Shown here: in pieces, positions 1 through 64,000 of the stretch
Numbering within the stretch: the first letter of the stretch is position 1
Layout: every line of letters starts with the position of its first letter
DNA from: Thermoanaerobacter ethanolicus JW 200
GTDB taxonomy: Bacteria; Bacillota; Thermoanaerobacteria; Thermoanaerobacterales; Thermoanaerobacteraceae
Assembly: GCF_003722315.1 (NCBI RefSeq)
Contig: NZ_CP033580.1
Location: 2,260,501 to 2,324,500 of the forward strand
DNA length: 64,000 nt
Direction of reading: 5' to 3'
The notes under the pieces: generated by a model
Database searches by the model: none
Told to the model about the DNA's origin: nothing
Seen by the model: only the letters and a program-made list of their open reading frames with translations
Made by a program: the position numbers and the translations under genes

Positions 1-239
1 GCTTTAATAAAAACAAAAGTCAAACTTCTTCTATATATCCTCGTACCTTCCTCAATCGTTGTATCTACAAATTCCACTGTGCTATCCTTTAAAACTGTGT
101 AGTTTAAATCTCTTAGCTCATTATCCACTTTTGCAGCAACTATTATCCCATTGTATCGATGCTCAAAATCTTTAGCAATATTCTCTAATTTTGTGCCTTC
201 TGGGTATTCATAAACATTTCCTAAAATAGTAATTTTCAT
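1..239 (-). CDS. TGS-domain nucleoside (uridine) kinase, N-terminus only
   Basis: The first about 79 codons of a gene that runs off the left edge. The product starts MKITILGNVYEYPEGTKLE and continues through a TGS-like beta-grasp segment (G-N-V-Y-E-Y-P-E-G-T, then V-A-A-K-V-D-N-E-L), as in the N-terminus of the long clostridial uridine-kinase-like proteins, which carry a phosphoribulokinase/uridine-kinase P-loop domain further on. The catalytic part lies outside the window, so the assignment rests on the TGS segment alone. The ATG at 237-239 is preceded on the minus strand by a GAGGTGA ribosome site. A ThrRS N-terminus is the main alternative, but the sequence following TGS fits the kinase family better. 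Confidence 0.6.
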   Translation of the reverse strand, partial: MKITILGNVYEYPEGTKLENIAKDFEHRYNGIIVAAKVDNELRDLNYTVLKDSTVEFVDTTIEEGTRIYRRSLTFVFIK

Positions 240-277
240 AAAAATCACCTCAATAAGATTATACATTATTGTAACAC

Positions 278-346
278 AAAATTAAAAGCCCTTTACAAAA
301 ATGAGGACTTTTAATTTTTGTCCCACGAAGCCGTAAGGCTATGTTT
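278..346 (-). pseudogene. Truncated copy of the 6S-like RNA 3' end with its terminator
   Basis: This stretch matches 30993-31064 almost base for base: an AAAATTAAAAG...CTTTTAATTTTT terminator stem, then the segment with the AGCC-TTAC-GGCT hairpin. Only the terminator loop differs. Similarity stops just past 342, so the body of the RNA is missing and no promoter side is present. It may still act as a terminator on the minus strand, ahead of the nucleoside kinase gene. Bases 347-581 show no gene. Confidence 0.6.
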
Positions 347-581
347 TTATATTCTTTTGTCTTTAAACAAATTTAACAAATAATTACTTTTTAAATACGA
401 ATTTTTTGTTACTGTGCTCATCAATGAGTTTATAATTATCAAGCCTTGTTATCTCTGAACATAGAAATGTTTTATGGGATGCGTAGATATTCTTGTGAAA
501 GCATTCCCGCATAGCTCTCTTCTTTAAATCCAAATGTTTTTATTAATCTGTTAAGCTCTATATGGTGTTAGTATATATTAT

Positions 582-931
582 TGTAGACACTTTAACTCGA
601 ACTGGATAAAATAAAAATATAAAGAAGGTTTGCAGTATACAAGCACCAAATTTCAAGAATATATATTATCCAAAGGTAACATAAAACACTCATTTAGTCA
701 CAAAGGATGCCTTTTGCATGTATAGAATCTTTTCATGCTTCTTTAAAAAAGGAAGAAGTAATTTTAGCTACTTACTATGATTTTGATACTGCCAGCTTTG
801 CTATATTAGAGTACATTGAAGTCTAGTATAATAGGAAAAGACTACACAGTAGTATAGGGTATATGACTCCACAACAATTTGAAGATTTCATTAAAAAGTC
901 AACATAAAAATTTCGAGTTTTTGTGTCTACT
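582..931 (+). mobile_element. Internally deleted IS3-family element
   Basis: Imperfect inverted ends frame the stretch: left TGTAGACACTTTAACTCGAA (582-601), right the complement ending TTCGAGTTTTTGTGTCTAC (912-930). Between them lies the C-terminal end of an IS3 OrfB transposase. Readable pieces are FHASLKKEEVILATYYDFD, then an in-frame TAG, then YNRKRLHSSIGYMTPQQFE. The N-R-K-R-L-H-S-S-I-G-Y signature is the classic IS3/IS150 C-terminus containing the final catalytic Glu region. All of OrfA and most of OrfB are missing, so this is a dead relic of about 350 bp. Confidence 0.75.
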
Positions 932-941
932 ATATTGACAT

Positions 942-1157
942 AAATTCAATGCGGATTTTAACGGCAGTATAAATCTGCACAGAAAGTTCCGGAAGACCTT
1001 TCCGACGTTAAAAGACAGAAAAATCAAAGAAGAAAAAAGAAATCAAAAAGGGGATAGAAAAGTTTATCATCAAAACCCTGCAACGATGCAGGGTAGCACA
1101 TATACAAGACACAGTCGCATAAATGGTGTCGGTAATTGTGTGTTATGCAGTATGTGA
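942..1157 (+). pseudogene. 3' remnant of an IS200/IS605-type tnpB
   Basis: An open frame reads NADFNGSINLHRKFRK and then a basic tail ending in CVLCSM and TGA at 1155-1157. N-A-D-x-N-G-S-x-N is the conserved third RuvC motif of TnpB, holding the last catalytic Asp. Everything upstream of that motif is gone, the border falling at the right end of the IS3 relic, so no nuclease can be made. The sequence leads directly into the omega-RNA and right-end hairpin typical of these elements. Confidence 0.75.
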
Positions 1158-1413
1158 CCTGCTATGAACTGGTGAATTGGGCCGTGGTACTTCTGTACCG
1201 CACCTGTAGATTAGGAGAGTGCTCAATTCTCATACCCGGATGGAATTAGGGATCCTGATTCTACCGGGATGCAATGCAGGGAATGTGCTGTCCTGTAACC
1301 AACGGGGCAATCTAAGCCGCAACTGGGCGCAAGTCGAAAAGCTACGTAATTCCCGTGGACGACCACCAATGAGATCGTGGGAAGACAAAGCCCTCGACTT
1401 CAGTCGTAGGAGG
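1060..1413 (+). ncRNA. TnpB omega-RNA (right-end RNA) of the relic IS605 element
   Basis: Downstream of, and overlapping, the tnpB tail is a GC-richer, non-coding, strongly structured stretch: CCCTGCAACGATGCAGGG hairpin, GTGGTACTTCTGTACCGCAC hairpin and others. It ends in the CCCTCGACT-tc-AGTCGTAGG hairpin (1391-1410) that marks the right end of IS200/IS605/IS1341 elements and the 3' scaffold of TnpB guide RNAs. Bases from about 1414 would be the guide. The 5' limit is a guess, because these RNAs usually start inside tnpB. The RNA looks intact although its protein partner is not encoded here. Confidence 0.65.
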
Positions 1414-1717
1414 AATTGTATAGTATATTATAAATATATTACTATGTCAAAAGAGCAAAATTAAAGGATAGTGTCAAGATACTGTAGGATATTTTTTAAA
1501 GACAACCCCTAAAAATTATTAATTCAAGGTTTCTAACTATCATTTTTTTTGGGAGTGAAAAATATTTTGTGTATTTAGATTAATTATATCCTCTTTCTCA
1601 GCAAGAATCAGTTAACATTTTTATCTGTTCTATCTTTAGTATGACCTTTTTTCTATATCTTATGCATGAAAGTGAATAATTTTGGTTAAAATATTTAATT
1701 AGGGATACTGTAAGCTT

Positions 1718-1763
1718 TTCTCTAGAACCTTTGAAGACCTAGGGATTCAAAAGTTCTAGAGAA
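1718..1763. repeat. Long palindrome inside the IS256 3' region
   Basis: TTCTCTAGAAC (1718-1728) is mirrored by GTTCTAGAGAA (1753-1763), with further pairing of TTTGAA and TTCAAA inside. It follows the transposase terminator in the direction of transcription and probably blocks transcription entering the element from outside. Confidence 0.6.
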
Positions 1764-1786
1764 AAAAATTTTTTCGGGCTTCGCCC
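1762..1786 (-). terminator. Terminator of the IS256 transposase
   Basis: On the minus strand GGGC-gaa-GCCC is followed by GAAAAAATTTTTTT. It begins a few bases after the transposase stop at 1789. Confidence 0.65.
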
Positions 1787-1788
1787 AC

Positions 1789-3006
1789 CTATAGGTATTT
1801 TTCAAGTCTTCCAGGATACATTATGATTAATTGGTTTAATACTATATCCCAGTTTTTATACCTCACTGTCCATTTCTTTAATACATTCATTGTTACTAAG
1901 TATAGCATTTTTTCTAATGCTTCATCAGATGGAAATATTGTTTTTGATTTTGTAACTTTCCTTAACTGCCTGTGGAATCCTTCAATTATGTTTGTTGTAT
2001 ACATTATTTTCCTTACTTCTTCAGGGAATTTGTAAAATGGACTTAATACATCCCAGTTATTCTCCCAACTCTTTATGGCATAAGGATATAGATTCTGCCA
2101 TTTGTTTTTTAATTTCTCAAATTCATCCCTTGCTATTTCTTCATTAGCTGCTTGATATACTGCTTTAAAATCTTTACTGAATTCTTTAAGGTGTTTATAT
2201 GACACATATTTGAAGCAGTTCCTTAATTGATGTATTATACATCTTTGTATCTCTGATTTTGGAAATGCTGCTTGTATTGCTTCTTTTATCCCTGTTAATC
2301 CATCTACAGAAAATACTAAAACATCTTCTACTCCTCTGTTCTTTAGCTCATTTAATACTCCAAGCCAGAATCTTGAACTCTCATTTTCTCCAATCCATAT
2401 CCCTAATACATCTTTTATGCCTTCTATCGTTACCCCTAATACTACATAAGCTGCTCTATTGATAATATGACCGTCTGTTCTTACTTTGTAATGGATGGCA
2501 TCCATAAATATGAAAGTGTATATCTTTTCTAATGGCCTTGATTGCCATTCTTTTATTTCTGGTACTATTCTTTCGGTTATTTTACTTACCATTTCTGCAG
2601 ATAATTCTATTCCATACAGGTCTTTTATCTGGTCATGAATATCTCTTGTTGACATCCCTCTTGCATATAGAGCTATTACTTTTTCTTCAATTCCTGATAT
2701 GTCTCTTTTGTATTTCGGAACTATTTTGGGTTCAAATTCTCCTTGTCTGTCTCTTGGAATATCAATTTCCATCTCACCAAATTGAGTTTTTACCGTCTTT
2801 TGAGTATAGCCATTTCTTGAATTTTGAGTATCTTTGTCTTTTTTGTCATATCTTTCGTAGCCAAGTTCTGTTGAAAGTTCTGCTTCAAGTATTTCTTGAA
2901 TAGTATCTTTAAAAAGGTTTTTTAATGATGTATAAAGGTCTGGAATAGATTGAATATTGTTTTCACTAATGAAATTTCTTAATTGTTCTTTTGTCAATAG
3001 TGACAT
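1789..3006 (-). CDS. IS256-family transposase
   Basis: A 405-residue mutator-type DDE transposase of normal length. The N-terminal part holds the S-R-N-G-Y...PRDRQGEFEP motif typical of IS256. Catalytic residues are visible as F-M-D-A (D about 169), F-S-V-D-G-L (D about 235), the C-x2-H pair (RCIIHQLRN) and N-I-I-E-G-F (E about 342). The start has a strong AAGGAGG site. It is the only gene of its element and lies inside the 3' end of the ISLre2 copy. No disruption is seen, so the protein is probably functional. Confidence 0.95.
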   Translation of the reverse strand: MSLLTKEQLRNFISENNIQSIPDLYTSLKNLFKDTIQEILEAELSTELGYERYDKKDKDTQNSRNGYTQKTVKTQFGEMEIDIPRDRQGEFEPKIVPKYKRDISGIEEKVIALYARGMSTRDIHDQIKDLYGIELSAEMVSKITERIVPEIKEWQSRPLEKIYTFIFMDAIHYKVRTDGHIINRAAYVVLGVTIEGIKDVLGIWIGENESSRFWLGVLNELKNRGVEDVLVFSVDGLTGIKEAIQAAFPKSEIQRCIIHQLRNCFKYVSYKHLKEFSKDFKAVYQAANEEIARDEFEKLKNKWQNLYPYAIKSWENNWDVLSPFYKFPEEVRKIMYTTNIIEGFHRQLRKVTKSKTIFPSDEALEKMLYLVTMNVLKKWTVRYKNWDIVLNQLIIMYPGRLEKYL

Positions 3007-3103
3007 TTTTAAAACCTCCTTCTTGGTTTAGTATATATTCTAATTCTTACCAAGAAAGAGGTTTTTAATCGGTTTACACAAAATTTTTTACAGTCTCTTT
3101 TTT

Positions 3104-3868
3104 TTATATAACTTGCGCATATTTTATTGCTCTTAAAATCCTATATATTGGTGTCACTTTCCCTATATTTAAAACTGTAATATTATTTATCTTTTCATTT
3201 GTAGACGTTTTAATTCTCCTTACCGCCTCTTTTATTTGCTTCTTTGTTAATTTGTAGCTCCCTGCATTTATATTCTCTTTCTTACCCCATTCTATTTCTC
3301 TTAAATCTCCTCCGTTCTTGCTAAATACTCTTAATTTCGCCATTAACTTTAATCCTTCTCTACTCCATCCCAATGGATTCCTACTTAATCTAGAAGAAAA
3401 TACATGACTTATATGCCCTTCTGCACTGCACCCTATTACATCTTTGTCTTTACTGTATATCTCTACTCCTTCCCAATTATTTAGTATGTACCTCTTGGCC
3501 TCTTTTACCTTCTCTTTTTCTCTCTCTTCCTCTGCTGCCTTTATTAACTCATCCAATACCTTCTTTACTCCTTCTTTATCCCCTTCATTTATTGCTCTCC
3601 ATATCTTATCTCTATACTTTGGCTCTTTTGATGTTGCTTTTAATACGTATTTGTTTAAATGATATCTGTCTAACACAAACCTTGATTTTGCTATCCACTC
3701 TAATCCCTCTTTTATCCACGGTGCTCCATCTCCTGCTATGTATATCTTCTCTATCTTCTCTTCCTTGTAATTTTCTTCTATGTAATTTGCTACATCTATC
3801 CATATGTCTTCAGCTTTCTCTCCTACGTATGCCTTGTAATGCACATTTCTCAGTATGTCAATTCTCAA
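3104..3868 (-). pseudogene. ISLre2 (UPF0236) transposase, C-terminal half
   Basis: Residues [37 protein letters not shown] and the later C-S-A-E-G-H-I-S-H are hallmarks of the ISLre2/UPF0236 transposase C-terminal half. The frame enters from within the 3.2-kb transposon; the real coding part begins at the target duplication at 3855. It continues the protein fragment at 7023-7754: joining across one CTCAGTA copy gives [13 protein letters not shown] in frame. The stop falls in the poly-A copied by the IS256 insertion. It cannot be expressed as a whole protein here. Confidence 0.85.
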
Positions 3869-4044
3869 ATTAAATCTCCAAAGATTTTCAAATTATAATG
3901 GCATTTTTTAAGTGTATAAAAGTATTTTTTCTCAAATTATCACAGCCTGATTAAAAATTTTTTTCACTTTTTAAGAGCATTACCGCTAAAATATGTTAAT
4001 ATCTGTTATTGGCAATTTGGGTTAATTGATGTATAATAAAAAAT

Positions 4045-4069
4045 GAGAGTAGCGAAAGCTACTACTCTC
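4045..4069 (-). terminator. Terminator after the transposon ATPase gene
   Basis: Read on the minus strand, GAGAGTAG-tagctttcg-CTACTCTC is followed by ATTTTTTATTAT. The stem overlaps the last codons of the ATPase. Confidence 0.6.
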
Positions 4070-4868
4070 ACAAACTGATTTCATTTTGTGCCTGGTATAT
4101 TACTTCTTCATCTATTTCTCTTAGCCTTTTAGAATACGCATAGAGAAGAGAAGCTGTTACCAGGTTATTTATTATCCTTGGGAGCCCTTTTGTTAGAGAA
4201 TATATTGCTTCATATGCTGATGGTGTAAATATATCATTCACCACTCCGGCTATTTTCATTCTTGTTTTTATATAATCTTGAATTTCTTCTTTTTTTAGCC
4301 CTTGCATCACATACTTTATAGAAATTCTTTGCCTTAGTGCACTGTTTACATTCAAGGCTAGTTTGTTTCTTATGTGTGGTTGTCCTGAAAGTATCAATAT
4401 ATACGGGTTTTGAGAATCCATATTAAAGTTAAATATTATTCTCAAATCTTCAAGAACATCGTTAGAAACCAGTTGTATTTCATCTAATATTATGACAGGA
4501 GTTATCTTCTGGCTATAGTAAAGTTCTGTTATCGCTCTTTGTATCTGGTGAAAGAGCGTTACTTTTTTGTATGAGGGTGTTTCGCCTAAAATCATAGCCA
4601 ATGCTTGATAGAATTCTCTCACTGTGAGTGTAGATAGAGCAAAGTAACATGGTTTAAATGTAGAACGGTTGAGGCTTTCAGCATATCTTCTTAATGCGGT
4701 AGATTTGCCTGAACCGGCCTCCCCAACGATAAGTCCTATACCCCTTGTTTCTTGTAAATATTTTAGCCTGGCATTTAATTCAGCAATGTCTTCACTTATG
4801 TAAAGGTCGTTTACACTTATCTCTTTAGAAAATGGATTAAATTTCATTCCAAAATATTGGGTAAACAT
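4068..4868 (-). CDS. Transposon AAA+ ATPase, ExeA/TnsC-like
   Basis: About 266 residues. I start it at the ATG at 4868 (MFTQYFGMKFNPF), which has an AGAGGTG site, and not at the TTG at 4892 that would overlap the upstream gene. The Y-F-G-x-K-x-N-P-F opening is that of ExeA-type ATPases. Walker A G-E-A-G-S-G-K-S is near residues 49-56, Walker B V-I-I-L-D-E near 125-130, and an R-Q-R-I sensor region follows. By analogy with IstB, TnsC, TniB and MuB it probably binds target DNA and activates the DDE partner encoded 16 bp upstream. The role is inferred from context; the ATPase fold is directly visible. Confidence 0.85.
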   Translation of the reverse strand: MFTQYFGMKFNPFSKEISVNDLYISEDIAELNARLKYLQETRGIGLIVGEAGSGKSTALRRYAESLNRSTFKPCYFALSTLTVREFYQALAMILGETPSYKKVTLFHQIQRAITELYYSQKITPVIILDEIQLVSNDVLEDLRIIFNFNMDSQNPYILILSGQPHIRNKLALNVNSALRQRISIKYVMQGLKKEEIQDYIKTRMKIAGVVNDIFTPSAYEAIYSLTKGLPRIINNLVTASLLYAYSKRLREIDEEVIYQAQNEISL

Positions 4869-4884
4869 TGTAAACACCTCTTTT

Positions 4885-6201
4885 TTAATCAATGATATCG
4901 TTAAAGGATATCACTGTGTGTTTAATAAAATCAACTAACTCTTCATTTCTGCTTACAGCATTTTTGTTTTGGGTGTATCCTATGGGAATTTTAGCATTAT
5001 CATGAAAATTTACCTTATACGCTTCCCCCACTTTTTTGCCTTCATGAAAAAGTAGAAGAGGTGTATTATCCTTAAGCCACTGCGGGTCATATCTGACTTC
5101 TAAGCGCATACCTTTAAACTTTTCTTCTGTTTCATAAAGTATATTTTCCACTTTAAGTGTAGCATCTTTGTTTACTTTACGATTTACTCTTATGAGAAAA
5201 CATTCATTCAACATATCTATGTCACCACACATATTTACCCTTGATATTTGAGACATGAAAAAATCTAAAGGACTCATGCCAATACTGCTGTGTTCTTTTC
5301 GGTTGTAATCATCCTCCAGCCATTTAAAAAACATCATATTGAGCTCATCTATACTCTTTATGGATGTAGGATCTATTGTGCTTAAAAATCTCATTCTCAC
5401 CGTATGAAAGAATCTTTCTATTTTTCCTTTTGAATGAGGTGAAAAGGGCTCAGTATGAATAAGAGATGTACCTAGTGAGGCACATATATATTCAAATTGA
5501 CTGCTTCTATATATCTTTCCATTGTCAGTGTAGAGCATTTTGGGTATTCCCCTTCTTAGCACTGCTTCTTTAAATGAGTCTCTTAAAGCTAAAAAATTCT
5601 GGGTATAGTAAAAGTGAGCATAGGTACACAGCCTGGAAGCATCATCTATATATGCAATAAGGTACGTTTGTCTCTTTGTTTTACCTTCTTTAATATATGG
5701 CCCATACATGACATCAGTTTGCCACAGTTCATTGATGTATTCATGGGAAAACCTCTTTGTTTTACCCTCTTTTTCTTTATCTAAAGATTTTACAGGAATG
5801 TTTTTCAAAAACCTATAGAATGTCGAAAGGGATACTTTATCCGGTGATATTATTCCTTCTCCTATCAATGTTTCATAAAGAAGTTTGTTTGGCATTTCAG
5901 GATGTTCAAGCTTCTTTTGCTTTATTTTCTCTGAAAGTTCAAAGTCTATCTTTCTGTATTTGCCTCTGTCGCTTCGATAACCCGGCTTTAACGCTTCTAT
6001 ACCACCTCTTAAATACTGATATAGCCACCCTCTAAGTGTCTTGGGAGTATATCTTCTCATTCCAAGATAAGGTATCTCAATAGGTTTATCGGAAAGAGCA
6101 TCAAAATATTCTTTCTGATTTTTTACCTGTCCGTTTAGCACCGGACTTATCAGTGAAAATCTCTTTAATGCTATAACTTCTCTCGCTTTTTCATCAAGCA
6201 T
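4885..6201 (-). CDS. DDE transposase with rve integrase core
   Basis: 438 residues. The N-terminal about 140 form helix-turn-helix DNA-binding segments (R-R-Y-T-P-K-T-L-R-G-W-L-Y-x-Y). The rve core follows with T-D-V-M (D163), Y-T-D-N-G (D226) and K-G-K-I-E-R-F (E262), giving the classical D,D(35)E spacing. A basic beta-rich Mu-C-like tail closes the protein. It is the strand-transfer enzyme of the 3.2-kb element. The gene lies between the zinc-protein gene and the ATPase gene, the order seen in IstA/IstB- and TniA/TniB-type systems. Confidence 0.9.
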   Translation of the reverse strand: MLDEKAREVIALKRFSLISPVLNGQVKNQKEYFDALSDKPIEIPYLGMRRYTPKTLRGWLYQYLRGGIEALKPGYRSDRGKYRKIDFELSEKIKQKKLEHPEMPNKLLYETLIGEGIISPDKVSLSTFYRFLKNIPVKSLDKEKEGKTKRFSHEYINELWQTDVMYGPYIKEGKTKRQTYLIAYIDDASRLCTYAHFYYTQNFLALRDSFKEAVLRRGIPKMLYTDNGKIYRSSQFEYICASLGTSLIHTEPFSPHSKGKIERFFHTVRMRFLSTIDPTSIKSIDELNMMFFKWLEDDYNRKEHSSIGMSPLDFFMSQISRVNMCGDIDMLNECFLIRVNRKVNKDATLKVENILYETEEKFKGMRLEVRYDPQWLKDNTPLLLFHEGKKVGEAYKVNFHDNAKIPIGYTQNKNAVSRNEELVDFIKHTVISFNDIID

Positions 6202-6337
6202 TTATATGTTCCCCCTTCACTTTTTTGATTTCTTAATCGTAATTTTAGCTCATACCTGGGGGACATTAAAGGAAAAAGTTATGTTGCTAAGAAAAAATCA
6301 AAATTTTTATTTAAATTTTTCAGGTTTAATGCTAGAA

Positions 6338-6919
6338 TTATGTGAGAGAGGCCAGAAATGATTTTTGGCAATGAGCATAAAACCGTTGGGAGAAGAGTGG
6401 TACAATGCTTATTATGTCCAAAATCTCTCTGGCCCTCTCTCTTTGTGAGTCAGTCTCAGATAACTTTATGTAAGGGTCTATTTGCCTTAATCCGTATATG
6501 ATAAAACTTAAATTATTCATTATCCTTTTGGTGTAAAAATATATATGCTGTCTTGAAAATAGTATGGTAGGAAAGTTTCTTTTTAAGTCACTTATGAAAG
6601 AACTGAGAGTTTTTTCTCTTGTAAGTGTCTCTTTTAAAGACTTTACAATCATATTGAAAGAATACTGAAAATGGGGGAGACAGAAATCAGGAAGGTAGGA
6701 AAGAGTTCTTTTGCACACAGGACATATATATCTTCTTATGGCTATTTTTATACAGTTAGGTCCATCTAAATAGTAACGGTAATAAAACCCGTGCTTTTTT
6801 AGTTTTACTCTACACTTGCAATCGGGATAAGGACATCTATCTGGTGGGTCAGGAAAATTGTAATCTTTACCTTTATGTAAATATTCTTCAATGTTATCAA
6901 CATGGAAAATTATTTGCAT
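6338..6919 (-). CDS. Zinc-cluster protein of the Mu/Tn7-like transposon (DUF6431-like)
   Basis: I start at the ATG at 6919 (MQIIFHVDNIEEYLHKG), which follows GGAGAGG by six bases; the longer reading from TTG at 6934 has no ribosome site. About 193 residues. The N-terminal half has C-P-Y-P-D-C-K-C and later Y-I-C-P-V-C-K-R-T, a probable zinc ribbon. The rest is helical without a known catalytic motif. It resembles the DUF6431 proteins often found beside such DDE/ATPase pairs. It could be an end-binding or target-choice factor; there is no direct evidence. It is the first gene of the element, next to its right end. Confidence 0.65.
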   Translation of the reverse strand: MQIIFHVDNIEEYLHKGKDYNFPDPPDRCPYPDCKCRVKLKKHGFYYRYYLDGPNCIKIAIRRYICPVCKRTLSYLPDFCLPHFQYSFNMIVKSLKETLTREKTLSSFISDLKRNFPTILFSRQHIYFYTKRIMNNLSFIIYGLRQIDPYIKLSETDSQRERAREILDIISIVPLFSQRFYAHCQKSFLASLT

Positions 6920-6936
6920 AAGTAACCTCTCCAATT

Positions 6937-6994
6937 AAAATTAATGCTAAAGGAATCTGAAAAAATTTTTTTAAATTCCTTTAGCATTAATTTT
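6937..6994. repeat. Perfect 20-bp inverted repeat upstream of the transposon's first gene
   Basis: AAAATTAATGCTAAAGGAAT (6937-6956) is exactly mirrored at 6975-6994, with an AT loop between. It lies between the right transposon end and the zinc-protein start. Read inward it resembles a barrier to outside transcription; it could also be an operator. Confidence 0.7.
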
Positions 6995-7022
6995 ATCACA
7001 AGATTATTTAATCTGAAAAATT

Positions 7023-7754
7023 TTATCGGTTTTGGGCTAAATTAATTTGAGAAATGACACTCAGTACATTTCTACCATTTTTCTCTTCTTTACCTTCATG
7101 TATGTATATCAATCGCGGTGTTTCATTGCTGCCATCTTGCAAAGGCACATGGTCTTCATCTGCTTCTATGTATAATACCCTTACTTCTTTCTTCTCTTTT
7201 ATTTCTCTCTTTACCTCTACTTCTCCTATTTCCCTTATTGCGTTTAATACCGTCTGTTTACTTAACTCCTCTGGACATGCTTTTTTACTGCTTATTTCAT
7301 ATGATTCTTCTATTGCGTTTTCTACTAACTTTATTTTTACTCCCTTTTCTATCCTATCGTGCCGTCCTATCTCTAATGCATCATCCACCAAATATGTATA
7401 TCTTCCATCCTCTTTAGATTTGTAATATGTCCTCTCATATTCAATATCCCCAAGGACTGTCGTTAATCTCTTTTTATCTTTCCTCTCTACTACCCATTTT
7501 TCTTTCCTTCTCTTATCTTCTTTTATTATCCTATCTAACTCTTCAATAATTGCTTCTATTGCCTCTCTACCTAGTTTGTCCGTCAGTTCCTTTATCCTTG
7601 CTGCAAGCTCTGTAATATTCATTCCTTTATTTAATAAATCACCAAAAATTTCTACTACTTCCTTAGTGAAATTTAGAGCATTTTGTAGTATAATATCCTC
7701 AAAGATATGTTTTTTCACAAGAGACACCCCTTTCTGTATTGTTTTGTTTTCCAT
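7023..7754 (-). pseudogene. ISLre2 (UPF0236) transposase, N-terminal half
   Basis: Residues 1-231 are the ISLre2 N-terminus. Visible parts are the helical region with E-L-A-A-R-I-K-E-L and E-R-T-Y-Y, then [11 protein letters not shown], where the first catalytic Asp is expected, and P-R-L-I-Y-I-H-E-G. After residue 231 the frame runs into the inserted transposon ([12 protein letters not shown]) and stops. The C-terminal half lies at 3104-3855. The strong upstream site GAAAGGGG and the ATG at 7754 look intact, so a truncated protein could still be made. Confidence 0.85.
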
Positions 7755-7870
7755 AATCTATTTTATCACAGGGGTTGTCTCTTGTTTTTTTTCACCCAAA
7801 AAATCCTACGATAATTTTACACTATGAATTAAAGAGGCTATCCACTTACCTTTTTGGACAGCCTCCATTT

Positions 7871-10105
7871 TTAATCAATTTGTTCTTTTAATATATCTAC
7901 TGGCATAACCTTGGCAACTTTCCTTCTCACAAGATATCTTGAAAGTATATATGTTACAGCAAGTACAACAAAACAACCAACTACACTCTGCCAGCTCAAA
8001 TCAAGAGTTAGTGAAATATCTGTATTTTTTGTGGCTGAGCTCATAAGCTGGTTCATGGTAAATTTCGAAAGTGGAATACCAAGCAAAAATCCTATCGCGA
8101 AGGAATAGCTGTTAAAACCCAAGATCATCTTGAAAATCTGTTTTTCTTTGAATCCTAACATCTTCAAAATTCCAATATTCTTTTTGTTTTCAGTAATAGC
8201 TAAGCCCGACAAAACATAGATTATCAGCAGTGCCAAAATTGCTGAGATAAGACCAAGCACTTCTATGGATTTTTGTAACGTTACAGCTGAACCTTTGAGA
8301 GTTTCTATCATGTAATTTTTATCCTGCGCATCAAATAGCATCTGTTTTGGAATCTGGACTGGAGTATCAGAATAAAGTCCTATAAAACTTCCTTTTTCAA
8401 ACCCGAATATCTTATTGAACTCATTTATATCCATAAAGCCTTGGTTGCCAACTGGAATATCAGCGATCTTTCCAACCTTTAATTTGTATTTCTTTCCATC
8501 AAACTTATTTTTAAGCTCAATCTCTTGCCCCTCTTTCGCATTTAATTTTTGCGCTAATGGTCGTGTTATGACAAAACCACTATTTACTTCTATTCTTGCT
8601 CCTCTTTCATCAAAAAGCTTAACCATATTTGAATTCTTCTCAATTCCATAAATCACAATATTAAAATTGCCATTTTTTGTTTCAAAAGCCTGAAAATTAA
8701 AAGGTTCTACTTTATACTTCTTAAAATTTAGCTCTGTATGAGTACTGATTGAATTTAAAATATACATATACTTGTATTCAAAGTTCTTTTCATAAACTTT
8801 ATTTATTGCATCTATCACAGCATTTTTTGCACTCAATCCGTACATCAAAAGGATTGTTGAAAAAATCACGCCTACCACCAAAACAGCTTCTCGGGCGAAA
8901 TGCCGAACCCCATACTTAAACATAATTCTATTTTGAAAACTAAATTTATCCAAAAAGCTTAACCTTGGCAGTTTGTTGAACTTTATCTCGTCAACCCCAT
9001 GAAGCATCTCAACAATTGTAAGTTTGAAAAATCTCTTAATGGCAACATAGCCAGAACTTAGAATAAAAACTCCTGGAAGAAACATTGCAATAAAAAGCTC
9101 TGATATAGGATAGACATTCTTTACAACAGGTAAAGCAAAATAGGCCCTGAAAAAAGTTGAAAAAGGAATTGCTTCAATAAAGCCCAAGACAGAACCAAAA
9201 ATACTCCCAATTAGCCAAATATAAATTGGCAGATGCATAAAGACTTTTATTACCTCTTTATCCGAATATCCTAAGGAATAAAGGGTTCCTATCTCTGCAT
9301 GCATATTGTTGATAAGCCTTCGCATAACAATAAACAAAATTACTGATGACATGAATATCACAAACAAACTTATTGGCAATGTTGACCTTTTCACACTGTC
9401 AATTTTAATCTCAGCAAAAGTGATGCGAGGATTTTCTGATCTTGATACAAACTTTAAAAGGCCCCATTTTTGATTTACATCACTTTTAAAACTATCAATA
9501 TCTTTGAGATTCCCTTTGAACATATAATAATGATAAGGAAAAACTTTTGCAATTGTTTTCAAGTCCTCTTCATTCATTGCAGCAATTCCAAAGTGTTCAG
9601 AATCAGGCAAAAAATCTTGATCGTTTTTGATAATATAAATGTAATCTGGCAAATAAAATATTCCACTTATAATAAAATTCTTATTTGCAATTTTAATTGT
9701 ATCTCCTATTTTGTATTGATGCTTTTTGAAAAAGTTTGGATCAATTAAAATCTCACCTTTGTGGGGCATATTCCCTAAGCTTACAAATGGTTTATTTATT
9801 TGTTTTGAGATTGAAAATACTCTTATTGTTTTATTATCTTCTGAATAGTCAACCATAAGTCTTTCTTCAACCTTTAAATTATACTTTGATTCAAGGTATT
9901 TTATGTCAACAGGAAGTGATGTGATAAAGTTTCCATCTTCCTGATTTTGATTTTCAATAAATGCTTTATAATTCTCGTCAATATTTCTTACTGTTATACT
10001 AAAAAGAGCATATGCCATTGAAGCAATTGCAACAAGCAGTACAATTGACAAAAACTGAGCCTTTTCTCGTAACATAATCCTTTTTGGAATTCTTTTTATA
10101 ACCAT
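7871..10105 (-). CDS. MacB/FtsX-type ABC transporter permease
   Basis: 744 residues. A first membrane helix (about 16-35) is followed by a large outward domain, then a cluster of three helices near 245-360 and a helix near 405-430. A second outward domain and three C-terminal helices (about 625-735) complete the duplicated FtsX layout (PF02687 twice). Such permeases work with a LolD/MacB-like ATPase in mechanotransmission, for example peptide resistance or lipid export, and do not form a classical import channel. Its start overlaps the stop of the ATPase frame (TAATG), showing translational coupling. Substrate unknown; TetR control suggests induction by a toxic compound. Confidence 0.85.
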   Translation of the reverse strand: MVIKRIPKRIMLREKAQFLSIVLLVAIASMAYALFSITVRNIDENYKAFIENQNQEDGNFITSLPVDIKYLESKYNLKVEERLMVDYSEDNKTIRVFSISKQINKPFVSLGNMPHKGEILIDPNFFKKHQYKIGDTIKIANKNFIISGIFYLPDYIYIIKNDQDFLPDSEHFGIAAMNEEDLKTIAKVFPYHYYMFKGNLKDIDSFKSDVNQKWGLLKFVSRSENPRITFAEIKIDSVKRSTLPISLFVIFMSSVILFIVMRRLINNMHAEIGTLYSLGYSDKEVIKVFMHLPIYIWLIGSIFGSVLGFIEAIPFSTFFRAYFALPVVKNVYPISELFIAMFLPGVFILSSGYVAIKRFFKLTIVEMLHGVDEIKFNKLPRLSFLDKFSFQNRIMFKYGVRHFAREAVLVVGVIFSTILLMYGLSAKNAVIDAINKVYEKNFEYKYMYILNSISTHTELNFKKYKVEPFNFQAFETKNGNFNIVIYGIEKNSNMVKLFDERGARIEVNSGFVITRPLAQKLNAKEGQEIELKNKFDGKKYKLKVGKIADIPVGNQGFMDINEFNKIFGFEKGSFIGLYSDTPVQIPKQMLFDAQDKNYMIETLKGSAVTLQKSIEVLGLISAILALLIIYVLSGLAITENKKNIGILKMLGFKEKQIFKMILGFNSYSFAIGFLLGIPLSKFTMNQLMSSATKNTDISLTLDLSWQSVVGCFVVLAVTYILSRYLVRRKVAKVMPVDILKEQID

Positions 10106-10804
10106 TACCAGGTCACCTCTTTTGCAGGTACTTTGTTATGATTTTCTATAAATTCTACCACCCTACCGCTTCGCAGACGTATTGTAGCATCTGACATATT
10201 GGATATTGCAAGGTTATGGGTGATGATTAAAATTGTTGCGTTGAATCTTTTATTTACATTCTCAAGAAGTTCTAAAACAAGTTTTGCGCTCTCATAATCC
10301 AAAGCACCTGTTGGCTCATCACAAAGAATTATGGATGGGTTCTTGACAACAGCTCGTGCAATGGCCACTCTTTGTTGCTGCCCCCCCTGAGAGCTCAAAA
10401 GGAAATTTATCTTTTTCTGAATACACATCAACCATCTTCAAAACCTTATCAACATCAAGAGAGTTTTTGCTCAAAACTGCACTTGATAAAACATTTTCAT
10501 ATACAGTAAGGCCGTTTATAAGATTATAAAATTGAAAAACAAAACCAACATAATCGCGCCTGTAAAGTGCAAGCTCGTTTTTGGAAAACTTTGTTATTTC
10601 CTTGCTATCAACAAAAACCCTTCCTCTATCTGCCCTATCGAGTCCTCCAAGGATATTAAAAAGGGTAGTCTTACCTGAGCCAGATGGTCCAACAACTGTA
10701 TAAATTTTCCCCTTTTCAAATTCAAAGCTAACATCATCCAATGCCCTGACATTGTTCGCTCCCACTTTGTAAATTCGTGTCAAGTTTTCAACCACTATAA
10801 ACAT
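10105..10804 (-). pseudogene. ABC transporter ATP-binding protein, frameshifted at a G7 tract
   Basis: Two frames together make one normal LolD/MacB-type ATPase of about 233 residues. The first frame (from 10804) has Walker A G-P-S-G-S-G-K-T and Q-F-Y-N-L, and reaches L-S-G-G. There the minus strand reads TCA followed by seven G, and the frame goes off into ATKSGHC. The other frame continues from the same spot with [10 protein letters not shown], Walker [12 protein letters not shown] and the H-loop I-T-H-N. Six G would restore it. Possible reasons are sequencing error, real loss, or slippage at the run. Confidence 0.8.
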
Positions 10805-10848
10805 CCAAGCTCATCTCCCAATCAAAAATCTTAAAATTGTTCATTTAT

Positions 10849-10878
10849 ATTATGACTAATTGGTCATATGACTGTCAA
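10849..10878 (-). promoter_or_regulatory. Promoter of the ABC transporter with TetR operator
   Basis: On the minus strand, TTGACA (10873-10878) and CATAAT (10849-10854) are 18 bp apart. A palindrome ATGACTAATTGGTCAT (10852-10867) fills the spacer. A related half-site TTATGACT lies just before the tetR start near 11565. This is the layout for repression by the adjacent TetR protein. Confidence 0.65.
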
Positions 10879-10896
10879 GTCATATTTGACAATATT

Positions 10897-11571
10897 TCAT
10901 TCTTTTTCTAATCCTTCTTTTAAAAGCTTTAAAAACTGTTCAAAAAAACCACGAAAATACTCTATATCCAAAGAATATGTAGAGGTGCCTTCTTGGTTAA
11001 TTGCTCTTTCTATTACAAATTTTTTTAAATAAAAACTTGCACCTTCTAAAAAAATTGCTATTATAAGAGGATTAATATCATCTCTAATAAATCCTTTTTC
11101 CTGGTTGTTTTTAACAATCTCAACTAAAAACTCACGCGATTTAGTCAAAAACTTCTCATTTATTTCATCTTTAAATGGTGAGTCGTTGAAAAAAAATGCT
11201 CGCTCAAGCAGAATATATTCGTCTTTTAGAGATTTTAAAGCCAACCATACAGTTTTCAACGAATTTTCGTAATAATCAAATATACTCATCTGCTTTATAT
11301 TTATTTTATTCAAAAGATCTAAGAATTTAGAATAAGCCATCTCAATTGAATAAAAATACATATCCTTTTTATTTTCAAAATACTGATACATACTCCCCTT
11401 TGCAACAGAGCACTCTTTTGCAACATCTGTAATGTCAACCTTGTGATAGGGCTTTTGGGAAAAATATCTTATGAGTGTATCTGTAATAAGTTTTCGCTTT
11501 TCTTCTGGAAGATTAAAAAATGTTTGCTTTGGCATCTCTTTAAATATCACCTCAAGATTATTATGACTCAT
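10897..11571 (-). CDS. TetR-family transcriptional regulator
   Basis: 224 residues. The N-terminal helix-turn-helix is clear: D-T-L-I-R-Y-F, then V-D-I-T-D-V-A-K-E-C-S-V-A-K-G-S-M-Y-Q-Y-F-E-N-K-K-D-M, about residues 28-70. The C-terminal helical domain is the ligand-binding part and is not typed. The gene is co-oriented with, and about 90 bp upstream of, the ABC exporter. The palindrome in the exporter promoter and the half-site at its own start suggest it represses both. The ligand is unknown. Confidence 0.9.
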   Translation of the reverse strand: MSHNNLEVIFKEMPKQTFFNLPEEKRKLITDTLIRYFSQKPYHKVDITDVAKECSVAKGSMYQYFENKKDMYFYSIEMAYSKFLDLLNKINIKQMSIFDYYENSLKTVWLALKSLKDEYILLERAFFFNDSPFKDEINEKFLTKSREFLVEIVKNNQEKGFIRDDINPLIIAIFLEGASFYLKKFVIERAINQEGTSTYSLDIEYFRGFFEQFLKLLKEGLEKE

Positions 11572-11696
11572 AGGTTATAGTATTGTCAAAAGGTAATTCG
11601 CAAAAGTCTGTGTCAAGTTTTCGTAGGTAAATTTTATTAAAAATTTTTGGTTCTATAATAAATGTTGTGGTGGATAAAAATCACTCATAAAAAAAG

Positions 11697-11772
11697 CGCA
11701 CTTATTCTGAATTCCTGTTATAATAGAAGTGACCAAACAAAATCCATTAAAAAGAGGCATCAGAATAAGTGC
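11697..11772. repeat. Inverted repeat at the start of the ISL3 relic
   Basis: GCACTTATTCTGA (11698-11710) is mirrored by TCAGAATAAGTGC (11760-11772), with a TATAAT-containing spacer. It lies directly in front of the transposase remnant and may have controlled its expression. Confidence 0.55.
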
Positions 11773-12488
11773 ATACAAATTATATCACAAAATTCCTAAA
11801 ATCTGAAGATATAATTTGGGAGGACAAATAGAAAGTGAAGATGAAATAGAACTCCATATAAGAATGAAACAAAAACCTCATACTTGCCCAAGATGTGGAA
11901 AATTAACCTCTAAGGTGCACGACTACAGAACCCAAAGAATAAAAGACATACCATTATGGGGCAAAAAAAACTTTTTATTGTGCCCAGAAAAAGAAGGTTT
12001 GTAGACCCTAAGAAAAGAAAAATATTAGACATTCTAAAAGACAGGAAGCAAGAAGTTTTAGTAGATAGTAGAATAAAGAAAGTATTTCAAAAGAAGTAGA
12101 AATTTGCTCCTCGCAAAATATCACAGCCTTCATTATAGTTAAAAAGAAAAATTGGATGTAATGTTCTGGTACAGTGATGATTTAAGAATAGCCCATCAAC
12201 TAAAGGAAAGTTTTAATAACGTGTTAAAAAGCAAATCTTCTGATGAAGCAAAAAAAGAACTAAAATTATGGATACAAAAAGCAAAAGAAAGTGGAATTCT
12301 TGATTTCGCTACATGTGTAAAAGTATTTAGTCGTTGGTTTGAAGAAATAGCAAATGCATTTGACGTGCCTTATTACAAACTCTGTAACTGAAGGTTATAA
12401 CAATAAAATTAAGGTTCTTAAAAGAAATGCTTATGGTTATCAGAATTTCGATAGATTTAGGAAGAGAATATTATACTGCAATGCTTGA
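11769..12488 (+). pseudogene. ISL3-family transposase, degenerate
   Basis: Pieces in three frames follow the ISL3 transposase. The N-terminus reads HTNYITKFLKSEDIIW, then a frameshift near 11820, then the zinc motif T-C-P-R-C-G-K...H-D-Y-R-T-Q-R-I-K-D-I-P-L. Next comes a large deletion around 12000-12150. The DDE C-terminal part follows (WIQKAKESGILDFATCVKVF), with a further frameshift and the ending NAYGYQNFDRFRKRILYC. The N-A-Y-G-Y-x-N-F-x-R-F end is diagnostic for ISL3. The protein would normally exceed 400 residues; this copy is dead. Confidence 0.8.
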
Positions 12489-12869
12489 GTTAAAGTTTTT
12501 TACATTCCTACAGGTATTATTATACTATTTTGTCCTTTAATTACAAGAATGTTGAAGGAAATGTGGTAGAAAATAACTAACTACTTTTATTACAAAATTT
12601 ATGGTAATTTCTTTATATGTTCAGACAACTTTAAAGTGCAGGCATTCAAAAAAATGCCCACCGCAACTATTGACAAAGAGCCAAAAATCTAAAAAGTTGA
12701 GCCATTCACATCCCTCTGGATAAATAAAGGTGAGGACAAAATTAAGAATTTCACTAGAGAGATGAAAAATGGCTCAACATATCAATAATTATACTGAATA
12801 TCAAACTATAGCCTAATACTGCATACTTGTAACTATCCGCTATATTCTTATACAAAATCTTGTACTAAC
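12489..12869. other. Intergenic stretch, probable IS debris
   Basis: No gene is open here. Near 12640-12830 on the plus strand, a GAGATG site precedes ATGGCTCAACATATC..., reading MAQHINNYTEYQTIA before a stop. This looks like the first codons of a truncated transposase gene with its leader. I cannot name the family. No clear terminator after dhaL was seen. Confidence 0.3.
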
Positions 12870-13523
12870 TTACGGTAAATTATTCATAAATGTTTCTAAT
12901 ATTAGCACTGATGAAGCTGCACCCGGATCAAGGTGTCCTATTGCCCTTTCTCCAAGTCTCATTGCTCTACCCTTCTTTGCTATCAATGGGATAGTAGATT
13001 CTGCACCTTTCTTAGATGCTTCTACAAACATCTCAAATGCTTTTTTGGGCTCTATATTTTCTTCTATAGCCTTTGTAAAAGCATCCAACCCCGGCCTTAA
13101 AGCGTCGACCATTGTTTTTTCTCCTATTACAGCTTTACCTCTCATTTCAACCGATTCTATTGCCACTTTAAACATATTGTAAAAAACTTCAAAATTAACT
13201 TCTTCTTTATTTTCTGCAGGTTCTCCAAATTTCATAAAAAAACCTCCATATAATGGTCCTGCAGCACCACCAACTTTAGATAATAAAGCCATACCTACTT
13301 TTTTAAAGAAAAACGTTATATTTTTTTCTTTCCATTCTGCTAAATTTCTCATAACCTCTCTAAATCCTATACTAAGATTTACGCCATGATCACCATCACC
13401 TATTTCTGAATCCAATTTAGTTAAATAATCTTTTTGTTGTTCTATAACTTCCGCTAAATTTTCAATAACTTTTATGAAGTAAGATTTTTCAAGTATGTAA
13501 TTCTTATACATGACAATTTTCAC
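12870..13523 (-). CDS. dhaL: Dihydroxyacetone kinase subunit DhaL
   Basis: 217 residues if read from GTG at 13523. The ATG at 13511 is also possible and better spaced from the AAGGGAG site. The ADP/Mg-binding motif D-S-E-I-G-D-G-D-H-G-V-N (about 40-50), G-G-A-A-G-P-L-Y-G and the late L-G-E-R-A-x-G-H-x-D-P-G-A are all in place. In PTS-dependent systems DhaL holds tightly bound ADP that is rephosphorylated by DhaM and passes phosphate to dihydroxyacetone on DhaK. It is the last gene of the catabolic cluster, 88 bp after dhaK, with a hairpin in the gap. Confidence 0.93.
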   Translation of the reverse strand: MKIVMYKNYILEKSYFIKVIENLAEVIEQQKDYLTKLDSEIGDGDHGVNLSIGFREVMRNLAEWKEKNITFFFKKVGMALLSKVGGAAGPLYGGFFMKFGEPAENKEEVNFEVFYNMFKVAIESVEMRGKAVIGEKTMVDALRPGLDAFTKAIEENIEPKKAFEMFVEASKKGAESTIPLIAKKGRAMRLGERAIGHLDPGAASSVLILETFMNNLP

Positions 13524-13552
13524 TCCCTTATGTTAGTCTGAAGGTTATTAAA

Positions 13553-13580
13553 CGAACACCACTAATTTCGCTGGTGTTCG
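13553..13580 (-). promoter_or_regulatory. Intercistronic hairpin between dhaK and dhaL
   Basis: CGAACACCA and TGGTGTTCG form a nine-base-pair stem with a 10-base loop. The minus strand continues TTTAATAACC, not a clean U tract. It may be an attenuator or mRNA processing site lowering dhaL relative to dhaK. Confidence 0.5.
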
Positions 13581-13610
13581 CTTCAGAACAATTAATAAAC
13601 AATTGCTTTA

Positions 13611-14606
13611 TTACTTGATGACACAATAAGGAGTATCGCAAGGATAATCTAATAGCTCTTTCAATTCTTTGTCTAATTTCATTAGAGTAACTGACATGCC
13701 TACCATATCCATTGTAGTAGCATATGCTCCCACGAATGACCTATAAATCTTAATTTCGCTTTGTTCTAGAATCTGAGCTACTTTTCTAAAACAAATATGT
13801 AAGTCCATTAGCGGAGTAGCTCCTAAACTATTTACAAGTACTGCTACTTCATCTCCCTTACTAAACGGTAAGTCAGGTAATATATGATTCATTATTTCAT
13901 CAATTACCTTATCAGCTTCCTGTAGTTTACCTCTTCTAACGCCTGGTTCACCATGTATACCCATGCCTATTTCCATAAGTCCTTCCTCTAATTCAAACAT
14001 TGGTTTACCTGTTGATGGATGTGTTGCTGCTGCAAGTGCAACTCCCATTGTTCTTGTGTTGTCATTTGCTTTTATTGCAGCAGCTTTTACTTCATCCAAA
14101 TCTGCACCCGTAGCTGCTTTAGCACCTGCTATCTTGAATACAAAGAAATCTCCTGCAATTCCTCTCCGATCTTTAATATTCGCTGAAGAAGCCACATCAT
14201 CAGTAACCAAAACCGTCTCAACTCTAATTCCATCTGCAGCTGCCATTTCAACTCCCATGTCAAAATTCATTACATCTCCTGCATAATTTCCATATAAATA
14301 TAGGCATCCACATCCTGCATCTACAGCTTTAACTGCATTATAGCATGGCTCTGGAGAAGGAGAAGTATTGATATTTCCTATAACCGCTGCATCTGCAAAA
14401 TTTTCGCCAACATATCCTAAGAATAGCGGTTCATGCCCTGAACCTCCTCCTATAATTATCCCTACCTTGTTTTTCACTGGAGCCCTTTTATAAACTACTA
14501 CACGTCCATCATTTTCAAGTAATTTTACATGTTTATCATGAGCTTTACAAAACCCTTCCAGCATTTCCTCCACCACGTCATACGGATTATTAATTAATCT
14601 TCTCAT
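13611..14606 (-). CDS. dhaK: Dihydroxyacetone kinase subunit DhaK
   Basis: 331 residues, normal length. The N-terminus M-R-R-L-I-N-N-P-Y-D-V-V-E-E-M-L-E-G and G-G-G-S-G-H-E-P-L-F-L-G are DhaK hallmarks. The substrate-binding His, which forms the hemiaminal with dihydroxyacetone, is in M-G-I-H-G-E-P-G near residue 218. It makes dihydroxyacetone phosphate for glycolysis. The start has a GAAAGGAG site. Its neighbours are the DhaM remnant upstream and dhaL downstream, the usual set for phosphotransfer from PEP via EI/HPr. Confidence 0.95.
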   Translation of the reverse strand: MRRLINNPYDVVEEMLEGFCKAHDKHVKLLENDGRVVVYKRAPVKNKVGIIIGGGSGHEPLFLGYVGENFADAAVIGNINTSPSPEPCYNAVKAVDAGCGCLYLYGNYAGDVMNFDMGVEMAAADGIRVETVLVTDDVASSANIKDRRGIAGDFFVFKIAGAKAATGADLDEVKAAAIKANDNTRTMGVALAAATHPSTGKPMFELEEGLMEIGMGIHGEPGVRRGKLQEADKVIDEIMNHILPDLPFSKGDEVAVLVNSLGATPLMDLHICFRKVAQILEQSEIKIYRSFVGAYATTMDMVGMSVTLMKLDKELKELLDYPCDTPYCVIK

Positions 14607-14645
14607 AAAAATCTCCTTTCTTTAATTAACTTAAATTAACCAAAT

Positions 14646-15030
14646 TTATTTACTCTTTTGTTTTCTTCTGCTGCATGAATAAATTTCGTTTTTATTATTA
14701 GTAATTGAAGCTTGTATAACAGTTGCTATTGTTCCTACAGCCAAAGGTTCATCTACAAGTATAATTTTTTTCTTAATTCCTCATTTAGCATATCTAACAC
14801 CATTTGAGTCGCCATAATAGAACTTCCTATATCTGCAAAAATAAAGATATTGTCACCATCATAAATTCCTCTATTACCTTTTTTATTTTTAAAGGATTAG
14901 TTCCTATACGCTCATCTTCCGTACCACTAATTGGTATTAACTTGGATTGTTTATTATTCATTTGTTCAGCTATCTCTACAACACCCTCAGCAACCTTTTT
15001 GCTATGTGATACTATTATAAAGACTGCCAT
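14646..15030 (-). pseudogene. dhaM: DhaM (PTS EIIA-type phosphotransferase), frameshifted
   Basis: The first 60 residues (MAVFIIVSHSKKVAEGVVEIA) contain S-H-S in place of the canonical V-S-H-S-x-x-[IL]-A, and match the EIIA-mannose fold of DhaM. At about 14850 the frame leaves for MMVTISLFLQI and stops. A shifted frame continues with GDNIFIFADIGSSIMATQMV, VDEPLAVGTIATVIQAS and a stop at 14646, completing a domain of about 127 residues. The shift lies around GAATTTATGATGG. Without it DhaM would be normal. If real, phosphate transfer to DhaL must use another DhaM or be lost. Confidence 0.8.
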
Positions 15031-15140
15031 TTAAATCCCTCTCTTTTGTATCGCTACAACACAATATATTTGCAATAAACTTCATGATTTTCCCTCATGA
15101 TCAAATAGCTTAGAATCTTCGCATATTAAGAAGGGACATA

Positions 15141-15168
15141 GATACCCCCGTGTAAAAGCGGGGGTATC
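15141..15168 (-). promoter_or_regulatory. GC-rich hairpin between the FGGY kinase and dhaM
   Basis: GATACCCCCG and CGGGGGTATC form a strong 10-base-pair stem just after the kinase stop codon. No U run follows on the minus strand, so it more likely stabilises the upstream mRNA end or sets a processing point. Nothing gene-like lies in 15031-15180. Confidence 0.55.
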
Positions 15169-15180
15169 TACTACTTATTA

Positions 15181-16710
15181 TCACAGTTCGCTTATTTTAT
15201 CATTAACTTTCTTTAATGCATAATATATTTCCCTATATATATCGTAAACTTTTTCATATTTGCTCTTATTTTCAGCAATTGGCACAGTTCTAGTTTCTAT
15301 TTTTAGAAGTTTTCTTGCTGCTTCTTTAACTGATGGCCAGAAACCCGCTCCTACCCCTGCAAGTATAGCCGCACCATATGATCCCCCTTCGCCACTGTAA
15401 CTCACTGTAACAACTTCTGTACCTAATATATCTGCTTGGATTTGTCTCCATTTAGGATTTATAGCTCCTCCTCCACTTACTCTAACCTGTGTGAGGGGAA
15501 CACCTAATGTTTCAATTAATTTTAATGCATCCTTCAAGCTGAAAACAATGCCTTCTAACACAGCTCTTACAAACGCTCTTTTATCATGCATAACATTTAT
15601 TCCAACAAAAACACCTCTTGCATTTGGATCAGTGTAAGGGCATCTTTCACCTACTATATATGGAGTAAACAATAATCCATTAGCCCCTACCTCAACTTGC
15701 ATAGCTTCATTCACTAAAATGTTATATGCATCTTCTCCGCTCAGATTTGCAATAATTTTTTCTTCGAGACCAAATGAATCTCTAAACCATTTGAAAGACC
15801 CGCCAGCCGCAAGGGTACATCCGAAAATATTCCATTCTCCTGGTACTCCACCTCTAAAAAGTTGTAAGGAACCTCCTGGATTGCGTCCAAATTTTGAAAG
15901 AGCAACGGAAGCAATTCCTGCTGTACCAATTATAAGCATCGCTATTCCTTCTTCAGTTGCTCCAGTTCCTACTGCCTGAGCTAATACATCTCCAGCTCCG
16001 CCTACTACTGGGGTACCTTCTTTTAAGCCTAATATTGAAGCTGCTTCAGAAGTTAAATGTCCACTTATTTCTGGACTTTCTACTACATCTGGGAAAATGC
16101 TCTTCTTTATTTCAAGCAAATTTATTAAATCATCTGACCATTTATTTTTCTCAACATCATATAAGCAGGTACCACTTGCATCAGAAACATCCGTAGCAAT
16201 TTTTCCTGTTAATTTATATCTAATATAATCTTTAGCTATTACAAATTTATCTATTTTTTCATAATTTTCTGGTTCTACTTCTTTAATCCACAAAATTTTC
16301 CCAATAGTATATCCAGGTAAAGCAGTATTTGCAACATAGTCTATTAACTTATCTTCTCCTCCAACTTTGTTATGAACCTCATCACATTGTTTTCCAACAC
16401 GATTGTCATTCCACATTATAGCATTTCTTATGACTTTTCTATTTTTATCAAGTGGTACTAGAGTATGCATTTGACCGCTCAATCCAATCGCTGCTATTTC
16501 TTCAGGTTTGATTGCAGCTTTTTCTAAAGCCTTCTTTATTGTGTCAACAGTTGCATCCCACCACACTTCAGGGTCACTTTCTGTCCAGCCGGGTCTTGGA
16601 ACAATAAAATCATATTCTTTTGTTGCTTTAGCTACAATTTCACCTGTTTCGTTAACAATTATCGTTTTACATGCAGAAGTACCAACATCAATTCCCAACA
16701 CATATGCCAT
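15181..16710 (-). CDS. xylB: FGGY-family carbohydrate kinase, xylulokinase-like
   Basis: 509 residues. The ATPase-fold motifs are visible: G-I-D-V-G-T-S-A-C-K (phosphate 1), I-G-L-S-G-Q-M-H-T-L-V, M-W-N-D-N-R, G-G-A-G-D-V (substrate Asp), G-T-A-G-I and V-S-G-G-G-A (adenosine). The Q-M-H and W-N-D-N-R blocks are those of xylulokinases, so D-xylulose or a related ketose or polyol is the probable substrate. In this operon the true substrate may be another four- or five-carbon ketose, whose phosphate would feed RpiB, transketolase and transaldolase. A hairpin follows the stop. Confidence 0.85.
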   Translation of the reverse strand: MAYVLGIDVGTSACKTIIVNETGEIVAKATKEYDFIVPRPGWTESDPEVWWDATVDTIKKALEKAAIKPEEIAAIGLSGQMHTLVPLDKNRKVIRNAIMWNDNRVGKQCDEVHNKVGGEDKLIDYVANTALPGYTIGKILWIKEVEPENYEKIDKFVIAKDYIRYKLTGKIATDVSDASGTCLYDVEKNKWSDDLINLLEIKKSIFPDVVESPEISGHLTSEAASILGLKEGTPVVGGAGDVLAQAVGTGATEEGIAMLIIGTAGIASVALSKFGRNPGGSLQLFRGGVPGEWNIFGCTLAAGGSFKWFRDSFGLEEKIIANLSGEDAYNILVNEAMQVEVGANGLLFTPYIVGERCPYTDPNARGVFVGINVMHDKRAFVRAVLEGIVFSLKDALKLIETLGVPLTQVRVSGGGAINPKWRQIQADILGTEVVTVSYSGEGGSYGAAILAGVGAGFWPSVKEAARKLLKIETRTVPIAENKSKYEKVYDIYREIYYALKKVNDKISEL

Positions 16711-16752
16711 AATATACTCCCCCTTTATCCTTAATGTAAACTTATTAAAACA

Positions 16753-17103
16753 TTAAACTGTTGCATACAACAATAATCCACCCAATAAACCTCCTAAAAT
16801 TCCTGCCAAAATTGCTGCCCAATTTATTTTTTTGCGATCAAACAAATCAGCTACAAAAGCACCCCAAAATGCCGTCAATGCTTGGTCACTCCATGGTCCT
16901 GGAAGATGGCCACTCATTTGTGGCTCAAAAATCAGCCCTATTCCATGATTAACTAACCACACCGTACCCACTATAAAAAATCCTGCAAGTAAGCCTCCAA
17001 TGCTTTTCCATTCCTCAGCAAGTTTTCCCCACATTAATCCTATTGCCAGTGGAAATAAAATGCCGCCAAATATAGTAGTTACTACATGTTGCCATGTCCA
17101 CAT
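16753..17103 (-). CDS. Small membrane protein, second member of a Lin0368-type putative glycerol transporter pair
   Basis: 116 residues with three or four hydrophobic segments (I-F-G-G-I-L-F-P-L-A-I-G-L-M-W-G, G-G-L-L-A-G-F-F-I-V-G-T-V-W-L-V, A-A-I-L-A-G-I-L-G-G-L-L-G-G-L-L). Conserved-looking polar points are W-S-D-Q-A and D-L-F-D-R-K-K. It begins directly after its partner (stop 17104, start 17103). Pairs like this sit with dhaK/dhaL in the Listeria gol operon and are annotated as putative glycerol transporter subunits. That function is not proven, and I rely on family memory plus context. Confidence 0.6.
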   Translation of the reverse strand: MWTWQHVVTTIFGGILFPLAIGLMWGKLAEEWKSIGGLLAGFFIVGTVWLVNHGIGLIFEPQMSGHLPGPWSDQALTAFWGAFVADLFDRKKINWAAILAGILGGLLGGLLLYATV

Positions 17104-17502
17104 TTATGCATCACTCCTTCTGAATAGATGTAATAAGTAGCCAGCTATTGTAGCTCCTATTAATTCGAGAACAATGGTCACTAAAGCTGGTCCAATACTT
17201 ATTCCATGATATAAGCCATAAGAAGCTCTTACCAGTTCGCCATTTGTTTTTAGTTGTATATTACCCCCCAGCAAAGATGAAAGCCATATGGCAAATGCCA
17301 TATCTATCCATGCACCATCTGGATCATTTGGAAATGCATTTGCATAGTGGTTTAACCACCATGCTGTGGTTATTATAAGTCCTGCTGCAAGCCATCCACC
17401 AAGCCAATGCCAATGAGCTAATGCTGAAGGCCATATTGTGAATACACCGTATCCAGCAAAAGCACCTGTAATTGCTCCTATCAAAATTCTCGACAGCTTC
17501 AT
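17104..17502 (-). CDS. Small membrane protein, Lin0368-type putative glycerol transporter subunit
   Basis: 132 residues with four hydrophobic helices and many Trp and His: W-P-S-A-L-A-H-W-H-W-L-G-G-W-L-A-A-G and T-A-W-W-L-N-H-Y-A-N, then P-N-D-P-D-G-A-W-I-D-M-A. The length, helix count and Trp/His belt match the Lin0368 family beside dihydroxyacetone kinase genes. If a transporter, the pair could admit a small uncharged polyol. It carries no ATPase or PTS domain. Its upstream gap (17503-17677) holds a long hairpin but no further gene. Confidence 0.65.
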   Translation of the reverse strand: MKLSRILIGAITGAFAGYGVFTIWPSALAHWHWLGGWLAAGLIITTAWWLNHYANAFPNDPDGAWIDMAFAIWLSSLLGGNIQLKTNGELVRASYGLYHGISIGPALVTIVLELIGATIAGYLLHLFRRSDA

Positions 17503-17546
17503 AATGTAAAATACTCCCCCTTTTTTATAAAATTTTTGGTTTTCCT

Positions 17547-17579
17547 GCAGAACCCCTTTTATGATAAAAGGAGTTCTGC
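17547..17579 (-). promoter_or_regulatory. Long hairpin between the aldehyde dehydrogenase and the membrane pair
   Basis: GCAGAACCCCTTTTA and TAAAAGGAGTTCTGC pair over 15 positions with one G-U pair. Upstream in the same gap, GGAATTCCTTT occurs twice (near 17592 and 17658 on the minus strand). No U run follows, so it suggests mRNA processing or partial attenuation that would set the level of the membrane proteins. Confidence 0.5.
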
Positions 17580-17677
17580 TTTATATTTCAAAGGAATTCC
17601 TCCCACCGGTAGAAACCATTTTTACTTATATCGAATACAAAACTAGGTAGAAAGGAATTCCTTTAAAACCAAACTAA

Positions 17678-19132
17678 TTAAATGAAGTAATGTATCCTTA
17701 CATGTTTTTGGATTAAATACTCATGCAAGCCCTCAGGACCATGCTCTGCTCCTAAACCACTATCCTTCCATCCACCATATGGAGCATTAATTACTCCCGC
17801 ATCTACATTATTAATAGCAACATTACCTGCCTGAATCTCTTGTGCACAACGTTTAGCTATGTTCATATTATTTGTATATACTATTGCTGCTAAACCATAA
17901 TTAGTATCATTTGCTAATTGTATTGCTTCATCTATGTTATTAAATGGCATAACTCCAACCGCCGGACCAAATGTCTCTTCGCGCATTATCAGCATATCAT
18001 GGTTAACATCACGAACAATAGTTGGTTCATAGAAAAATCCTTTTTCAAATTTTGGGCCTGACGGTCTTTTACCTCCGCACACTATTTTAGCACCTTTAGC
18101 TACAGCATCGTTTACATGACGTTCAACTTTTTCGACGCCTGCTTTTGTACACATAGGCCCCATATCTACATTTTCGTCTATGAGACTATTCCCGACGACC
18201 AGTTTTTTTGTCTTTTCAGCAAATTTTTCAAGAAAAGTCTCATATATTTCTCTTTCTACATATATTCTGTTTACCGCAATGCAAATCTGGCCAGCATTCC
18301 TAAAACTACGCCTGACAGCCCCCGTAACAGCAGCATCTAAATTAGCATCTTTAAAAACAATCATTGGTAAACTGCCACCAAGTTCAAGAGTTACTTTCTT
18401 TATACCTGAAGAAGCACTCATTTTTAAAATTTCTTTTCCTGTTTCTGTAGAACCGGTAAAGGCAACACGCTTAACCAATGGATTTTCTATTAATGCAGGC
18501 CCTACAGTTCCTCCAGAACCTGTTATTACATTTAAAACCCCTTCTGGTACTCCTGCATCCACTAAACATTCAACAAATTTTAAAGGAGAAAGAGGAGTTT
18601 CACTTGGCAATTTAGCTACTATCGTACAGCCAGATGCCAACGCACCTCCTATTTTCCATGCCAGCAGTTCAATTGGATAATTCCATGGAGTAATAGCTGC
18701 AGCAACTCCAATAGGTTCGTATACAACTATACTTTCTGTATCCTTTTCTTCATTTGCTATTACACGTCCATAAATTCTTTCACCTTCTTCTGCATAATAT
18801 CTAAGAATTTCTGCTCCTTTTTCTACTTCTCCCTTGGCTTCTTTTACTGGCTTACCCAATTCTTCTGTCATAGTTCTAGCAATTTTTTCAGAACGTTGAA
18901 GCACTATTTCAGAAGCTTTTCGAAGAATTTTACTCCGTTGAAATGGATTTTCCTTTTTCCATTTTAGGAAAGCCTCATGCGCTTTTAAAATTGCTTCTTC
19001 GACATCTTCTTTAGTAGCTGCTGGAACAGACGCAAACACCTCTTCTGTGGCAGGATTTACCACTTCTATTATTCCGCCCTTTTTTGCATCTACCCATTTT
19101 CCACCTATTAGCATTTTATAGTGCTGTACCAT
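17678..19132 (-). CDS. NAD(P)-dependent aldehyde dehydrogenase
   Basis: 484 residues, the family's normal size. Motifs in order: P-W-N-Y-P (about 150), the cofactor loop G-S-T-E-T-G-K, E-L-G-G (general base Glu), N-A-G-Q-I-C (nucleophile Cys near 283) and E-E-T-F-G-P. It resembles lactaldehyde, glycolaldehyde or succinate-semialdehyde dehydrogenases and not the CoA-acylating type. It starts directly after the second cupin (stop 19133) with a GAGGAGGAG site. In this pathway it may oxidise an aldehyde released by an aldolase, such as glycolaldehyde or glyceraldehyde. The exact substrate cannot be read from sequence. Confidence 0.92.
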   Translation of the reverse strand: MVQHYKMLIGGKWVDAKKGGIIEVVNPATEEVFASVPAATKEDVEEAILKAHEAFLKWKKENPFQRSKILRKASEIVLQRSEKIARTMTEELGKPVKEAKGEVEKGAEILRYYAEEGERIYGRVIANEEKDTESIVVYEPIGVAAAITPWNYPIELLAWKIGGALASGCTIVAKLPSETPLSPLKFVECLVDAGVPEGVLNVITGSGGTVGPALIENPLVKRVAFTGSTETGKEILKMSASSGIKKVTLELGGSLPMIVFKDANLDAAVTGAVRRSFRNAGQICIAVNRIYVEREIYETFLEKFAEKTKKLVVGNSLIDENVDMGPMCTKAGVEKVERHVNDAVAKGAKIVCGGKRPSGPKFEKGFFYEPTIVRDVNHDMLIMREETFGPAVGVMPFNNIDEAIQLANDTNYGLAAIVYTNNMNIAKRCAQEIQAGNVAINNVDAGVINAPYGGWKDSGLGAEHGPEGLHEYLIQKHVRIHYFI

Positions 19133-19522
19133 CTATATCTCCTCCTCATTCACTTTACCAGTTACCCATACAACAACTAGCGGAATATTGCCTACCTGTC
19201 GAGTAGTGTGAAATTCTCTTGGCGGAACATATAATGCATCCCCTGGCTTTATTGGAAATTCGTCATTCCCTACAACCATCACTCCTTCGCCTTGTACTAC
19301 AAAGTATACTTCTTCCTCATCATGTGCATGACCTGTTGTAGTCCCTGTGGGATATATTATCGTATACCCCATCTTTAAACGCCTAGAAGGCGAATTCTCT
19401 GGATCAACCAACCAGTAAGTATCTCTTAGCGTTGGCTTCTCCCTGTTCTTCACCCATGCCCTTAATGACCTCGTTGCATCTACATCCGGTTCCTTAGAAT
19501 TAACATTTACTACATATTTCAT
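19133..19522 (-). CDS. Small cupin protein, copy A
   Basis: 129 residues forming one double-stranded beta-helix. Metal-binding cupin motif 1 is visible as G-T-T-T-G-H-A-H-D-E-E-E-V-Y-F-V (two His, one Glu), motif 2 as P-G-D-A-L-Y-V-P-P-R-E-F-H-T-T (His). Cupins of this size are sugar isomerases, lyases or sensors. It is nearly identical to the next upstream gene; only the last residues differ (VNEEEI versus LDENEI). The duplicate lies between a D-2-hydroxyacid dehydrogenase and the aldehyde dehydrogenase, so an isomerase or lyase step is possible. No function is established. Confidence 0.85.
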   Translation of the reverse strand: MKYVVNVNSKEPDVDATRSLRAWVKNREKPTLRDTYWLVDPENSPSRRLKMGYTIIYPTGTTTGHAHDEEEVYFVVQGEGVMVVGNDEFPIKPGDALYVPPREFHTTRQVGNIPLVVVWVTGKVNEEEI

Positions 19523-19564
19523 AAATATATTCCCCCTTTAAATTTTTTAACACTGGTTATCTTT

Positions 19565-19954
19565 CTATATTTCATTCTCATCTAGTTTACCAGTCACCCA
19601 TACAACAACTAGTGGAATATTGCCTACCTGTCGAGTAGTGTGAAATTCTCTTGGTGGAACATATAATGCATCCCCTGGCTTTATTGGAAATTCGTCATTC
19701 CCTACAACCATCACTCCTTCGCCTTGTACTACAAAGTATACTTCTTCCTCATCATGTGCATGACCTGTTGTAGTCCCTGTGGGATATATTATCGTATACC
19801 CCATCTTTAAACGCCTAGAAGGCGAATTCTCTGGATCAACCAACCAGTAAGTATCTCTTAGCGTTGGCTTCTCCCTGTTCTTTACCCATGCCCTTAATGA
19901 CCTCGTTGCATCTACATCCGGTTCCTTAGAATTAACATTTACTACATATTTCAT
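19565..19954 (-). CDS. Small cupin protein, copy B
   Basis: 129 residues, a tandem duplicate of the gene at 19133-19522. The proteins match at every position except the C-terminal few residues, and the upstream leader (ATAAATATATTCCCCCTTT on the plus strand) is repeated as well. The same G-H-A-H...E and late F-H-T-T metal motif is intact. Both copies have their own ribosome site, so both are probably translated. The near absence of silent differences points to recent duplication or ongoing gene conversion. Confidence 0.85.
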   Translation of the reverse strand: MKYVVNVNSKEPDVDATRSLRAWVKNREKPTLRDTYWLVDPENSPSRRLKMGYTIIYPTGTTTGHAHDEEEVYFVVQGEGVMVVGNDEFPIKPGDALYVPPREFHTTRQVGNIPLVVVWVTGKLDENEI

Positions 19955-20125
19955 AAATATATTCCCCCTTTAAATTTTTTAGAATATTTTCCAACCATCA
20001 GAAGTTATTAGCTTACATTAAAACCCCTTAAATTATTCCATCACCTCCTTCAAAAATCGTTTACTAATCTGTCATAAAAAGTAAGAATTTATTTACTATT
20101 TATTTAATACCTTCAGATCAACAAG

Positions 20126-21100
20126 TTATATATATCCATTTTCTTTTAAGCATTTGTAATTATAAATATATTTTGGTTGACGGCCTTCAAAATAATCAAT
20201 AACGGCTTGGACAGCTTCTACTGCCATACGTACAGTCGCTTCTTTTGTTAGAGCTGCTGAATGAGGCGATAGTATTACATTCTCAAGTCTTAATAATTCA
20301 TTATCGCTTGATGGTGGCTCTTGCTGAAACACATCAAGACCTGCTCCTGCGATCCTTTTTTCTTTTAAAGCCTCAATCAAAGCTTGTTCGTCTATTACTG
20401 TTCCTCTTGCCGTATTTATTAAATAAGCTGTATGCTTCATAGAATATATAAGCTCTCTCGTTATCATTCCTCTTGTCTCAGGTATATCAGGACAATGCAA
20501 CGTTACAAAATCTGATTCTTTAAATAGTTCCTCAAGCGTGTCAACAAATTTATAATCATAACCCCTAAACTTTTCTTTTACATATGGATCATAAGCAACT
20601 ATTTTCATTCCCAATCCATCATGGCACTTTTTTGCAACTAAACTTCCTATATTCCCCATTCCAACAATTCCAAGTACTTTCCCTTCTATCTCCACTGAAA
20701 TATTAGAGTTCCTCGCTCCCCAATTGCCACTGCGAACAGCTTTATCCATTAAACTTAACTGTTTTGCTAAATTTAGTATCATTGCTATTGTGTGTTCTGC
20801 TACAGATAAATTATTTACTGCTGGCAAATTACAAACCAAGATACCTTTTTCTGTTGCTGCATTTACATCTATATTATCAACTCCTGCCCCTGTCCTCGAT
20901 ATTATCTTTAAATGTGGAGCATTCTCGATTACTTCCCTTGTAATCTTTGATCTAGTTCTTAAAATAATAGCATCTACATCTTTTACCATAGATATAAGCG
21001 TTTGTTGACTTGTATCAGGTGCTGTAACAATTTCAAATTTTCCCTCTAATAACTTTCTTCCCTCTGGATGTATCTCCTCTGAAAGCAACACTTTTTTCAT
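20126..21100 (-). CDS. D-2-hydroxyacid dehydrogenase (SerA-like)
   Basis: 324 residues. The Rossmann motif G-I-V-G-M-G-N-I-G (about 147-155) is clear, as are the catalytic Arg in N-T-A-R-G, the Glu in Q-E-P-P and the His in S-P-H-S-A-A. There is no C-terminal ACT domain, so a regulatory serine-biosynthesis enzyme is unlikely. It overlaps the DapA-family gene by four bases (ATGA), tying the two together. It may reduce or oxidise a 2-oxo acid such as hydroxypyruvate, glyoxylate or a sugar acid. A 171-bp gap without a gene follows. Confidence 0.9.
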   Translation of the reverse strand: MKKVLLSEEIHPEGRKLLEGKFEIVTAPDTSQQTLISMVKDVDAIILRTRSKITREVIENAPHLKIISRTGAGVDNIDVNAATEKGILVCNLPAVNNLSVAEHTIAMILNLAKQLSLMDKAVRSGNWGARNSNISVEIEGKVLGIVGMGNIGSLVAKKCHDGLGMKIVAYDPYVKEKFRGYDYKFVDTLEELFKESDFVTLHCPDIPETRGMITRELIYSMKHTAYLINTARGTVIDEQALIEALKEKRIAGAGLDVFQQEPPSSDNELLRLENVILSPHSAALTKEATVRMAVEAVQAVIDYFEGRQPKYIYNYKCLKENGYI

Positions 21101-21996
21101 GCAAGTAGCCCTTCTTCCTGTAAAATTCTTCTAATTTCCTCAATTTCATTTTCATTTAACGGTAATAATGGTAGTCTTGGCTCCATTCCATAATAACCTA
21201 ACCAATTCATTGCTACTTTAACAGCTGTTACTCCACCTTTGCCGGATATTTTTTCATTAATTTTACAAAGTCTGTTACTTAGTTCTTCTGCTTCTTGATA
21301 CTTGCCATCATTAAATAATTCTTGAATTTCACAGCAAAGGTCAGGCAGGTAATTTGCCATTGAAAGAACACCGCCTATAGCTCCTTTTTTTAGACCGTCC
21401 AAAAATTTATTTATAGAGCCGGAAAGTACATAGAACTCTGCTCCCTTAGGTACAGCATTTACATAATTTCCTATATCTTCTTTTGAAGAATCTTTTATGC
21501 CAACGATATTAGGATGTTGCGCAAGTACAGAAATTGCTCGAGGAGAAATTAATACTCCATTTGCAGATCTGGGAATGCAATAAATTGTTATCGGAATAGG
21601 AGATTTATCAGCAACTTCAGTATAAAATTTGATTAATGCTTCATCAGTCATTTTACTAGCAAAATAATGAGGTGTAAGAACACTGGCAAAATCAACTCCA
21701 AAATCTGCTACTTTTTTAGTAAATTCTATTGTAGCCCATGCTGATTCTCTTCCTGTGCCAGCAAGTAAAGTTTTATCTTTTGATTTACTCTTTGCAACTG
21801 TCTTTATAACTTTAATTGCCTCTTCATCTGTTAAACTTCTAAATTCGCCATTGCTTCCTAAGCATAAATAACCTTTTAATTTAGAACTATTTAATTTCTG
21901 AATATTCTCTTTCAACTTTTCATAATCAATTTCTTGATTAACAAAAGGAGTTACAAGTGGTGCAAATACTCCTGTAAGTTTTTCTCTTATACTCAT
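21097..21996 (-). CDS. DapA-family (class I pyruvate) aldolase or lyase
   Basis: 299 residues forming a TIM barrel. Family motifs: V-T-P-F near 17-20, L-G-S-N-G-E-F (the GTTGE site as GSNGE), a Y-C-I-P segment with the catalytic Tyr, and V-G-I-K-D-S-S (Schiff-base Lys about 164). Substitutions in G-S-N-G-E and the C-terminal region resemble 4-hydroxy-2-oxoglutarate or 2-keto-3-deoxy-sugar-acid aldolases more than lysine-pathway DapA. It starts the second sigma-54 transcription unit (promoter 22075-22091) and is translationally coupled to the dehydrogenase. Expected products are pyruvate plus an aldehyde, which fits the aldehyde dehydrogenase downstream. Confidence 0.88.
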   Translation of the reverse strand: MSIREKLTGVFAPLVTPFVNQEIDYEKLKENIQKLNSSKLKGYLCLGSNGEFRSLTDEEAIKVIKTVAKSKSKDKTLLAGTGRESAWATIEFTKKVADFGVDFASVLTPHYFASKMTDEALIKFYTEVADKSPIPITIYCIPRSANGVLISPRAISVLAQHPNIVGIKDSSKEDIGNYVNAVPKGAEFYVLSGSINKFLDGLKKGAIGGVLSMANYLPDLCCEIQELFNDGKYQEAEELSNRLCKINEKISGKGGVTAVKVAMNWLGYYGMEPRLPLLPLNENEIEEIRRILQEEGLLA

Positions 21997-22074
21997 TATA
22001 GTAATATCCTCCTTTTTAATTTACAGTCATTATTTTCGTTTTGTTTTCTATTTCAGCCTCTACTTTAAGCAGTA

Positions 22075-22091
22075 AAGCAAAAATTGTGCCA
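22075..22091 (-). promoter_or_regulatory. Sigma-54 promoter P2
   Basis: On the minus strand TGGCACAATTTTTGCTT gives the -24 GG and -12 GC with exact spacing. It lies about 80 bp before the DapA-family start, in a gap with no other gene. Upstream activator-like sites are listed separately. Confidence 0.8.
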
Positions 22092-22156
22092 AAACGGGCA
22101 AAACGTTTAATAGTGAAGTTTCCTACCGTTTCACAGTCTACATTAAAAACCGATAA

Positions 22157-22198
22157 TGCAAATTTGCCATTTATTTTTTATTTCAATGCAGAAATGCA
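22157..22198 (-). promoter_or_regulatory. Candidate upstream activating sites for P2
   Basis: TGCAGAAATGCA (22187-22198) and TGCAAATTTGCC (22157-22168) are TGCA-N4-TGCA-like palindromes 65-125 bp upstream of P2. The same pattern (28688-28699) occurs upstream of the other sigma-54 promoter, so they are probable sites for the activator at 28707-30446. Confidence 0.55.
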
Positions 22199-22247
22199 AT
22201 GCTTACAGACAGTCTATCATTACCTCATTTGCAAACTAAAGTTATTG

Positions 22248-23174
22248 TTATTCTATAGCTTCCACATCTTTATTTCCCATTGCAAAACTTCTTTTATTAA
22301 TAAGTTTTAATATCTCTGGTGCTTTATTAGTAGCATTCAATAGTTGTATTTTTTCTTTTACAGTCTTTTTTACATTTTCTCTTGCTACGGCACCATATTT
22401 TCTAACATCAACTAAATCCGGGTTATTTGATAATTTTTCCCTTAAAGCATGGGTAAAAGCCTTATTTAATTCTGTAGCAAAATTAACTTTTGAAATCCCA
22501 GCTTTTACTGCTTGAATAACAGAGTCATCCATTACTCCAGAAGCACCATGAAGTACTAATGGTATTTTTACCTTGTCTTTTATTCGTGCTATTCTTTCAA
22601 TATCTAATTGCGCAGATTGAACTTTCATTCTGTGAGCGCTTCCCACTGAAATCGCCAGTGAATCTACTCCTGTCTTTTCATAAAATTCTAGAGCTTCTTC
22701 TGGAGTCGTAAGATATTTTTTTACTTCCTCTGGAGAAAGGGGCCCATGAGCTGCATCAGGTATTTTCCCAATTTCCCCTTCTAAAGGAATTCCCGCAGCA
22801 TGTGCTATTTCAACTAATTTTTTTGTTTTTTCTATATTCTCTTCAAACGTAAGAGACGACCCATCAAACATAAGTGATGTAAATCCTGCTTTTAATGCTT
22901 TTATAACTGTAGAAAAGTTTACTCCATGGTCTAAATGGCATACTACAGGTACTGTAGCTTCCTCAGCTAATACTTTAATTAGAGCCGCAAATGATTTCTC
23001 CCCCCCATATGCTATTGCTCCTTCACTTATCTGAATTATCACAGGGGCATTTTCCTCTTCAGCTGCCTCGATTATAGCTTGAACCACTTCCATGTTATAA
23101 GCATTGAAAGCTCCTACTGCAAATCCATTCTCTCTTGCATAAATAAGCATTTCTTTACTTGTTACCAGTGGCAT
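22248..23174 (-). CDS. fba: Class II (zinc) ketose-bisphosphate aldolase
   Basis: 308 residues of the fructose/tagatose-bisphosphate aldolase family. Visible parts: G-A-F-N-A-Y-N near the start, the H-L-D-H-G motif (catalytic Asp and zinc His, about 81-85), E-G-E-I-G with a metal Glu, A-I-S-V-G-S-A-H (zinc His) and L-H-G-A-S-G. It would cleave a ketose (bis)phosphate to dihydroxyacetone phosphate and an aldehyde. Since glycolysis normally has its own enzyme, this operon copy may act on tagatose, sorbose or another ketose phosphate. It sits between the PHP protein and promoter P2. Confidence 0.9.
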   Translation of the reverse strand: MPLVTSKEMLIYARENGFAVGAFNAYNMEVVQAIIEAAEEENAPVIIQISEGAIAYGGEKSFAALIKVLAEEATVPVVCHLDHGVNFSTVIKALKAGFTSLMFDGSSLTFEENIEKTKKLVEIAHAAGIPLEGEIGKIPDAAHGPLSPEEVKKYLTTPEEALEFYEKTGVDSLAISVGSAHRMKVQSAQLDIERIARIKDKVKIPLVLHGASGVMDDSVIQAVKAGISKVNFATELNKAFTHALREKLSNNPDLVDVRKYGAVARENVKKTVKEKIQLLNATNKAPEILKLINKRSFAMGNKDVEAIE

Positions 23175-23187
23175 TATATCAGCTCCT

Positions 23188-24198
23188 TTATATTAGATAT
23201 TCTTTTATGAAATTAAATTCCTGTAATGTAACTCCTGCTTCACCTAGATGTCTTGGGTTAGATACTCCTTTTTTATGATCAGCATGATAATCTGAACCCC
23301 CACTAAAGAATTTTACTTTTGTAGAATATTTTGTTCTAATATACTCCTCAATTTCAAAATCTTTTAAATTTCCCTTATAGCTTGTTTTGCTGTAAAGATA
23401 TCGCGCTTCCATACCGTCGATTCCATGGTTTATAAGCCTTTCTATATATTCTTCTCTTGTTAGATTTCTTCCATCGGGATAATGAATTACTTCATCGATT
23501 AAAAAAGGATGTGCTAGTACTGCCGTTCCACCACATGACTTTATTAAATCAATTGCATCAAATGGACTTATTTTTTCCCTTCTTACATTTAATTCAGGAT
23601 CGTCTCTAACCATTATTTTCGCATCTTTCCATGATGGTGCATATCCCTTTTTGGCCATTAATTCAAATATATGTTTTCTTTCAACTTCGTCTGGATCTCT
23701 ATATCTTATATTTCCATTTTCATCAATATACTTTAATATCTCATTTTCATAGTCAATTGGCATTCCCTTAGCAGTAAGTATTTCACATAGTTTTCTATAT
23801 GCTTCTGTTTTGCTTCTCCTCATCCTTTCTACTACTTCCGCTAACAGTGGATTTTCCCAATCCATGCGATACCCTAAAATATGAACATCATCTACATAGG
23901 TATCGCATGAAAATTCGATTCCTAATACTATTTCTACTCCATGCTGGTGTGCAAATTCCTTTACGCTAATCCTACCTTGAGAAGTATCCAGATAAAGAGG
24001 AGGCGGTACGTCATGGTCTGTAATTGCAACAACTTTAAGGCCACTTTTAGCAGCATTAATAATCAATTCTTCCGGCGAATCATTTCCATCAGAGCGCGTA
24101 GTATGACAGTGCAAATCACAATCATACTTTGCCTTTACTGGAGAAGTAGTCACAATTCCTGGAGCTATTGAACCTTCTGTAAAAGATAATATATACAA
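23188..24198 (-). CDS. PHP-domain phosphoesterase
   Basis: 336 residues. The PHP metal motifs are present: D-L-H-C-H-T-T-R-S-D-G (about 28-38), I-T-D-H-D, G-I-E-F-S, A-V-L-A-H-P and a late G-S-D-Y-H-A-D-H. These proteins hydrolyse phosphate esters such as sugar phosphates or nucleotides with two or three metal ions. It lies 13 bp upstream of the aldolase gene and so is in the same unit. A role as a specific phosphatase for a sugar phosphate in this pathway, or in clearing a dead-end product, is inference. Confidence 0.85.
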   Translation of the reverse strand: MYILSFTEGSIAPGIVTTSPVKAKYDCDLHCHTTRSDGNDSPEELIINAAKSGLKVVAITDHDVPPPLYLDTSQGRISVKEFAHQHGVEIVLGIEFSCDTYVDDVHILGYRMDWENPLLAEVVERMRRSKTEAYRKLCEILTAKGMPIDYENEILKYIDENGNIRYRDPDEVERKHIFELMAKKGYAPSWKDAKIMVRDDPELNVRREKISPFDAIDLIKSCGGTAVLAHPFLIDEVIHYPDGRNLTREEYIERLINHGIDGMEARYLYSKTSYKGNLKDFEIEEYIRTKYSTKVKFFSGGSDYHADHKKGVSNPRHLGEAGVTLQEFNFIKEYLI

Positions 24199-24273
24199 GA
24201 GCCTTGCCTCCTTTCTAATTTTTTAAAATTCATAGTATTACTTTTTATTTTATCATTTATTTTAATTTAGCAC

Positions 24274-24299
24274 GAAAATAGATTTAAAAATCTATTTTC
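24274..24299 (-). promoter_or_regulatory. Hairpin between the HAD and PHP genes
   Basis: GAAAATAGATT and AATCTATTTTC form an 11-base-pair stem in the 133-bp gap. The following minus-strand bases are AT-rich but lack a clean U run. It could be a weak terminator, leaving a polarity step in the operon. Confidence 0.45.
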
Positions 24300-24331
24300 A
24301 TTCCTGGTCGTGTTTTGTTAAGCATGGATGG

Positions 24332-25006
24332 TTAATTAATAATTTGTTTTCGTAGTTTTTTAAGATAATAAAATATTAATTTTGTTAAGTTGGTAATTAT
24401 AAAATCCGGCTGCAGAGCAACTATAGACTGTAAATCACCTGTTCCATATGTCACAGCACAGGTATAAACTCCCGCATTTTTCCCACACAAAACATCTACT
24501 TCAGAATCCCCAACGTATAAAGTTTCCTCTGAAATATTATTTATTTTTTTCAATAGCTTCTCTATTATTTCTGAATGAGGCTTTATATTTTCGACATCTT
24601 CCAAGCACAATACAACTGAAAAATATTTATCAAGTTCAAAATGTTTTAAAATTTTTTCTGTTAGAGTTCTACACTTAAGAGTAGCAATTCCAATATTAAT
24701 TTTTCTTTCTTTTAAGAAGTTTAAAGTTTCTTTTACTCCTGGAAATAAAGAAGTATAATTAGTACAAGATTCACTATAAATTTTTTCAAATTTGCTGAAT
24801 ACTCTATCAAACATATGAATATTTTTTTCTCCCAAACCACACTTTATAACTGCTTCAGCACCGTTGCCAATGAAAGATGCTAGTGTTTTTTCAGATAAAG
24901 TGGGAAGATTAAATTCACTAAATGCCTTATTCGCAGCTATAACAATATCCTTTTTTGAATCTATAAGGGTTCCATCTAAATCAAAAATAACTGCTTTAAT
25001 ATCCAA
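24332..25006 (-). CDS. HAD-superfamily phosphatase (Gph/PGP-like)
   Basis: 224 residues. Motif I F-D-L-D-G-T-L-I-D, motif II as the Thr in I-G-I-A-T-L, the Lys in I-K-P-H-S-E-I and motif IV Y-V-G-D-S-E-V-D define a phosphoglycolate-phosphatase-like HAD enzyme with a helical cap. It lies 14 bp after rpiB in the same operon. Possible roles are hydrolysis of a pathway sugar phosphate or repair of 2-phosphoglycolate or a similar side product. The specific substrate is not visible in the sequence. Confidence 0.88.
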   Translation of the reverse strand: MDIKAVIFDLDGTLIDSKKDIVIAANKAFSEFNLPTLSEKTLASFIGNGAEAVIKCGLGEKNIHMFDRVFSKFEKIYSESCTNYTSLFPGVKETLNFLKERKINIGIATLKCRTLTEKILKHFELDKYFSVVLCLEDVENIKPHSEIIEKLLKKINNISEETLYVGDSEVDVLCGKNAGVYTCAVTYGTGDLQSIVALQPDFIITNLTKLIFYYLKKLRKQIIN

Positions 25007-25020
25007 AGTAAATCGCTCCT

Positions 25021-25482
25021 TTATTTAGTCATGCTGCGATATTTTGCATCTATCATTTTAATTTTCTCCACTTTTGGTAAAGAACGTCCTCCTTGAAATT
25101 CTGACTCAAGCCACACATCTACAAGTTTTTTAGCTAGTTCTGGTCCTACTATGACTCCACCCATAGTCATAATTTGTGCATCATTACTTTTACGTGCTCT
25201 TTCTGCAGAATACACATCATGGCATACTGCAGCTCTTACTCCAGGCACTTTATTGGCAACAATAGCCATCCCTATCCCTGTGCCACAAATAAGAATTCCT
25301 CTTTCAAATTCTCCCGATGCAACTCTTTCGGCAAGTGCTACAGCAATATCGGGATAATCCACTGGATTTTTATCATAAACCCCTATGTCAACTACTGCAA
25401 TTCCTTTAGACTGTAGATGTTCTTTAATAACTTCTTTTAAATCAAAACCAAAATGATCACTGCCCAAAATTATCTTCATCAT
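25021..25482 (-). CDS. rpiB: RpiB/LacAB-family sugar-phosphate isomerase
   Basis: 153 residues, the usual size. G-S-D-H-F-G-F-D-L-K, the catalytic Cys in I-C-G-T-G-I-G-M-A-I-V-A-N-K (about residue 67) and R-A-A-V-C-H-D are RpiB hallmarks. It interconverts aldose and ketose phosphates, for example ribose 5-phosphate with ribulose 5-phosphate. RpiB relatives also isomerise allose 6-phosphate and tetrulose phosphates, so in this operon a four-carbon substrate is possible. It is located between transketolase and HAD genes, as in the Listeria gol operon where rpiB follows transketolase and transaldolase. Confidence 0.93.
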   Translation of the reverse strand: MMKIILGSDHFGFDLKEVIKEHLQSKGIAVVDIGVYDKNPVDYPDIAVALAERVASGEFERGILICGTGIGMAIVANKVPGVRAAVCHDVYSAERARKSNDAQIMTMGGVIVGPELAKKLVDVWLESEFQGGRSLPKVEKIKMIDAKYRSMTK

Positions 25483-25491
25483 TTTTCCTCC

Positions 25492-26439
25492 TCACTTAGT
25501 TCTATTTTTAAGAAAATTCTCTATACTTATAGCTATTGTCTCACCATCTAGCCCAAACCTTTTTTTCAACATATCTTCTGAACCTGCCGTTCCAAATCTA
25601 TTTCTTACTCCTAACCTTAATTGTCTAATTTGCGGCCTTTTTTCAGTTAAAAATTCTGCCACTGCACTCCCTAGTCCACCCGTTGTATTGTGATGTTCAA
25701 CAGTAATGATATTATCTACTGAAGATGTAAGCTCCAGTAGCAAATCTTCGTCTAATGGTCTTACAGTAGACATATTTACAAGCGTTACTTTTATACCTCT
25801 TGACTGCAAAATTTCGGAAGCTTTTAAACTATCATATACTGCATTGCCACAAGCAATAATTAAAGCATCTTTTCCCTCTTTTATAACTTCTCCTTTTCCA
25901 ATTTTAAAATCTTTCTTTTTGTCAAAAATTATCGGTTCTTCTTTTCTACCTCTAAGTCGCATATAAACAGGACCATTGTATTCAAATATTGCTTTTGTAG
26001 CAACATAAGCTTCTGCTGCATCAGCTGGATCTATTATCACTATTCCTGGAATTGTTCTAATCACTCCCATGTCCTCTAGTGCTAAATGAGTAAAGCCCAA
26101 CCATGCTGATGAAAATCCTGTATCTGTTCCTATCAATTTAACATTTAATTTACTACCTGCCACATCTACTCTTATTTGTTCTGCTGCTCTAAATGCTAAA
26201 AAATTAGCATATGATGTGACAACAGGTATTTTTCCACAAAGAGCCATTCCAGCAGCTACACTTACCATAGTCTGCTCTGCTATGCCAACATTAAAGCTCC
26301 TTTCCGGAAACTTTTTTATAAAGTCGCCATATCGTGATGCTGAATCCGCTGCAACAGTTACAACATCTGGATTTTTCTCTCCCACCTCAACAATTGCCTC
26401 AGCAAATGATGTTCTAGTTGACTTCTTTAATTCACTCAT
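25492..26439 (-). CDS. Transketolase, C-terminal (pyrimidine-binding) subunit
   Basis: I start at the ATG at 26439 (MSELKKSTRTSFAEAI) with a GGAGGAG site; it overlaps the N-subunit stop by a few bases. About 315 residues. The R-S-F-N-V-G-I-A-E-Q-T-M block carries the Glu that activates thiamine diphosphate. T-D-T-G-F-S-S-A-W-L-G-F-T-H and the C-terminal domain V-E-H-H-N-T-T-G-G-L-G-S-A follow. The split two-subunit form is common in Firmicutes and archaea. Together with the upstream gene it moves two-carbon units between sugar phosphates. Confidence 0.93.
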   Translation of the reverse strand: MSELKKSTRTSFAEAIVEVGEKNPDVVTVAADSASRYGDFIKKFPERSFNVGIAEQTMVSVAAGMALCGKIPVVTSYANFLAFRAAEQIRVDVAGSKLNVKLIGTDTGFSSAWLGFTHLALEDMGVIRTIPGIVIIDPADAAEAYVATKAIFEYNGPVYMRLRGRKEEPIIFDKKKDFKIGKGEVIKEGKDALIIACGNAVYDSLKASEILQSRGIKVTLVNMSTVRPLDEDLLLELTSSVDNIITVEHHNTTGGLGSAVAEFLTEKRPQIRQLRLGVRNRFGTAGSEDMLKKRFGLDGETIAISIENFLKNRTK

Positions 26440-27286
26440 GATAAAGCTCCTCCAATGACATTTCATTTTTTAATTCCTCGTATTGTTCATATGAAAGAAC
26501 TTTATAGTGCCAATCAACCTTATTTTCAGCAATTTTTAAGCCCTTTCCTTTTACAGTATTAGCAATAATAACAGAAGGCTGACCTTTAACAAACGGAATT
26601 TTATTAAAAGCTGTAAGTAACTTTTCTATATCGTGACCATCTATTATTTCTACGCCCCATCCAAAACTTTTCCATTTTTCAGCTAAAGGTTCTAACCGGG
26701 TTATATTTTCTGTAAAATCTCCTAATTGCAACATATTTCTATCTACTATTACAATTAAATTATCTAGTCCATAATAAGCAGCAGTCATGGCTGCTTCCCA
26801 GTTACTTCCTTCCTGTAATTCTCCATCTCCAGTTATTACAAAAACTCTGTATTCTTTTTTGTCCATTCTGGCTGCTAAAGCCATTCCTACTCCTAGAGCT
26901 ATTCCATGTCCTAAAGAACCAGTATTAGCTTCTACACCAGGAAGCTTAATTTCTGGGTGACCCGGAAGCATAGTATCATATTTAGTACAAAAATCTCCTA
27001 ATAATTTTCTTTCAAAAAACCCCATTTGTGAAAGTATAGAATAAAGTGCCAAACATCCATGGCCTTTACTGAGTATTAATCTATCTCTATCAGGCCATTT
27101 TGGATTCTGTGGATCTACCTTTAATACACTTTTATACAAAGTAGCTAAAATTTCTGCTAATGAAAGTGCTGGTCCCAGGTGTCCTGTTCCTGCCCGGGTA
27201 CTCATCCAAATGCAATCTTTTCTTATCAAATCAGCAGTCTGTTTTATCGAATCAATTTCTTCAAAAGTAATGCTCAAAAGAATCAA
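26432..27286 (-). CDS. Transketolase, N-terminal (thiamine diphosphate-binding) subunit
   Basis: 284 residues. The thiamine-diphosphate motif G-D-G-E-L-Q-E-G-S-N-W-E-A (about 156-168, ending with V-D-R-N) is complete, as is S-K-G-H-G near 75. The gene follows the transaldolase after 22 bp and overlaps the C-subunit, so equal synthesis is likely. In a dihydroxyacetone pathway a transketolase can also make or use free dihydroxyacetone, as in dihydroxyacetone synthase. Whether that happens here cannot be told from sequence. Confidence 0.93.
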   Translation of the reverse strand: MILLSITFEEIDSIKQTADLIRKDCIWMSTRAGTGHLGPALSLAEILATLYKSVLKVDPQNPKWPDRDRLILSKGHGCLALYSILSQMGFFERKLLGDFCTKYDTMLPGHPEIKLPGVEANTGSLGHGIALGVGMALAARMDKKEYRVFVITGDGELQEGSNWEAAMTAAYYGLDNLIVIVDRNMLQLGDFTENITRLEPLAEKWKSFGWGVEIIDGHDIEKLLTAFNKIPFVKGQPSVIIANTVKGKGLKIAENKVDWHYKVLSYEQYEELKNEMSLEELYHE

Positions 27287-27308
27287 CTCCTTCAGTCATT
27301 TTTATTTT

Positions 27309-28511
27309 TTAAAACAAACTCCTTACATAATTTTCAAGGTCTATAACAGCTTTTGAAAATTGAGTATAAGTAGTAATAGTAGGTTCAAGTTTTTCAAAAT
27401 CTTCAAGTGGTATTGTAGTTTCGCCATATCCTTCAGCAAAATAGGGAACCCTTAGTAGTTTTTCCATTATCTCATCCGGAACAGATTCTTCACATTTATC
27501 TTCAATTGGTCTGTCCATATACAGCATCATAAATGCTTTTATAAGTTCAGGATTCATAGTGTATACTAAATTACAACCTGCAAGTTTTTCTATATGCCAT
27601 ATATACTGTGTTCCATTTACTTTAGGACTAACTCTGCTGGATGCTACTAACATTTTGCTCGGATAATCTCTCTTAGCCAATATCTTGCATGCTTTTTTTG
27701 TTATAGCAATTCCTGCCCACCTTTTCATTTCTTCGGTTAGTTCTATTCCTCTCTCTTTGGCTTGTTCTTCAAAAATTTTTGCATCTTCAAATCTTCCTAT
27801 CATGATTGTAATCACAGAACGCCACTTAGAATAATCGGTTCCATATTTTTCTCCCAGTGCTTTTCCTTGTTTTACGGCTTCGGCTACTGCCATTATTTGT
27901 GGTAAAGTATAACAAAGAGTAGCATTTGTAGGTATTCCTAGCGCTGTAAGAATATATATTGCTAAAACACCTGCTTTAGTTGTCGGAATTTTGACCATAA
28001 TATTGGGTTGTAATACTTTTAATTCAAGAGCTTGCCTTACCATTTCCTTGGTATCCACTGAAATTCTTGGATCTACCTGTGCTGATACATAACCATATTT
28101 ATAACCTGATTTCTCAAAAAGTGGCATGTAAAGACTTGCACCGCGTTTACACGCTTCTTTGTACGCTTCCCATGTTACTTGGGTATAATCCATTCGAGGA
28201 TTATCCTTTATAATTTCTTGTATAATCTTTGTCCATTCATCTTTCAAATTATCAAATACCGCTTTTGTAAGCGGGGGATTTGTGGTTACTCCTTTAAAAA
28301 CCCAATCTTTTGGATCAGATTCTTGGTCCCACAGCTTTTTTAGCTGAAAGCTTATTAAATCCTTTAAGTCTTTATCTTCTATTGAATTTAAAAAGTCATT
28401 ACACCATTTTTCATAAATTAAAGGATTTGAATCCCACCATAATTCTATATCTGGTGACAATGAGTTAAGCTTTTCCATGGAGCTAGGTTTATAATTTTTG
28501 TTTTTATCCAT
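27309..28511 (-). CDS. Transaldolase-family enzyme, long form
   Basis: 400 residues, longer than the roughly 215-residue FSA/TalC type or the roughly 320-residue TalB type. The barrel motifs are clear: K-G-V-T-T-N-P-P-L (phosphate site), S-A-Q-V-D-P-R, and M-V-K-I-P-T-T-K-A-G with the Schiff-base Lys. N-A-T-L-C-Y-T-L-P-Q follows. A Trp-rich N-terminal extension (D-I-E-L-W-W-D-S-N-P) is unusual. It is the first gene after promoter P1. It may transfer dihydroxyacetone units or release free dihydroxyacetone for DhaKLM; the latter is inference. Confidence 0.88.
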   Translation of the reverse strand: MDKNKNYKPSSMEKLNSLSPDIELWWDSNPLIYEKWCNDFLNSIEDKDLKDLISFQLKKLWDQESDPKDWVFKGVTTNPPLTKAVFDNLKDEWTKIIQEIIKDNPRMDYTQVTWEAYKEACKRGASLYMPLFEKSGYKYGYVSAQVDPRISVDTKEMVRQALELKVLQPNIMVKIPTTKAGVLAIYILTALGIPTNATLCYTLPQIMAVAEAVKQGKALGEKYGTDYSKWRSVITIMIGRFEDAKIFEEQAKERGIELTEEMKRWAGIAITKKACKILAKRDYPSKMLVASSRVSPKVNGTQYIWHIEKLAGCNLVYTMNPELIKAFMMLYMDRPIEDKCEESVPDEIMEKLLRVPYFAEGYGETTIPLEDFEKLEPTITTYTQFSKAVIDLENYVRSLF

Positions 28512-28551
28512 TTAGTAACCCTCCCATTAGCAACTTCTCTATCTCTTATTT

Positions 28552-28568
28552 AAGCAATATTCATGCCA
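28552..28568 (-). promoter_or_regulatory. Sigma-54 promoter P1 of the catabolic operon
   Basis: The minus strand reads TGGCATGAATATTGCTT, with GG at -24 and GC at -12 correctly spaced. It is about 40 bp from the transaldolase start and directly behind the terminator of the sigma-54 activator gene, so the operon depends on this promoter. Confidence 0.85.
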
Positions 28569-28571
28569 AAA

Positions 28572-28608
28572 AAATAAGACCTTGCAGTGTAGTGCAAAGG
28601 TCTTATTT
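28572..28608 (-). terminator. Terminator of the sigma-54 activator gene
   Basis: AAATAAGACCTTGCA and TGCAAAGGTCTTATTT form a long stem, and the minus strand then runs into TTTTTTT. Its loop arms TTGCA...TGCAA also resemble the activator-site motif, so the hairpin DNA could double as a binding site next to P1. Confidence 0.75.
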
Positions 28609-28687
28609 TAACTAGAACCTATAATATTATTCACTCAAATATCTTAAGTCTAATTAATGATTTTATGCATTTAAACATTCTAATAAC

Positions 28688-28699
28688 TGCAAAATTGCA
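28688..28699 (-). promoter_or_regulatory. Candidate upstream activating site for P1
   Basis: TGCAAAATTGCA is a perfect palindrome about 120 bp upstream of P1, the usual distance for an enhancer-binding protein. Its TGCA-N4-TGCA pattern recurs upstream of P2. Confidence 0.5.
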
Positions 28700-28706
28700 T
28701 TAAAAT

Positions 28707-30446
28707 TTATAATTGCATAGATTCGTATTTCTTTAATTTTCTTATTATTGTAGATTGATCTACTCCTAATACTTCCGCTGCCTTATAACTGCTTCCACAC
28801 TCTTCTATAGCTTGTTTTATAAGTTGATACTCTACAAGAGCACTTGCCTCTTTTAATGGCATCAATCTGGAAACATGCACTCCAAAAGAGTGATTTGTTT
28901 CTTCTTGGTTAAGTAATTCCCCAGGTAAATCTTTTTTTGTTATCTGATCATTTTCAGAAATTATCACAATTCTTTCTATAACATTTTCTAATTCACGAAC
29001 ATTACCTGGCCAGGGATACTTCATAAATACTTCCATTACTTCATTAGTTAGTTGTTTAGAATGACCGTATTTCTCATTATACATATTAAGAAAATGATAA
29101 GCCAATATAGGTATATCTTGAACCCTCTCTCTTAATGGAGGTATAGTAACAGGAACCACATTCAATCTATAGTATAAATCTTGTCTAAATTTTCCTTCTT
29201 TGACCAATTCTTTTAAGTCTTTATTTGAAGCAGCAATTATTCGCACATCTACTTTAATAGGTTTTATACCACCTACTCTAATAAACTCTTTTTCCTGTAA
29301 AACTCTTAACAATTTTACTTGCAACGATAAAGGCAGTTCACTAATCTCATCTAATAATAAAGTTCCCTTATCTGCAACTTCAATAAGCCCCGGTTTACCT
29401 TCGCTTTTCGCTCCTGTAAATGCCCCTTTCTCATAACCAAACAGCTCTGCTTCTAAAAGATTCTCAGGTATTGCTCCACAGTTTATTTTTATGAATGGTC
29501 CACCACTTCTGCTGATATTATGAATGTATTTTGCTAAAACTTCCTTTCCTACACCTGTTTCTCCATAAATAAGAATAGTAGATTCTGTAGGTGCAACTTT
29601 ATTTACTAAGTCTACTAATTTTTCCATTTGTTTGCTTCTGTAAATAAGCTCGGAATTCTTAAGATGTGCAATTCTAAGTGAAGATAATTCCTCTTCATAT
29701 TTCTGAAGTAACTCTTTTGTTTGTTTTAACTCAGCTTTTAGTTTTTCTTCGTCTGTAATGTCTTTTGATATACTAACAATTCTCTTAATGTTATTATCTT
29801 TATCAAAAAATGGTGTAGCTGTAACTAATAATTTTCTGCCGGTCTTTGTTTTTTGAATTACAGTAACTTTCTTTTTTTCTTCAATAGCAATCTTTGTAGC
29901 CGAGGGAAAGTACATACCATTTTTTTCGAGGTCACTCACATTTTTACCTATGAGATCTTCCGGTTTTAAGCCATATATTTTCTCAGCAGAAGAGCTAATT
30001 CTCACTTTTAAACCGGATCCGTCTGTAATGCAGGCCAAATCATCTGAACAAGCCATAAAGGCATCAAGATCAGTTTTAACAAGGTCAAATTCAGCTTTAA
30101 GAGATTTCAAATTTTCTAATAAGAAAAAGATTATCTCTCTATATCCAACAACACCCTTTATTTCATTGTAATTACCAATCACCAGAAAAACTTCTCCGTT
30201 ATAAGTTTCGAAATCAATATTTTCATTTTCCTTAATTATCGAAAATGACATTATAGCCTGGCCCTCAGCTATCTCGCCATTTTCCAATATTGGAATTATT
30301 CTTTTGGGTAAGTGATCATTATTTTCATTATTTAAGGTAATTATATAATTATATTTTTTGAAATCAACATTTATGTTTTTATCTAACTCTCTTTCTTCAA
30401 TCAGCATTATTTTTCTGTTAATAAATCGTGTAATCTTTTCCTTCAT
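28707..30446 (-). CDS. Sigma-54-dependent transcriptional activator with PAS domain
   Basis: About 579 residues from the ATG at 30446, which has a GGTG site. Layout: an N-terminal about 110 residues of unknown fold (possibly a degenerate CBS-like region); a PAS domain about 125-235 (C-I-T-D-G-S-G-L-K...I-Y-G-L-K-P-E-D-L-I-G-K); a short coiled coil; the AAA+ domain with Walker A G-E-T-G-V-G-K-E near 297 and the sigma-54 contact loop G-A-F-T-G-A near 343; and a Fis-type helix-turn-helix ending S-T-I-I-R-K-L. It lacks a phosphoacceptor receiver, so PAS probably senses a small molecule. It adjoins P1 and surely controls the operon. Confidence 0.93.
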   Translation of the reverse strand: MKEKITRFINRKIMLIEERELDKNINVDFKKYNYIITLNNENNDHLPKRIIPILENGEIAEGQAIMSFSIIKENENIDFETYNGEVFLVIGNYNEIKGVVGYREIIFFLLENLKSLKAEFDLVKTDLDAFMACSDDLACITDGSGLKVRISSSAEKIYGLKPEDLIGKNVSDLEKNGMYFPSATKIAIEEKKKVTVIQKTKTGRKLLVTATPFFDKDNNIKRIVSISKDITDEEKLKAELKQTKELLQKYEEELSSLRIAHLKNSELIYRSKQMEKLVDLVNKVAPTESTILIYGETGVGKEVLAKYIHNISRSGGPFIKINCGAIPENLLEAELFGYEKGAFTGAKSEGKPGLIEVADKGTLLLDEISELPLSLQVKLLRVLQEKEFIRVGGIKPIKVDVRIIAASNKDLKELVKEGKFRQDLYYRLNVVPVTIPPLRERVQDIPILAYHFLNMYNEKYGHSKQLTNEVMEVFMKYPWPGNVRELENVIERIVIISENDQITKKDLPGELLNQEETNHSFGVHVSRLMPLKEASALVEYQLIKQAIEECGSSYKAAEVLGVDQSTIIRKLKKYESMQL

Positions 30447-30995
30447 ACACAATCACACCTTTTGTAATTCTAATTTGTAAAACAATAAAGATATTCTTAT
30501 TTAATAAATATTTTTCTCTTCATGATTTTATGTTTTAATTCTTTAGGTATTTGTCATTTATAACCTATTATAAAGTAAGAGTTTTTTATTATCCTATTGC
30601 ATTCATTTTTTCTTAACAGAGAAACTTTTAAAAAGCGAACAAAGAAAGTAATATTATAATTAAGAAAAATATTTACAAATTATGTAATGTAATGGAACAC
30701 CTCTTATCGTTAGTGAAGTATTATCCTTCAGAAGAGTGTCAAATAGTTCTTAGGAAAGTTACAGTAACAGCACCGAATATTCCATACATAAATCTTTGTA
30801 GAGGAAATTACAGATGCACACTTGAGACGGTAAGAATGTAGAACAAGTTTTTCTATAGTAAATCAAAATATCGTAAAACGGTTTCAAAATCAATACTCGC
30901 TTACAAATAATTGGCTTTCAATATAAAACAAATATATTTTGTTTTTATCCTTTTTATTAAGCGTATTCACTTTTTATTATATACCATAATAACAA
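30447..30995. other. Intergenic stretch with one short unrecognised frame
   Basis: The first about 150 bp hold the activator's leader and a possible TATAAT-type promoter (TTTATAATAGG on the minus strand near 30565). On the plus strand, ATG at 30691 opens a 49-codon frame (MEHLLSLVKYYPSEECQIVL...) without a clear ribosome site. It is Cys-containing and resembles nothing I know; it may be a gene remnant. Nothing else is supported. Confidence 0.3.
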
Positions 30996-31220
30996 AAATT
31001 AAAAGCCCTTCCTTGCAGAAGGACTTTTAATTTTTGTCCCACGAAGCCGTAAGGCTATGTTTTCATACCCGCTCTCGCAGGTGGGTACCCTGTCATCAGC
31101 TTCTGAAGTCCTGTCTTAGCAGGCATTTCTTCCACTGATGAACCCGGATTCCCGAAAAAGGTACGTTGGTTGAAAACAAATTAGCCTAATACAAACTTCA
31201 CAGGATTCATTTGGTTTTTC
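30996..31220 (-). ncRNA. ssrS: Structured small RNA, probable 6S RNA
   Basis: A minus-strand -10 TATAAT (31228-31233) precedes about 190 nt of non-coding, paired sequence that ends in a strong terminator (AAAATTAAAAG...CTTTTAATTTTT, about 30996-31035). Pairings seen: CATCAG...CTGATG enclosing GAAG/CTTC and CCTG/CAGG; ACCTGC-gaga-GCGGGT; AGCC-ttac-GGCT; and GTTTTCA with TGAAAAC closing the long rod. A rod with a central open region and a CCCACCT hairpin on its 3' side fits 6S RNA, which binds sigma-A RNA polymerase. Other families cannot be excluded without a covariance search. Confidence 0.55.
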
Positions 31221-31335
31221 GTTTACAATTATAGTTTACGACAAATCTTACTAAATTGCAAGTGTAAAATATAGAAAATACAAGCTTTATACAAAAAAAT
31301 AAAGAATGATATAATATTGAGTGGAGGGAATTTCT

Positions 31336-32232
31336 ATGGAACCAGCAATAAAATGCAATATATGTCCAAGAAACTGCAATGTAGACAGGTCAAAATCAAA
31401 AGGACTTTGTAACATGCCTTGGCAGGTAAAAGTATCAAAAGCCTATTTGCATCATTGGGAAGAGCCTTTTATAAGTGGAACAAGAGGCTCTGGAACAGTT
31501 TTTTTCAGTGGTTGTAACCTAAAGTGTGTCTTTTGTCAAAATTACGAAATAAGTCAATACCAATTTGGTAAATTTCTAACAGTAGAAGAATTAGCACAAG
31601 TATTTTTAAATTTACAAAAGCAAGGTGCCCATAACATAAACCTTGTTACTCCTACAATCCATGTCTTCTCAATAAAAGAGGCGATTTTATTAGCAAAAAG
31701 GCAAGGGCTTCAAATACCTATAGTATATAATACAAACGCCTATGAAAATGTAGAAACTTTAAAAATGTTGGAGGGATTAATTGACATATATCTCCCCGAC
31801 CTCAAATATTACAATGACGCTCTTGCAAAAAAATATTCCAAAGCTCCTAATTATTTTGAACACGCAACAAAAGCCATATTAGAAATGTATAGGCAGGTTG
31901 GAATACCTCAATTTGACGAAGAAGGAATATTAAAAAGAGGTTTAGTGATAAGACATCTCATAATGCCGGGATTTGTAGAGGACACTAAAAAAATTCTTTT
32001 GTGGATTAAAGAAAACCTCCCAAAAGAAATATATGTAAGCTTAATGAGTCAATATACCCCTTATTATCAAGCTCAAAAGTATCCAGAAATAAATAGAAAA
32101 ATCACTCCTCAAGAATATGATGAAGCTATAGATTTTTTCTTTGAGATAGGCCTTGAAAATGGCTTAATTCAAGAAATAGAAAGCGCCAGTGAAGATTTCA
32201 TCCCTGATTTTGATTTAGAAGGATTAGAATAA
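31336..32232 (+). CDS. Radical SAM protein (pyruvate-formate-lyase-activase-like, PflX/AmmeMemoRadiSam type)
   Basis: I place the start at the ATG at 31336, seven bases after GGAGGG; a GTG at 31321 would hide that site. About 298 residues. An N-terminal C-x2-C-x3-C cluster (C-N-I-C-P-R-N-C) and a later Cys precede the radical SAM motif S-G-C-N-L-K-C-V-F-C-Q-N. The single-domain TIM-like barrel continues with L-V-T-P-T-I-H and Y-N-T-N-A-Y. It is related to PflA-type activating enzymes but its target is unknown. The gene stands alone, convergent with the pseudouridine synthase. Confidence 0.85.
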   Translation: MEPAIKCNICPRNCNVDRSKSKGLCNMPWQVKVSKAYLHHWEEPFISGTRGSGTVFFSGCNLKCVFCQNYEISQYQFGKFLTVEELAQVFLNLQKQGAHNINLVTPTIHVFSIKEAILLAKRQGLQIPIVYNTNAYENVETLKMLEGLIDIYLPDLKYYNDALAKKYSKAPNYFEHATKAILEMYRQVGIPQFDEEGILKRGLVIRHLIMPGFVEDTKKILLWIKENLPKEIYVSLMSQYTPYYQAQKYPEINRKITPQEYDEAIDFFFEIGLENGLIQEIESASEDFIPDFDLEGLE

Positions 32233-33081
32233 TTTTAGTAAATGTTGTATATCTTGTGGCAAAGGCGAATAAACAGAAATGCTTTTTTCTTCTAAAGGGT
32301 GTACAAAAGTAAGCCTGTAAGCATGCAATGCTTGCCTTTTAATATAATCATCAGAAGAGCCGTACAATGTATCTCCTACAATAGGATGTCCAATATGGCT
32401 CAAATGTACTCTTATTTGATGAGTTCTTCCTGTTTCAATTTTTACCTTTAAAAGAGAAAACCTTTCACTGCTTTTTATCACTTTGTAATTGGTTATAGCT
32501 CTATCTCCTTCCTCGGATACCATTCTTTCAATGCCACTTTGTGGTTTTCTCGATATAGGAAGGTCAATTCGACCTTCCCCTTCCATTTTTCCTTCTACTA
32601 CTGCAAAATAAAGTTTACTCATAGGCTTTACAATTTGAAGATAATACTGCATAAAAGGACGTTTGGCAAATACAACCAGACCCGACGTACCCTTATCTAA
32701 GCGATTAACAGGTCGAATCAAAGCCTTTATTCCTTTATCTTTAAAATACCACGCTACCCCATTTGCAAGAGTACCACTTTGATATCTTTTTGTTGGATGC
32801 ACAACTACTCCAGCTGGTTTATCAACTATTAAAACATCCTCGTCCTCATAATATATATCCAAACCCATTTTTTCCGGGGCAATATCAGAATCTACCTCGG
32901 GAAGGATTAAATCAATCACATCCCCTGGTTGTAAAATTCTTTGTACATTTTCTTTTACGCCATTTACTAATATTTCTCCTTGCCACTTATAAATTCTAAT
33001 AAGTCTTTTAGAAAAACCTTTGTTCCTCAAAAAATTTTCTAATATAACGCCTTTTTCATTTTCTCCAACGATTAATCTCAT
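32224..33081 (-). CDS. RluA-family pseudouridine synthase
   Basis: 285 residues. An S4-type RNA-binding segment lies at about 13-65 (L-E-N-F-L-R...K-W-Q-G-E-I-L-V-N-G). The catalytic block is V-N-R-L-D-K-G-T-S-G-L (Asp about 128), then G-R-T-H-Q-I-R-V-H-L and G-H-P-I-V-G-D-T-L-Y-G. It is of the RluD/YhcT type that modifies 23S rRNA uridines. The C-terminus overlaps the end of the radical SAM gene by a few codons on the opposite strand. Confidence 0.92.
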   Translation of the reverse strand: MRLIVGENEKGVILENFLRNKGFSKRLIRIYKWQGEILVNGVKENVQRILQPGDVIDLILPEVDSDIAPEKMGLDIYYEDEDVLIVDKPAGVVVHPTKRYQSGTLANGVAWYFKDKGIKALIRPVNRLDKGTSGLVVFAKRPFMQYYLQIVKPMSKLYFAVVEGKMEGEGRIDLPISRKPQSGIERMVSEEGDRAITNYKVIKSSERFSLLKVKIETGRTHQIRVHLSHIGHPIVGDTLYGSSDDYIKRQALHAYRLTFVHPLEEKSISVYSPLPQDIQHLLKLF

Positions 33082-33168
33082 TTTCCCACCATTTTCTAAT
33101 TTATTTTAATGCAAAAAATTTATGTGGTATAATCAATTTATAAATAAAATACAGCGGTTGGTGATTTT

Positions 33169-33633
33169 ATGAAACAAATAATTGTAGGAGTAGGCGGTAT
33201 TGTCATAAAAGATAATAAAGTTTTATTGGTAAGGCATACTTACGGCCAATTTAAAGGCAAATGGATAATACCCAGCGGCCATGTGGAGACCGGTGAAAAT
33301 ATAGACGATGCAGTTTTAAGAGAAATAAAAGAAGAAACTTCAATAGAAACCCGTGTAAAAAATATCATTTCTATAAGAAGTATAATACTTCCCGATGGCA
33401 ATTCGGAAATATACATTGTTTTTTTGTTAGATTATGTTTCAGGAACTCCTACTTCTGACGGAATAGAAAATGACGCCGCAGCTTTTTTTAACATAGATAA
33501 AGTCGTAAATGATGAAAATGTAGTCTATCTTTCTCGCTATTTAATTAAAAAGGTATTGACACACACTTATAATAAATTGTCCCTTGACCCCTTTTATCCT
33601 TTTGGCAATTTTAATTATAAGCTATTTTGTTGA
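33169..33633 (+). CDS. NUDIX hydrolase
   Basis: 154 residues. The Nudix box is complete: G-H-V-E-T-G-E-N-I-D-D-A-V-L-R-E-I-K-E-E-T-S near 41-62. It hydrolyses a nucleoside-diphosphate-linked compound; ADP-ribose, an oxidised nucleotide or NADH are possible. A TGGTGA site precedes the start. It is convergent with and slightly overlaps the small zinc protein gene. The substrate is not predictable here. Confidence 0.9.
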   Translation: MKQIIVGVGGIVIKDNKVLLVRHTYGQFKGKWIIPSGHVETGENIDDAVLREIKEETSIETRVKNIISIRSIILPDGNSEIYIVFLLDYVSGTPTSDGIENDAAAFFNIDKVVNDENVVYLSRYLIKKVLTHTYNKLSLDPFYPFGNFNYKLFC

Positions 33634-33819
33634 AATATATTCGTACTTATCTTTATTTTTAAAAGCCTCATCAAGCACTTCTGTATCATAATAGACTGCA
33701 CCACATTTTTGACAAACATATGCCGGCACATCTTTAATTATTATAGTCCTTTTCCCCCTTACCAACTTATATTCTACATTTTGTATCTCTATTTTGCCAC
33801 CACAAAAGCACTTTTCCAT
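33622..33819 (-). CDS. YgiT-type zinc-finger protein (MqsA N-domain-like)
   Basis: About 65 residues from the ATG at 33819, with AAGGAG eight bases away. Two C-x2-C-type pairs (C-F-C-G-G near the start, C-Q-K-C-G-A in the middle) make a zinc ribbon; the end has Y-Y-D-T-E-V-L-D. Such proteins are often antitoxins or partners of a DUF4258 toxin. No such toxin is next to it and there is no C-terminal helix-turn-helix, so it may be an orphan. Confidence 0.8.
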   Translation of the reverse strand: MEKCFCGGKIEIQNVEYKLVRGKRTIIIKDVPAYVCQKCGAVYYDTEVLDEAFKNKDKYEYISTK

Positions 33820-34039
33820 TAGTTTCACTCCTTGTCACGTCGATTTCAAGTTGATAAGGACTTTTTTCTATTATATCATAAATTTCGACATAAATCCCTT
33901 AAATTTTAGCCAAAAATTTTGTACCACTTGAAAAAATATTTGAATAATGTTAGAATTTTATTGTAAATGTTAATTTTAAACTTTATAAGATATTTTTGCA
34001 ATTTTAAACACATTAAAATGCAAATTAGCTTTTATAAAA

Positions 34040-35685
34040 TAGGGATGTGCAAAATTAATTAAAATAATCATAATCAAAAACCAAAATATGTATTACATAC
34101 AATATATAGTAATCAACACTGACAATCAAACATAAAGGAAGTGGTAAGGGAAAAGAAAAGACAAAAAGAGGAGCTAAAAAAGGGCATAAATATCCTGTAG
34201 AAGTCAAATGTTAAAAAATGGCATGAAATAGATTCAATAAAAATTAGGCCGATTGCATCAAAGCAACAAGAGATCTAAACTCATCAAATTTACCCAGTTT
34301 AATAGCTACAATAGCGACAGTAAGCAAAGTAATATGGCCAAAAGTATTAAGGTTGCTGACAGAATTAATATTTCTAACATAAGCTTTTTCAAAATCTAGA
34401 GCTTTAAAGCGGGAATTATATCTTTCTGATTCAATCCTCAATTTATAGACAGCCTTAAAATATAGGGAGTCTCTATTAATAGAGGACCTATAATCAGAAG
34501 ATATAATAGCATACTTAGTACAGCCTCTATGCTTTTTGCCATTAAAATATTTAGGATGCTGAATAGGGCAGGCAGAGTCATCTTTAGAATTACAGAACTT
34601 GCAAACAAATTTTTGCTTAATAAAACCATCAAAATATTGCTTGCCATCTTTGAGCATTTTAATACCTGCTTCACAAACCATATAACCATCATCAGTCAGT
34701 GGGGGATTTTTAGAATTACGCTTGTTAAGAGGAATAAAACAATGACCATGGAGAGTATCTCTAACAAAATTATAAACTCTCTTAACATCATACCCCTTAT
34801 CGGCAATAAAATTAACATACTTAAGGTTAAACCACTTATTAGTCTTCTCAAGCAAAGATAAAGCGGCTTCAAAATCAGGGGCATCAGCGGGGGTAGTAGT
34901 TTCAGCGATGGGTAAACCAGAGATAGCATCAACAATAATGTGATTTTTATAGCCCCAATAAAACTTATAGCGTTTATTAGAAGAATCGTTAGAAGCAGAA
35001 TAAACGCCTAATTTACAATCCTTATCTGACTTAGGCTGATTATCTTTAGAGAATTTATTTTTAGAAAAAGACTTAGGGTTATTTAACTTAGTGTTAGCTT
35101 TAATAGGGGTAGAATCCATGGAAATAAACTCACCGGAGATAATACCCATATTTTTGAGGATATTGACCTGATTTTGAAAAATAGAGGTCAAATAATCATG
35201 AGAGAAGTCATTAATAAAACGGCGAAAAGTCCAATAAGAAGGAAGAGGTTTAGAAATGTCGAAGCCACAAAGATGAGCAATGATAAGATTATTGCGGAGA
35301 TAATCTAAAAGGTCAGAAATTGTGCCGAATCTTTCAGCTTTCATGACAATAAAAGCTCTAAAAAGTGCATGGTGAGAATAACCCTTACGGCCAGGACTAG
35401 AGGAAGGGAATTCAGGTATTGAAGACAGGTCAAGATTTTCAAACATAGAAGAATAGAAATCAATTTTAGACTGAGAGGTAAAGAGTTCAGGTATATTTAA
35501 AAGCAATTGAAGCTGGTACATGTAGAATTTCCTCCTTCTTAAAAAATTTTTTATAGTGTATATATAATAATTCGACAAATGGGAGGGGAAATCCTACATA
35601 AAAGATAAAAAATTCAAGAGTGATAGGAAAAAAGTATGTCTGTAGAATGGCTTAAATTAAGGCTTCTGAATTTTGCACAAGTCTA
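34040..35685 (-). mobile_element. 1646-bp insertion sequence, copy 1 (DUF772/IS1182-like)
   Basis: Ends TAGGGATGTGCAAAATT and, read inward from the right, TAGACTTGTGCAAAATT. Flanking direct repeat TTTATAAAA (34031-34039 and 35686-35694). One transposase gene. The right end is 28 bp from the pckA start codon. A second copy of the same length is at 48179-49824. Confidence 0.9.
34244..35521 (-). CDS. DDE transposase (DUF772 N-domain), copy 1
   Basis: I start at the ATG at 35521 (MYQLQLLLNIPELF), eight bases after GAAGGAGGA; 425 residues. The N-terminal DUF772-like region (H-H-A-L-F-R-A-F-I-V-M-K) is followed by F-I-S-M-D-S-T-P-I-K-A-N (first Asp), F-I-A-D-K-G-Y-D (second Asp) and an R-I-E-S-E-R-Y-N-S-R-F region with the likely Glu. 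Between them are C-K-F-C and C-P-I-Q-H, a zinc-like insertion. This layout fits IS1182-type or neighbouring IS5/IS4-related groups; I cannot fix the family further. Confidence 0.85.
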   Translation of the reverse strand: MYQLQLLLNIPELFTSQSKIDFYSSMFENLDLSSIPEFPSSSPGRKGYSHHALFRAFIVMKAERFGTISDLLDYLRNNLIIAHLCGFDISKPLPSYWTFRRFINDFSHDYLTSIFQNQVNILKNMGIISGEFISMDSTPIKANTKLNNPKSFSKNKFSKDNQPKSDKDCKLGVYSASNDSSNKRYKFYWGYKNHIIVDAISGLPIAETTTPADAPDFEAALSLLEKTNKWFNLKYVNFIADKGYDVKRVYNFVRDTLHGHCFIPLNKRNSKNPPLTDDGYMVCEAGIKMLKDGKQYFDGFIKQKFVCKFCNSKDDSACPIQHPKYFNGKKHRGCTKYAIISSDYRSSINRDSLYFKAVYKLRIESERYNSRFKALDFEKAYVRNINSVSNLNTFGHITLLTVAIVAIKLGKFDEFRSLVALMQSA

Positions 35686-35713
35686 TTTATAAAATTAAAA
35701 GGAGGCATATTAA

Positions 35714-37279
35714 ATGTACGGTCTTGAAAAATTAAATATAATCAATGTTAAAAACGTTTACCGTAATTTTCCCGTCCCTAAATTAGTTGAAGAAGCTATA
35801 AAAAGAGGAGAAGGAGTACTTGCAAATAATGGTGCTTTTAATGTTTATACCGGTAAATACACAGGTCGTTCTCCAAATGATAAATTTATTGTGGATGAAC
35901 CAGAAGTTCATGAAGATATATGGTGGGAAAATAATAAAGCTATTTCTATGGATAAATTTGAAAGGTTGTACAACCGTTTAACTGCTTATTTACAAAATCG
36001 AGACATTTTTATATTTGACGGTTTTGTAGGTGCTGACCTTCAATATAGAATTCCTATAAGAGTTATAACAGAATATGCGTATCAGAGTTTACTGGCACGC
36101 CAATTGTTCATTCGCCCTAATGAAGAAGAACTTAGAAATCACATCCCCGAATACACGCTAATTGCTGCACCAAAGTTCAACTCTATACCTGAATTAGACA
36201 ATGTAAATTCTGAAGCTTTTATTATATTAAGTTTCACTAAAAAACTAATTATAATCGGTGGCTCTCAGTATGGAGGGGAAATCAAAAAGTCAATCTTTAC
36301 CCTCATGAACTATCTAATGCCAAAACGAGGCGTGTTATCAATGCATTGCTCTGCCAATATTGGCAAAGATGGAGATACCGCCCTCTTTTTCGGCTTGTCA
36401 GGAACGGGAAAAACTACCCTCTCTGCAGACCCTCAGAGGTTTTTAATTGGAGACGATGAACACGGATGGTCAGACAAAGGCATTTTCAACTTTGAAGGAG
36501 GATGTTATGCTAAATGCATAAATCTTTCAAAAGAAAAAGAGCCTCAAATTTGGAATGCTATAAAGTTTGGCACCGTACTTGAAAACGTTGTATATGATGA
36601 AAATACAAGAGAGCTCGACTATAGCAGTGATAAAATTACAGAAAACACAAGGGCAGCCTATTCTATTGACTTTATACCTGGTGCCATCCCGAGTGGAATG
36701 GGAGGGCATCCAAAAGCAATTATATTTTTAACAGCAGACGCTTTTGGGGTTTTGCCACCGATTGCTAAACTTACAAAAGAGCAAGCGATGTATTATTTTT
36801 TATCCGGTTACACCAGCAAATTAGCGGGCACAGAGAGAGGTATCACAGAGCCACAAGCTACTTTTTCTACTTGTTTTGGAGCACCCTTTTTACCTTTAAA
36901 ACCAATGATTTATGCAAAAATGTTAGGAGAAAAAATTGAAAAACACAATGCAAAAGTTTATTTGGTAAACACTGGATGGTCTGGTGGACCTTATGGGATT
37001 GGAAACCGCATCAACTTGGCTTATACAAGAGCTATGGTGACAGCTGCATTAAATGGTTCACTGGATGACGTAGAATTTGTAAAAGACCCCATATTTAATT
37101 TAAATATACCAACTTCCTGTCCAGGAGTACCTTCAGAAATTTTGAATCCAAAAAATACATGGACTGACAAAGAAGCATATGAAAAAGCAGCAAAAAATTT
37201 AGCACTTAGATTTGCAGAAAACTTTAAAAAATACAAAGATGTAACTGAAGAAATTAAAAAATCAGGCCCAAATGTTTAA
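35714..37279 (+). CDS. pckA: Phosphoenolpyruvate carboxykinase (ATP)
   Basis: 521 residues, normal length. [11 protein letters not shown] (Walker A-like kinase-1a, about 235-245), the [11 protein letters not shown] kinase-2 metal site and the N-terminal T-G-R-S-P-N-D-K-F substrate loop are all present. It converts oxaloacetate and ATP to PEP, or the reverse in fermenters. An IS ends 28 bp upstream of the ATG, leaving only the GGAGG site from the native leader, so the original promoter is displaced. A good terminator follows. Confidence 0.97.
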
Positions 37280-37286
37280 AAGCATA

Positions 37287-37323
37287 AAGTCTCCTTGCAG
37301 TGCGTACTGCTAGGAGACTTTTA
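37287..37323 (+). terminator. pckA terminator
   Basis: AAGTCTCCT...AGGAGACTT stem with an 18-base loop that pairs further inside, then TTATAATTTG. Confidence 0.75.
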
Positions 37324-37394
37324 TAATTTGTAGCCATTATAATATATCTTTCATATTATAAAGTAGAAGTCAACCTAAAAAAGGAGGTAAGTTT

Positions 37395-37514
37395 ATGTCT
37401 GACAAACACAAACACCATGAAAACCAATGGATTTGGATTATAATCATCATTTTGATAATTTTGTTATTTGTACCTGGCATCATCATATGGGAAGAACCTA
37501 AAAACGCTGTTTAA
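37395..37514 (+). CDS. Small single-pass membrane protein
   Basis: 39 residues: a His-rich polar head (MSDKHKHHENQW), one long Ile/Leu helix and a short acidic tail. A near-perfect AAAGGAGGT site lies seven bases upstream, and its own terminator follows, so I regard it as a real gene. It resembles in style the tiny sporulation or membrane peptides of Firmicutes. I do not recognise a named family. Confidence 0.65.
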   Translation: MSDKHKHHENQWIWIIIIILIILLFVPGIIIWEEPKNAV

Positions 37515-37546
37515 TAAAAAGGGGCAACTGCCCCTTTTTATTAAAC
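37513..37546. terminator. Bidirectional terminator
   Basis: AAAAAGGGGCA-act-TGCCCCTTTTT, flanked by A and T runs, between the small membrane protein and the convergent rarA. Confidence 0.8.
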
Positions 37547-37555
37547 AGCTCAAAA

Positions 37556-38887
37556 TTATTTTCCTTTCTTTTTTAAGTTGGTGATTTGCTCTAATCTCTT
37601 TTGTATGTCCTTCTCAAAACCAGAATCCGTCGGTACATAGTATTTCCTGTCTTTAAGATTATCCGGTAGACATTGCATATCTGTTACTTTCTCTTCAAAG
37701 TCGTGTGCATACTTATACCCTTTGCCATATCCTAATTCTTTCATAAGCTTTGTAGGAGCATTTCTTAAATGCATAGGCACACTTTCAGCAATTGTCTCTT
37801 CTGCATCTTTTTTAGCTTTATTATATGCCACGTATACCGCATTAGATTTAGGAGCTAACGCTAAATATATTGCCACCTGTGCCAGATTTACACTACATTC
37901 AGGCATTCCAATATAATGGCAAGCATTATATGCTGCAACAGCCATTTCAAGAGCTTGAGGATCTGCAAGCCCAATATCTTCAGAGGCAAAGCGTATCATC
38001 CTTCTTGCGACATAGAGAGGGTCTTCTCCCGCTTCTAACATCCTTGCAAGCCAATACACTGCCGCATCCCAATCGCTATTTCTTAAAGATTTGTGAAAAG
38101 CTGATATTAAATTATAGTGCTCCTCTCCCTCTTTATCATACAGTAAAGTCTTTTTTTGCATTGCATCTGCTAATATATCATCTGTAACAATTCTTTTCCC
38201 TTCAATTACCTCTGCTGCCATAACTGCAATCTCCAATGTATTTAAAGCAACTCTCGCATCTCCATTTGCAAAAAGTGCAATCTTCTTAAGCTGATCTCCG
38301 CTAATTTCTATATCATACATTCCAAGACCTCTTTCTTTATCCCTTAAAGCTCTTTTAAGTAGTACAAGTAAATCTTCTTCTGTAAGAGGTTTCATGACAA
38401 AAACTTTAGAACGAGACAAAAGCGCTGAATTTACCTCAAAAGAAGGATTTTCTGTAGTTGCACCAATTAATATTATGTTTCCTTTTTCCACATGAGGCAA
38501 AAAAGCATCCTGCTGAGCTTTATTAAAGCGATGAATTTCATCAATAAATACAACAGTTCTAGTTCCATACATAGCATCCAATTCAGCTTTTGCCATTATC
38601 TCCTTTATCTCTTTGATTCCTGATAAAACAGCACTAAAGGTGATAAATTTAGAATTTGTCATATTGGCTATAATCATAGCAAGGGTAGTTTTACCTACCC
38701 CTGGCGGCCCCCACAAAATCATTGAAGTAATATTGTCCTTTTCAATCAATTCCCTAAGTAATTTCCCTTTACCTAAAAGATGTTCTTGACCTACAAACTC
38801 ATCCAAAGTTTTGGGTCTCATCCTGTCGGCCAAAGGTTTATTTTTTTTCACTTCATTATCAAATATAGATGCTTGTTTGTATTCCAT
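37556..38887 (-). CDS. rarA: Replication-associated recombination protein A (RarA/MgsA ATPase)
   Basis: 443 residues. N-terminal [14 protein letters not shown], Walker [10 protein letters not shown] (about 60-68), Walker [16 protein letters not shown] and sensor 1 G-A-T-T-E-N-P define the WRNIP1/Mgs1/RarA clamp-loader-like AAA+ family. The C-terminal part is the tetramerisation domain. It acts at stalled or gapped replication forks. Immediately upstream, 13 bp away and co-oriented, is a HIRAN-domain gene. Confidence 0.96.
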
Positions 38888-38900
38888 ATTTTCTCACCAT

Positions 38901-39281
38901 CTAAGTTTTATTTTTGTACTTTTTCTTTCTTTTTTCTTTTAGTCGGAACTTTATAGTAACTTTTACAAAGTCCTCTTCTAAAAATTCTGCAATAGCAAGG
39001 TCCTTTGTCACAAATTTTACCACAGCAAAGGCATGACTCCCAAATCTATCGTAAATTCGCCCTGCACTATAACAACCTCTTGGAACAGTTCCAACACTAT
39101 TAGCTACATATCCTACTTGTCCTAATGGGGCAAGGGTAACAGATATTGCTTCATCATCATAGTCATTGTACAAATCCTTTTCTAATCTTACAATCGTGCC
39201 TGGTTTCAAAACTTTTGTGCCGTAATAATATTGACATCCAGTTATTGCAATATAAATAGATTCCACCTCATACACTCCCAA
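38901..39281 (-). CDS. Stand-alone HIRAN-domain protein
   Basis: About 120 residues; the start is uncertain because TTG at 39281 and GTG codons further in (39275, 39266) are all possible. The HIRAN fold is suggested by I-Y-I-A-I-T-G-C-Q-Y-Y-Y-G, V-R-L-E-K-D-L-Y-N-D-Y-D-D-E-A-I-S-V and G-Q-V-G-Y-V-A-N-S. HIRAN domains in HLTF/Rad5 bind 3' DNA ends at forks. Here the domain stands alone with a basic tail (K-E-K-R-K-K-K-Y-K-N-K). Its position 13 bp before rarA suggests a shared role at stalled forks. Confidence 0.75.
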   Translation of the reverse strand: MGVYEVESIYIAITGCQYYYGTKVLKPGTIVRLEKDLYNDYDDEAISVTLAPLGQVGYVANSVGTVPRGCYSAGRIYDRFGSHAFAVVKFVTKDLAIAEFLEEDFVKVTIKFRLKEKRKKKYKNKT

Positions 39282-39305
39282 CTTGATTTTAATTAAAATT
39301 ATATT

Positions 39306-39914
39306 TTATTTTACCATTTTGGCCTTTAAAACAATATTCATATCATTCTTTCTTTTATATAAAAGCACAGCAAAGTTGAGCATCCACAGTAAAAGTAAAT
39401 AACTTTCAACACTACTCAAAAACAACAGCCCACCTAGAATACCAAAACCTACAAGGTCTAATACAGCATCTATTTCAGGTATAGAAGGCTTTCCTCTATT
39501 ATACCGCCTCTCACCTAATTTTAAAATACCTAAAATGACAGCATAGGTCAAAGAAGCTTTAAAACGAGTAATGGCACTCCACACTCCAAAAGTAGTGGCT
39601 AATGCTTTGCCCCCTTTAAATTTTAAAAAGGGTGAAAAAGCGTGGCCTAAAATAGGAGCTATTGCCACAATTGCAATAGCATTTCCTGTAACATACCCTT
39701 TTTCAAGAAAATACACCAGCGGAAAATAGCCCTTCATAAAATCAAAAGTAGCGCCAACGACTCCCATTTTAAAGCCTGCTGCATGACCTAAATTGAAAGC
39801 TCCGGGATTTCCATCCCTCACTTCTTCTAATCTTTTTCCCAGCATAAGCCCCATCCAATATGAAAACATCAATGAACCACAGCCAAACTCCAATATGCTG
39901 AGCAGAATAATCAT
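39306..39914 (-). CDS. PlsY-like membrane acyltransferase family protein, divergent
   Basis: 202 residues with about five to six membrane helices. R-D-G-N-P-G-A-F-N-L replaces the PlsY G-S-G-N-x-G-A-T-N phosphate loop, and K-G-G-K-A-L-A-T-T-F-G is close to the PlsY G-G-K-G-V-A-T loop. The family acylates glycerol 3-phosphate using acyl phosphate. Changes in both loops and the partner gene suggest another acceptor. Its start overlaps the stop of the glycosyltransferase gene by four bases, so the two act together. Confidence 0.75.
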   Translation of the reverse strand: MIILLSILEFGCGSLMFSYWMGLMLGKRLEEVRDGNPGAFNLGHAAGFKMGVVGATFDFMKGYFPLVYFLEKGYVTGNAIAIVAIAPILGHAFSPFLKFKGGKALATTFGVWSAITRFKASLTYAVILGILKLGERRYNRGKPSIPEIDAVLDLVGFGILGGLLFLSSVESYLLLLWMLNFAVLLYKRKNDMNIVLKAKMVK

Positions 39915-41011
39915 ACATTATTCCTTCTTTCTACACTTATTTCCCTACCCTTCCATAAAACTTTTTTCTTAAATGCCACCTGATAAAAGGAATGTAAAGT
40001 TACTAGTATAAAAAAGGCTGTCGAAATAAAATGAAAAATAGGAATAAATATACCAAATCTTCCTGTATACTTTGTAAAATATAGTATTTGCAGAGTATAA
40101 AAAAGATAGCCAATTTCGTAAAAAATAGCAATAGGCGAATGAGAAAAAACCAAAAAAGGAGTTATAAATCCCACTAATACAAGTCCTAAAAGCCATAAAA
40201 CTATCAAGAAAATCGTTCCAAAACTTAAAGTATTTGCACTCAAAATTGCTCCTTTGCTAAATCCCTGTATTTCGCTTATAATACCATAAGGGTACATCCT
40301 AAAAGAGACAAGGTCATATCCAATAAAATTTTTAATGTTAATTTTGGCATCTGAGAACTTTTTACCTAAATTAAGGTCATCTAATAGCTCTCCCTTTACA
40401 CTATAGTGCCCTTTAACTTTCTCATAATTCTCCCTATCCACTACTATACATGATCCATATAAGCCTTTTGGACTTTTTCTTTCAAAAGGAGAAGTAAAAG
40501 CAAATATCCCTAAAATATTAGTTATAAGAGCAAGCCTTTCATAAAACTTATCTGTGTAATGATAAGGAATTACAGATATTGCTCCCCCAACTTTCACCTG
40601 TTCCTTAAGAAGAGACTCTACTGCAAAAGGAGATAGTCTCACATCTGCATCAAGGAAAATAAGTACATCTCCACTAGACTCCAAAAAGCCATTCCACAAA
40701 GCCCAATTTTTCCCTGTCCATCCTTTAGGTAATTCCCTATTTTTTATCACTTTAGCTCCAAAAGTTTTAGCTATTTCGCTTGTATAATCCTCAGAAAAAT
40801 CATCAACTACAATTATTTCATAAGGCTTATAAGTTTGTTTTTGTAGACTATCAAGAAGATATGGTAAATTTTTTTCTTCATTTCTAGCAGGAATAATTAC
40901 AGAAACCCTTACATTACCAGTATAATATTGAACACCATTTTTAATAATAACTCGTGAAAATAATATAAAACCACTAATAACTCCTATAATTGATAAAATC
41001 AAAACAGTCAT
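39911..41011 (-). CDS. Membrane-bound family 2 glycosyltransferase
   Basis: 366 residues. An N-terminal anchor helix (2-22) precedes the GT-A domain: V-S-V-I-I-P-A-R-N-E-E-K-N-L-P (about 36-50), V-V-D-D-F-S-E-D, and F-L-D-A-D-V (DXD-type). Two or three further helices occupy about 260-345. It resembles CrtQ-like glycosyltransferases acting on lipid-linked acceptors. With the PlsY-like partner it may glycosylate, then acylate, a membrane lipid. That link is inference from the overlapping genes. Confidence 0.85.
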   Translation of the reverse strand: MTVLILSIIGVISGFILFSRVIIKNGVQYYTGNVRVSVIIPARNEEKNLPYLLDSLQKQTYKPYEIIVVDDFSEDYTSEIAKTFGAKVIKNRELPKGWTGKNWALWNGFLESSGDVLIFLDADVRLSPFAVESLLKEQVKVGGAISVIPYHYTDKFYERLALITNILGIFAFTSPFERKSPKGLYGSCIVVDRENYEKVKGHYSVKGELLDDLNLGKKFSDAKINIKNFIGYDLVSFRMYPYGIISEIQGFSKGAILSANTLSFGTIFLIVLWLLGLVLVGFITPFLVFSHSPIAIFYEIGYLFYTLQILYFTKYTGRFGIFIPIFHFISTAFFILVTLHSFYQVAFKKKVLWKGREISVERRNNV

Positions 41012-41147
41012 ACAAGACCCTCTTTTATTTTAATTTTAGAAATTTTTTAAAAACACTTTTTTAGTCTTTTCATCTCCTTCCAATAAATGAATAAATACTT
41101 CTTATACTGAACACAATAAGGTTTGTATAGGAAGAGGAGGTGATAAC

Positions 41148-41246
41148 ATGACAAAATGGACTCCTTCTATAGGTTGGGGTTGGTGGCTTCTTATCCATAT
41201 AATAGCTATACCTTTACTGATTTACATTGGAATAAGTTTAAAATAA
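41148..41246 (+). CDS. Tiny Trp-rich membrane peptide
   Basis: 32 residues (MTKWTPSIGWGWWLLIHIIA...), one membrane helix, with a perfect AGGAGGTGA site six bases before the ATG. There is nothing else in this 300-bp divergent gap. I do not know its function. Confidence 0.55.
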   Translation: MTKWTPSIGWGWWLLIHIIAIPLLIYIGISLK

Positions 41247-41311
41247 ATAAAATTAAATCCCCCTTTCCTTTATTTATAAAAAACCGTGCCATATAAAAGG
41301 AAAATAAGAAG

Positions 41312-41881
41312 CTAATTCTTTCTTCTAAAAAGCTGTTTAATTAGTATGACCGGTACAAATACAAATATGCCAAACACTACTCCTAATTCATTTCCCAATG
41401 TGCTGTTAGGAAGAGGTTTACCTCCTAATCTTCTTCTTAAAGCATGAAAAGCATTGCCATGAGTATTACCTACCATAATAGCTCTTATAGCGTTCATAAT
41501 GCTATAAGTATAGTCCTCTCCATAAGTCTCCAAAAGTCTTTTATAGGCATCTGGATCAGGATGTCCTGCAGTCTCAGCATAATGCTCAGCAAACATTAAA
41601 GCTACCACTTGGTCTTCCGGAACATCTCCAAATTCTCCATTTAACAAATTTTTTATCTCTTCCTTTGACATACCTGACTTCAAAGCCTCTTTGGCGTGAA
41701 AATAACTGCAATAGGGGCAACCATTCACTTGTGTTACCGCCAGCATAATCCTTTCCATAAAATCTTTGCTTAACTTCACTTTTTTAGAAGGTTTAGGCTG
41801 CCCTCCATGGGTCAATAAATCTTCTACAAACTTATAAAATGTTTTTACATCGTATATTCTATTTGCCTTTTCTTCTGACAC
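41312..41881 (-). CDS. Carboxymuconolactone decarboxylase (AhpD-like) family protein
   Basis: 189 residues. The active-site motif is V-N-G-C-P-Y-C-S-Y-F-H-A-K-E-A-L (C-x2-C...H) near 55-70, as in AhpD-type peroxidase reductants. A second half with H-A-L-R-R-R-L-G and a C-terminal membrane helix (V-V-F-G-I-F-V-F-V-P-V-I-L-I) is unusual for the family and would tether it to the membrane. It is monocistronic. An antioxidant role is inferred from the motif only. Confidence 0.85.
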   Translation of the reverse strand: MSEEKANRIYDVKTFYKFVEDLLTHGGQPKPSKKVKLSKDFMERIMLAVTQVNGCPYCSYFHAKEALKSGMSKEEIKNLLNGEFGDVPEDQVVALMFAEHYAETAGHPDPDAYKRLLETYGEDYTYSIMNAIRAIMVGNTHGNAFHALRRRLGGKPLPNSTLGNELGVVFGIFVFVPVILIKQLFRRKN

Positions 41882-41961
41882 TTTTACTACCTCCAGTTTT
41901 ATATTTTAGTATTCACACTTATTATACTCTATTATTGGAATAAAAAAAATTTGTCATAAAT

Positions 41962-43164
41962 TTAACTAAAAATAATCCTACCTAATTCTTTTATGACTTC
42001 ACTTTTTGTAAACAAAGAAAGCACATCCACTTTTTTAATTATTTTCTCGATTATATTGCCCTCTTCTTCCTCTTCCTCTATTCTAACTTTTCTCTTTATT
42101 TCTTCTATAAGTTCAGCATAGGTGTAAACTTTAAACCTATCTACATCATAGGTTTCTGCTAAATTTTCTAACAATGCTAAAAATATTTCTTCGTAATCAG
42201 CAGTATCTTTTAAGTCCAAGATTCCACAAAGTCTTGGCATTATAAATTCAAACAAAGCCCTTTTGTCAGGTATTTCTTGATTGATTCTAAAAATCTCCTT
42301 TATATCTTTTATTTTCTCCCCTTCTAAGTTTAAAAGATAATTTATAAAAAATTCTTCTTTTTCCTCTGGGTGTATATAATATTTATATCCTTTTAGTCCT
42401 TTTAAAGCTTTTAGACCATCAAAGTACCCTAATTTAAGATTATACCTGGAAAGATTTTTATCAAAATCTAATATCCCTCCTAAATCCTCTTTTGGAGAAA
42501 TGACCAAAACATTTAAGCCTTTAAAATCAAGTTTCCTCATGATTCCAAAGCTTCCTGTCCTTATGACTATCAAGTCCTTATATCCCTTGTCCATTAGCAA
42601 ATTAGCAGGAAGATTGTTGTATATCCCTCCGTCAATATACTTTTTTCCATCAATTTTTTCCCTCTTAAAAACAGGCAAGTAAGCGCTTGCCATCAAATAA
42701 TCTACCAATTTCCCTTGAGGAATGTCTTCAATGTATAATTCCAACGGCTTTAAATCACTTAAAGACACTGTCACAATGCCAAAATCCTTCCCTGACCTTC
42801 TTATCTTGTCTTCATCTATAACTTCTTGTAATAAATTCCTCAAAGGAGTTATATCTAAGCCTCCATCTCCAATGATGCCTTTTAATCTTTGAACTAATAA
42901 AAGGATATCTTCTCTTTCCAGCTTACCCTTTTTCAATTTCTCTATCTCTTCATCCTCAGCCTTTATGACTTTGGAATAAGAAATATCATACCATAGCTCA
43001 TAAGCCTTTTCAAAATCTCCTTGCACTAATACAGCCCCATTTAAAGCGCCTACAGAAGTGCCTGCAATTCCTCCTACTTCTATTCCTTCCTCTATCAGTG
43101 CCTTATAAACTCCTATTTGATAGGCCCCTCTCGCTCCTCCACCTTCTAATACTACTCCATACAT
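41962..43164 (-). CDS. Patatin-like phospholipase
   Basis: 400 residues. The oxyanion loop E-G-G-G-A-R-G-A-Y-Q-I-G (about 7-18), the nucleophile elbow G-T-S-V-G (Ser about 41) and the catalytic dyad D-G-G-I (about 175) are present. It is of the RssA/YchK type with a C-terminal about 150-residue helical extension rich in Glu and Lys. It probably hydrolyses acyl esters of phospholipids at the membrane. It has no evident operon partner. Confidence 0.93.
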   Translation of the reverse strand: MYGVVLEGGGARGAYQIGVYKALIEEGIEVGGIAGTSVGALNGAVLVQGDFEKAYELWYDISYSKVIKAEDEEIEKLKKGKLEREDILLLVQRLKGIIGDGGLDITPLRNLLQEVIDEDKIRRSGKDFGIVTVSLSDLKPLELYIEDIPQGKLVDYLMASAYLPVFKREKIDGKKYIDGGIYNNLPANLLMDKGYKDLIVIRTGSFGIMRKLDFKGLNVLVISPKEDLGGILDFDKNLSRYNLKLGYFDGLKALKGLKGYKYYIHPEEKEEFFINYLLNLEGEKIKDIKEIFRINQEIPDKRALFEFIMPRLCGILDLKDTADYEEIFLALLENLAETYDVDRFKVYTYAELIEEIKRKVRIEEEEEEGNIIEKIIKKVDVLSLFTKSEVIKELGRIIFS

Positions 43165-43230
43165 TTTATATCCCTGCCTTTTCGCTACTTTGCACTATTA
43201 AGTATACCATATATTACCTAGAAAATAAAT

Positions 43231-43271
43231 AAAAGCAGATAGCCATTCATTCTCCCAAAACTATCTGCTTT
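43231..43271 (-). terminator. Terminator of the frameshifted gene downstream of the HTH protein
   Basis: AAAGCAGATAG and CTATCTGCTTT form an 11-base-pair stem, and the minus strand continues TTATTTATTTTC. Confidence 0.7.
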
Positions 43272-43275
43272 CTTA

Positions 43276-43876
43276 TTAAAATTGAAATTCAGAAAAGCTT
43301 TCTACAAATCTATCAATAGCTTTTAACCTTTCTTTAACCTGTAAATCTATTTTTCCACGTTCACATAAATCCGTCAATAGATAAAGCAAATATTCATCTC
43401 TTGCAAAAATCCTTCTGGGCTTTCCTATATTTAAAATATAATTGATTACCATATCTAAAACCATATTGGACCTCATCATCTTCAGGAGTAAGTAAATATT
43501 GATCTATTACCATTTCTGTTCGGGAATCAGCTAAAATACAACTTCTAATAGCAATAGGCCGTTCATACCGTTTATCTCTTATTGTACTATTTACATAAGC
43601 TATATCCATCTCTATGTCAGTCCCCGTATTTTTTTGCTTGGCAATCCTCGATAAAAGCAATTCATCTTTTAATACAGGAATTAAGTATTTCCTTTCTGGA
43701 ATAACAAGAGGAGCAGCATGAGTAATCCATGTATTTTGTTGTTTACCATACCTATGAACTAAGGTTTCTCCTGCTTCAAAATCTACTTTAATGTCCTTTT
43801 CAATAAAATCTTGAAGAGCCATAAATAAATGCTTAAATACTTCAGTTTCTTTTAATACTTCTTCCTCATCTAGCAT
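43276..43876 (-). pseudogene. Uncharacterised protein, frameshifted
   Basis: Two overlapping frames appear to be one gene of about 195 codons. The first (from 43876, MLDEEEVLKETEVFKHLFMA) is well formed up to about LLTPEDDE. The second then continues with VLDMVINYILNIGKPRRIFARDEYLLYLLTDLCERGKIDL. The shift is between about 43440 and 43490. The second half resembles in pattern the helical segment with G-[KR]-P-x-x-I-x-x-R-D-E seen in some plasmid-borne DUF6930/DUF7309-type proteins. I cannot name a function. It is 45 bp after the helix-turn-helix gene, so it is probably co-transcribed. Confidence 0.55.
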
Positions 43877-43920
43877 ACAGAAGTTAGATTTAGTTTAAAT
43901 ACTGATAAAGTCATTAAAGA

Positions 43921-45168
43921 TTATGAAAAAAGAACACCCCTGTACTCATCTTCTATGAGGTCAAATATATGTTTGCTTTTACCCAAAAGTTCATCTTCTT
44001 TTTCGGTCAGAGGATCAAGCCAATCAGCCTTATCACGCGCCCATTTCAACCATTTTAAAAGCTTTTCCCTTTTTCCTTCGTCGGCAACCTCAGCTATTTT
44101 TCTTTCCATGCAGTCAGTAAATCTTCTTATTTTCTCTGCCTTATCCCAATCAGAAGCAACCTGCTCCAATAGCTTTACCTCTTCCAATTCTCCTTTCCTC
44201 ATTTGTTCCAAACGCCGCTGTCTTTCACGCTCTTCCCATTCTCTCTTTTCTTCTCTTTCTTTCAGTTCATCTGCAGCTCGAAGTTTATTTGCAACAACAA
44301 ACATATCATAAATTATTTTTCCTACTTGAGCTTCCAAAGGCTCATTGTCATTATCTTTGTATTCCATCTTATATTGGATGCTATTCCCAAACCAGCTTTT
44401 TGCAGATATTGACAACACCAAATAAGTCTGGACTTCAACATTGTTTTGTGAACCTCGTTTTCTTCTTGTTTCTTCTTTCAATTCAAAATAAAACGCTGAA
44501 TGCATAACAACAAAATAAGCTGTATCCTTGCCTGAATCTATACTAACCTGAGTATAACCCTCCATATCCTCAAGCGTGCTCATAATTGTATCCAATATTC
44601 TATATGCCCTGTTTATATTAGATTCTGAAACACTTATTGGGAGAATAGCTTTATTCTCTCGATATTTACTTTTTACACTTGCATAATAGCTTGAACTGAA
44701 GCTGGCCTGTTTTAATGCCTTGTCCCTCTTTTTCCTATAAATTACTTCTTCCTTGTGCTCAGTAATTAAATGGTGTGGGTTTCTAAGGTGGCCTTTTACC
44801 TGTATTTGTGAGCATGTTTCACTAATAAACGTTTTTGTTTCTTCTCTTAGTAAGCTAAGCTCTTCATCAGCCATCAACTCAGCGTCCGTTAACTGTTCAA
44901 GATCTGTCCTGTACTTAATAACATAATTGTGGACATGCTTTTTAAGTTCTCCGGTTACTTTTGGCAAAGCAGGCCTTGGAACCTTTTGTCCGGCTTTAAC
45001 TCTTGCCCAATAACCACTTGGCGGCAACGGAATCCCAAGCCTTTTGCAATGCTTCCGTAGCCCGTTATCGGATATACCATACCTTTTAGCAACAGTAGTT
45101 ACAGGTTCCGCCCATACTTCATTATATAACGCTTCTCTTTCATCTGCAGTGATAAACCTAAAATCCAT
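43921..45168 (-). CDS. Uncharacterised protein with N-terminal helix-turn-helix
   Basis: 415 residues. The first about 60 form a helix-turn-helix followed by a conserved-looking element (W-A-E-P-V-T-T-V-A-K-R-Y-G-I-S-D-N-G-L, then I-P-L-P-P-S-G-Y-W-A-R). The middle is mixed alpha/beta. Residues about 300-350 form a charged coiled coil (E-E-R-E-R-Q-R-R-L-E-Q-M). I have seen this N-terminal pattern in proteins of integrative elements but know no tested function. It may bind DNA. The downstream partner is frameshifted. Confidence 0.55.
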   Translation of the reverse strand: MDFRFITADEREALYNEVWAEPVTTVAKRYGISDNGLRKHCKRLGIPLPPSGYWARVKAGQKVPRPALPKVTGELKKHVHNYVIKYRTDLEQLTDAELMADEELSLLREETKTFISETCSQIQVKGHLRNPHHLITEHKEEVIYRKKRDKALKQASFSSSYYASVKSKYRENKAILPISVSESNINRAYRILDTIMSTLEDMEGYTQVSIDSGKDTAYFVVMHSAFYFELKEETRRKRGSQNNVEVQTYLVLSISAKSWFGNSIQYKMEYKDNDNEPLEAQVGKIIYDMFVVANKLRAADELKEREEKREWEERERQRRLEQMRKGELEEVKLLEQVASDWDKAEKIRRFTDCMERKIAEVADEGKREKLLKWLKWARDKADWLDPLTEKEDELLGKSKHIFDLIEDEYRGVLFS

Positions 45169-45293
45169 AAAATCACCCTCACTGTATTTTAAAGTTCAAT
45201 AAATGCCTTTGTCTTATTATGTTCGTATATAGACATATAAAGCCGTTTCAACATCGGCATACACCCATTTCTTTTTTTCACCGAAGCTCAATT

Positions 45294-45656
45294 CTAAAAA
45301 CTCCTTTTACGACTATATTTACCACATTTAGGACAAGGATAATTCTCAAGATTAATTGCTTTTTGTTCTCCTACAACATCACAATCGATTGGGTGTAATA
45401 CAACTTTACATTTAGGACATCTATACTTCACTTCAAAACAGTCACCATCATAATCTAAATGTATGAAAAATCTTCCATAAAACTCATCGCACTTTGGACA
45501 ACGATATACTTTATGACCATAACCATCAGCAATTACTGAATTTTTTTCAAGAAACAATTTCTTAATATGTTCTATGGTTTTCTTTGAATGTATAAGATGC
45601 GGAAGCAAAGCAAATTCAGATTCAAAATTCATAAGATTATAGGGACTATACTCCAT
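45294..45656 (-). CDS. Uncharacterised zinc-ribbon protein
   Basis: 120 residues. Three C-P-K-C knuckles (Y-R-C-P-K-C-D, Y-R-C-P-K-C-K, Y-P-C-P-K-C-G) and acidic patches in between suggest two zinc ribbons or a rubredoxin-like fold. No clear ribosome site was found at 45656, and the start is tentative. It lies beside the unknown helix-turn-helix gene in an accessory patch. Not a known family to me. Confidence 0.5.
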   Translation of the reverse strand: MEYSPYNLMNFESEFALLPHLIHSKKTIEHIKKLFLEKNSVIADGYGHKVYRCPKCDEFYGRFFIHLDYDGDCFEVKYRCPKCKVVLHPIDCDVVGEQKAINLENYPCPKCGKYSRKRSF

Positions 45657-45769
45657 TCCAATACCTATTTTAAAGCTTTTTGAATTCTACGATATTTTGG
45701 CTCCATAATTTCTTCTTTCCATAATGTCAAATATAATAGCATGAGTGTCAATTTTTTTTACTATGACAT

Positions 45770-46015
45770 CTATTTCAAAATCGACAGTTTTTTAGCATAT
45801 CGTTCTTCATTGTAGACTTCATGATTTTTTAGCACATCGTATATTTCTTCTATTAATATTGCGGCGATTTTTTCTTTTGCCTGTTGTTCTGTGTATCCCG
45901 ATTTTTTCAATCTTTCCAGTGTCACTTTGGTAATTGGTGGATTATTGTCTCTAATCTGGTTATTTACAACCTCTAAAATAATCCTTTTTAAATTCTGATT
46001 GGCCAAACAGCTCAC
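45770..46015 (-). CDS. Small helical hypothetical protein
   Basis: 81 residues, mostly helix (I-I-L-E-V-V-N-N-Q-I-R-D-N-N-P-P-I-T-K-V-T-L-E-R-L...Y-T-E-Q-Q-A-K-E-K-I-A-A). GAGGTGAG lies seven bases before its start. It follows rlmD by 10 bp and is probably co-transcribed with it. The pattern is that of a conserved clostridial small protein; function unknown. Confidence 0.6.
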   Translation of the reverse strand: MSCLANQNLKRIILEVVNNQIRDNNPPITKVTLERLKKSGYTEQQAKEKIAAILIEEIYDVLKNHEVYNEERYAKKLSILK

Positions 46016-46025
46016 CTCCTCATTC

Positions 46026-47378
46026 TTACTTTCTCTCCATTAACACTACCGTCTCAACGTGATGCGTATGAGGAAACATGTCTACACATTTTACTTTATC
46101 TACTTTATATCCTCCTTCACTAAAAATTTTTAAATCTCTTGCAAGAGATTCAGGATTACAAGAAACATAAACTACTTTTTGAGGGTTGAATTTTATAATA
46201 TCTTCAAGAGCTTTTGGATTGATTCCAGACCTTGGAGGATCCACAATCACCACATCAGGCATTTCTTTAATTTCTTTGAGTTTCTTTGAGACATCACCGG
46301 CAATGAAAGTGCAATTTTTAAGTCCATTGAGTTCTGCGTTTTCCCTCGCCGACATAACTGCTTCTTCCACAAGTTCTATCCCAATCACTTTTTTAGCCAT
46401 TGGAGCCATAATTATACCTATGGTCCCTGTACCGGAGTACAAATCAAAAACTATTTTGTCAGATACATCTCCTGCAAATTCCCTCACCGTCTCATAAAGT
46501 TTTTCTGCCCCGTATGAATTGGTCTGAAAAAAAGAAAATGCACTTATTTTAAATTTTAAATCCAAAATCTCTTCTATTAGATAATCTCTTCCATATAGCA
46601 CTTCCAATCTTTCGCATACTACAGCATCTGACCAGGAATCGTTTTGAGTATGTAGTACACCCACAAGACGACTTCCAAAATTCGCATTTTTATATCTTTC
46701 AATAAGCTCTGTAAAGTCATGTTGCAACTGTGTTGTCGTCACAATGTTTAACAAAATCTCTCCTGATTTTGATGCCTTTCTCACAACCAAATGTCTCAAA
46801 AAACCTTCATGAGTCTTTTTGTCATAAAAAGGAAGTGCTTTTTTTATTGCATAATCAAAAGTAAGATTTAAAGCCTTGAGAAAATCATCTTCAACAATAT
46901 TACATTTGTCTGTCATGATTACCTCATAAAATCGACCTTTTCTATGAAGTCCTAACGCCGCATTGCCTTCTTTATCTTTTCCAAAAGTGTATTCCATTTT
47001 ATTCCTATAACCATGCTCTTTAGGACTTTTTACAATACCTAAAAATTCGTACTCTGTTATTCCTTCTTTTTCAAAAAGCTTTTTCAAAATATCTTCTTTT
47101 ATCTTAAGTTGATCTTGATAGCTAACATTTTGATAAGTACAGCCGCCACAATCTCCAAAGTGAGGGCAAAGGCTTTGCTTCTCCAAAGTAGAATTCTCTA
47201 TTACCTCTACTATTTCGCCTTCTACCATATCCTTTTTTACTTTTCTAACTTTTGCCTTTATTTTTTGCCCCAAAAGTGCTCCTTTTATTTTTACTTTTTT
47301 CCCCTCAAAATAGCCTATCCCAAATCCACCAAATTCCATCTCTTTTACGTCAACTGTGATAACATCGTTTTTTCTCAC
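46026..47378 (-). CDS. rlmD: 23S rRNA (uracil-C5)-methyltransferase RlmD/RlmCD-like
   Basis: About 450 residues from the GTG at 47378, the best placed start behind GGAGG; the longer reading adds 15 residues with no site. A TRAM beta-barrel (V-D-V-K-E-M-E-F-G-G-F-G-I-G) leads, then the iron-sulfur cysteines C-P-H-F-G-D-C-G-G-C. The SAM-binding F-D-L-Y-S-G-T-G-T-I-G follows, then V-D-P-P-R-S-G and Y-V-S-C-N-P with the nucleophile Cys. It makes 5-methyluridine in rRNA; RlmD, RlmC and dual RlmCD cannot be separated here. Confidence 0.93.
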   Translation of the reverse strand: MRKNDVITVDVKEMEFGGFGIGYFEGKKVKIKGALLGQKIKAKVRKVKKDMVEGEIVEVIENSTLEKQSLCPHFGDCGGCTYQNVSYQDQLKIKEDILKKLFEKEGITEYEFLGIVKSPKEHGYRNKMEYTFGKDKEGNAALGLHRKGRFYEVIMTDKCNIVEDDFLKALNLTFDYAIKKALPFYDKKTHEGFLRHLVVRKASKSGEILLNIVTTTQLQHDFTELIERYKNANFGSRLVGVLHTQNDSWSDAVVCERLEVLYGRDYLIEEILDLKFKISAFSFFQTNSYGAEKLYETVREFAGDVSDKIVFDLYSGTGTIGIIMAPMAKKVIGIELVEEAVMSARENAELNGLKNCTFIAGDVSKKLKEIKEMPDVVIVDPPRSGINPKALEDIIKFNPQKVVYVSCNPESLARDLKIFSEGGYKVDKVKCVDMFPHTHHVETVVLMERK

Positions 47379-47549
47379 TGTCATTCCTCCTTTGCTATCT
47401 AGATTATACCTTATTTTGCTCAATAATTCTAATATTACTTATTAAAATGTTTTCATCAAAAAATAAAATAACCTTTACATAATTTTAATAACGTTGTATA
47501 CTAATACTGGGTGAGAGAGTGAAAGAGTGAGAAAGGATGAAGAATTAAA

Positions 47550-47966
47550 GTGTTTATAAACAACCTAACAGTTGCAAAAGGAGCCATAGTATTGTCTCTT
47601 TCATCAAATAGAGAGGAAGAAGAAGAAATCAAAAAACTTCTCTTAGAAAAAGGTTACAAATGCGCTGTAACAGAGCTGGGAGGTAAAAGTAGCGAATTCA
47701 ATGAAAAAATAGTCTCTGCAGTGGTAGGAGCAGCTTTAAACAATAATGTAATTGAAAAAAATCCAACTTCTATGCACGCCCTCTTACATGCTACAATTGA
47801 AGCTGTAAAATCCTTATCCTTGACTTTGCCCTTAGACGTAAGCCTTATGATGAAAATTGCAGTTGTAGCAGATAATACTTGGATTGCAGTTTCAATGTTT
47901 GGAAAATCAGCTTTACATCCTCTCACAAATCATGAAAGGTTGGGTTTTGGAATAATGCACTTATAA
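47550..47966 (+). CDS. hutP: HutP-family RNA-binding antiterminator
   Basis: 138 residues from GTG, close to the 148-150 of Bacillus HutP. The G-K-S-A-L-H-P-L-T-N-H-E-R-L-G-F-G-I-M-H-L end is the HutP signature with metal- and histidine-binding His residues. HutP binds UAG-containing leader RNA to open a terminator. No histidine-use genes follow here. A terminator-like hairpin and genes for a sodium-pump decarboxylase come next, so HutP may control those. This is inference from position. Confidence 0.9.
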   Translation: MFINNLTVAKGAIVLSLSSNREEEEEIKKLLLEKGYKCAVTELGGKSSEFNEKIVSAVVGAALNNNVIEKNPTSMHALLHATIEAVKSLSLTLPLDVSLMMKIAVVADNTWIAVSMFGKSALHPLTNHERLGFGIMHL

Positions 47967-47985
47967 AGTACATAAGGGGAGACAG

Positions 47986-48022
47986 AGGGAAAGAGTCATA
48001 ATACTATGGCTCTTTTATTTTT
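47986..48022 (+). terminator. Terminator or attenuator between hutP and the gamma-like gene
   Basis: AAGAGTCAT and ATGGCTCTT pair (one G-U), then TTATTTTTT. It is placed where a HutP-controlled attenuator would be. Confidence 0.6.
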
Positions 48023-48037
48023 TCAGGAGGTGAAATA

Positions 48038-48181
48038 ATGGTACCAGATACAGTTTTAGGAGCTATTTATTTGTCAATCATAGACATGGTTTTGTTGTCA
48101 ATGCTTCTGTTAGTAATTGGTGCTATATTATCAAAGATATTTCCGTTATTTAGTAAAATCGAAAAATTTATTAACAAATAG
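48038..48181 (+). CDS. Small OadG-like (gamma) subunit, stop codon supplied by the inserted IS
   Basis: 47 residues: one N-terminal membrane helix (M-V-L-L-S-M-L-L-L-V-I-G-A-I-L) and a short basic tail, in the style of the gamma or anchor subunit of Na+-translocating decarboxylases. CAGGAGGTGA precedes the ATG. The TAG stop is the first three bases of the IS at 48179. Removing the IS gives one further Lys and TAA, so the original protein was 48 residues. The IS separates it from the beta subunit. Confidence 0.65.
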   Translation: MVPDTVLGAIYLSIIDMVLLSMLLLVIGAILSKIFPLFSKIEKFINK

Positions 48182-49824
48182 GGATGTGCAAAATTAATTA
48201 AAATAATCATAATCAAAAACCAAAATATGTATTACATACAATATATAGTAATCAACACTGACAATCAAACATAAAGGAAGTGGTAAGGGAAAAGAAAAGA
48301 CAAAAAGAGGAGCTAAAAAAGGGCATAAATATCCTGTAGAAGTCAAATGTTAAAAAGTGGCATGAAATAGATTCAATAAAAATTAGGCCGATTGCATCAA
48401 AGCAACAAGAGATCTAAACTCATCATATTTGCCCAATTTAATAGCTACAATAGCGACAGTAAGCAAAGTAATATGGCCAAAAGTATTAAGGTTGCTCACA
48501 GAATTAATATTTCTAACATAAGCCTTTTCAAAATCCAGAGCTTTAAAGCGGGAATTATATCTTTCTGATTCAATTCTCAATTTGTAGACGGCCTTAAAAT
48601 ATAGGGAGTCTCTATTAATAGAGGACCTATAATCAGAAGATATAATAGCATACTTAGTACAGCCTCTATGCTTTTTGCCATTAAAATATTTAGGATGATT
48701 TATAGGGCAGGCAGAATCATCCTTAGAATTACAGAACTTGCAAACAAATTTTTGCTTAATAAAACCATCAAAATATTGCTTGCCATCTTTAAGCATTTTA
48801 ATACCCGCTTCACAGACCATATAACCATCATCAGTCAGAGGGGGATTTTTAGAATTACGCTTGTTAAGAGGAATAAAGCAATGACCGTGGAGAATATTTC
48901 TAACATAATTATAAAGTTTCTTAACATCATAGCCTTTATCAGCAATAAAATTAACATACTTAAGGTTAAACCACTTATTAGTCTTCTCAAGCAAAGATAA
49001 AGCGGCTTCAAAATCAGGGGCATCAGCGGGGGTAGTAGTTTCAGCGATGGGTAAACCAGAGATAGCATCAACAATAATGTGATTTTTATAGCCCCAATAA
49101 AACTTATAGCGTTTATTAGAAGAATCGTTAGAAGCAGAATAAACGCCTAATTTACAATCCTTATCTGACTTAGGCTGATTATCTTTAGAGAATTTATTTT
49201 TAGAAAAAGACTTAGGGTTATTTAACTTAGTGTTAGCTTTAATAGGGGTAGAATCCATGGAAATAAACTCACCGGAGATAATACCCATATTTTTGAGGAT
49301 ATTGACCTGATTTTGAAAAATAGAGGTCAAATAATCATGAGAGAAGTCATTAATAAAACGGCGAAAAGTCCAATAAGAAGGAAGAGGTTTAGAAATGTCG
49401 AAGCCACAAAGATGAGCAATGATAAGATTATTGCGGAGATAATCTAAAAGGTCAGAAATTGTGCCGAATCTTTCAGCTTTCATGACAATAAAAGCTCTAA
49501 AAAGTGCATGGTGAGAATAACCCTTACGGCCAGGACTAGAGGAAGGGAATTCAGGTATTGAAGACAGGTCAAGATTTTCAAACATAGAAGAATAGAAATC
49601 AATTTTAGACTGAGAGGTAAAGAGTTCAGGTATATTTAAAAGCAATTGAAGCTGGTACATGTAGAATTTCCTCCTTCTTAAAAAATTTTTTATAGTGTAT
49701 ATATAATAATTCGACAAATGGGAGGGGAAATCCTACATAAAAGATAAAAAATTCAAGAGTGATAGGAAAAAAGTATGTCTGTAGAATGGCTTAAATTAAG
49801 GCTTCTGAATTTTGCACAAGTCTA
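48179..49824 (-). mobile_element. 1646-bp insertion sequence, copy 2 (DUF772/IS1182-like)
   Basis: Same ends and length as copy 1 (34040-35685). The target duplication is TTAACAAA (48171-48178 and 49825-49832). Different flanks prove a separate insertion. It lies in the gap between the gamma-like and beta subunit genes, and its right end is 26 bp from the beta-subunit start. Confidence 0.9.
48383..49660 (-). CDS. DDE transposase (DUF772 N-domain), copy 2
   Basis: 425 residues from ATG at 49660, with the same GAAGGAGGA site as copy 1. The proteins differ at only a handful of positions (for example KKLYNYVRNILHG against KRVYNFVRDTLHG, and CPINHPKYF against CPIQHPKYF). The catalytic Asp and Glu segments are unchanged. 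The differences show the copies are not from the very latest transposition, yet both remain open. Confidence 0.85.
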   Translation of the reverse strand: MYQLQLLLNIPELFTSQSKIDFYSSMFENLDLSSIPEFPSSSPGRKGYSHHALFRAFIVMKAERFGTISDLLDYLRNNLIIAHLCGFDISKPLPSYWTFRRFINDFSHDYLTSIFQNQVNILKNMGIISGEFISMDSTPIKANTKLNNPKSFSKNKFSKDNQPKSDKDCKLGVYSASNDSSNKRYKFYWGYKNHIIVDAISGLPIAETTTPADAPDFEAALSLLEKTNKWFNLKYVNFIADKGYDVKKLYNYVRNILHGHCFIPLNKRNSKNPPLTDDGYMVCEAGIKMLKDGKQYFDGFIKQKFVCKFCNSKDDSACPINHPKYFNGKKHRGCTKYAIISSDYRSSINRDSLYFKAVYKLRIESERYNSRFKALDFEKAYVRNINSVSNLNTFGHITLLTVAIVAIKLGKYDEFRSLVALMQSA

Positions 49825-49850
49825 TTAACAAAAAATAAGGAGTGACACAA

Positions 49851-50978
49851 ATGGAGTTTCTGTTAAAACTTTTTAAAGATATGATACAAACTACCGGTCT
49901 TGTTCATTTAACTTTGGGTAATGTGTTTTTAATATTGGTAGGTATATTCCTCATATACTTAGCTATTGTAAAAAAATATGAGCCATTTTTACTTCTCCCA
50001 ATAGGTTTTGGCAGTATTGTAGCAAACATACCAGCTACTGATTTATTGGAACCTGGAGGACTTATACACTTTTTTTACTTAGGGGTTGAAAAGGTTATCT
50101 ATCCTCCTCTTATCTTCCTCGGCGTAGGTGCCATGACGGACTTTGGTCCTATGATTGCGAATCCTAGTTTAATGATTTTAGGTGCTTTTGCCCATATAGG
50201 AATATTTATAGCATTAATAGGCGCAAAACTTTTAGGTTTTAGTATATTTGAAGCGGGGGCTATAGGGATTATTGGCGGTGCAGATGGACCAATGGCAATT
50301 TACGTAACTCAAAAATTAGCTCCCCACCTTATGGCTCAAATATCTGTCGCTGCGTATTCTTATATGGCGTTAATGCCTTTAATACAACCTCCTATCATGA
50401 GGTTACTTACTACAAAAGAGGAAAGGCAAATAATGATGAAACAGATGAGACCCGTTTCAAAAACAGAAAAAATCGCCTTTCCTATTGTAATAACTGTTTT
50501 AATAGATTTACTACTTCCTCCAATTGCTCCTCTTATAACAATGTTGATGTTAGGAAATCTTTTAAAAGAGTCGGGAGTTGTAGATAGGCTTGCAAAAACA
50601 GTCAGTGGAGAATTTATGAACGTAATTACGATATTATTAGGAGTCTCCATAGGCTCCACCATGAAAGCAGACACTTTTTTGACCATTAAGACATTAGAGA
50701 TAGTCACCTTAGGGCTTATCGCTTTTATGACAGGAACAGCTGGAGGTGTACTGGGAGCAAAATTTTTAAATAAACTTTCTGGTGGAAAAATAAATCCTCT
50801 TGTTGGCTCTGCAGGTATAGCTTCTGTTCCAATAGCTGCGAGAGTGTCCCACTCTGTAGCCATAAAAGAAAATCCTTACAACTTTTTAATAATGCACGCC
50901 ATGGGGCCAAACCTTGCCGGAGTTTTTGGAACGGCAATAGCAGGTGGAATAATGCTTGTACTATTAGGAGTTCATTAA
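49851..50978 (+). CDS. Sodium ion-translocating decarboxylase, beta subunit (OadB/GcdB/MmdB)
   Basis: About 375 residues from the ATG at 49851, with AAGGAG eight bases away. The membrane protein has about nine to eleven helices. Signatures: G-I-I-G-G-A-D-G-P-M-A-I-Y (the Na+-site Asp near 147), a central P-P-I-M-R-L-L-T-T-K-E-E-R cytoplasmic loop, and G-N-L-L-K-E-S-G-V-V-D-R-L. It couples decarboxylation of oxaloacetate, methylmalonyl-CoA or glutaconyl-CoA to Na+ export. The alpha subunit is not in this neighbourhood. The IS upstream has replaced its native link to the gamma-like gene. Confidence 0.93.
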   Translation: MEFLLKLFKDMIQTTGLVHLTLGNVFLILVGIFLIYLAIVKKYEPFLLLPIGFGSIVANIPATDLLEPGGLIHFFYLGVEKVIYPPLIFLGVGAMTDFGPMIANPSLMILGAFAHIGIFIALIGAKLLGFSIFEAGAIGIIGGADGPMAIYVTQKLAPHLMAQISVAAYSYMALMPLIQPPIMRLLTTKEERQIMMKQMRPVSKTEKIAFPIVITVLIDLLLPPIAPLITMLMLGNLLKESGVVDRLAKTVSGEFMNVITILLGVSIGSTMKADTFLTIKTLEIVTLGLIAFMTGTAGGVLGAKFLNKLSGGKINPLVGSAGIASVPIAARVSHSVAIKENPYNFLIMHAMGPNLAGVFGTAIAGGIMLVLLGVH

Positions 50979-51003
50979 AACAGCATAAATGGCTGTTTTT
51001 TTA
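50977..51003 (+). terminator. Terminator of the beta-subunit gene
   Basis: AAACAGC-ataaat-GGCTGTTT, then TTTTT. Confidence 0.7.
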
Positions 51004-51068
51004 CTGTATCACAAACATATATACAAGAATATTATATTAGTAAAACTACAGATTTGGAGGTTTAAAAA

Positions 51069-51242
51069 ATGTACGACTATAATCCTTATGTACAAGATTA
51101 TGCTTTTCCTCCTCTAAAGCTTGCACAGGCTTATGTGCCTTTACAGAAATATGTATCTCTTTATCCTCCGGAAGAAGCCATTAAAAAAGGCACTGTTTTT
51201 CCTGAACTTGATATGCCTTATGTAGGCGAAAAAATGAGGTGA
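51069..51242 (+). CDS. cotJA: Spore coat-associated protein CotJA
   Basis: 57 residues, Tyr/Pro-rich (Y-V-P-L-Q-K-Y-V-S-L-Y-P-P-E-E-A), ending with F-P-E-L-D-M-P-Y, as in CotJA. A TTTGGAGG site precedes the ATG. It is the first gene of cotJABC, with four bases to cotJB. It belongs to the inner spore coat of Firmicutes and indicates a spore former. Confidence 0.85.
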   Translation: MYDYNPYVQDYAFPPLKLAQAYVPLQKYVSLYPPEEAIKKGTVFPELDMPYVGEKMR

Positions 51243-51246
51243 TAAA

Positions 51247-51504
51247 ATGGATGGCAATCAAATATCTTTGCTTAAGAAAATCATGGAAATAGAGTTTACC
51301 TGTATAGATTTGAATCTATATTTAGACACCCATCCCGATGACCAAAAAGCCCTTCAAGACTATAACTATTATTCCAACCAATTGTCTATGTTGAAACAAC
51401 AATATGAACAATTTTACGGGCCCTTGATGGTTTTTGGTCATTCACAAAGTCAATATCCTTGGAAATGGGTAGATGACCCATGGCCTTGGGAAATAGAATA
51501 TTGA
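51247..51504 (+). CDS. cotJB: Spore coat protein CotJB
   Basis: 85 residues. The helix pair L-L-K-K-I-M-E-I-E-F-T-C-I-D-L-N-L-Y-L-D-T-H-P and the Y-G-P-L end with W-K-W-V-D-D-P-W-P-W-E are typical of CotJB. It sits between cotJA and cotJC, 13 bp before the latter, and is probably a structural partner in the coat. Confidence 0.9.
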   Translation: MDGNQISLLKKIMEIEFTCIDLNLYLDTHPDDQKALQDYNYYSNQLSMLKQQYEQFYGPLMVFGHSQSQYPWKWVDDPWPWEIEY

Positions 51505-51517
51505 GGAGGACTTTGTT

Positions 51518-52090
51518 ATGTGGGTTTATGAAAAGAAACTACAATATCCTGCTAAAGTATGCAAACCAGATGTAAAAATGGCAAAATACCTCATCGCCCA
51601 ATATGGAGGCCCTGATGGAGAATTGGCAGCCGCTTTAAGATATCAAACTCAGCGATTCGTCATGCCTACAGGAAAAGCAAAAGCAGTTTTGACAGACATT
51701 GCTACAGAAGAATTAGCACACCTTGAAATAATAGCAACTCTTGTTTTCAAGCTTTTAAAGGGAGTACCAGTAGAAATATTAAAAAGAGAAGGATTAGGGG
51801 AATACTATACAGAACATGATAGAGGCCTATTCTATGCAGATACAACAGGAATGTTATGGACCGCCGCCTATATCCAGGCTAAAGGAGATGCAATCGCTGA
51901 TCTACACGAAGATATGGCATCCGAAGAAAAAGCAAGAGCAACTTATGAACATTTAATAAATCTCACAGATGACCCTTGTGTAAAAGATACTCTAAGGTTT
52001 TTGAGAGAAAGGGAGATTGTACACTTTCAAAGATTTGGAGAAACTTTAGTACAGGTAAGAGAATATATGGAAAGTAAAAAATTCTTTTAA
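51518..52090 (+). CDS. cotJC: Spore coat protein CotJC (manganese catalase family)
   Basis: 190 residues. The ferritin-like di-manganese fold is visible as E-L-A-A-A-L-R-Y, A-T-E-E-L-A-H-L-E (E-x2-H), D-M-A-S-E-E-K-A-R-A-T-Y-E-H and R-E-I-V-H-F-Q-R-F-G-E. It is a non-heme catalase-like coat enzyme. It forms one operon with cotJA and cotJB; a hairpin near 52096-52124 serves as convergent terminator with ybaK. Confidence 0.95.
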   Translation: MWVYEKKLQYPAKVCKPDVKMAKYLIAQYGGPDGELAAALRYQTQRFVMPTGKAKAVLTDIATEELAHLEIIATLVFKLLKGVPVEILKREGLGEYYTEHDRGLFYADTTGMLWTAAYIQAKGDAIADLHEDMASEEKARATYEHLINLTDDPCVKDTLRFLREREIVHFQRFGETLVQVREYMESKKFF

Positions 52091-52106
52091 AAAAGTAGAT
52101 GTATGT

Positions 52107-52562
52107 CTATTGGCATACATCTACCCATTTTCCTTCTACTATTTTATCAAGGTCTTCGACTTTTATGGTAGCAGCAGCATTTGTATCACCAGCTGCAGGA
52201 TATACTACCTCATAATTTTTTAAAGACACATCATAATATACTTCAATCGGATTTTTCAGCCCATAAGGACAAACGCCACCAACAGGATGCCCTGTAACTT
52301 CTAACACTTCTTCTGGGGATGCCATTTTTGCTTTTGTTTTAAAAGTATCTTTAAATTTTTTATTGTCTATTTTTCTATCCCCTGCTGTTATAATCATAAT
52401 ATATTTATCTTTTAATCTAAAAAGCATAGACTTTGCTATTTCCCCAGGAGTTACCCCTAAAGATTTAGCTGCTTTTTCCACAGTGCTTGTATCTTCAAAA
52501 ATTTTTATTTTAATATCATATCCTTTCTCTTTAAAGAACTCTTTCACCGCTTCTACTGACAC
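52107..52562 (-). CDS. Cys-tRNA(Pro)/Pro-tRNA deacylase-like protein (YbaK/EbsC)
   Basis: About 151 residues from the GTG at 52562, behind GGTGGTG. A longer reading to 52607 would overlap metH and has no site. The YbaK fold is visible as A-K-S-M-L-F, D-R-K-I-D-N-K-K-F-K and T-G-H-P-V-G-G-V-C-P-Y-G. It clears mischarged tRNA in trans. It lies 14 bp downstream of metH and may be read from its mRNA. Confidence 0.9.
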   Translation of the reverse strand: MSVEAVKEFFKEKGYDIKIKIFEDTSTVEKAAKSLGVTPGEIAKSMLFRLKDKYIMIITAGDRKIDNKKFKDTFKTKAKMASPEEVLEVTGHPVGGVCPYGLKNPIEVYYDVSLKNYEVVYPAAGDTNAAATIKVEDLDKIVEGKWVDVCQ

Positions 52563-52575
52563 CTCTACACCACCT

Positions 52576-54999
52576 TTAAATACCACAAGTTTTACATAAA
52601 AGAGCATTTTTTAAGAAAAACTTATCAGCAATTTTAACTGCATCTTGAGCCGTTTTTCCGTAATAATCTGCTCCAATCTTATAGGCATATTCCTCAGTCA
52701 AAACAGCCCCGCCTACCATTATTTTCACATCAGTATTTGCTTTAAGCAGTTTGATAATTTTCTCCATATTAAACAAAGTTGTCGTCATCAAAGCACTTAG
52801 ACCTACTAACGGTGCCCCTGTTCGCTTTACTTCCTCTAATATCACTTCTCCTTTGACATCTTTTCCTAAGTCAATTACATCATATCCATAGTTTTCAAGC
52901 AAAACTTTTACTATATTTTTTCCTATATCATGTACATCTCCTTCAACTGTAGCAAGTATTATTTTGCCTTTAGATACTGAACCTTTTGGAAGCTTTTCTT
53001 TTATTATCTTGAAAGCGCTTTGCACCACTTCTGCAGAGCTCAAAAGTTGTGGCAAGAAATATATGCCTTTTTCATATCTATCTCCCACTTCTTTTAAGGC
53101 AGGAATTATTATGTTATCAACTATAGAAAGAGGCTGAACTTCCTCCTCTAAAATATTTTTTACTATATCTTCTACTCCTGACTTTTTGCCTTCTAAAATC
53201 TGGATATAGAGTTTTGATTTTAAATCTTCTTCTTGAATTTTTTGTTGTTCTTTCTCTTTGATCTCCTCTTTTTGCTTTTTCCCATATATATTCAGATAAT
53301 TCACACTGCCTTTATCTTTATTTAGTAAAACCATTGAAGCCCTCAAAGTGTCCATCATAGCTTCATCGCAGGGATTTATAATAGCAGTAGTAAGCCCATA
53401 AGATGCTGCCATTGCTAAAAAAGTAGAGTTTATCAACCTTCTTTCAGGTAAACCAAAGGAAACATTGCTAAGTCCCACAACAGTATTTACTCCTAACTCT
53501 TCTTTAGCCAATTTTATCGCTTCTAAAGTCTCAATTGCAGCCTCCTGCTCAGAAGAAACCGTCAGCACAATACAATCTATCAATATGTCCTCTTTAGGTA
53601 TGCCATACTCTTCCGCTTTTTTTATAATTTTTTTCGCATTTTCAATTCTTTCATGCCTATCTTTGGGAAGCCCTTTATCTCCTACAGTAAGTCCTACAAC
53701 ACAAGCTCCGTATTTTTTGACAATAGGAAGCACTTCTTTTAAACTTTCCTCTTTTGCACTTACAGAGTTGATTATGGGTCTACCTCTTAAAATTCTTATA
53801 GCTTTTTCTACAGCTTTAATATTAGTGCTATCTATTTGAAGAGGAATGTCTACCACATTTTGTATTTCAGAAACTACTTTAGGAAGTAATTCTTCTTCGT
53901 TTACCCCAGGAACTCCCACATTTACATCCAATATTTCCGCTCCGCATTTTTGCTGTTTTATAGCTTCCTCTACTGCTAAACTCACATCTCCCGCCAAAAA
54001 AGCCTCACTTAACTTCTTTTTTCCAGTAGGATTTATACGTTCCCCTATAACCCTTAAAAGATAATTTTCACCTATGAAAACTGTTTTTGTATTGGAAGCT
54101 ACAGCTGTAAATTTGTTGACTTTGACTTTTGGCTTTAAATCTTTTACAGCTTTTTTAACAAGTTTTATATAGTGAGGAGTAGTACCGCAGCACCCTCCCA
54201 CTATAGAAGCGCCTTTTTCAACAAGTAAAGGAAAGAAACTAGCAAATTCTTCTGGTTTTAAGTCGTAAACTGTTTTGCCGTCGCGAATGACAGGCATACC
54301 TGCATTAGGTTGTGCAATAATAGGTATGCGAGAAACTTGAGACATTTTTTCCACTACACTTACCATTTTATCGGGGCCTGTCGAGCAGTTAACGCCAATG
54401 GCATCCAATCCTAACCCTTGTAAACTAACTACTACAGTTATAGGGTCTGACCCCATGAGAGTCCTTCCATCTTCTTGAAAAGTCATTGTACATATAACTT
54501 TCATGTTTGAATTCTCTTTAGCAGCAAGAATGGCAGCTTTTGCCTCCAGCATATCTGACATTGTTTCAATTAAAACAATATCTGCTCCCGCTCTTTCTGC
54601 AGCTATAACTACTTCTTTAAAAACATCATAAGCTTCGTCAAAAGTCATGTCTCCATAAGGGGTCAAAAGTTCTCCAATAGGTCCTATAGAAAGTGCCACA
54701 GGTTTATCTTTGGAAGCTTCTTTGGCAATTTTGACAGCCTGAGTGACAATATTGAAAACCTCATTTTCCAGTCCATATTTTGCTAATTTTATCCTGTTAG
54801 CGCCAAAGGTATTTGTCTCAATCACATCCGCTCCTGCTTCTATATAGGACCTGTGGATATCAAATACTACTTCTGGATGGGTTATATTCATATATTCGGG
54901 ACACTCTCCACTTTTTAAACCCCTCTCTTGAAGTTGTGTCCCCATTGCTCCATCAAAAACAATCACTCTATTTGAAAGTTCTTTAAAAATGTCTAACAT
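52576..54999 (-). CDS. metH: Cobalamin-dependent methionine synthase, without reactivation domain
   Basis: 807 residues. Domain 1 (1-300) is homocysteine S-methyltransferase with G-A-M-G-T-Q-L-Q and the zinc site G-G-C-C-G-T-T. Domain 2 (about 320-580) is the pterin/methyltetrahydrofolate-binding barrel (G-E-R-I-N-P-T-G). Domain 3 (about 600-800) is the B12 cap and Rossmann domain with D-V-H-D-I-G-K-N, where the His ligates cobalt. The AdoMet-dependent activation domain of E. coli MetH is absent, as in many anaerobes, so an external activator is expected. It follows metF by 13 bp under the SAM-I riboswitch. Confidence 0.95.
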   Translation of the reverse strand: MLDIFKELSNRVIVFDGAMGTQLQERGLKSGECPEYMNITHPEVVFDIHRSYIEAGADVIETNTFGANRIKLAKYGLENEVFNIVTQAVKIAKEASKDKPVALSIGPIGELLTPYGDMTFDEAYDVFKEVVIAAERAGADIVLIETMSDMLEAKAAILAAKENSNMKVICTMTFQEDGRTLMGSDPITVVVSLQGLGLDAIGVNCSTGPDKMVSVVEKMSQVSRIPIIAQPNAGMPVIRDGKTVYDLKPEEFASFFPLLVEKGASIVGGCCGTTPHYIKLVKKAVKDLKPKVKVNKFTAVASNTKTVFIGENYLLRVIGERINPTGKKKLSEAFLAGDVSLAVEEAIKQQKCGAEILDVNVGVPGVNEEELLPKVVSEIQNVVDIPLQIDSTNIKAVEKAIRILRGRPIINSVSAKEESLKEVLPIVKKYGACVVGLTVGDKGLPKDRHERIENAKKIIKKAEEYGIPKEDILIDCIVLTVSSEQEAAIETLEAIKLAKEELGVNTVVGLSNVSFGLPERRLINSTFLAMAASYGLTTAIINPCDEAMMDTLRASMVLLNKDKGSVNYLNIYGKKQKEEIKEKEQQKIQEEDLKSKLYIQILEGKKSGVEDIVKNILEEEVQPLSIVDNIIIPALKEVGDRYEKGIYFLPQLLSSAEVVQSAFKIIKEKLPKGSVSKGKIILATVEGDVHDIGKNIVKVLLENYGYDVIDLGKDVKGEVILEEVKRTGAPLVGLSALMTTTLFNMEKIIKLLKANTDVKIMVGGAVLTEEYAYKIGADYYGKTAQDAVKIADKFFLKNALLCKTCGI

Positions 55000-55012
55000 T
55001 TTTAACCTCCAT

Positions 55013-55924
55013 TTAATTCATCTGTACGTTATTTTCTGCAAAATCACAGACTAAATCATCGACTCTTGAAATTATTTCTAACACAACATTTGTACTCCCT
55101 AAAGGCATAATGTGAATTCCTGCAACTTCACTGCGTATCCGCTTTATAAACTCTACAGCTATGTTTATTCCCTCTTCTCTTCCTCCATCCTTTAGCCTTT
55201 CTAAAACTTTTTCTGGAATATCTATACCTGGCACTTTTTCATTTAAATTGACTGCCATTTTATAGCTTTTAAGAGGTAATATGCCTATCAAAAGTGGTAC
55301 ATTGAAATTTTTAATCTTTTCAATAAACTTAAATAAAATTTCCTCATCATAAACCGGTTGTGTTTGAATAAATTCTGCCCCTGCCTCTATCTTAACTTTA
55401 AGCTTCTCTAGTGCTTCATCCCTTAAATCATTTGGATTTGCAGTCGTACCGGCGCAAAATTCTGTTGGGGAATCTAATTTATTTCCATTGTAATCATAAC
55501 CTCTATTAAAAGCACTGATAATCTTTAAAAGCCCAATAGAATCTACATCATATACCCCTTTAGCCTGAGGAGTATCTCCACGGGAAGGGTCATCTCCTGT
55601 CAATGCAAGTATATTTCTCACCCCTAATGCATAAGCTCCTAAAAGCTCTGACTGAAGCCCAATTAGATTTCTGTCTCTACAGGTCAAATGAAAAATAGCT
55701 TCAATGTTTAAGTGGTCTTGTAAAAGGTGAGCGACTGCTATAGGACTCATCCGCATATTCGCCATAGGACAGTCCGTTATATTTAAGGCATCTACAATGC
55801 CTTTTAATTTTCTCGCTTCTTCAATAGTTTTCGTTATATCTACCCCTTTTGGCGTAGAAATTTCTGCTGTCACAACAAACTTCCTTTTCTTAAGTTTAGT
55901 ACACAAATTTTCATTTTTCAACAT
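55013..55924 (-). CDS. metF: Methylenetetrahydrofolate reductase
   Basis: 303 residues, the catalytic TIM barrel only. V-T-A-E-I-S-T-P-K-G (catalytic Glu), H-L-T-C-R-D-R-N and L-A-L-T-G-D-D-P-S (FAD site), and Q-P-V-Y-D (substrate) are visible. It supplies methyl-tetrahydrofolate to the adjoining metH. In a fermenter it may draw electrons from ferredoxin or NADH via partners not seen here. A SAM-I riboswitch and terminator lie directly upstream. Confidence 0.93.
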   Translation of the reverse strand: MLKNENLCTKLKKRKFVVTAEISTPKGVDITKTIEEARKLKGIVDALNITDCPMANMRMSPIAVAHLLQDHLNIEAIFHLTCRDRNLIGLQSELLGAYALGVRNILALTGDDPSRGDTPQAKGVYDVDSIGLLKIISAFNRGYDYNGNKLDSPTEFCAGTTANPNDLRDEALEKLKVKIEAGAEFIQTQPVYDEEILFKFIEKIKNFNVPLLIGILPLKSYKMAVNLNEKVPGIDIPEKVLERLKDGGREEGINIAVEFIKRIRSEVAGIHIMPLGSTNVVLEIISRVDDLVCDFAENNVQMN

Positions 55925-55952
55925 CTACATCGCCTCCATTTTTAAAAATAAA

Positions 55953-55979
55953 AAAGTCTCTTCGCCAAAAGAAGAGACA
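55953..55979 (-). terminator. Riboswitch-controlled terminator ahead of metF
   Basis: GTCTCTTC...GAAGAGAC stem followed on the minus strand by TTTTTTATTTTT. Part of its 5' arm can pair with the aptamer side, giving the off switch. Confidence 0.85.
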
Positions 55980-55983
55980 CCAA

Positions 55984-56094
55984 AACTCTCTCATCTTTCA
56001 GCGAAACGCTGCTGGAATTGGCACCAAGACGCATATAAAATGCCGGTTGCCGGGTTTCATCGGGCCAGTCCCTCCACCACTCTTGATAAGAGAT
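55984..56094 (-). promoter_or_regulatory. SAM-I (S-box) riboswitch
   Basis: The minus strand shows the S-box core: TCTTATCAAGAG, then GGTGGAGGGA, CTGGCCCGATGAAACCCGGCAA (P2/P3 region in two parts), GGTGCCAATTCC and the AGATGAGAGAG that closes P1. All conserved blocks are there. High S-adenosylmethionine should favour the terminator and shut off metF and metH. Confidence 0.95.
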
Positions 56095-56292
56095 TTTAAA
56101 GTATTAAATTGTTAAACTATTTAAGCTATATGATACTATGGTTTTACTCCCCTGTCAATAGAAAATTTTTTATCTCTATCTAAAGATTTTGCAGGATTTT
56201 TTATTTTTTTAAAATAAATCTGTAAATTTTTTATATTATTTGCTATACTATAACTGTAAAGAATATAAATTTTCAAGAAAGGAATGTTTTAT

Positions 56293-56490
56293 ATGTTCTC
56301 CTCTTTTACTTTTGCGATCCTTTCTAGAGGGTCAATTATACTTTACGGCATAATCTGGTGGAAAATTTTTGATAAAGCTGGCTATGGAGGTGCATATGGT
56401 CTTTTGATGTTTATACCTATTGTGAATTTTGTAATGCTTTTAGTGCTGGCATTCGCTGAATGGCCTGTACTTAGAGATAAAAATTATTGA
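56293..56490 (+). CDS. Small two-helix membrane protein
   Basis: About 65 residues from the ATG at 56293, behind GAAAGGA. Two hydrophobic segments flank K-A-G-Y-G-G-A-Y-G-L-L, with F-D-K-A-G-Y-G-G and P-I-V-N-F as in the DUF5684-like family of small membrane proteins. It stands alone. Function unknown. Confidence 0.6.
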   Translation: MFSSFTFAILSRGSIILYGIIWWKIFDKAGYGGAYGLLMFIPIVNFVMLLVLAFAEWPVLRDKNY

Positions 56491-56594
56491 GCAGTAACGC
56501 TGTTTTTTTGTTTTTAATACTTGTGCAACCACTTGCATAATAAATTTTTTAATATTATAATATATTTAACACTTGGAAAATAAGGAGGTTCAAT

Positions 56595-58235
56595 ATGAGT
56601 AATGAAAAATTACCAAGAGTAGCCTATTTCTGCATGGAATACGGCTTACAATCAGATTTTAAGCTCTATGCAGGTGGTCTTGGAATCTTAGCAGGCGACC
56701 ATCTAAAAGCCGCAAAAGAATTAGGTATGCCTTTAGTAGGAATAGGCATACTGTGGAAACAAGGCTATACTGAACAACATATAGGTGAAGACGGCTATCC
56801 CTATGATGCCTATCGCAATTACACACGTAAATATGACTTTTTAAAGGACACAGGAGTAAAGGTAAAAGTAAAAATAAGAAATAGAGATGTATACTGTAAA
56901 GTATGGTTGGTAGACAGCTTTGACAATGCACCTTTGTATTTGCTTGACACAGATATACCAGAAAATGGAGACAGATGGATAACAGGCCAGCTTTATGGAT
57001 GGTTCGGTGAAGAAAGAGTTGCCCAGGAAATGGTGTTAGGCATTGGGGGAGTAAGAGCTTTGAGAGCTTTGGGAATTGATGTAGATGTTTATCATTTTAA
57101 CGAAGGGCATGCAGTATTAGCAGCCATTGAGCTTATAAGAGAGAAAATGGAAAATCAAAATATGAGTTTTGAAGAAGCGTGGAAAGCTACAAGAGAAGAA
57201 GTAGTATTTACAACCCATACCCCTGTTAAAGAAGGAAACGAATCTCACGATTTAGAACTTCTTATGTACATGGGAGCAAACAATGGTCTTTCAATTGAGC
57301 AAATGGCCCAAATCGGTGGCGTTCCTTTTAATATGACAGTCGCAGGTTTGAGACTTTCTCGGATTGCAAACGGTGTCTCAAAACTTCACGGTCAAACTGC
57401 AAACAAAATGTGGGAACATGTTGACAATAAGGCCCCTATAATTTTCATAACTAATGGAATCGATAGAAATACTTGGGTAGATGAAAGGATAATAGAAGCC
57501 TACAATAAAGGTGAAGGACTTTTAGAAACTCATAATATTTTAAAACAAGAATTAATTGATTTTGTATATCAAAGGACAGGAGTCAAATTAGACGCTGATA
57601 AACTTTTGATAGGTTTTTCAAGAAGAGCTGCTCCTTATAAGAGAAGTGACCTCATATTTACAAATGACGAAGTTATAGGTGATTATCTAAGGTCTAAAAA
57701 AATACAAATGGTGTTCTCTGGAAAAGGTCATCCACTAGATGATGTGGGTAAAAAAATTGTCGCAAAATTAATAGAGATGACAAAAAAATATCCTGAAAGC
57801 GTAGTATTCATAGAAGATTACGATATGACAATAGGAAAAATGCTTACTCGAGGCGCCGATGTATGGTTAAACAATCCAAGAAGACCAATGGAGGCCAGTG
57901 GTACTTCCGGTATGAAAGCTGCCATGAACGGAGTGTTAAATTTAAGCATTTTAGATGGATGGTGGCCAGAAGCTTGTATAGACGGAGTAAATGGCTGGCA
58001 ATTTGGAGATGGTTTTGAGTCTGACAATATAGAAGAATTAGACAAACACGACCTTGAAGCACTGTATGATGTCCTTTTAAATAAAGTTGTTCCAACCTAC
58101 TACAATGATAAAGCAAAATGGGAAAACATGATGAGAGAAAGCATAAGGACGACTTATGAGGCTTTCTCAGCTAATAGAATGTTAAAAGAATACTACGATT
58201 TAATGTACACAAAAAATAAGTCAACCCCTATTTAA
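56595..58235 (+). CDS. glgP: Alpha-glucan (maltodextrin) phosphorylase, GT35, short form
   Basis: 546 residues, the short bacterial/archaeal type and not the 800-residue glycogen phosphorylase. Signs: E-Y-G-L-Q...Y-A-G-G-L-G-I-L-A-G-D-H, F-N-E-G-H-A, and the pyridoxal-phosphate region with E-A-S-G-T-S-G-M-K-A-A-M-N-G near 435-450. It releases glucose 1-phosphate from glucans. It is upstream of pgi, but a Tn554-like element now separates them. Confidence 0.93.
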   Translation: MSNEKLPRVAYFCMEYGLQSDFKLYAGGLGILAGDHLKAAKELGMPLVGIGILWKQGYTEQHIGEDGYPYDAYRNYTRKYDFLKDTGVKVKVKIRNRDVYCKVWLVDSFDNAPLYLLDTDIPENGDRWITGQLYGWFGEERVAQEMVLGIGGVRALRALGIDVDVYHFNEGHAVLAAIELIREKMENQNMSFEEAWKATREEVVFTTHTPVKEGNESHDLELLMYMGANNGLSIEQMAQIGGVPFNMTVAGLRLSRIANGVSKLHGQTANKMWEHVDNKAPIIFITNGIDRNTWVDERIIEAYNKGEGLLETHNILKQELIDFVYQRTGVKLDADKLLIGFSRRAAPYKRSDLIFTNDEVIGDYLRSKKIQMVFSGKGHPLDDVGKKIVAKLIEMTKKYPESVVFIEDYDMTIGKMLTRGADVWLNNPRRPMEASGTSGMKAAMNGVLNLSILDGWWPEACIDGVNGWQFGDGFESDNIEELDKHDLEALYDVLLNKVVPTYYNDKAKWENMMRESIRTTYEAFSANRMLKEYYDLMYTKNKSTPI

Positions 58236-58265
58236 AAAGGCCGCGCAATTGTTAACTAAACTATG

Positions 58266-58316
58266 ATAATAGATAGGCTACACAGTATTTTGTGTATGCT
58301 CTATCTATTATTTTTA
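58266..58316. repeat. Hairpin core at the left end of the Tn554-like element
   Basis: ATAATAGATAG and CTATCTATTAT, with an inner TACACA/TGTGTA pair, form a nested palindrome. The right end has only one arm (CTATCTATTAT, 61893-61903) next to ATGCATCATGCA. It resembles a recombinase core site. Confidence 0.6.
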
Positions 58317-58404
58317 TACATAAGTAAATATTAATATATATTGAATAATTGTAGTATATTTAGTATACTTGGTATATTAATATTTTTGCATAGGAGGTGT
58401 TCCC

Positions 58405-59535
58405 TTGAGAGTGGAGGAAATAGTTATACTAGGAGGACAGAAGCGATACTTGCTTGTTGATGATGACGGTGAGCCAGTAGAGTCAGTGTATAGGTTTTTA
58501 AAATTTAAAGATAATGCTGGAAAAGCAAGGAACACTCTTCGTGCATACTGTTATCATTTGAAGGAGTTTTTTGAGTTTCTTCAACAAAAAGACAGAGATT
58601 ATCGTGATATAAGCATAGACGATATGGCAGAGTTCATGAGATGGCTACAAACACCACATAGGAATGTAAAAGTATCATCAATAAAGCCTTCGCAAGATGT
58701 TTTACAAGCAAATACTGTTAATGCCTACATATCAAGTGTTATTGAGTTTTATGACTATCTAATGAAGATTGATGATTATTCTATACAATTATCTCAAAGG
58801 CTTAAAAAGCAGATACCAGGTTCTCGGAGAGAATTTAAGGATTTCTTATATCATATTAACAAGAACAGGGATTACAATACGAAAATTTTAAAGGTTAAAG
58901 TCCCAAAAAAACGCCCAAAAACCATTTCAAAAGAGAAAATCGCTATATTGATAGATGCTTGTTCTAATTTGAGGGACAAGTTCCTTATACAACTGCTCTG
59001 GGAAAGTGGATTCCGTATAGGTGAGTGTTTATCCTTATGGCTTGAGGATTTCATCATTGATGCAAGGAAGATTGACCTTAAAGACAGGGGTGAATTGCCT
59101 AACCTTGCTGATATTAAAACAGTTTGCAGTCCAAGAAGGATAGATGTATCTGCTGACCTAATGAACCTGTATATGGACTATGTTGCAGAGTATCACACTG
59201 ATGAAGTAGATACAAACCATGTCTTTATTAAACTTTCAGGAAAAAACAAGTATCAACCTATGGAATATCCTGATGTGGCTTCACTATTTAAAAGGTTACG
59301 TGAAAAAACGGGCATATATGTAACTCCCCATATGTTTCGTCACAGTCATTTTGATACACTTCGGAAGCAAGGTTGGGGATTTGAAAAGATTAAGCAACGT
59401 GGCGGATGGTCGAATGTTCAAACACCTATGCAGATATATTCACATCCAGACGAAGAAGAAATGCGTAAAGACTGGGAACAGGCTGAAAAACGTATGAAGT
59501 TAAAAAATAAAACCAAGGAGAATGATAAAAAGTGA
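58405..59535 (+). CDS. tnpA: Tyrosine recombinase, TnpA of the Tn554 type
   Basis: 376 residues from TTG behind AGGAGGTG. The N-terminal SAM-like core-binding domain covers about 30-135. The catalytic domain shows E-S-G-F-R-I-G-E (first Arg), T-P-H-M-F-R-H-S (H-x-x-R), G-W-S-N-V-Q-T-P (Trp/His position) and the Tyr in M-Q-I-Y-S-H. It overlaps tnpB by four bases (GTGA). It catalyses strand exchange with TnpB. Confidence 0.92.
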   Translation: MRVEEIVILGGQKRYLLVDDDGEPVESVYRFLKFKDNAGKARNTLRAYCYHLKEFFEFLQQKDRDYRDISIDDMAEFMRWLQTPHRNVKVSSIKPSQDVLQANTVNAYISSVIEFYDYLMKIDDYSIQLSQRLKKQIPGSRREFKDFLYHINKNRDYNTKILKVKVPKKRPKTISKEKIAILIDACSNLRDKFLIQLLWESGFRIGECLSLWLEDFIIDARKIDLKDRGELPNLADIKTVCSPRRIDVSADLMNLYMDYVAEYHTDEVDTNHVFIKLSGKNKYQPMEYPDVASLFKRLREKTGIYVTPHMFRHSHFDTLRKQGWGFEKIKQRGGWSNVQTPMQIYSHPDEEEMRKDWEQAEKRMKLKNKTKENDKK

Positions 59536-61490
59536 GTGTTGCATATCAAGTTAAACCAACAGTAGAAAAAAAGCAAGAAATTAGGAAGTTATTGAGTGGT
59601 TATTGGGGTAATGATGTTTGGGATATTAGAGATTCCTTTTTTGATGACTTACGCCCTGCAAAGTGGAGTTTATCCAATAAAACTATTGACTTTTCATCCT
59701 TTAGCTCTTCAATCAAAAATGAAGTTAAGTATATGTATGCTTACCGATTGCAGGAAAAGGAAATTAGGCTCATTACCGTTGTTGCATATGGTATTGCATT
59801 AAACCGTTTTGCTGAATTTCTTAATGAATATTATCCTCACATAGCCAGTATTGTAGATATTACATATGACAAGGCTCTGTTACAATGGCGTTCTTTTCTT
59901 GTTGACAAGGGTATGAGTATAAATGATGACGGAGAAATTTCAAATAAGCAATACGAGACGGTTTTTAACCAATTATATTCTTTCTTTACCAATCTTTATG
60001 ATACTCGTGATGAATATGAAAAGGATATTTGGGATTGCCGAAAGATACCTGGAGCAAAGATAACAGAAAATAAATCTAATTATTACCTCAATTTTTCAGA
60101 TATACCAGTAGAATTTCGAGAATTAGTTAAAAAATTTATAAAATTTAGAACAACCAACAATTCACAGGGACAATGCGAAGCAGACATTATGGCTCTACGC
60201 CTATTTACAAAATACATTCATGCTCAAGAGCCTACATGGAAAAACTTAACTATGCTGACACGAAAACATATGGAGAACTATTTATCCTGGTATAGAGAAT
60301 ATACAATTGGTTGGAAAAAAAGGCACATTGAATATCTAATTTCCTTACGAATCTTCCTTGATTATATTCAACGTGCTATGTATCCAGAAGCACCTGAATT
60401 ACCATCTGTATGTTTATTATTCAAAGAGGATATTCCAAGAAAACCTCAAAAGCCCGAAAATGATATTAAATATATTCCTGAAAGAGTTCTTCAACAGTTG
60501 GAAGATAATCTGGAGCATTTAACACCTTCTGAATACATCCCAATTGTTTTTCTATTAAGAGCCAGTGGCTGGCGAATATCGGATATTCTTAATTTGCGTT
60601 ATGATACTTGTTTAGACCGTACTTCCCAAGGTTGGTATCTTTGTGGAGATATTCTAAAAACACAGATTTTAAACCATCGTATACCAATTACCGATGAAGT
60701 CTATGCAGTTGTACAAGCAGTAGTTGATGAAGTCAAAGAAAAAAGTACAGATGACAACAATCCCAATCATCTATTGTTTGTCAGGTTTGATGGAAAAAGA
60801 AAAGGCCGTTGCCCTCAAGGATATTTAATACAACAGGCACTTAATCGTCTTTCTAAAAATCAAAATATTACTGATGACCAAGGTAATGTATTTCACTTTG
60901 GCAACCATGCTTTTCGCCATACCAAAGGAGTTGAATTAATCAATAACGGAATGAACATCTTGCATGTTCAGAAGTGGATGGCTCATGCTTCCCCTGAAAT
61001 GACACTCTGTTATGCTAAAATTCTTGATACAACCATGCGCAAATCATGGGAAGAAGCAACAAAACAGGGGCTATTCAAGATTGACGAATCAGGTAAAATC
61101 AAAAAAATTAATATTTCTGACATACAGAATGAGGATGTAATTGAATGGGAGTACATCCGACACAATCTTGATGCTGTGAGAATGCCTCTTGGGTATTGCA
61201 TGAAGCCTAAAAAGCAGGAATGTCATACACAATTAAATCCTTGCCTTACCTGTAGAAACCTTTGTACCACTCCAGATTTTATACCACAGTATGAACTTGA
61301 AATACAGGAGACAAAGGCCCTTATTGAACGTGGTAAAGCACAAGGACGTACTGTATGGGTTGAGAAGAATATGAGCCTTTTAAAGCGTTATGAAGAGATT
61401 TTAAAGGTACTAAAGGAAGGAAAGATACACCATAAAGCAGGTAAAAAAGGTCGTGAGTATATCGGGGAGGAAAGAAACAATGACAAGTGA
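59532..61490 (+). CDS. tnpB: Tyrosine recombinase, TnpB of the Tn554 type
   Basis: 652 residues, the usual TnpB size. The catalytic part shows R-A-S-G-W-R-I-S-D (Arg), N-H-A-F-R-H-T-K-G (H-x-x-R), W-M-A-H-A-S-P-E (His) and the Tyr in L-C-Y-A-K-I. A C-terminal Cys cluster (C-M-K-P-K-K-Q-E-C, C-L-T-C-R-N-L-C) is typical and probably binds zinc. It overlaps tnpC. Confidence 0.92.
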   Translation: MSVAYQVKPTVEKKQEIRKLLSGYWGNDVWDIRDSFFDDLRPAKWSLSNKTIDFSSFSSSIKNEVKYMYAYRLQEKEIRLITVVAYGIALNRFAEFLNEYYPHIASIVDITYDKALLQWRSFLVDKGMSINDDGEISNKQYETVFNQLYSFFTNLYDTRDEYEKDIWDCRKIPGAKITENKSNYYLNFSDIPVEFRELVKKFIKFRTTNNSQGQCEADIMALRLFTKYIHAQEPTWKNLTMLTRKHMENYLSWYREYTIGWKKRHIEYLISLRIFLDYIQRAMYPEAPELPSVCLLFKEDIPRKPQKPENDIKYIPERVLQQLEDNLEHLTPSEYIPIVFLLRASGWRISDILNLRYDTCLDRTSQGWYLCGDILKTQILNHRIPITDEVYAVVQAVVDEVKEKSTDDNNPNHLLFVRFDGKRKGRCPQGYLIQQALNRLSKNQNITDDQGNVFHFGNHAFRHTKGVELINNGMNILHVQKWMAHASPEMTLCYAKILDTTMRKSWEEATKQGLFKIDESGKIKKINISDIQNEDVIEWEYIRHNLDAVRMPLGYCMKPKKQECHTQLNPCLTCRNLCTTPDFIPQYELEIQETKALIERGKAQGRTVWVEKNMSLLKRYEEILKVLKEGKIHHKAGKKGREYIGEERNNDK

Positions 61491-61863
61491 CCATAAGCGA
61501 AATACTGAAGGTCTTGCTAAAGCCAGAGAAAAGAAGTCGGAAGAATGTCAGGAAAGAGTTGATAAAGCCATACAGCAACTTTTGAAGGAAAAAGAGAAGA
61601 TTAACTTTAATAGTGTTGCTGAAAGAGCCAATGTTTCAAAAAAATACCTTTATGATAACCATTATGACCGTATTGATACACTCCGAAAACAGCAAGAAGG
61701 ACTACCTTCTCTAAAGCAAGTAAAACGGGAGATGACGGATGCAAGCAAAGATGTCCTTATCGCTGCAAAAAACAAGCGTATAAAAGAGTTAGAGAAAGAA
61801 GTCCAACGCTTAAAAGGCATTTTGGCACGTAGATATGGCGAAGATTACGATAAAGGTATTTAA
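61480..61863 (+). CDS. tnpC: Accessory transposition protein TnpC of the Tn554 type
   Basis: 127 residues from the ATG at 61480, preceded by GGGGAGG and inside the tnpB end. N-terminal V-A-E-R-A-N-V-S-K-K-Y-L-Y is a helix-turn-helix-like segment; the end is a coiled coil (I-K-E-L-E-K-E-V-Q-R-L-K-G). In Tn554, TnpC is not essential but sets frequency and orientation. The length fits well. Confidence 0.85.
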   Translation: MTSDHKRNTEGLAKAREKKSEECQERVDKAIQQLLKEKEKINFNSVAERANVSKKYLYDNHYDRIDTLRKQQEGLPSLKQVKREMTDASKDVLIAAKNKRIKELEKEVQRLKGILARRYGEDYDKGI

Positions 61864-61936
61864 GGTTCATTCGTATAATGCATCATGCACCCTATCTATT
61901 ATTACAGTTTAGTTTTACATTGTTTACATATATACA

Positions 61937-61971
61937 ATGAGGCAGGCCTTTGTTTATAAGACCTGCCTCAT
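61937..61971 (-). terminator. Hairpin after pgi (and originally glgP)
   Basis: ATGAGGCAGG and CCTGCCTCAT form a 10-base-pair stem. The minus strand continues with TGTATATATG. The U run is poor, so termination is likely but not certain. Confidence 0.55.
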
Positions 61972-62005
61972 TTGGAGTTCAGATAATTCATACCCGGCCT
62001 TTAAT

Positions 62006-63361
62006 TTATTTTCCCAATCTTTTTTCTAACAATTCTTTTCCTTTTTCATATCCAGGTTTTCCTAAAAGTGCAAACATATTTTTCTTGTAAGCCTCTACCC
62101 CTGGTTGGTCAAAAGGATTGACACCATTTATATATCCACTTATGGCACAAGCCATTTCAAAGAAATATACCAAATTACCAAAGTAATAAGGTGATATTTC
62201 CGGAATATTTACTACGAAGTTGGGAACATTTCCATCTGTATGAGCCAATAATGTTCCTTCAAAAGCCTTTTTATTGACAAAATCTATAGTTTTTCCTGCT
62301 AAAAAGTTAAGCCCATCTATATTGTCTTTGTCTTCATTTATAACTATATCTTTAACAGGTTTTTCAACATTTATAACTGTTTCAAAAATATTTCTGCTTC
62401 CCTCTTGTATAAACTGACCCATTGAATGCAAATCTGTCGTAAAATCTACTGAAGCAGGATAAATTCCTTTATTGTCTTTGCCTTCACTTTCTCCGAAAAG
62501 CTGTTTCCACCATTCAGAGAAATAGTGAAGCTTTGGCTCATAATTTACAAGTATTTCTATAGCTTTGCCTTTTCTGTATAAAATATTTCTTAAAACCGCA
62601 TACTGCATGCTTATATTTTCATCAAGGTTATTTTTGGTGTAAACTATTGAAGCATCGTAAGCACCCTGCATCATATCGTCTATACTAATGCCTGCTACTG
62701 CTATTGGCAGAAGGCCTACAGCTGTCAAAACTGAGTATCTTCCTCCAACATCGTCAGGAATCACAAATGTTTCATATCCTTCTTCATCAGCTAATTTTTT
62801 TAAAGCTCCTTTCGCTCTATCTGTTGTCACATATATTCTCGATTTAGCCCCTTCTTTTCCGTATTTTTTCTCAAGGAAATCTCTAAAAACCCTAAAAGCT
62901 ATCGCAGGCTCTGTGGTAGTGCCAGATTTAGATATTACATTTATAGAAACATCTTTGCTTTCTATAAGTTCAAGTAAATCACTTAAATACGTAGAACTTA
63001 TGCTGTTTCCAGCAAAATAAATCTCCGGCGTATTCCTCTTACCTTTTGGCAATAAATTATAGAAGGAATGAGAAAGCATTTCAATTGCCGCTCTTGCCCC
63101 TAAATAAGACCCACCTATACCTATAACTACAAGCACATCAGAATCTGATTGAATCTTCTCTGCTGCTTTTTTAATGCGTTCAAACTCTGATTTATCATAA
63201 TCTTTGGGAAGACTTACCCATCCTAAAAAGTCATTCCCTTGAGCATTTTTATTAAGCACCATATCAAGAGATAACTTTGCATGCCTTTCCATATATTCAA
63301 TTTCTTTTTGACTTACAAATTGTAGAGCTTTTGAATAATCAAAACCTATCAATCTCTTCAT
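62006..63361 (-). CDS. pgi: Glucose-6-phosphate isomerase
   Basis: 451 residues, the short Firmicute form. [13 protein letters not shown] (about 79-91), [12 protein letters not shown] (phosphate site), D-D-V-G-G-R-Y-S-V (signature 1) and [12 protein letters not shown] (signature 2 with catalytic Lys) are all present. It links glucose 6-phosphate, for example from glgP, to fructose 6-phosphate. GGAGG precedes its start. Confidence 0.97.
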
Positions 63362-63454
63362 ATGTAAACCTCCATTCTTTATTTACATACTCATATTTTA
63401 TACCATAAATCTATCTTGTTCAAGTTTTTCAAAAGTATGTATAAGTTTACTTAA

Positions 63455-63955
63455 TCAATTGCCACTGCTGGAACTATGCCCTCCCCTATGATTAACCTTA
63501 TAAATGTAATAAGCTGTAGCAAATAAAAGACCTACAATAATAGGTTCTACATCTACATATGTTCCTTCTACATCAAAACCTATTACCTCTCCGCCCATTC
63601 TCCCCGATATCTGTCCATTGTCAAAAATCAATTTTACATCAAAACCTATTATATTTCCTCCACACCTTCCATGTATTTCTTTATCGCTAACTCTCAAACT
63701 AAGGTCATTACCATCAATAGTTCCTCCCAATCTCACAGAGACAAAGTCTTTTCCAATAGCTCCAGAAATACTCCTTCCTATAATAACGCCCCCTATCCTC
63801 CCTTCAATTGTCCCAACTTCAAAAGAATATTTTATATCAAGGTCTGCTCCCAAAAGTGTTCCTCCAATTCGACCAGCTATTCTCCCATTATCTATACTAG
63901 CATGAACATTATAGCCGGTTATAAAGCCTCCAATTCTTCCTTCAACCTTGCCCAT
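63455..63955 (-). CDS. Uncharacterised protein of six G-R-I-G-G repeats
   Basis: 166 residues. Six repeats of about 21-24 residues share the pattern [IV]-x-G-R-[ILMC]-G-G-x-[IL]-x-G: E-G-R-I-G-G-F, A-G-R-I-G-G-T, E-G-R-I-G-G-V, S-V-R-L-G-G-T, H-G-R-C-G-G-N and S-G-R-M-G-G-E. Between them lie alternating polar and hydrophobic strands (D-V-K-L-I-F-D-N-G). This suggests a beta-solenoid or stacked beta-hairpins. Residues about 136-152 are a membrane helix and the end is Ser/Gly/His-rich. GGAGG precedes the ATG. I know no named family. Confidence 0.6.
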   Translation of the reverse strand: MGKVEGRIGGFITGYNVHASIDNGRIAGRIGGTLLGADLDIKYSFEVGTIEGRIGGVIIGRSISGAIGKDFVSVRLGGTIDGNDLSLRVSDKEIHGRCGGNIIGFDVKLIFDNGQISGRMGGEVIGFDVEGTYVDVEPIIVGLLFATAYYIYKVNHRGGHSSSSGN

Positions 63956-64000
63956 ACTTTTACCCTCCTTTTATTCAGCTTTATTTTTACATACCCATAA

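Follow-up and report, generated by a model that had tools for sequence, protein, structure and literature searches.

The window, a stretch of 64,000 nucleotides from Thermoanaerobacter ethanolicus JW 200, carries two small adjacent genes on its minus strand, here called B and A in the order in which they are read (Table 1). The TAA stop codon of B abuts the ATG of A in the same frame. Both products lie above the curated cut-off of 27 bits for the Pfam family PF21846 (DUF6905), and they are the only such pair in the genome (2.9 Mb, one contig). For neither protein was there an NCBIfam row at E ≤ 1, nor a row at this threshold for PF00230, PF00893 or PF02537, and the NPA motif is absent from both sequences. 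The first-pass annotation had placed the two genes correctly and had described their products as Trp- and His-rich proteins of three to four helices. The abundance of Trp is evident (8 residues in the 116 of A and 8 in the 132 of B), but that of His is only modest (3 and 5, respectively). DSSP assigns three or four helices per subunit in AlphaFold models, in which a long first helix spans two hydrophobic stretches, whereas a plain hydropathy window (19 residues, threshold 1.6) finds three segments in A and only two in B.

Judging by strand and spacing, the minus-strand reading frames between 12870 and 30452 apparently form an operon. Among the 18 ORFs in this range, A and B are the sole multi-helix products by the hydropathy test, two enzymes showing one marginal window each, which agrees with the earlier suggestion that the pair stands in place of a usual transporter in the operon. 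None of these 18 ORFs was recognised as a transport ATPase (17 were scanned with profiles, and the remaining one, cupin copy 1, was judged by eye), and an energy-coupled system with an ATPase nearby was rejected on this ground. The frame of the dhaM-like gene, broken in the window, is intact (131 aa) in the near-identical locus of Thermoanaerobacter sp. A7A (L090). The two cupin genes at 19133-19522 and 19565-19954 are near-identical tandem copies; L090 has a single copy.

Table 1. Genes of the DUF6905 pair and of the surrounding apparent operon (positions in the window).
Feature	Position	Strand	Remarks
DhaL, dihydroxyacetone kinase nucleotide subunit	12870..13523	minus	TIGR02365 227.3 bits, cut-off 138.3
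DhaK, dihydroxyacetone kinase substrate-binding subunit	13611..14606	minus	TIGR02363 383.9 bits, just below cut-off 406.25
dhaM-like gene, broken frame	14646-15030 (first part 14827..15030)	minus	between dhaK and FGGY kinase
FGGY kinase, xylulokinase-type	15181..16710	minus	TIGR01312 XylB 528.8 bits, cut-off 380.25
DUF6905 subunit A	16753..17103	minus	116 aa; PF21846 83.0 bits
DUF6905 subunit B	17104..17502	minus	132 aa, first gene of pair; PF21846 74.1 bits
Aldehyde dehydrogenase family	17678..19132	minus	family-model search
Cupin, copy 2	19133..19522	minus	family-model search
Cupin, copy 1, nearly identical to copy 2	19565..19954	minus	read by eye
D-2-hydroxyacid dehydrogenase family	20126..21100	minus	family-model search
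DHDPS/2-keto acid aldolase family	21097..21996	minus	family-model search
Class II ketose-bisphosphate aldolase	22248..23174	minus	family-model search
PHP-domain protein	23188..24198	minus	family-model search
HAD-family hydrolase	24332..25006	minus	family-model search
RpiB/LacAB-type isomerase	25021..25482	minus	family-model search
Transketolase, C-terminal part	25492..26466	minus	family-model search
Transketolase, N-terminal part	26432..27286	minus	family-model search
Transaldolase/F6P aldolase family	27309..28511	minus	family-model search
Sigma-54-dependent activator with PAS domain, probable regulator	28707..30452	minus	family-model search

Relatives of the pair were collected in two ways. 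PF21846 matched in 16 of 398 genomes of the phylum at E ≤ 0.001, in 14 of them above the cut-off, and a scan of contigs from 84,980 species with one A-type peptide pattern yielded 62 loci, all of them from Bacillota by title or tree label except L075 ('bacterium 42_11'); because a single A-type pattern was used, divergent DUF6905 members or members from other phyla may have been missed. Left out before the 62 pairs were counted were L033 and L034 (partial B), L042, L057 and L071 (A only), L092 (a broken copy), L016 and L017 (no pair, matches below the cut-off), as well as identical duplicates. For both genes the start codon was picked by script, and the truncated A of L061 lacks its start. Wherever both genes are present and whole, they are adjacent with B first, and no solo or fused DUF6905 member was seen in these loci.

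In a tree of these sequences, the 62 A proteins form one clade and the 62 B proteins another (support 100/99), and the alignment of the A profile with the B profile covers 113 columns (E 3.6e-25, 99.7%). By sequence, A and B are paralogues of the single family DUF6905. An unrelated two-subunit transporter was ruled out, since both proteins belong to PF21846 and their profiles align. A His at the end of helix 2 and an Asp at the start of helix 3 are invariant in all 124 A and B sequences, which provides one set per subunit. Among solved structures, a sequence search returned only Ninjurin chains (E 0.47 and 1.1), which we take as noise.

The two paralogues differ in the distribution of their positive charges. 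Lys and Arg (K+R) were counted per protein after cuts at fixed mid-helix anchors, and the charge bias was defined as K+R in the N-tail, loop 2 and C-tail minus K+R in loops 1 and 3. This bias is negative in A of all 62 pairs and positive in B of 61, being zero in B of L086, which predicts opposite orientations of A and B in 61 of 62 non-identical pairs, although the counts are not independent because the pairs are related by descent. In A, the K+R positions are the loop after helix 1 and the stretch between helices 3 and 4; in B, they are mostly the N end and the C tail. Summed over the 62 pairs, antiparallel four-helix subunits would have 518 K+R inside and 111 outside, as opposed to 307 and 322 for parallel ones. 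When only the N-tail is compared with the first loop, a comparison unaffected by the path of helix 3, A conforms in 58 pairs with 4 ties and B in 53 with 9 ties, and neither shows the reverse in any of the 62. Counter to the antiparallel four-helix topology, 79 K+R in the helix 3-4 region of B are placed outside. In the literature, opposite K/R bias distinguishes homologous proteins that pair in antiparallel fashion, YdgE/YdgF among them (PMC3962082). From the charge pattern, A is predicted to be N-out/C-out and B N-in/C-in, and the two are likely an antiparallel pair. The earlier description as a two-protein system thus holds as far as the number of proteins goes but understates the case, as one family is used twice with opposite charge pattern.

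The neighbourhoods of the relatives point predominantly to glycerol. Glycerol kinase (GlpK), which usually partners GlpF, is the product of the next gene at 40 of the 62 loci; one of these FGGY kinases, that of L036, is recognised by the NCBIfam model for GlpK, and the remaining 39 share 66.6-84.3% identity with it. Directly upstream at these 40 loci lies a gene of the GlpP antiterminator cluster (23 loci; one member checked, PF04309), another gene (10 loci), or no same-strand gene within 900 bases (7 loci, of which all but L069 are at a contig end). At 30 of the 40, the kinase is followed by a GlpA-like gene, the names GlpA and GlpB being our own reading of gene clusters 2 and 3: at L031, the GlpA-type member is a DAO-type FAD oxidoreductase that reaches neither the NCBIfam cut-off for GlpA nor that for type 2 glycerol-3-phosphate oxidase, and the GlpB-type member is a pyridine-nucleotide-disulphide oxidoreductase. 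The label 'PTS-EI' for gene cluster 6 proved wrong, its L031 member being an HPr/sigma-54 activator.

Other contexts are rarer. A XylB-like kinase of the window type adjoins the pair at 3 of the 62 loci, and DHA-kinase genes are near it at 8 (DHA/pentose operons), five of which are from Enterococcus. In the Caldanaerobacter group (L075, L080 and L091), the pair follows genes for a GH3 glycosidase, a SIS-domain protein and a GNAT protein, with BadF-type genes in the vicinity, and these GH3/SIS/BadF contexts do not suggest glycerol as the solute. The pair of L089 adjoins DeoC-like genes and has the genome's own glpP-MIP-glpK next to it. Contexts outside these groups are found at L034, L048 and L050 and at the broken copy L092.

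A counterpart of the window pair exists in Listeria innocua, where two adjacent genes annotated as 'hypothetical protein' lie between dhaM2 and dhaK2 in the order B then A. The first scores as B (171.7 bits versus 59.3 with the A profile) and the second as A (149.8 bits versus 62.2 with the B profile), and window A is 47% identical to the latter, which bears out the link to a Listeria pair drawn in the first-pass annotation; we take this pair to be of the Lin0368 type, the name given there. Besides family and gene order, the pair of the dhaM2-dhaK2-dhaL2 region shares with that of the window a place near genes for DHA kinase, triose-phosphate isomerase, rpiB, SDR, F6P aldolase and transketolase. 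Unlike Listeria, the window operon adds the xylulokinase-type FGGY kinase, the aldehyde dehydrogenase and the cupins, and its sigma-54 activator occupies the place of a DeoR-type gene in Listeria. The Listeria gol operon has reportedly been the subject of earlier work, and lmo0349 and lmo0350 are named in a cold-stress transcriptome paper. Searches by name found no mention of DUF6905, Lin0367 or Lin0368, and the literature listings searched held no account of such a two-gene pair, their coverage lying mostly outside subscription journals.

The distribution of MIP-family genes separates the glpK-linked pairs from the rest. Among 51 pair-bearing genomes, a MIP/GlpF match occurs in none of the 37 with a pair beside glpK and in 11 of the 14 where no pair was found beside glpK. 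The genome of L059 is counted among the 37, as L062 in the same assembly is a pair beside glpK; in the genomes of L047, L056 and L064, neither a MIP nor a pair beside glpK was found. Within the phylum sample, a MIP match occurs in 0 of 10 and in 4 of 4 genomes, respectively. Against this stands the finding that only 63 of 176 phylum genomes with a GlpK above the cut-off and no pair have a MIP, and 113 do not, so that the exclusion is support rather than proof. Fisher's test of 0/10 versus 63/176 gives p 0.017 with kinship ignored, and such p-values are too small because the genomes are related. The window genome itself carries, at another place, a MIP gene that immediately precedes glpK, and because of this glpF-glpK the window pair probably serves a solute other than glycerol. 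A putative glycerol facilitator beside glycerol kinase is described for the Clostridia MAG GPF-1 in PMC8027456. Isolate GPF-1 is our L047, probably the same MAG, and its genome has no MIP match; the facilitator described there might be a second DUF6905 pair.

Three pairs, all from Anaerosolibacter (L056, L058 and L059), are found in ars clusters. An arsR gene lies upstream, adjoining the pair in L058 and one gene away in L056 and L059, and in all three a low-molecular-weight phosphatase-type, arsenate-reductase-like gene follows directly downstream. Near the pair are also arsD and arsA in L056, arsA in L059, and ArsP genes in L058 and L059, those ars-locus genes that had no scan of their own being assigned by cluster membership. 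In the A part of the tree, these pairs branch beside the glp pair L062 of the same genus (100/96), from which it seems that a glycerol pair was taken over for an ars role. According to PMC4435449, MIPs occur in ars operons, and As(OH)3 resembles glycerol. Neither of the two ars genomes checked has an Acr3 match; both contain, away from the pair, a single match to the ArsB family (60 and 62 bits), which exceeds the Pfam cut-off of 22.2 but is low for a full-length match, and the ars pair is consequently not the only possible arsenite exit. Upstream of the pair in L056 and L059, arsR is interspersed in alternation with genes for calcineurin-like phosphoesterases.

We consider it rather probable that DUF6905 proteins form an antiparallel heterodimer that acts as a facilitator for glycerol-like neutral solutes and replaces the MIP glycerol facilitator. 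A and B would be inserted into the membrane in opposite directions, and the resulting heterodimer would let small uncharged polyhydroxy molecules pass, in place of a MIP-family glycerol facilitator, with the kinase encoded next door making uptake one-way. Most pairs would carry glycerol and partner glycerol kinase, whereas the three ars-cluster pairs would serve as an exit for As(OH)3, the glycerol look-alike. For the window pair, a C3-C5 ketose or aldose is the probable solute, for instance dihydroxyacetone, since the operon encodes a xylulokinase-type kinase, DhaK/DhaL and pentose-phosphate enzymes. We infer each element of this picture: dimerization, topology, transport, substrate and the absence of an energy cost. 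A role as a GlpF-type entry route is likely, and passive transport by the putative DUF6905 channel is plausible. The facilitator for small polyols entertained in the first-pass annotation is thus the best reading of the contexts, given the glpK neighbour and the MIP exclusion, but its mention of glycerol is doubtful for the window pair in view of the MIP gene upstream of glpK elsewhere and the enzymes of the operon.

EmrE-type antiparallel dimers are proton-coupled, and the DUF6905 pair might likewise be a proton- or ion-coupled carrier, sharing the antiparallel dimer architecture of the small multidrug resistance (SMR) family, with the invariant His and Asp carrying the ion. The complete conservation of these residues, one set in each subunit, would suit such a carrier, as would the transport function of known antiparallel dimers of four-helix proteins, EmrE for example (PMC3962082). 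The glpK partner and the MIP exclusion point instead to a passive-channel role, and the structural matches described below are aquaporin-like; coupling is compatible with all of these, and we regard it as rather unlikely. The resemblance to YdgE/YdgF and to the Fluc/CrcB type, which are also adjacent, homologous, small proteins of about four helices with opposite K/R bias (PMC3962082), does not extend to gene neighbourhoods, nor, for SMR and Fluc/CrcB, to sequence, as the pair has no PF00893 or PF02537 match at E ≤ 1. Very improbable is a reading in which the pair transports nothing and instead anchors or regulates the adjacent kinases (GlpK, DhaKL, FGGY), for example by trapping the solute at the membrane. 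A kinase gene does directly adjoin the pair at most loci, but the partner kinases come from different families, no sugar kinase is among the scanned genes beside the ars pairs, and the 37 genomes without a MIP need another entry route for glycerol.

A further alternative is that A and B are each distantly homologous to one half of a MIP (two helices, then a half-helix and one more helix) and together make up a two-gene aquaglyceroporin. The pair would then be a surviving example of the half-channel whose duplication and fusion gave rise to the MIP family. It is here that the structure models bear. AlphaFold2 models of B-stop-A read-throughs reached pLDDT 74.0 and pTM 0.75 for the window (16 rows, one identical to the query) and 75.9 and 0.76 for L039 (15 rows). 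With Foldseek, 41 of the 50 chains listed for the window model are aquaporins (best E 0.042, TM about 0.3), but only 3 of 50 for the L039 model, and no match for either falls below E 0.001; nor was there a match below this value in a viral structure library. VIA-align, which only re-ranks the Foldseek chains, lists aquaporins in 50 of 50 rows for the window model (Z 5.4-7.0, 141-157 residues, rmsd 3.7-5.1) and in 36 of 50 for L039 (Z up to 7.3), the other listed rows for L039 being BacA, LicB, formate channels and ABC exporters. Z values of 5.4-7.3 are below the trust level for helical bundles and, as the tool warns, may reflect a common arrangement; aquaporins are also numerous in the PDB. 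The match spans both B and A, which in the models fits inverted halves, although the last helix of A lies outside the aligned range in most rows. The structure prediction of the complex proposed in the first-pass annotation thus puts aquaporins first, which speaks weakly for a channel, while the Foldseek E values speak against it.

Profile comparisons gave a similarly divided result. The joint A+B profile (124 sequences) scored 79.6% (E 1.5e-5) and 75.1% (E 2.5e-5) against the halves of 57 MIPs, whereas the best of 14 control pieces from seven other membrane families, CrcB, reached 11.3% among the matches listed, and SMR 0.6%; the best seven rows were considered per query. The control profiles (CrcB 28, SMR 24, FNT 30, PlsY 10, ArsP 5, Amt 29 and BacA 30 sequences, compared with hhalign) were built from the most hydrophobic ORF over each hit as picked by script, without a check by hand. 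None of 100 block-shuffled MIP profiles reached the joint score for either half, nor did any of 150 for half 1 in an earlier run. By the yardstick of the two true MIP halves, which score 96.6% with each other, A alone reaches at most 24% and B alone at most 63% among the matches listed, and the signal is confined to the last helix (up to 85.6%), the preceding stretch remaining below 2% among the matches listed; common descent with the MIP family is therefore possible but unproven. The half-aquaporin plan of three helices and a half-helix would also distribute the K+R evenly (298 inside and 331 outside, versus 518 and 111 for four full helices). In its favour, a median of only 11 residues separates the invariant helix-3 Asp of B from the next charge, which is short for a full helix. 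An apparent correspondence of GAHLNPA in the MIPs with GAWVDMA in the pair was dropped, as this DMA/NPA register shifted with the larger set of 57 MIPs, and the pair has neither NPA motifs nor a PF00230 match. Taken with the low VIA-align Z values, these findings make descent as split half-aquaporins, and with it the two-gene aquaglyceroporin, unlikely. If true, a split aquaglyceroporin would work as an antiparallel heterodimer that passes glycerol and, where it belongs to an ars cluster, arsenite.

Whatever their ancestry, the proposed antiparallel facilitators have much in common with GlpF and the aquaglyceroporins: the place before glpK and in ars clusters (as for AqpS-type MIPs), the probable substrates, the inverted two-part plan and the top structural matches, in addition to the mutual exclusion seen in genomes. 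They differ in comprising two genes without the MIP motifs, in a profile likeness that is weak and limited to one helix, and in charges that suggest eight full helices. If the facilitator reading is right, Bacillota with a glycerol kinase but without GlpF would have a second, unrecognised entry route for glycerol in a very small inverted-repeat form, which would account for glycerol transporters apparently missing from genome reconstructions. It would also give DUF6905, so far uncharacterised in Pfam, a function and provide a natural test case for the origin of inverted-repeat channels from antiparallel pairs.

Two further features of the window were noted. At 10105-10804 on the minus strand, an apparent single gene for an ABC ATPase (read by eye) is divided between two overlapping frames and adjoins a 744-aa ORF that resembles an ABC permease. 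A transposase-like ORF at 34244-35689 (by eye), together with 49497-49828, is about 97% identical in DNA to the piece between dhaK and dhaL in L090, which suggests that a mobile element moved in this region between strains.
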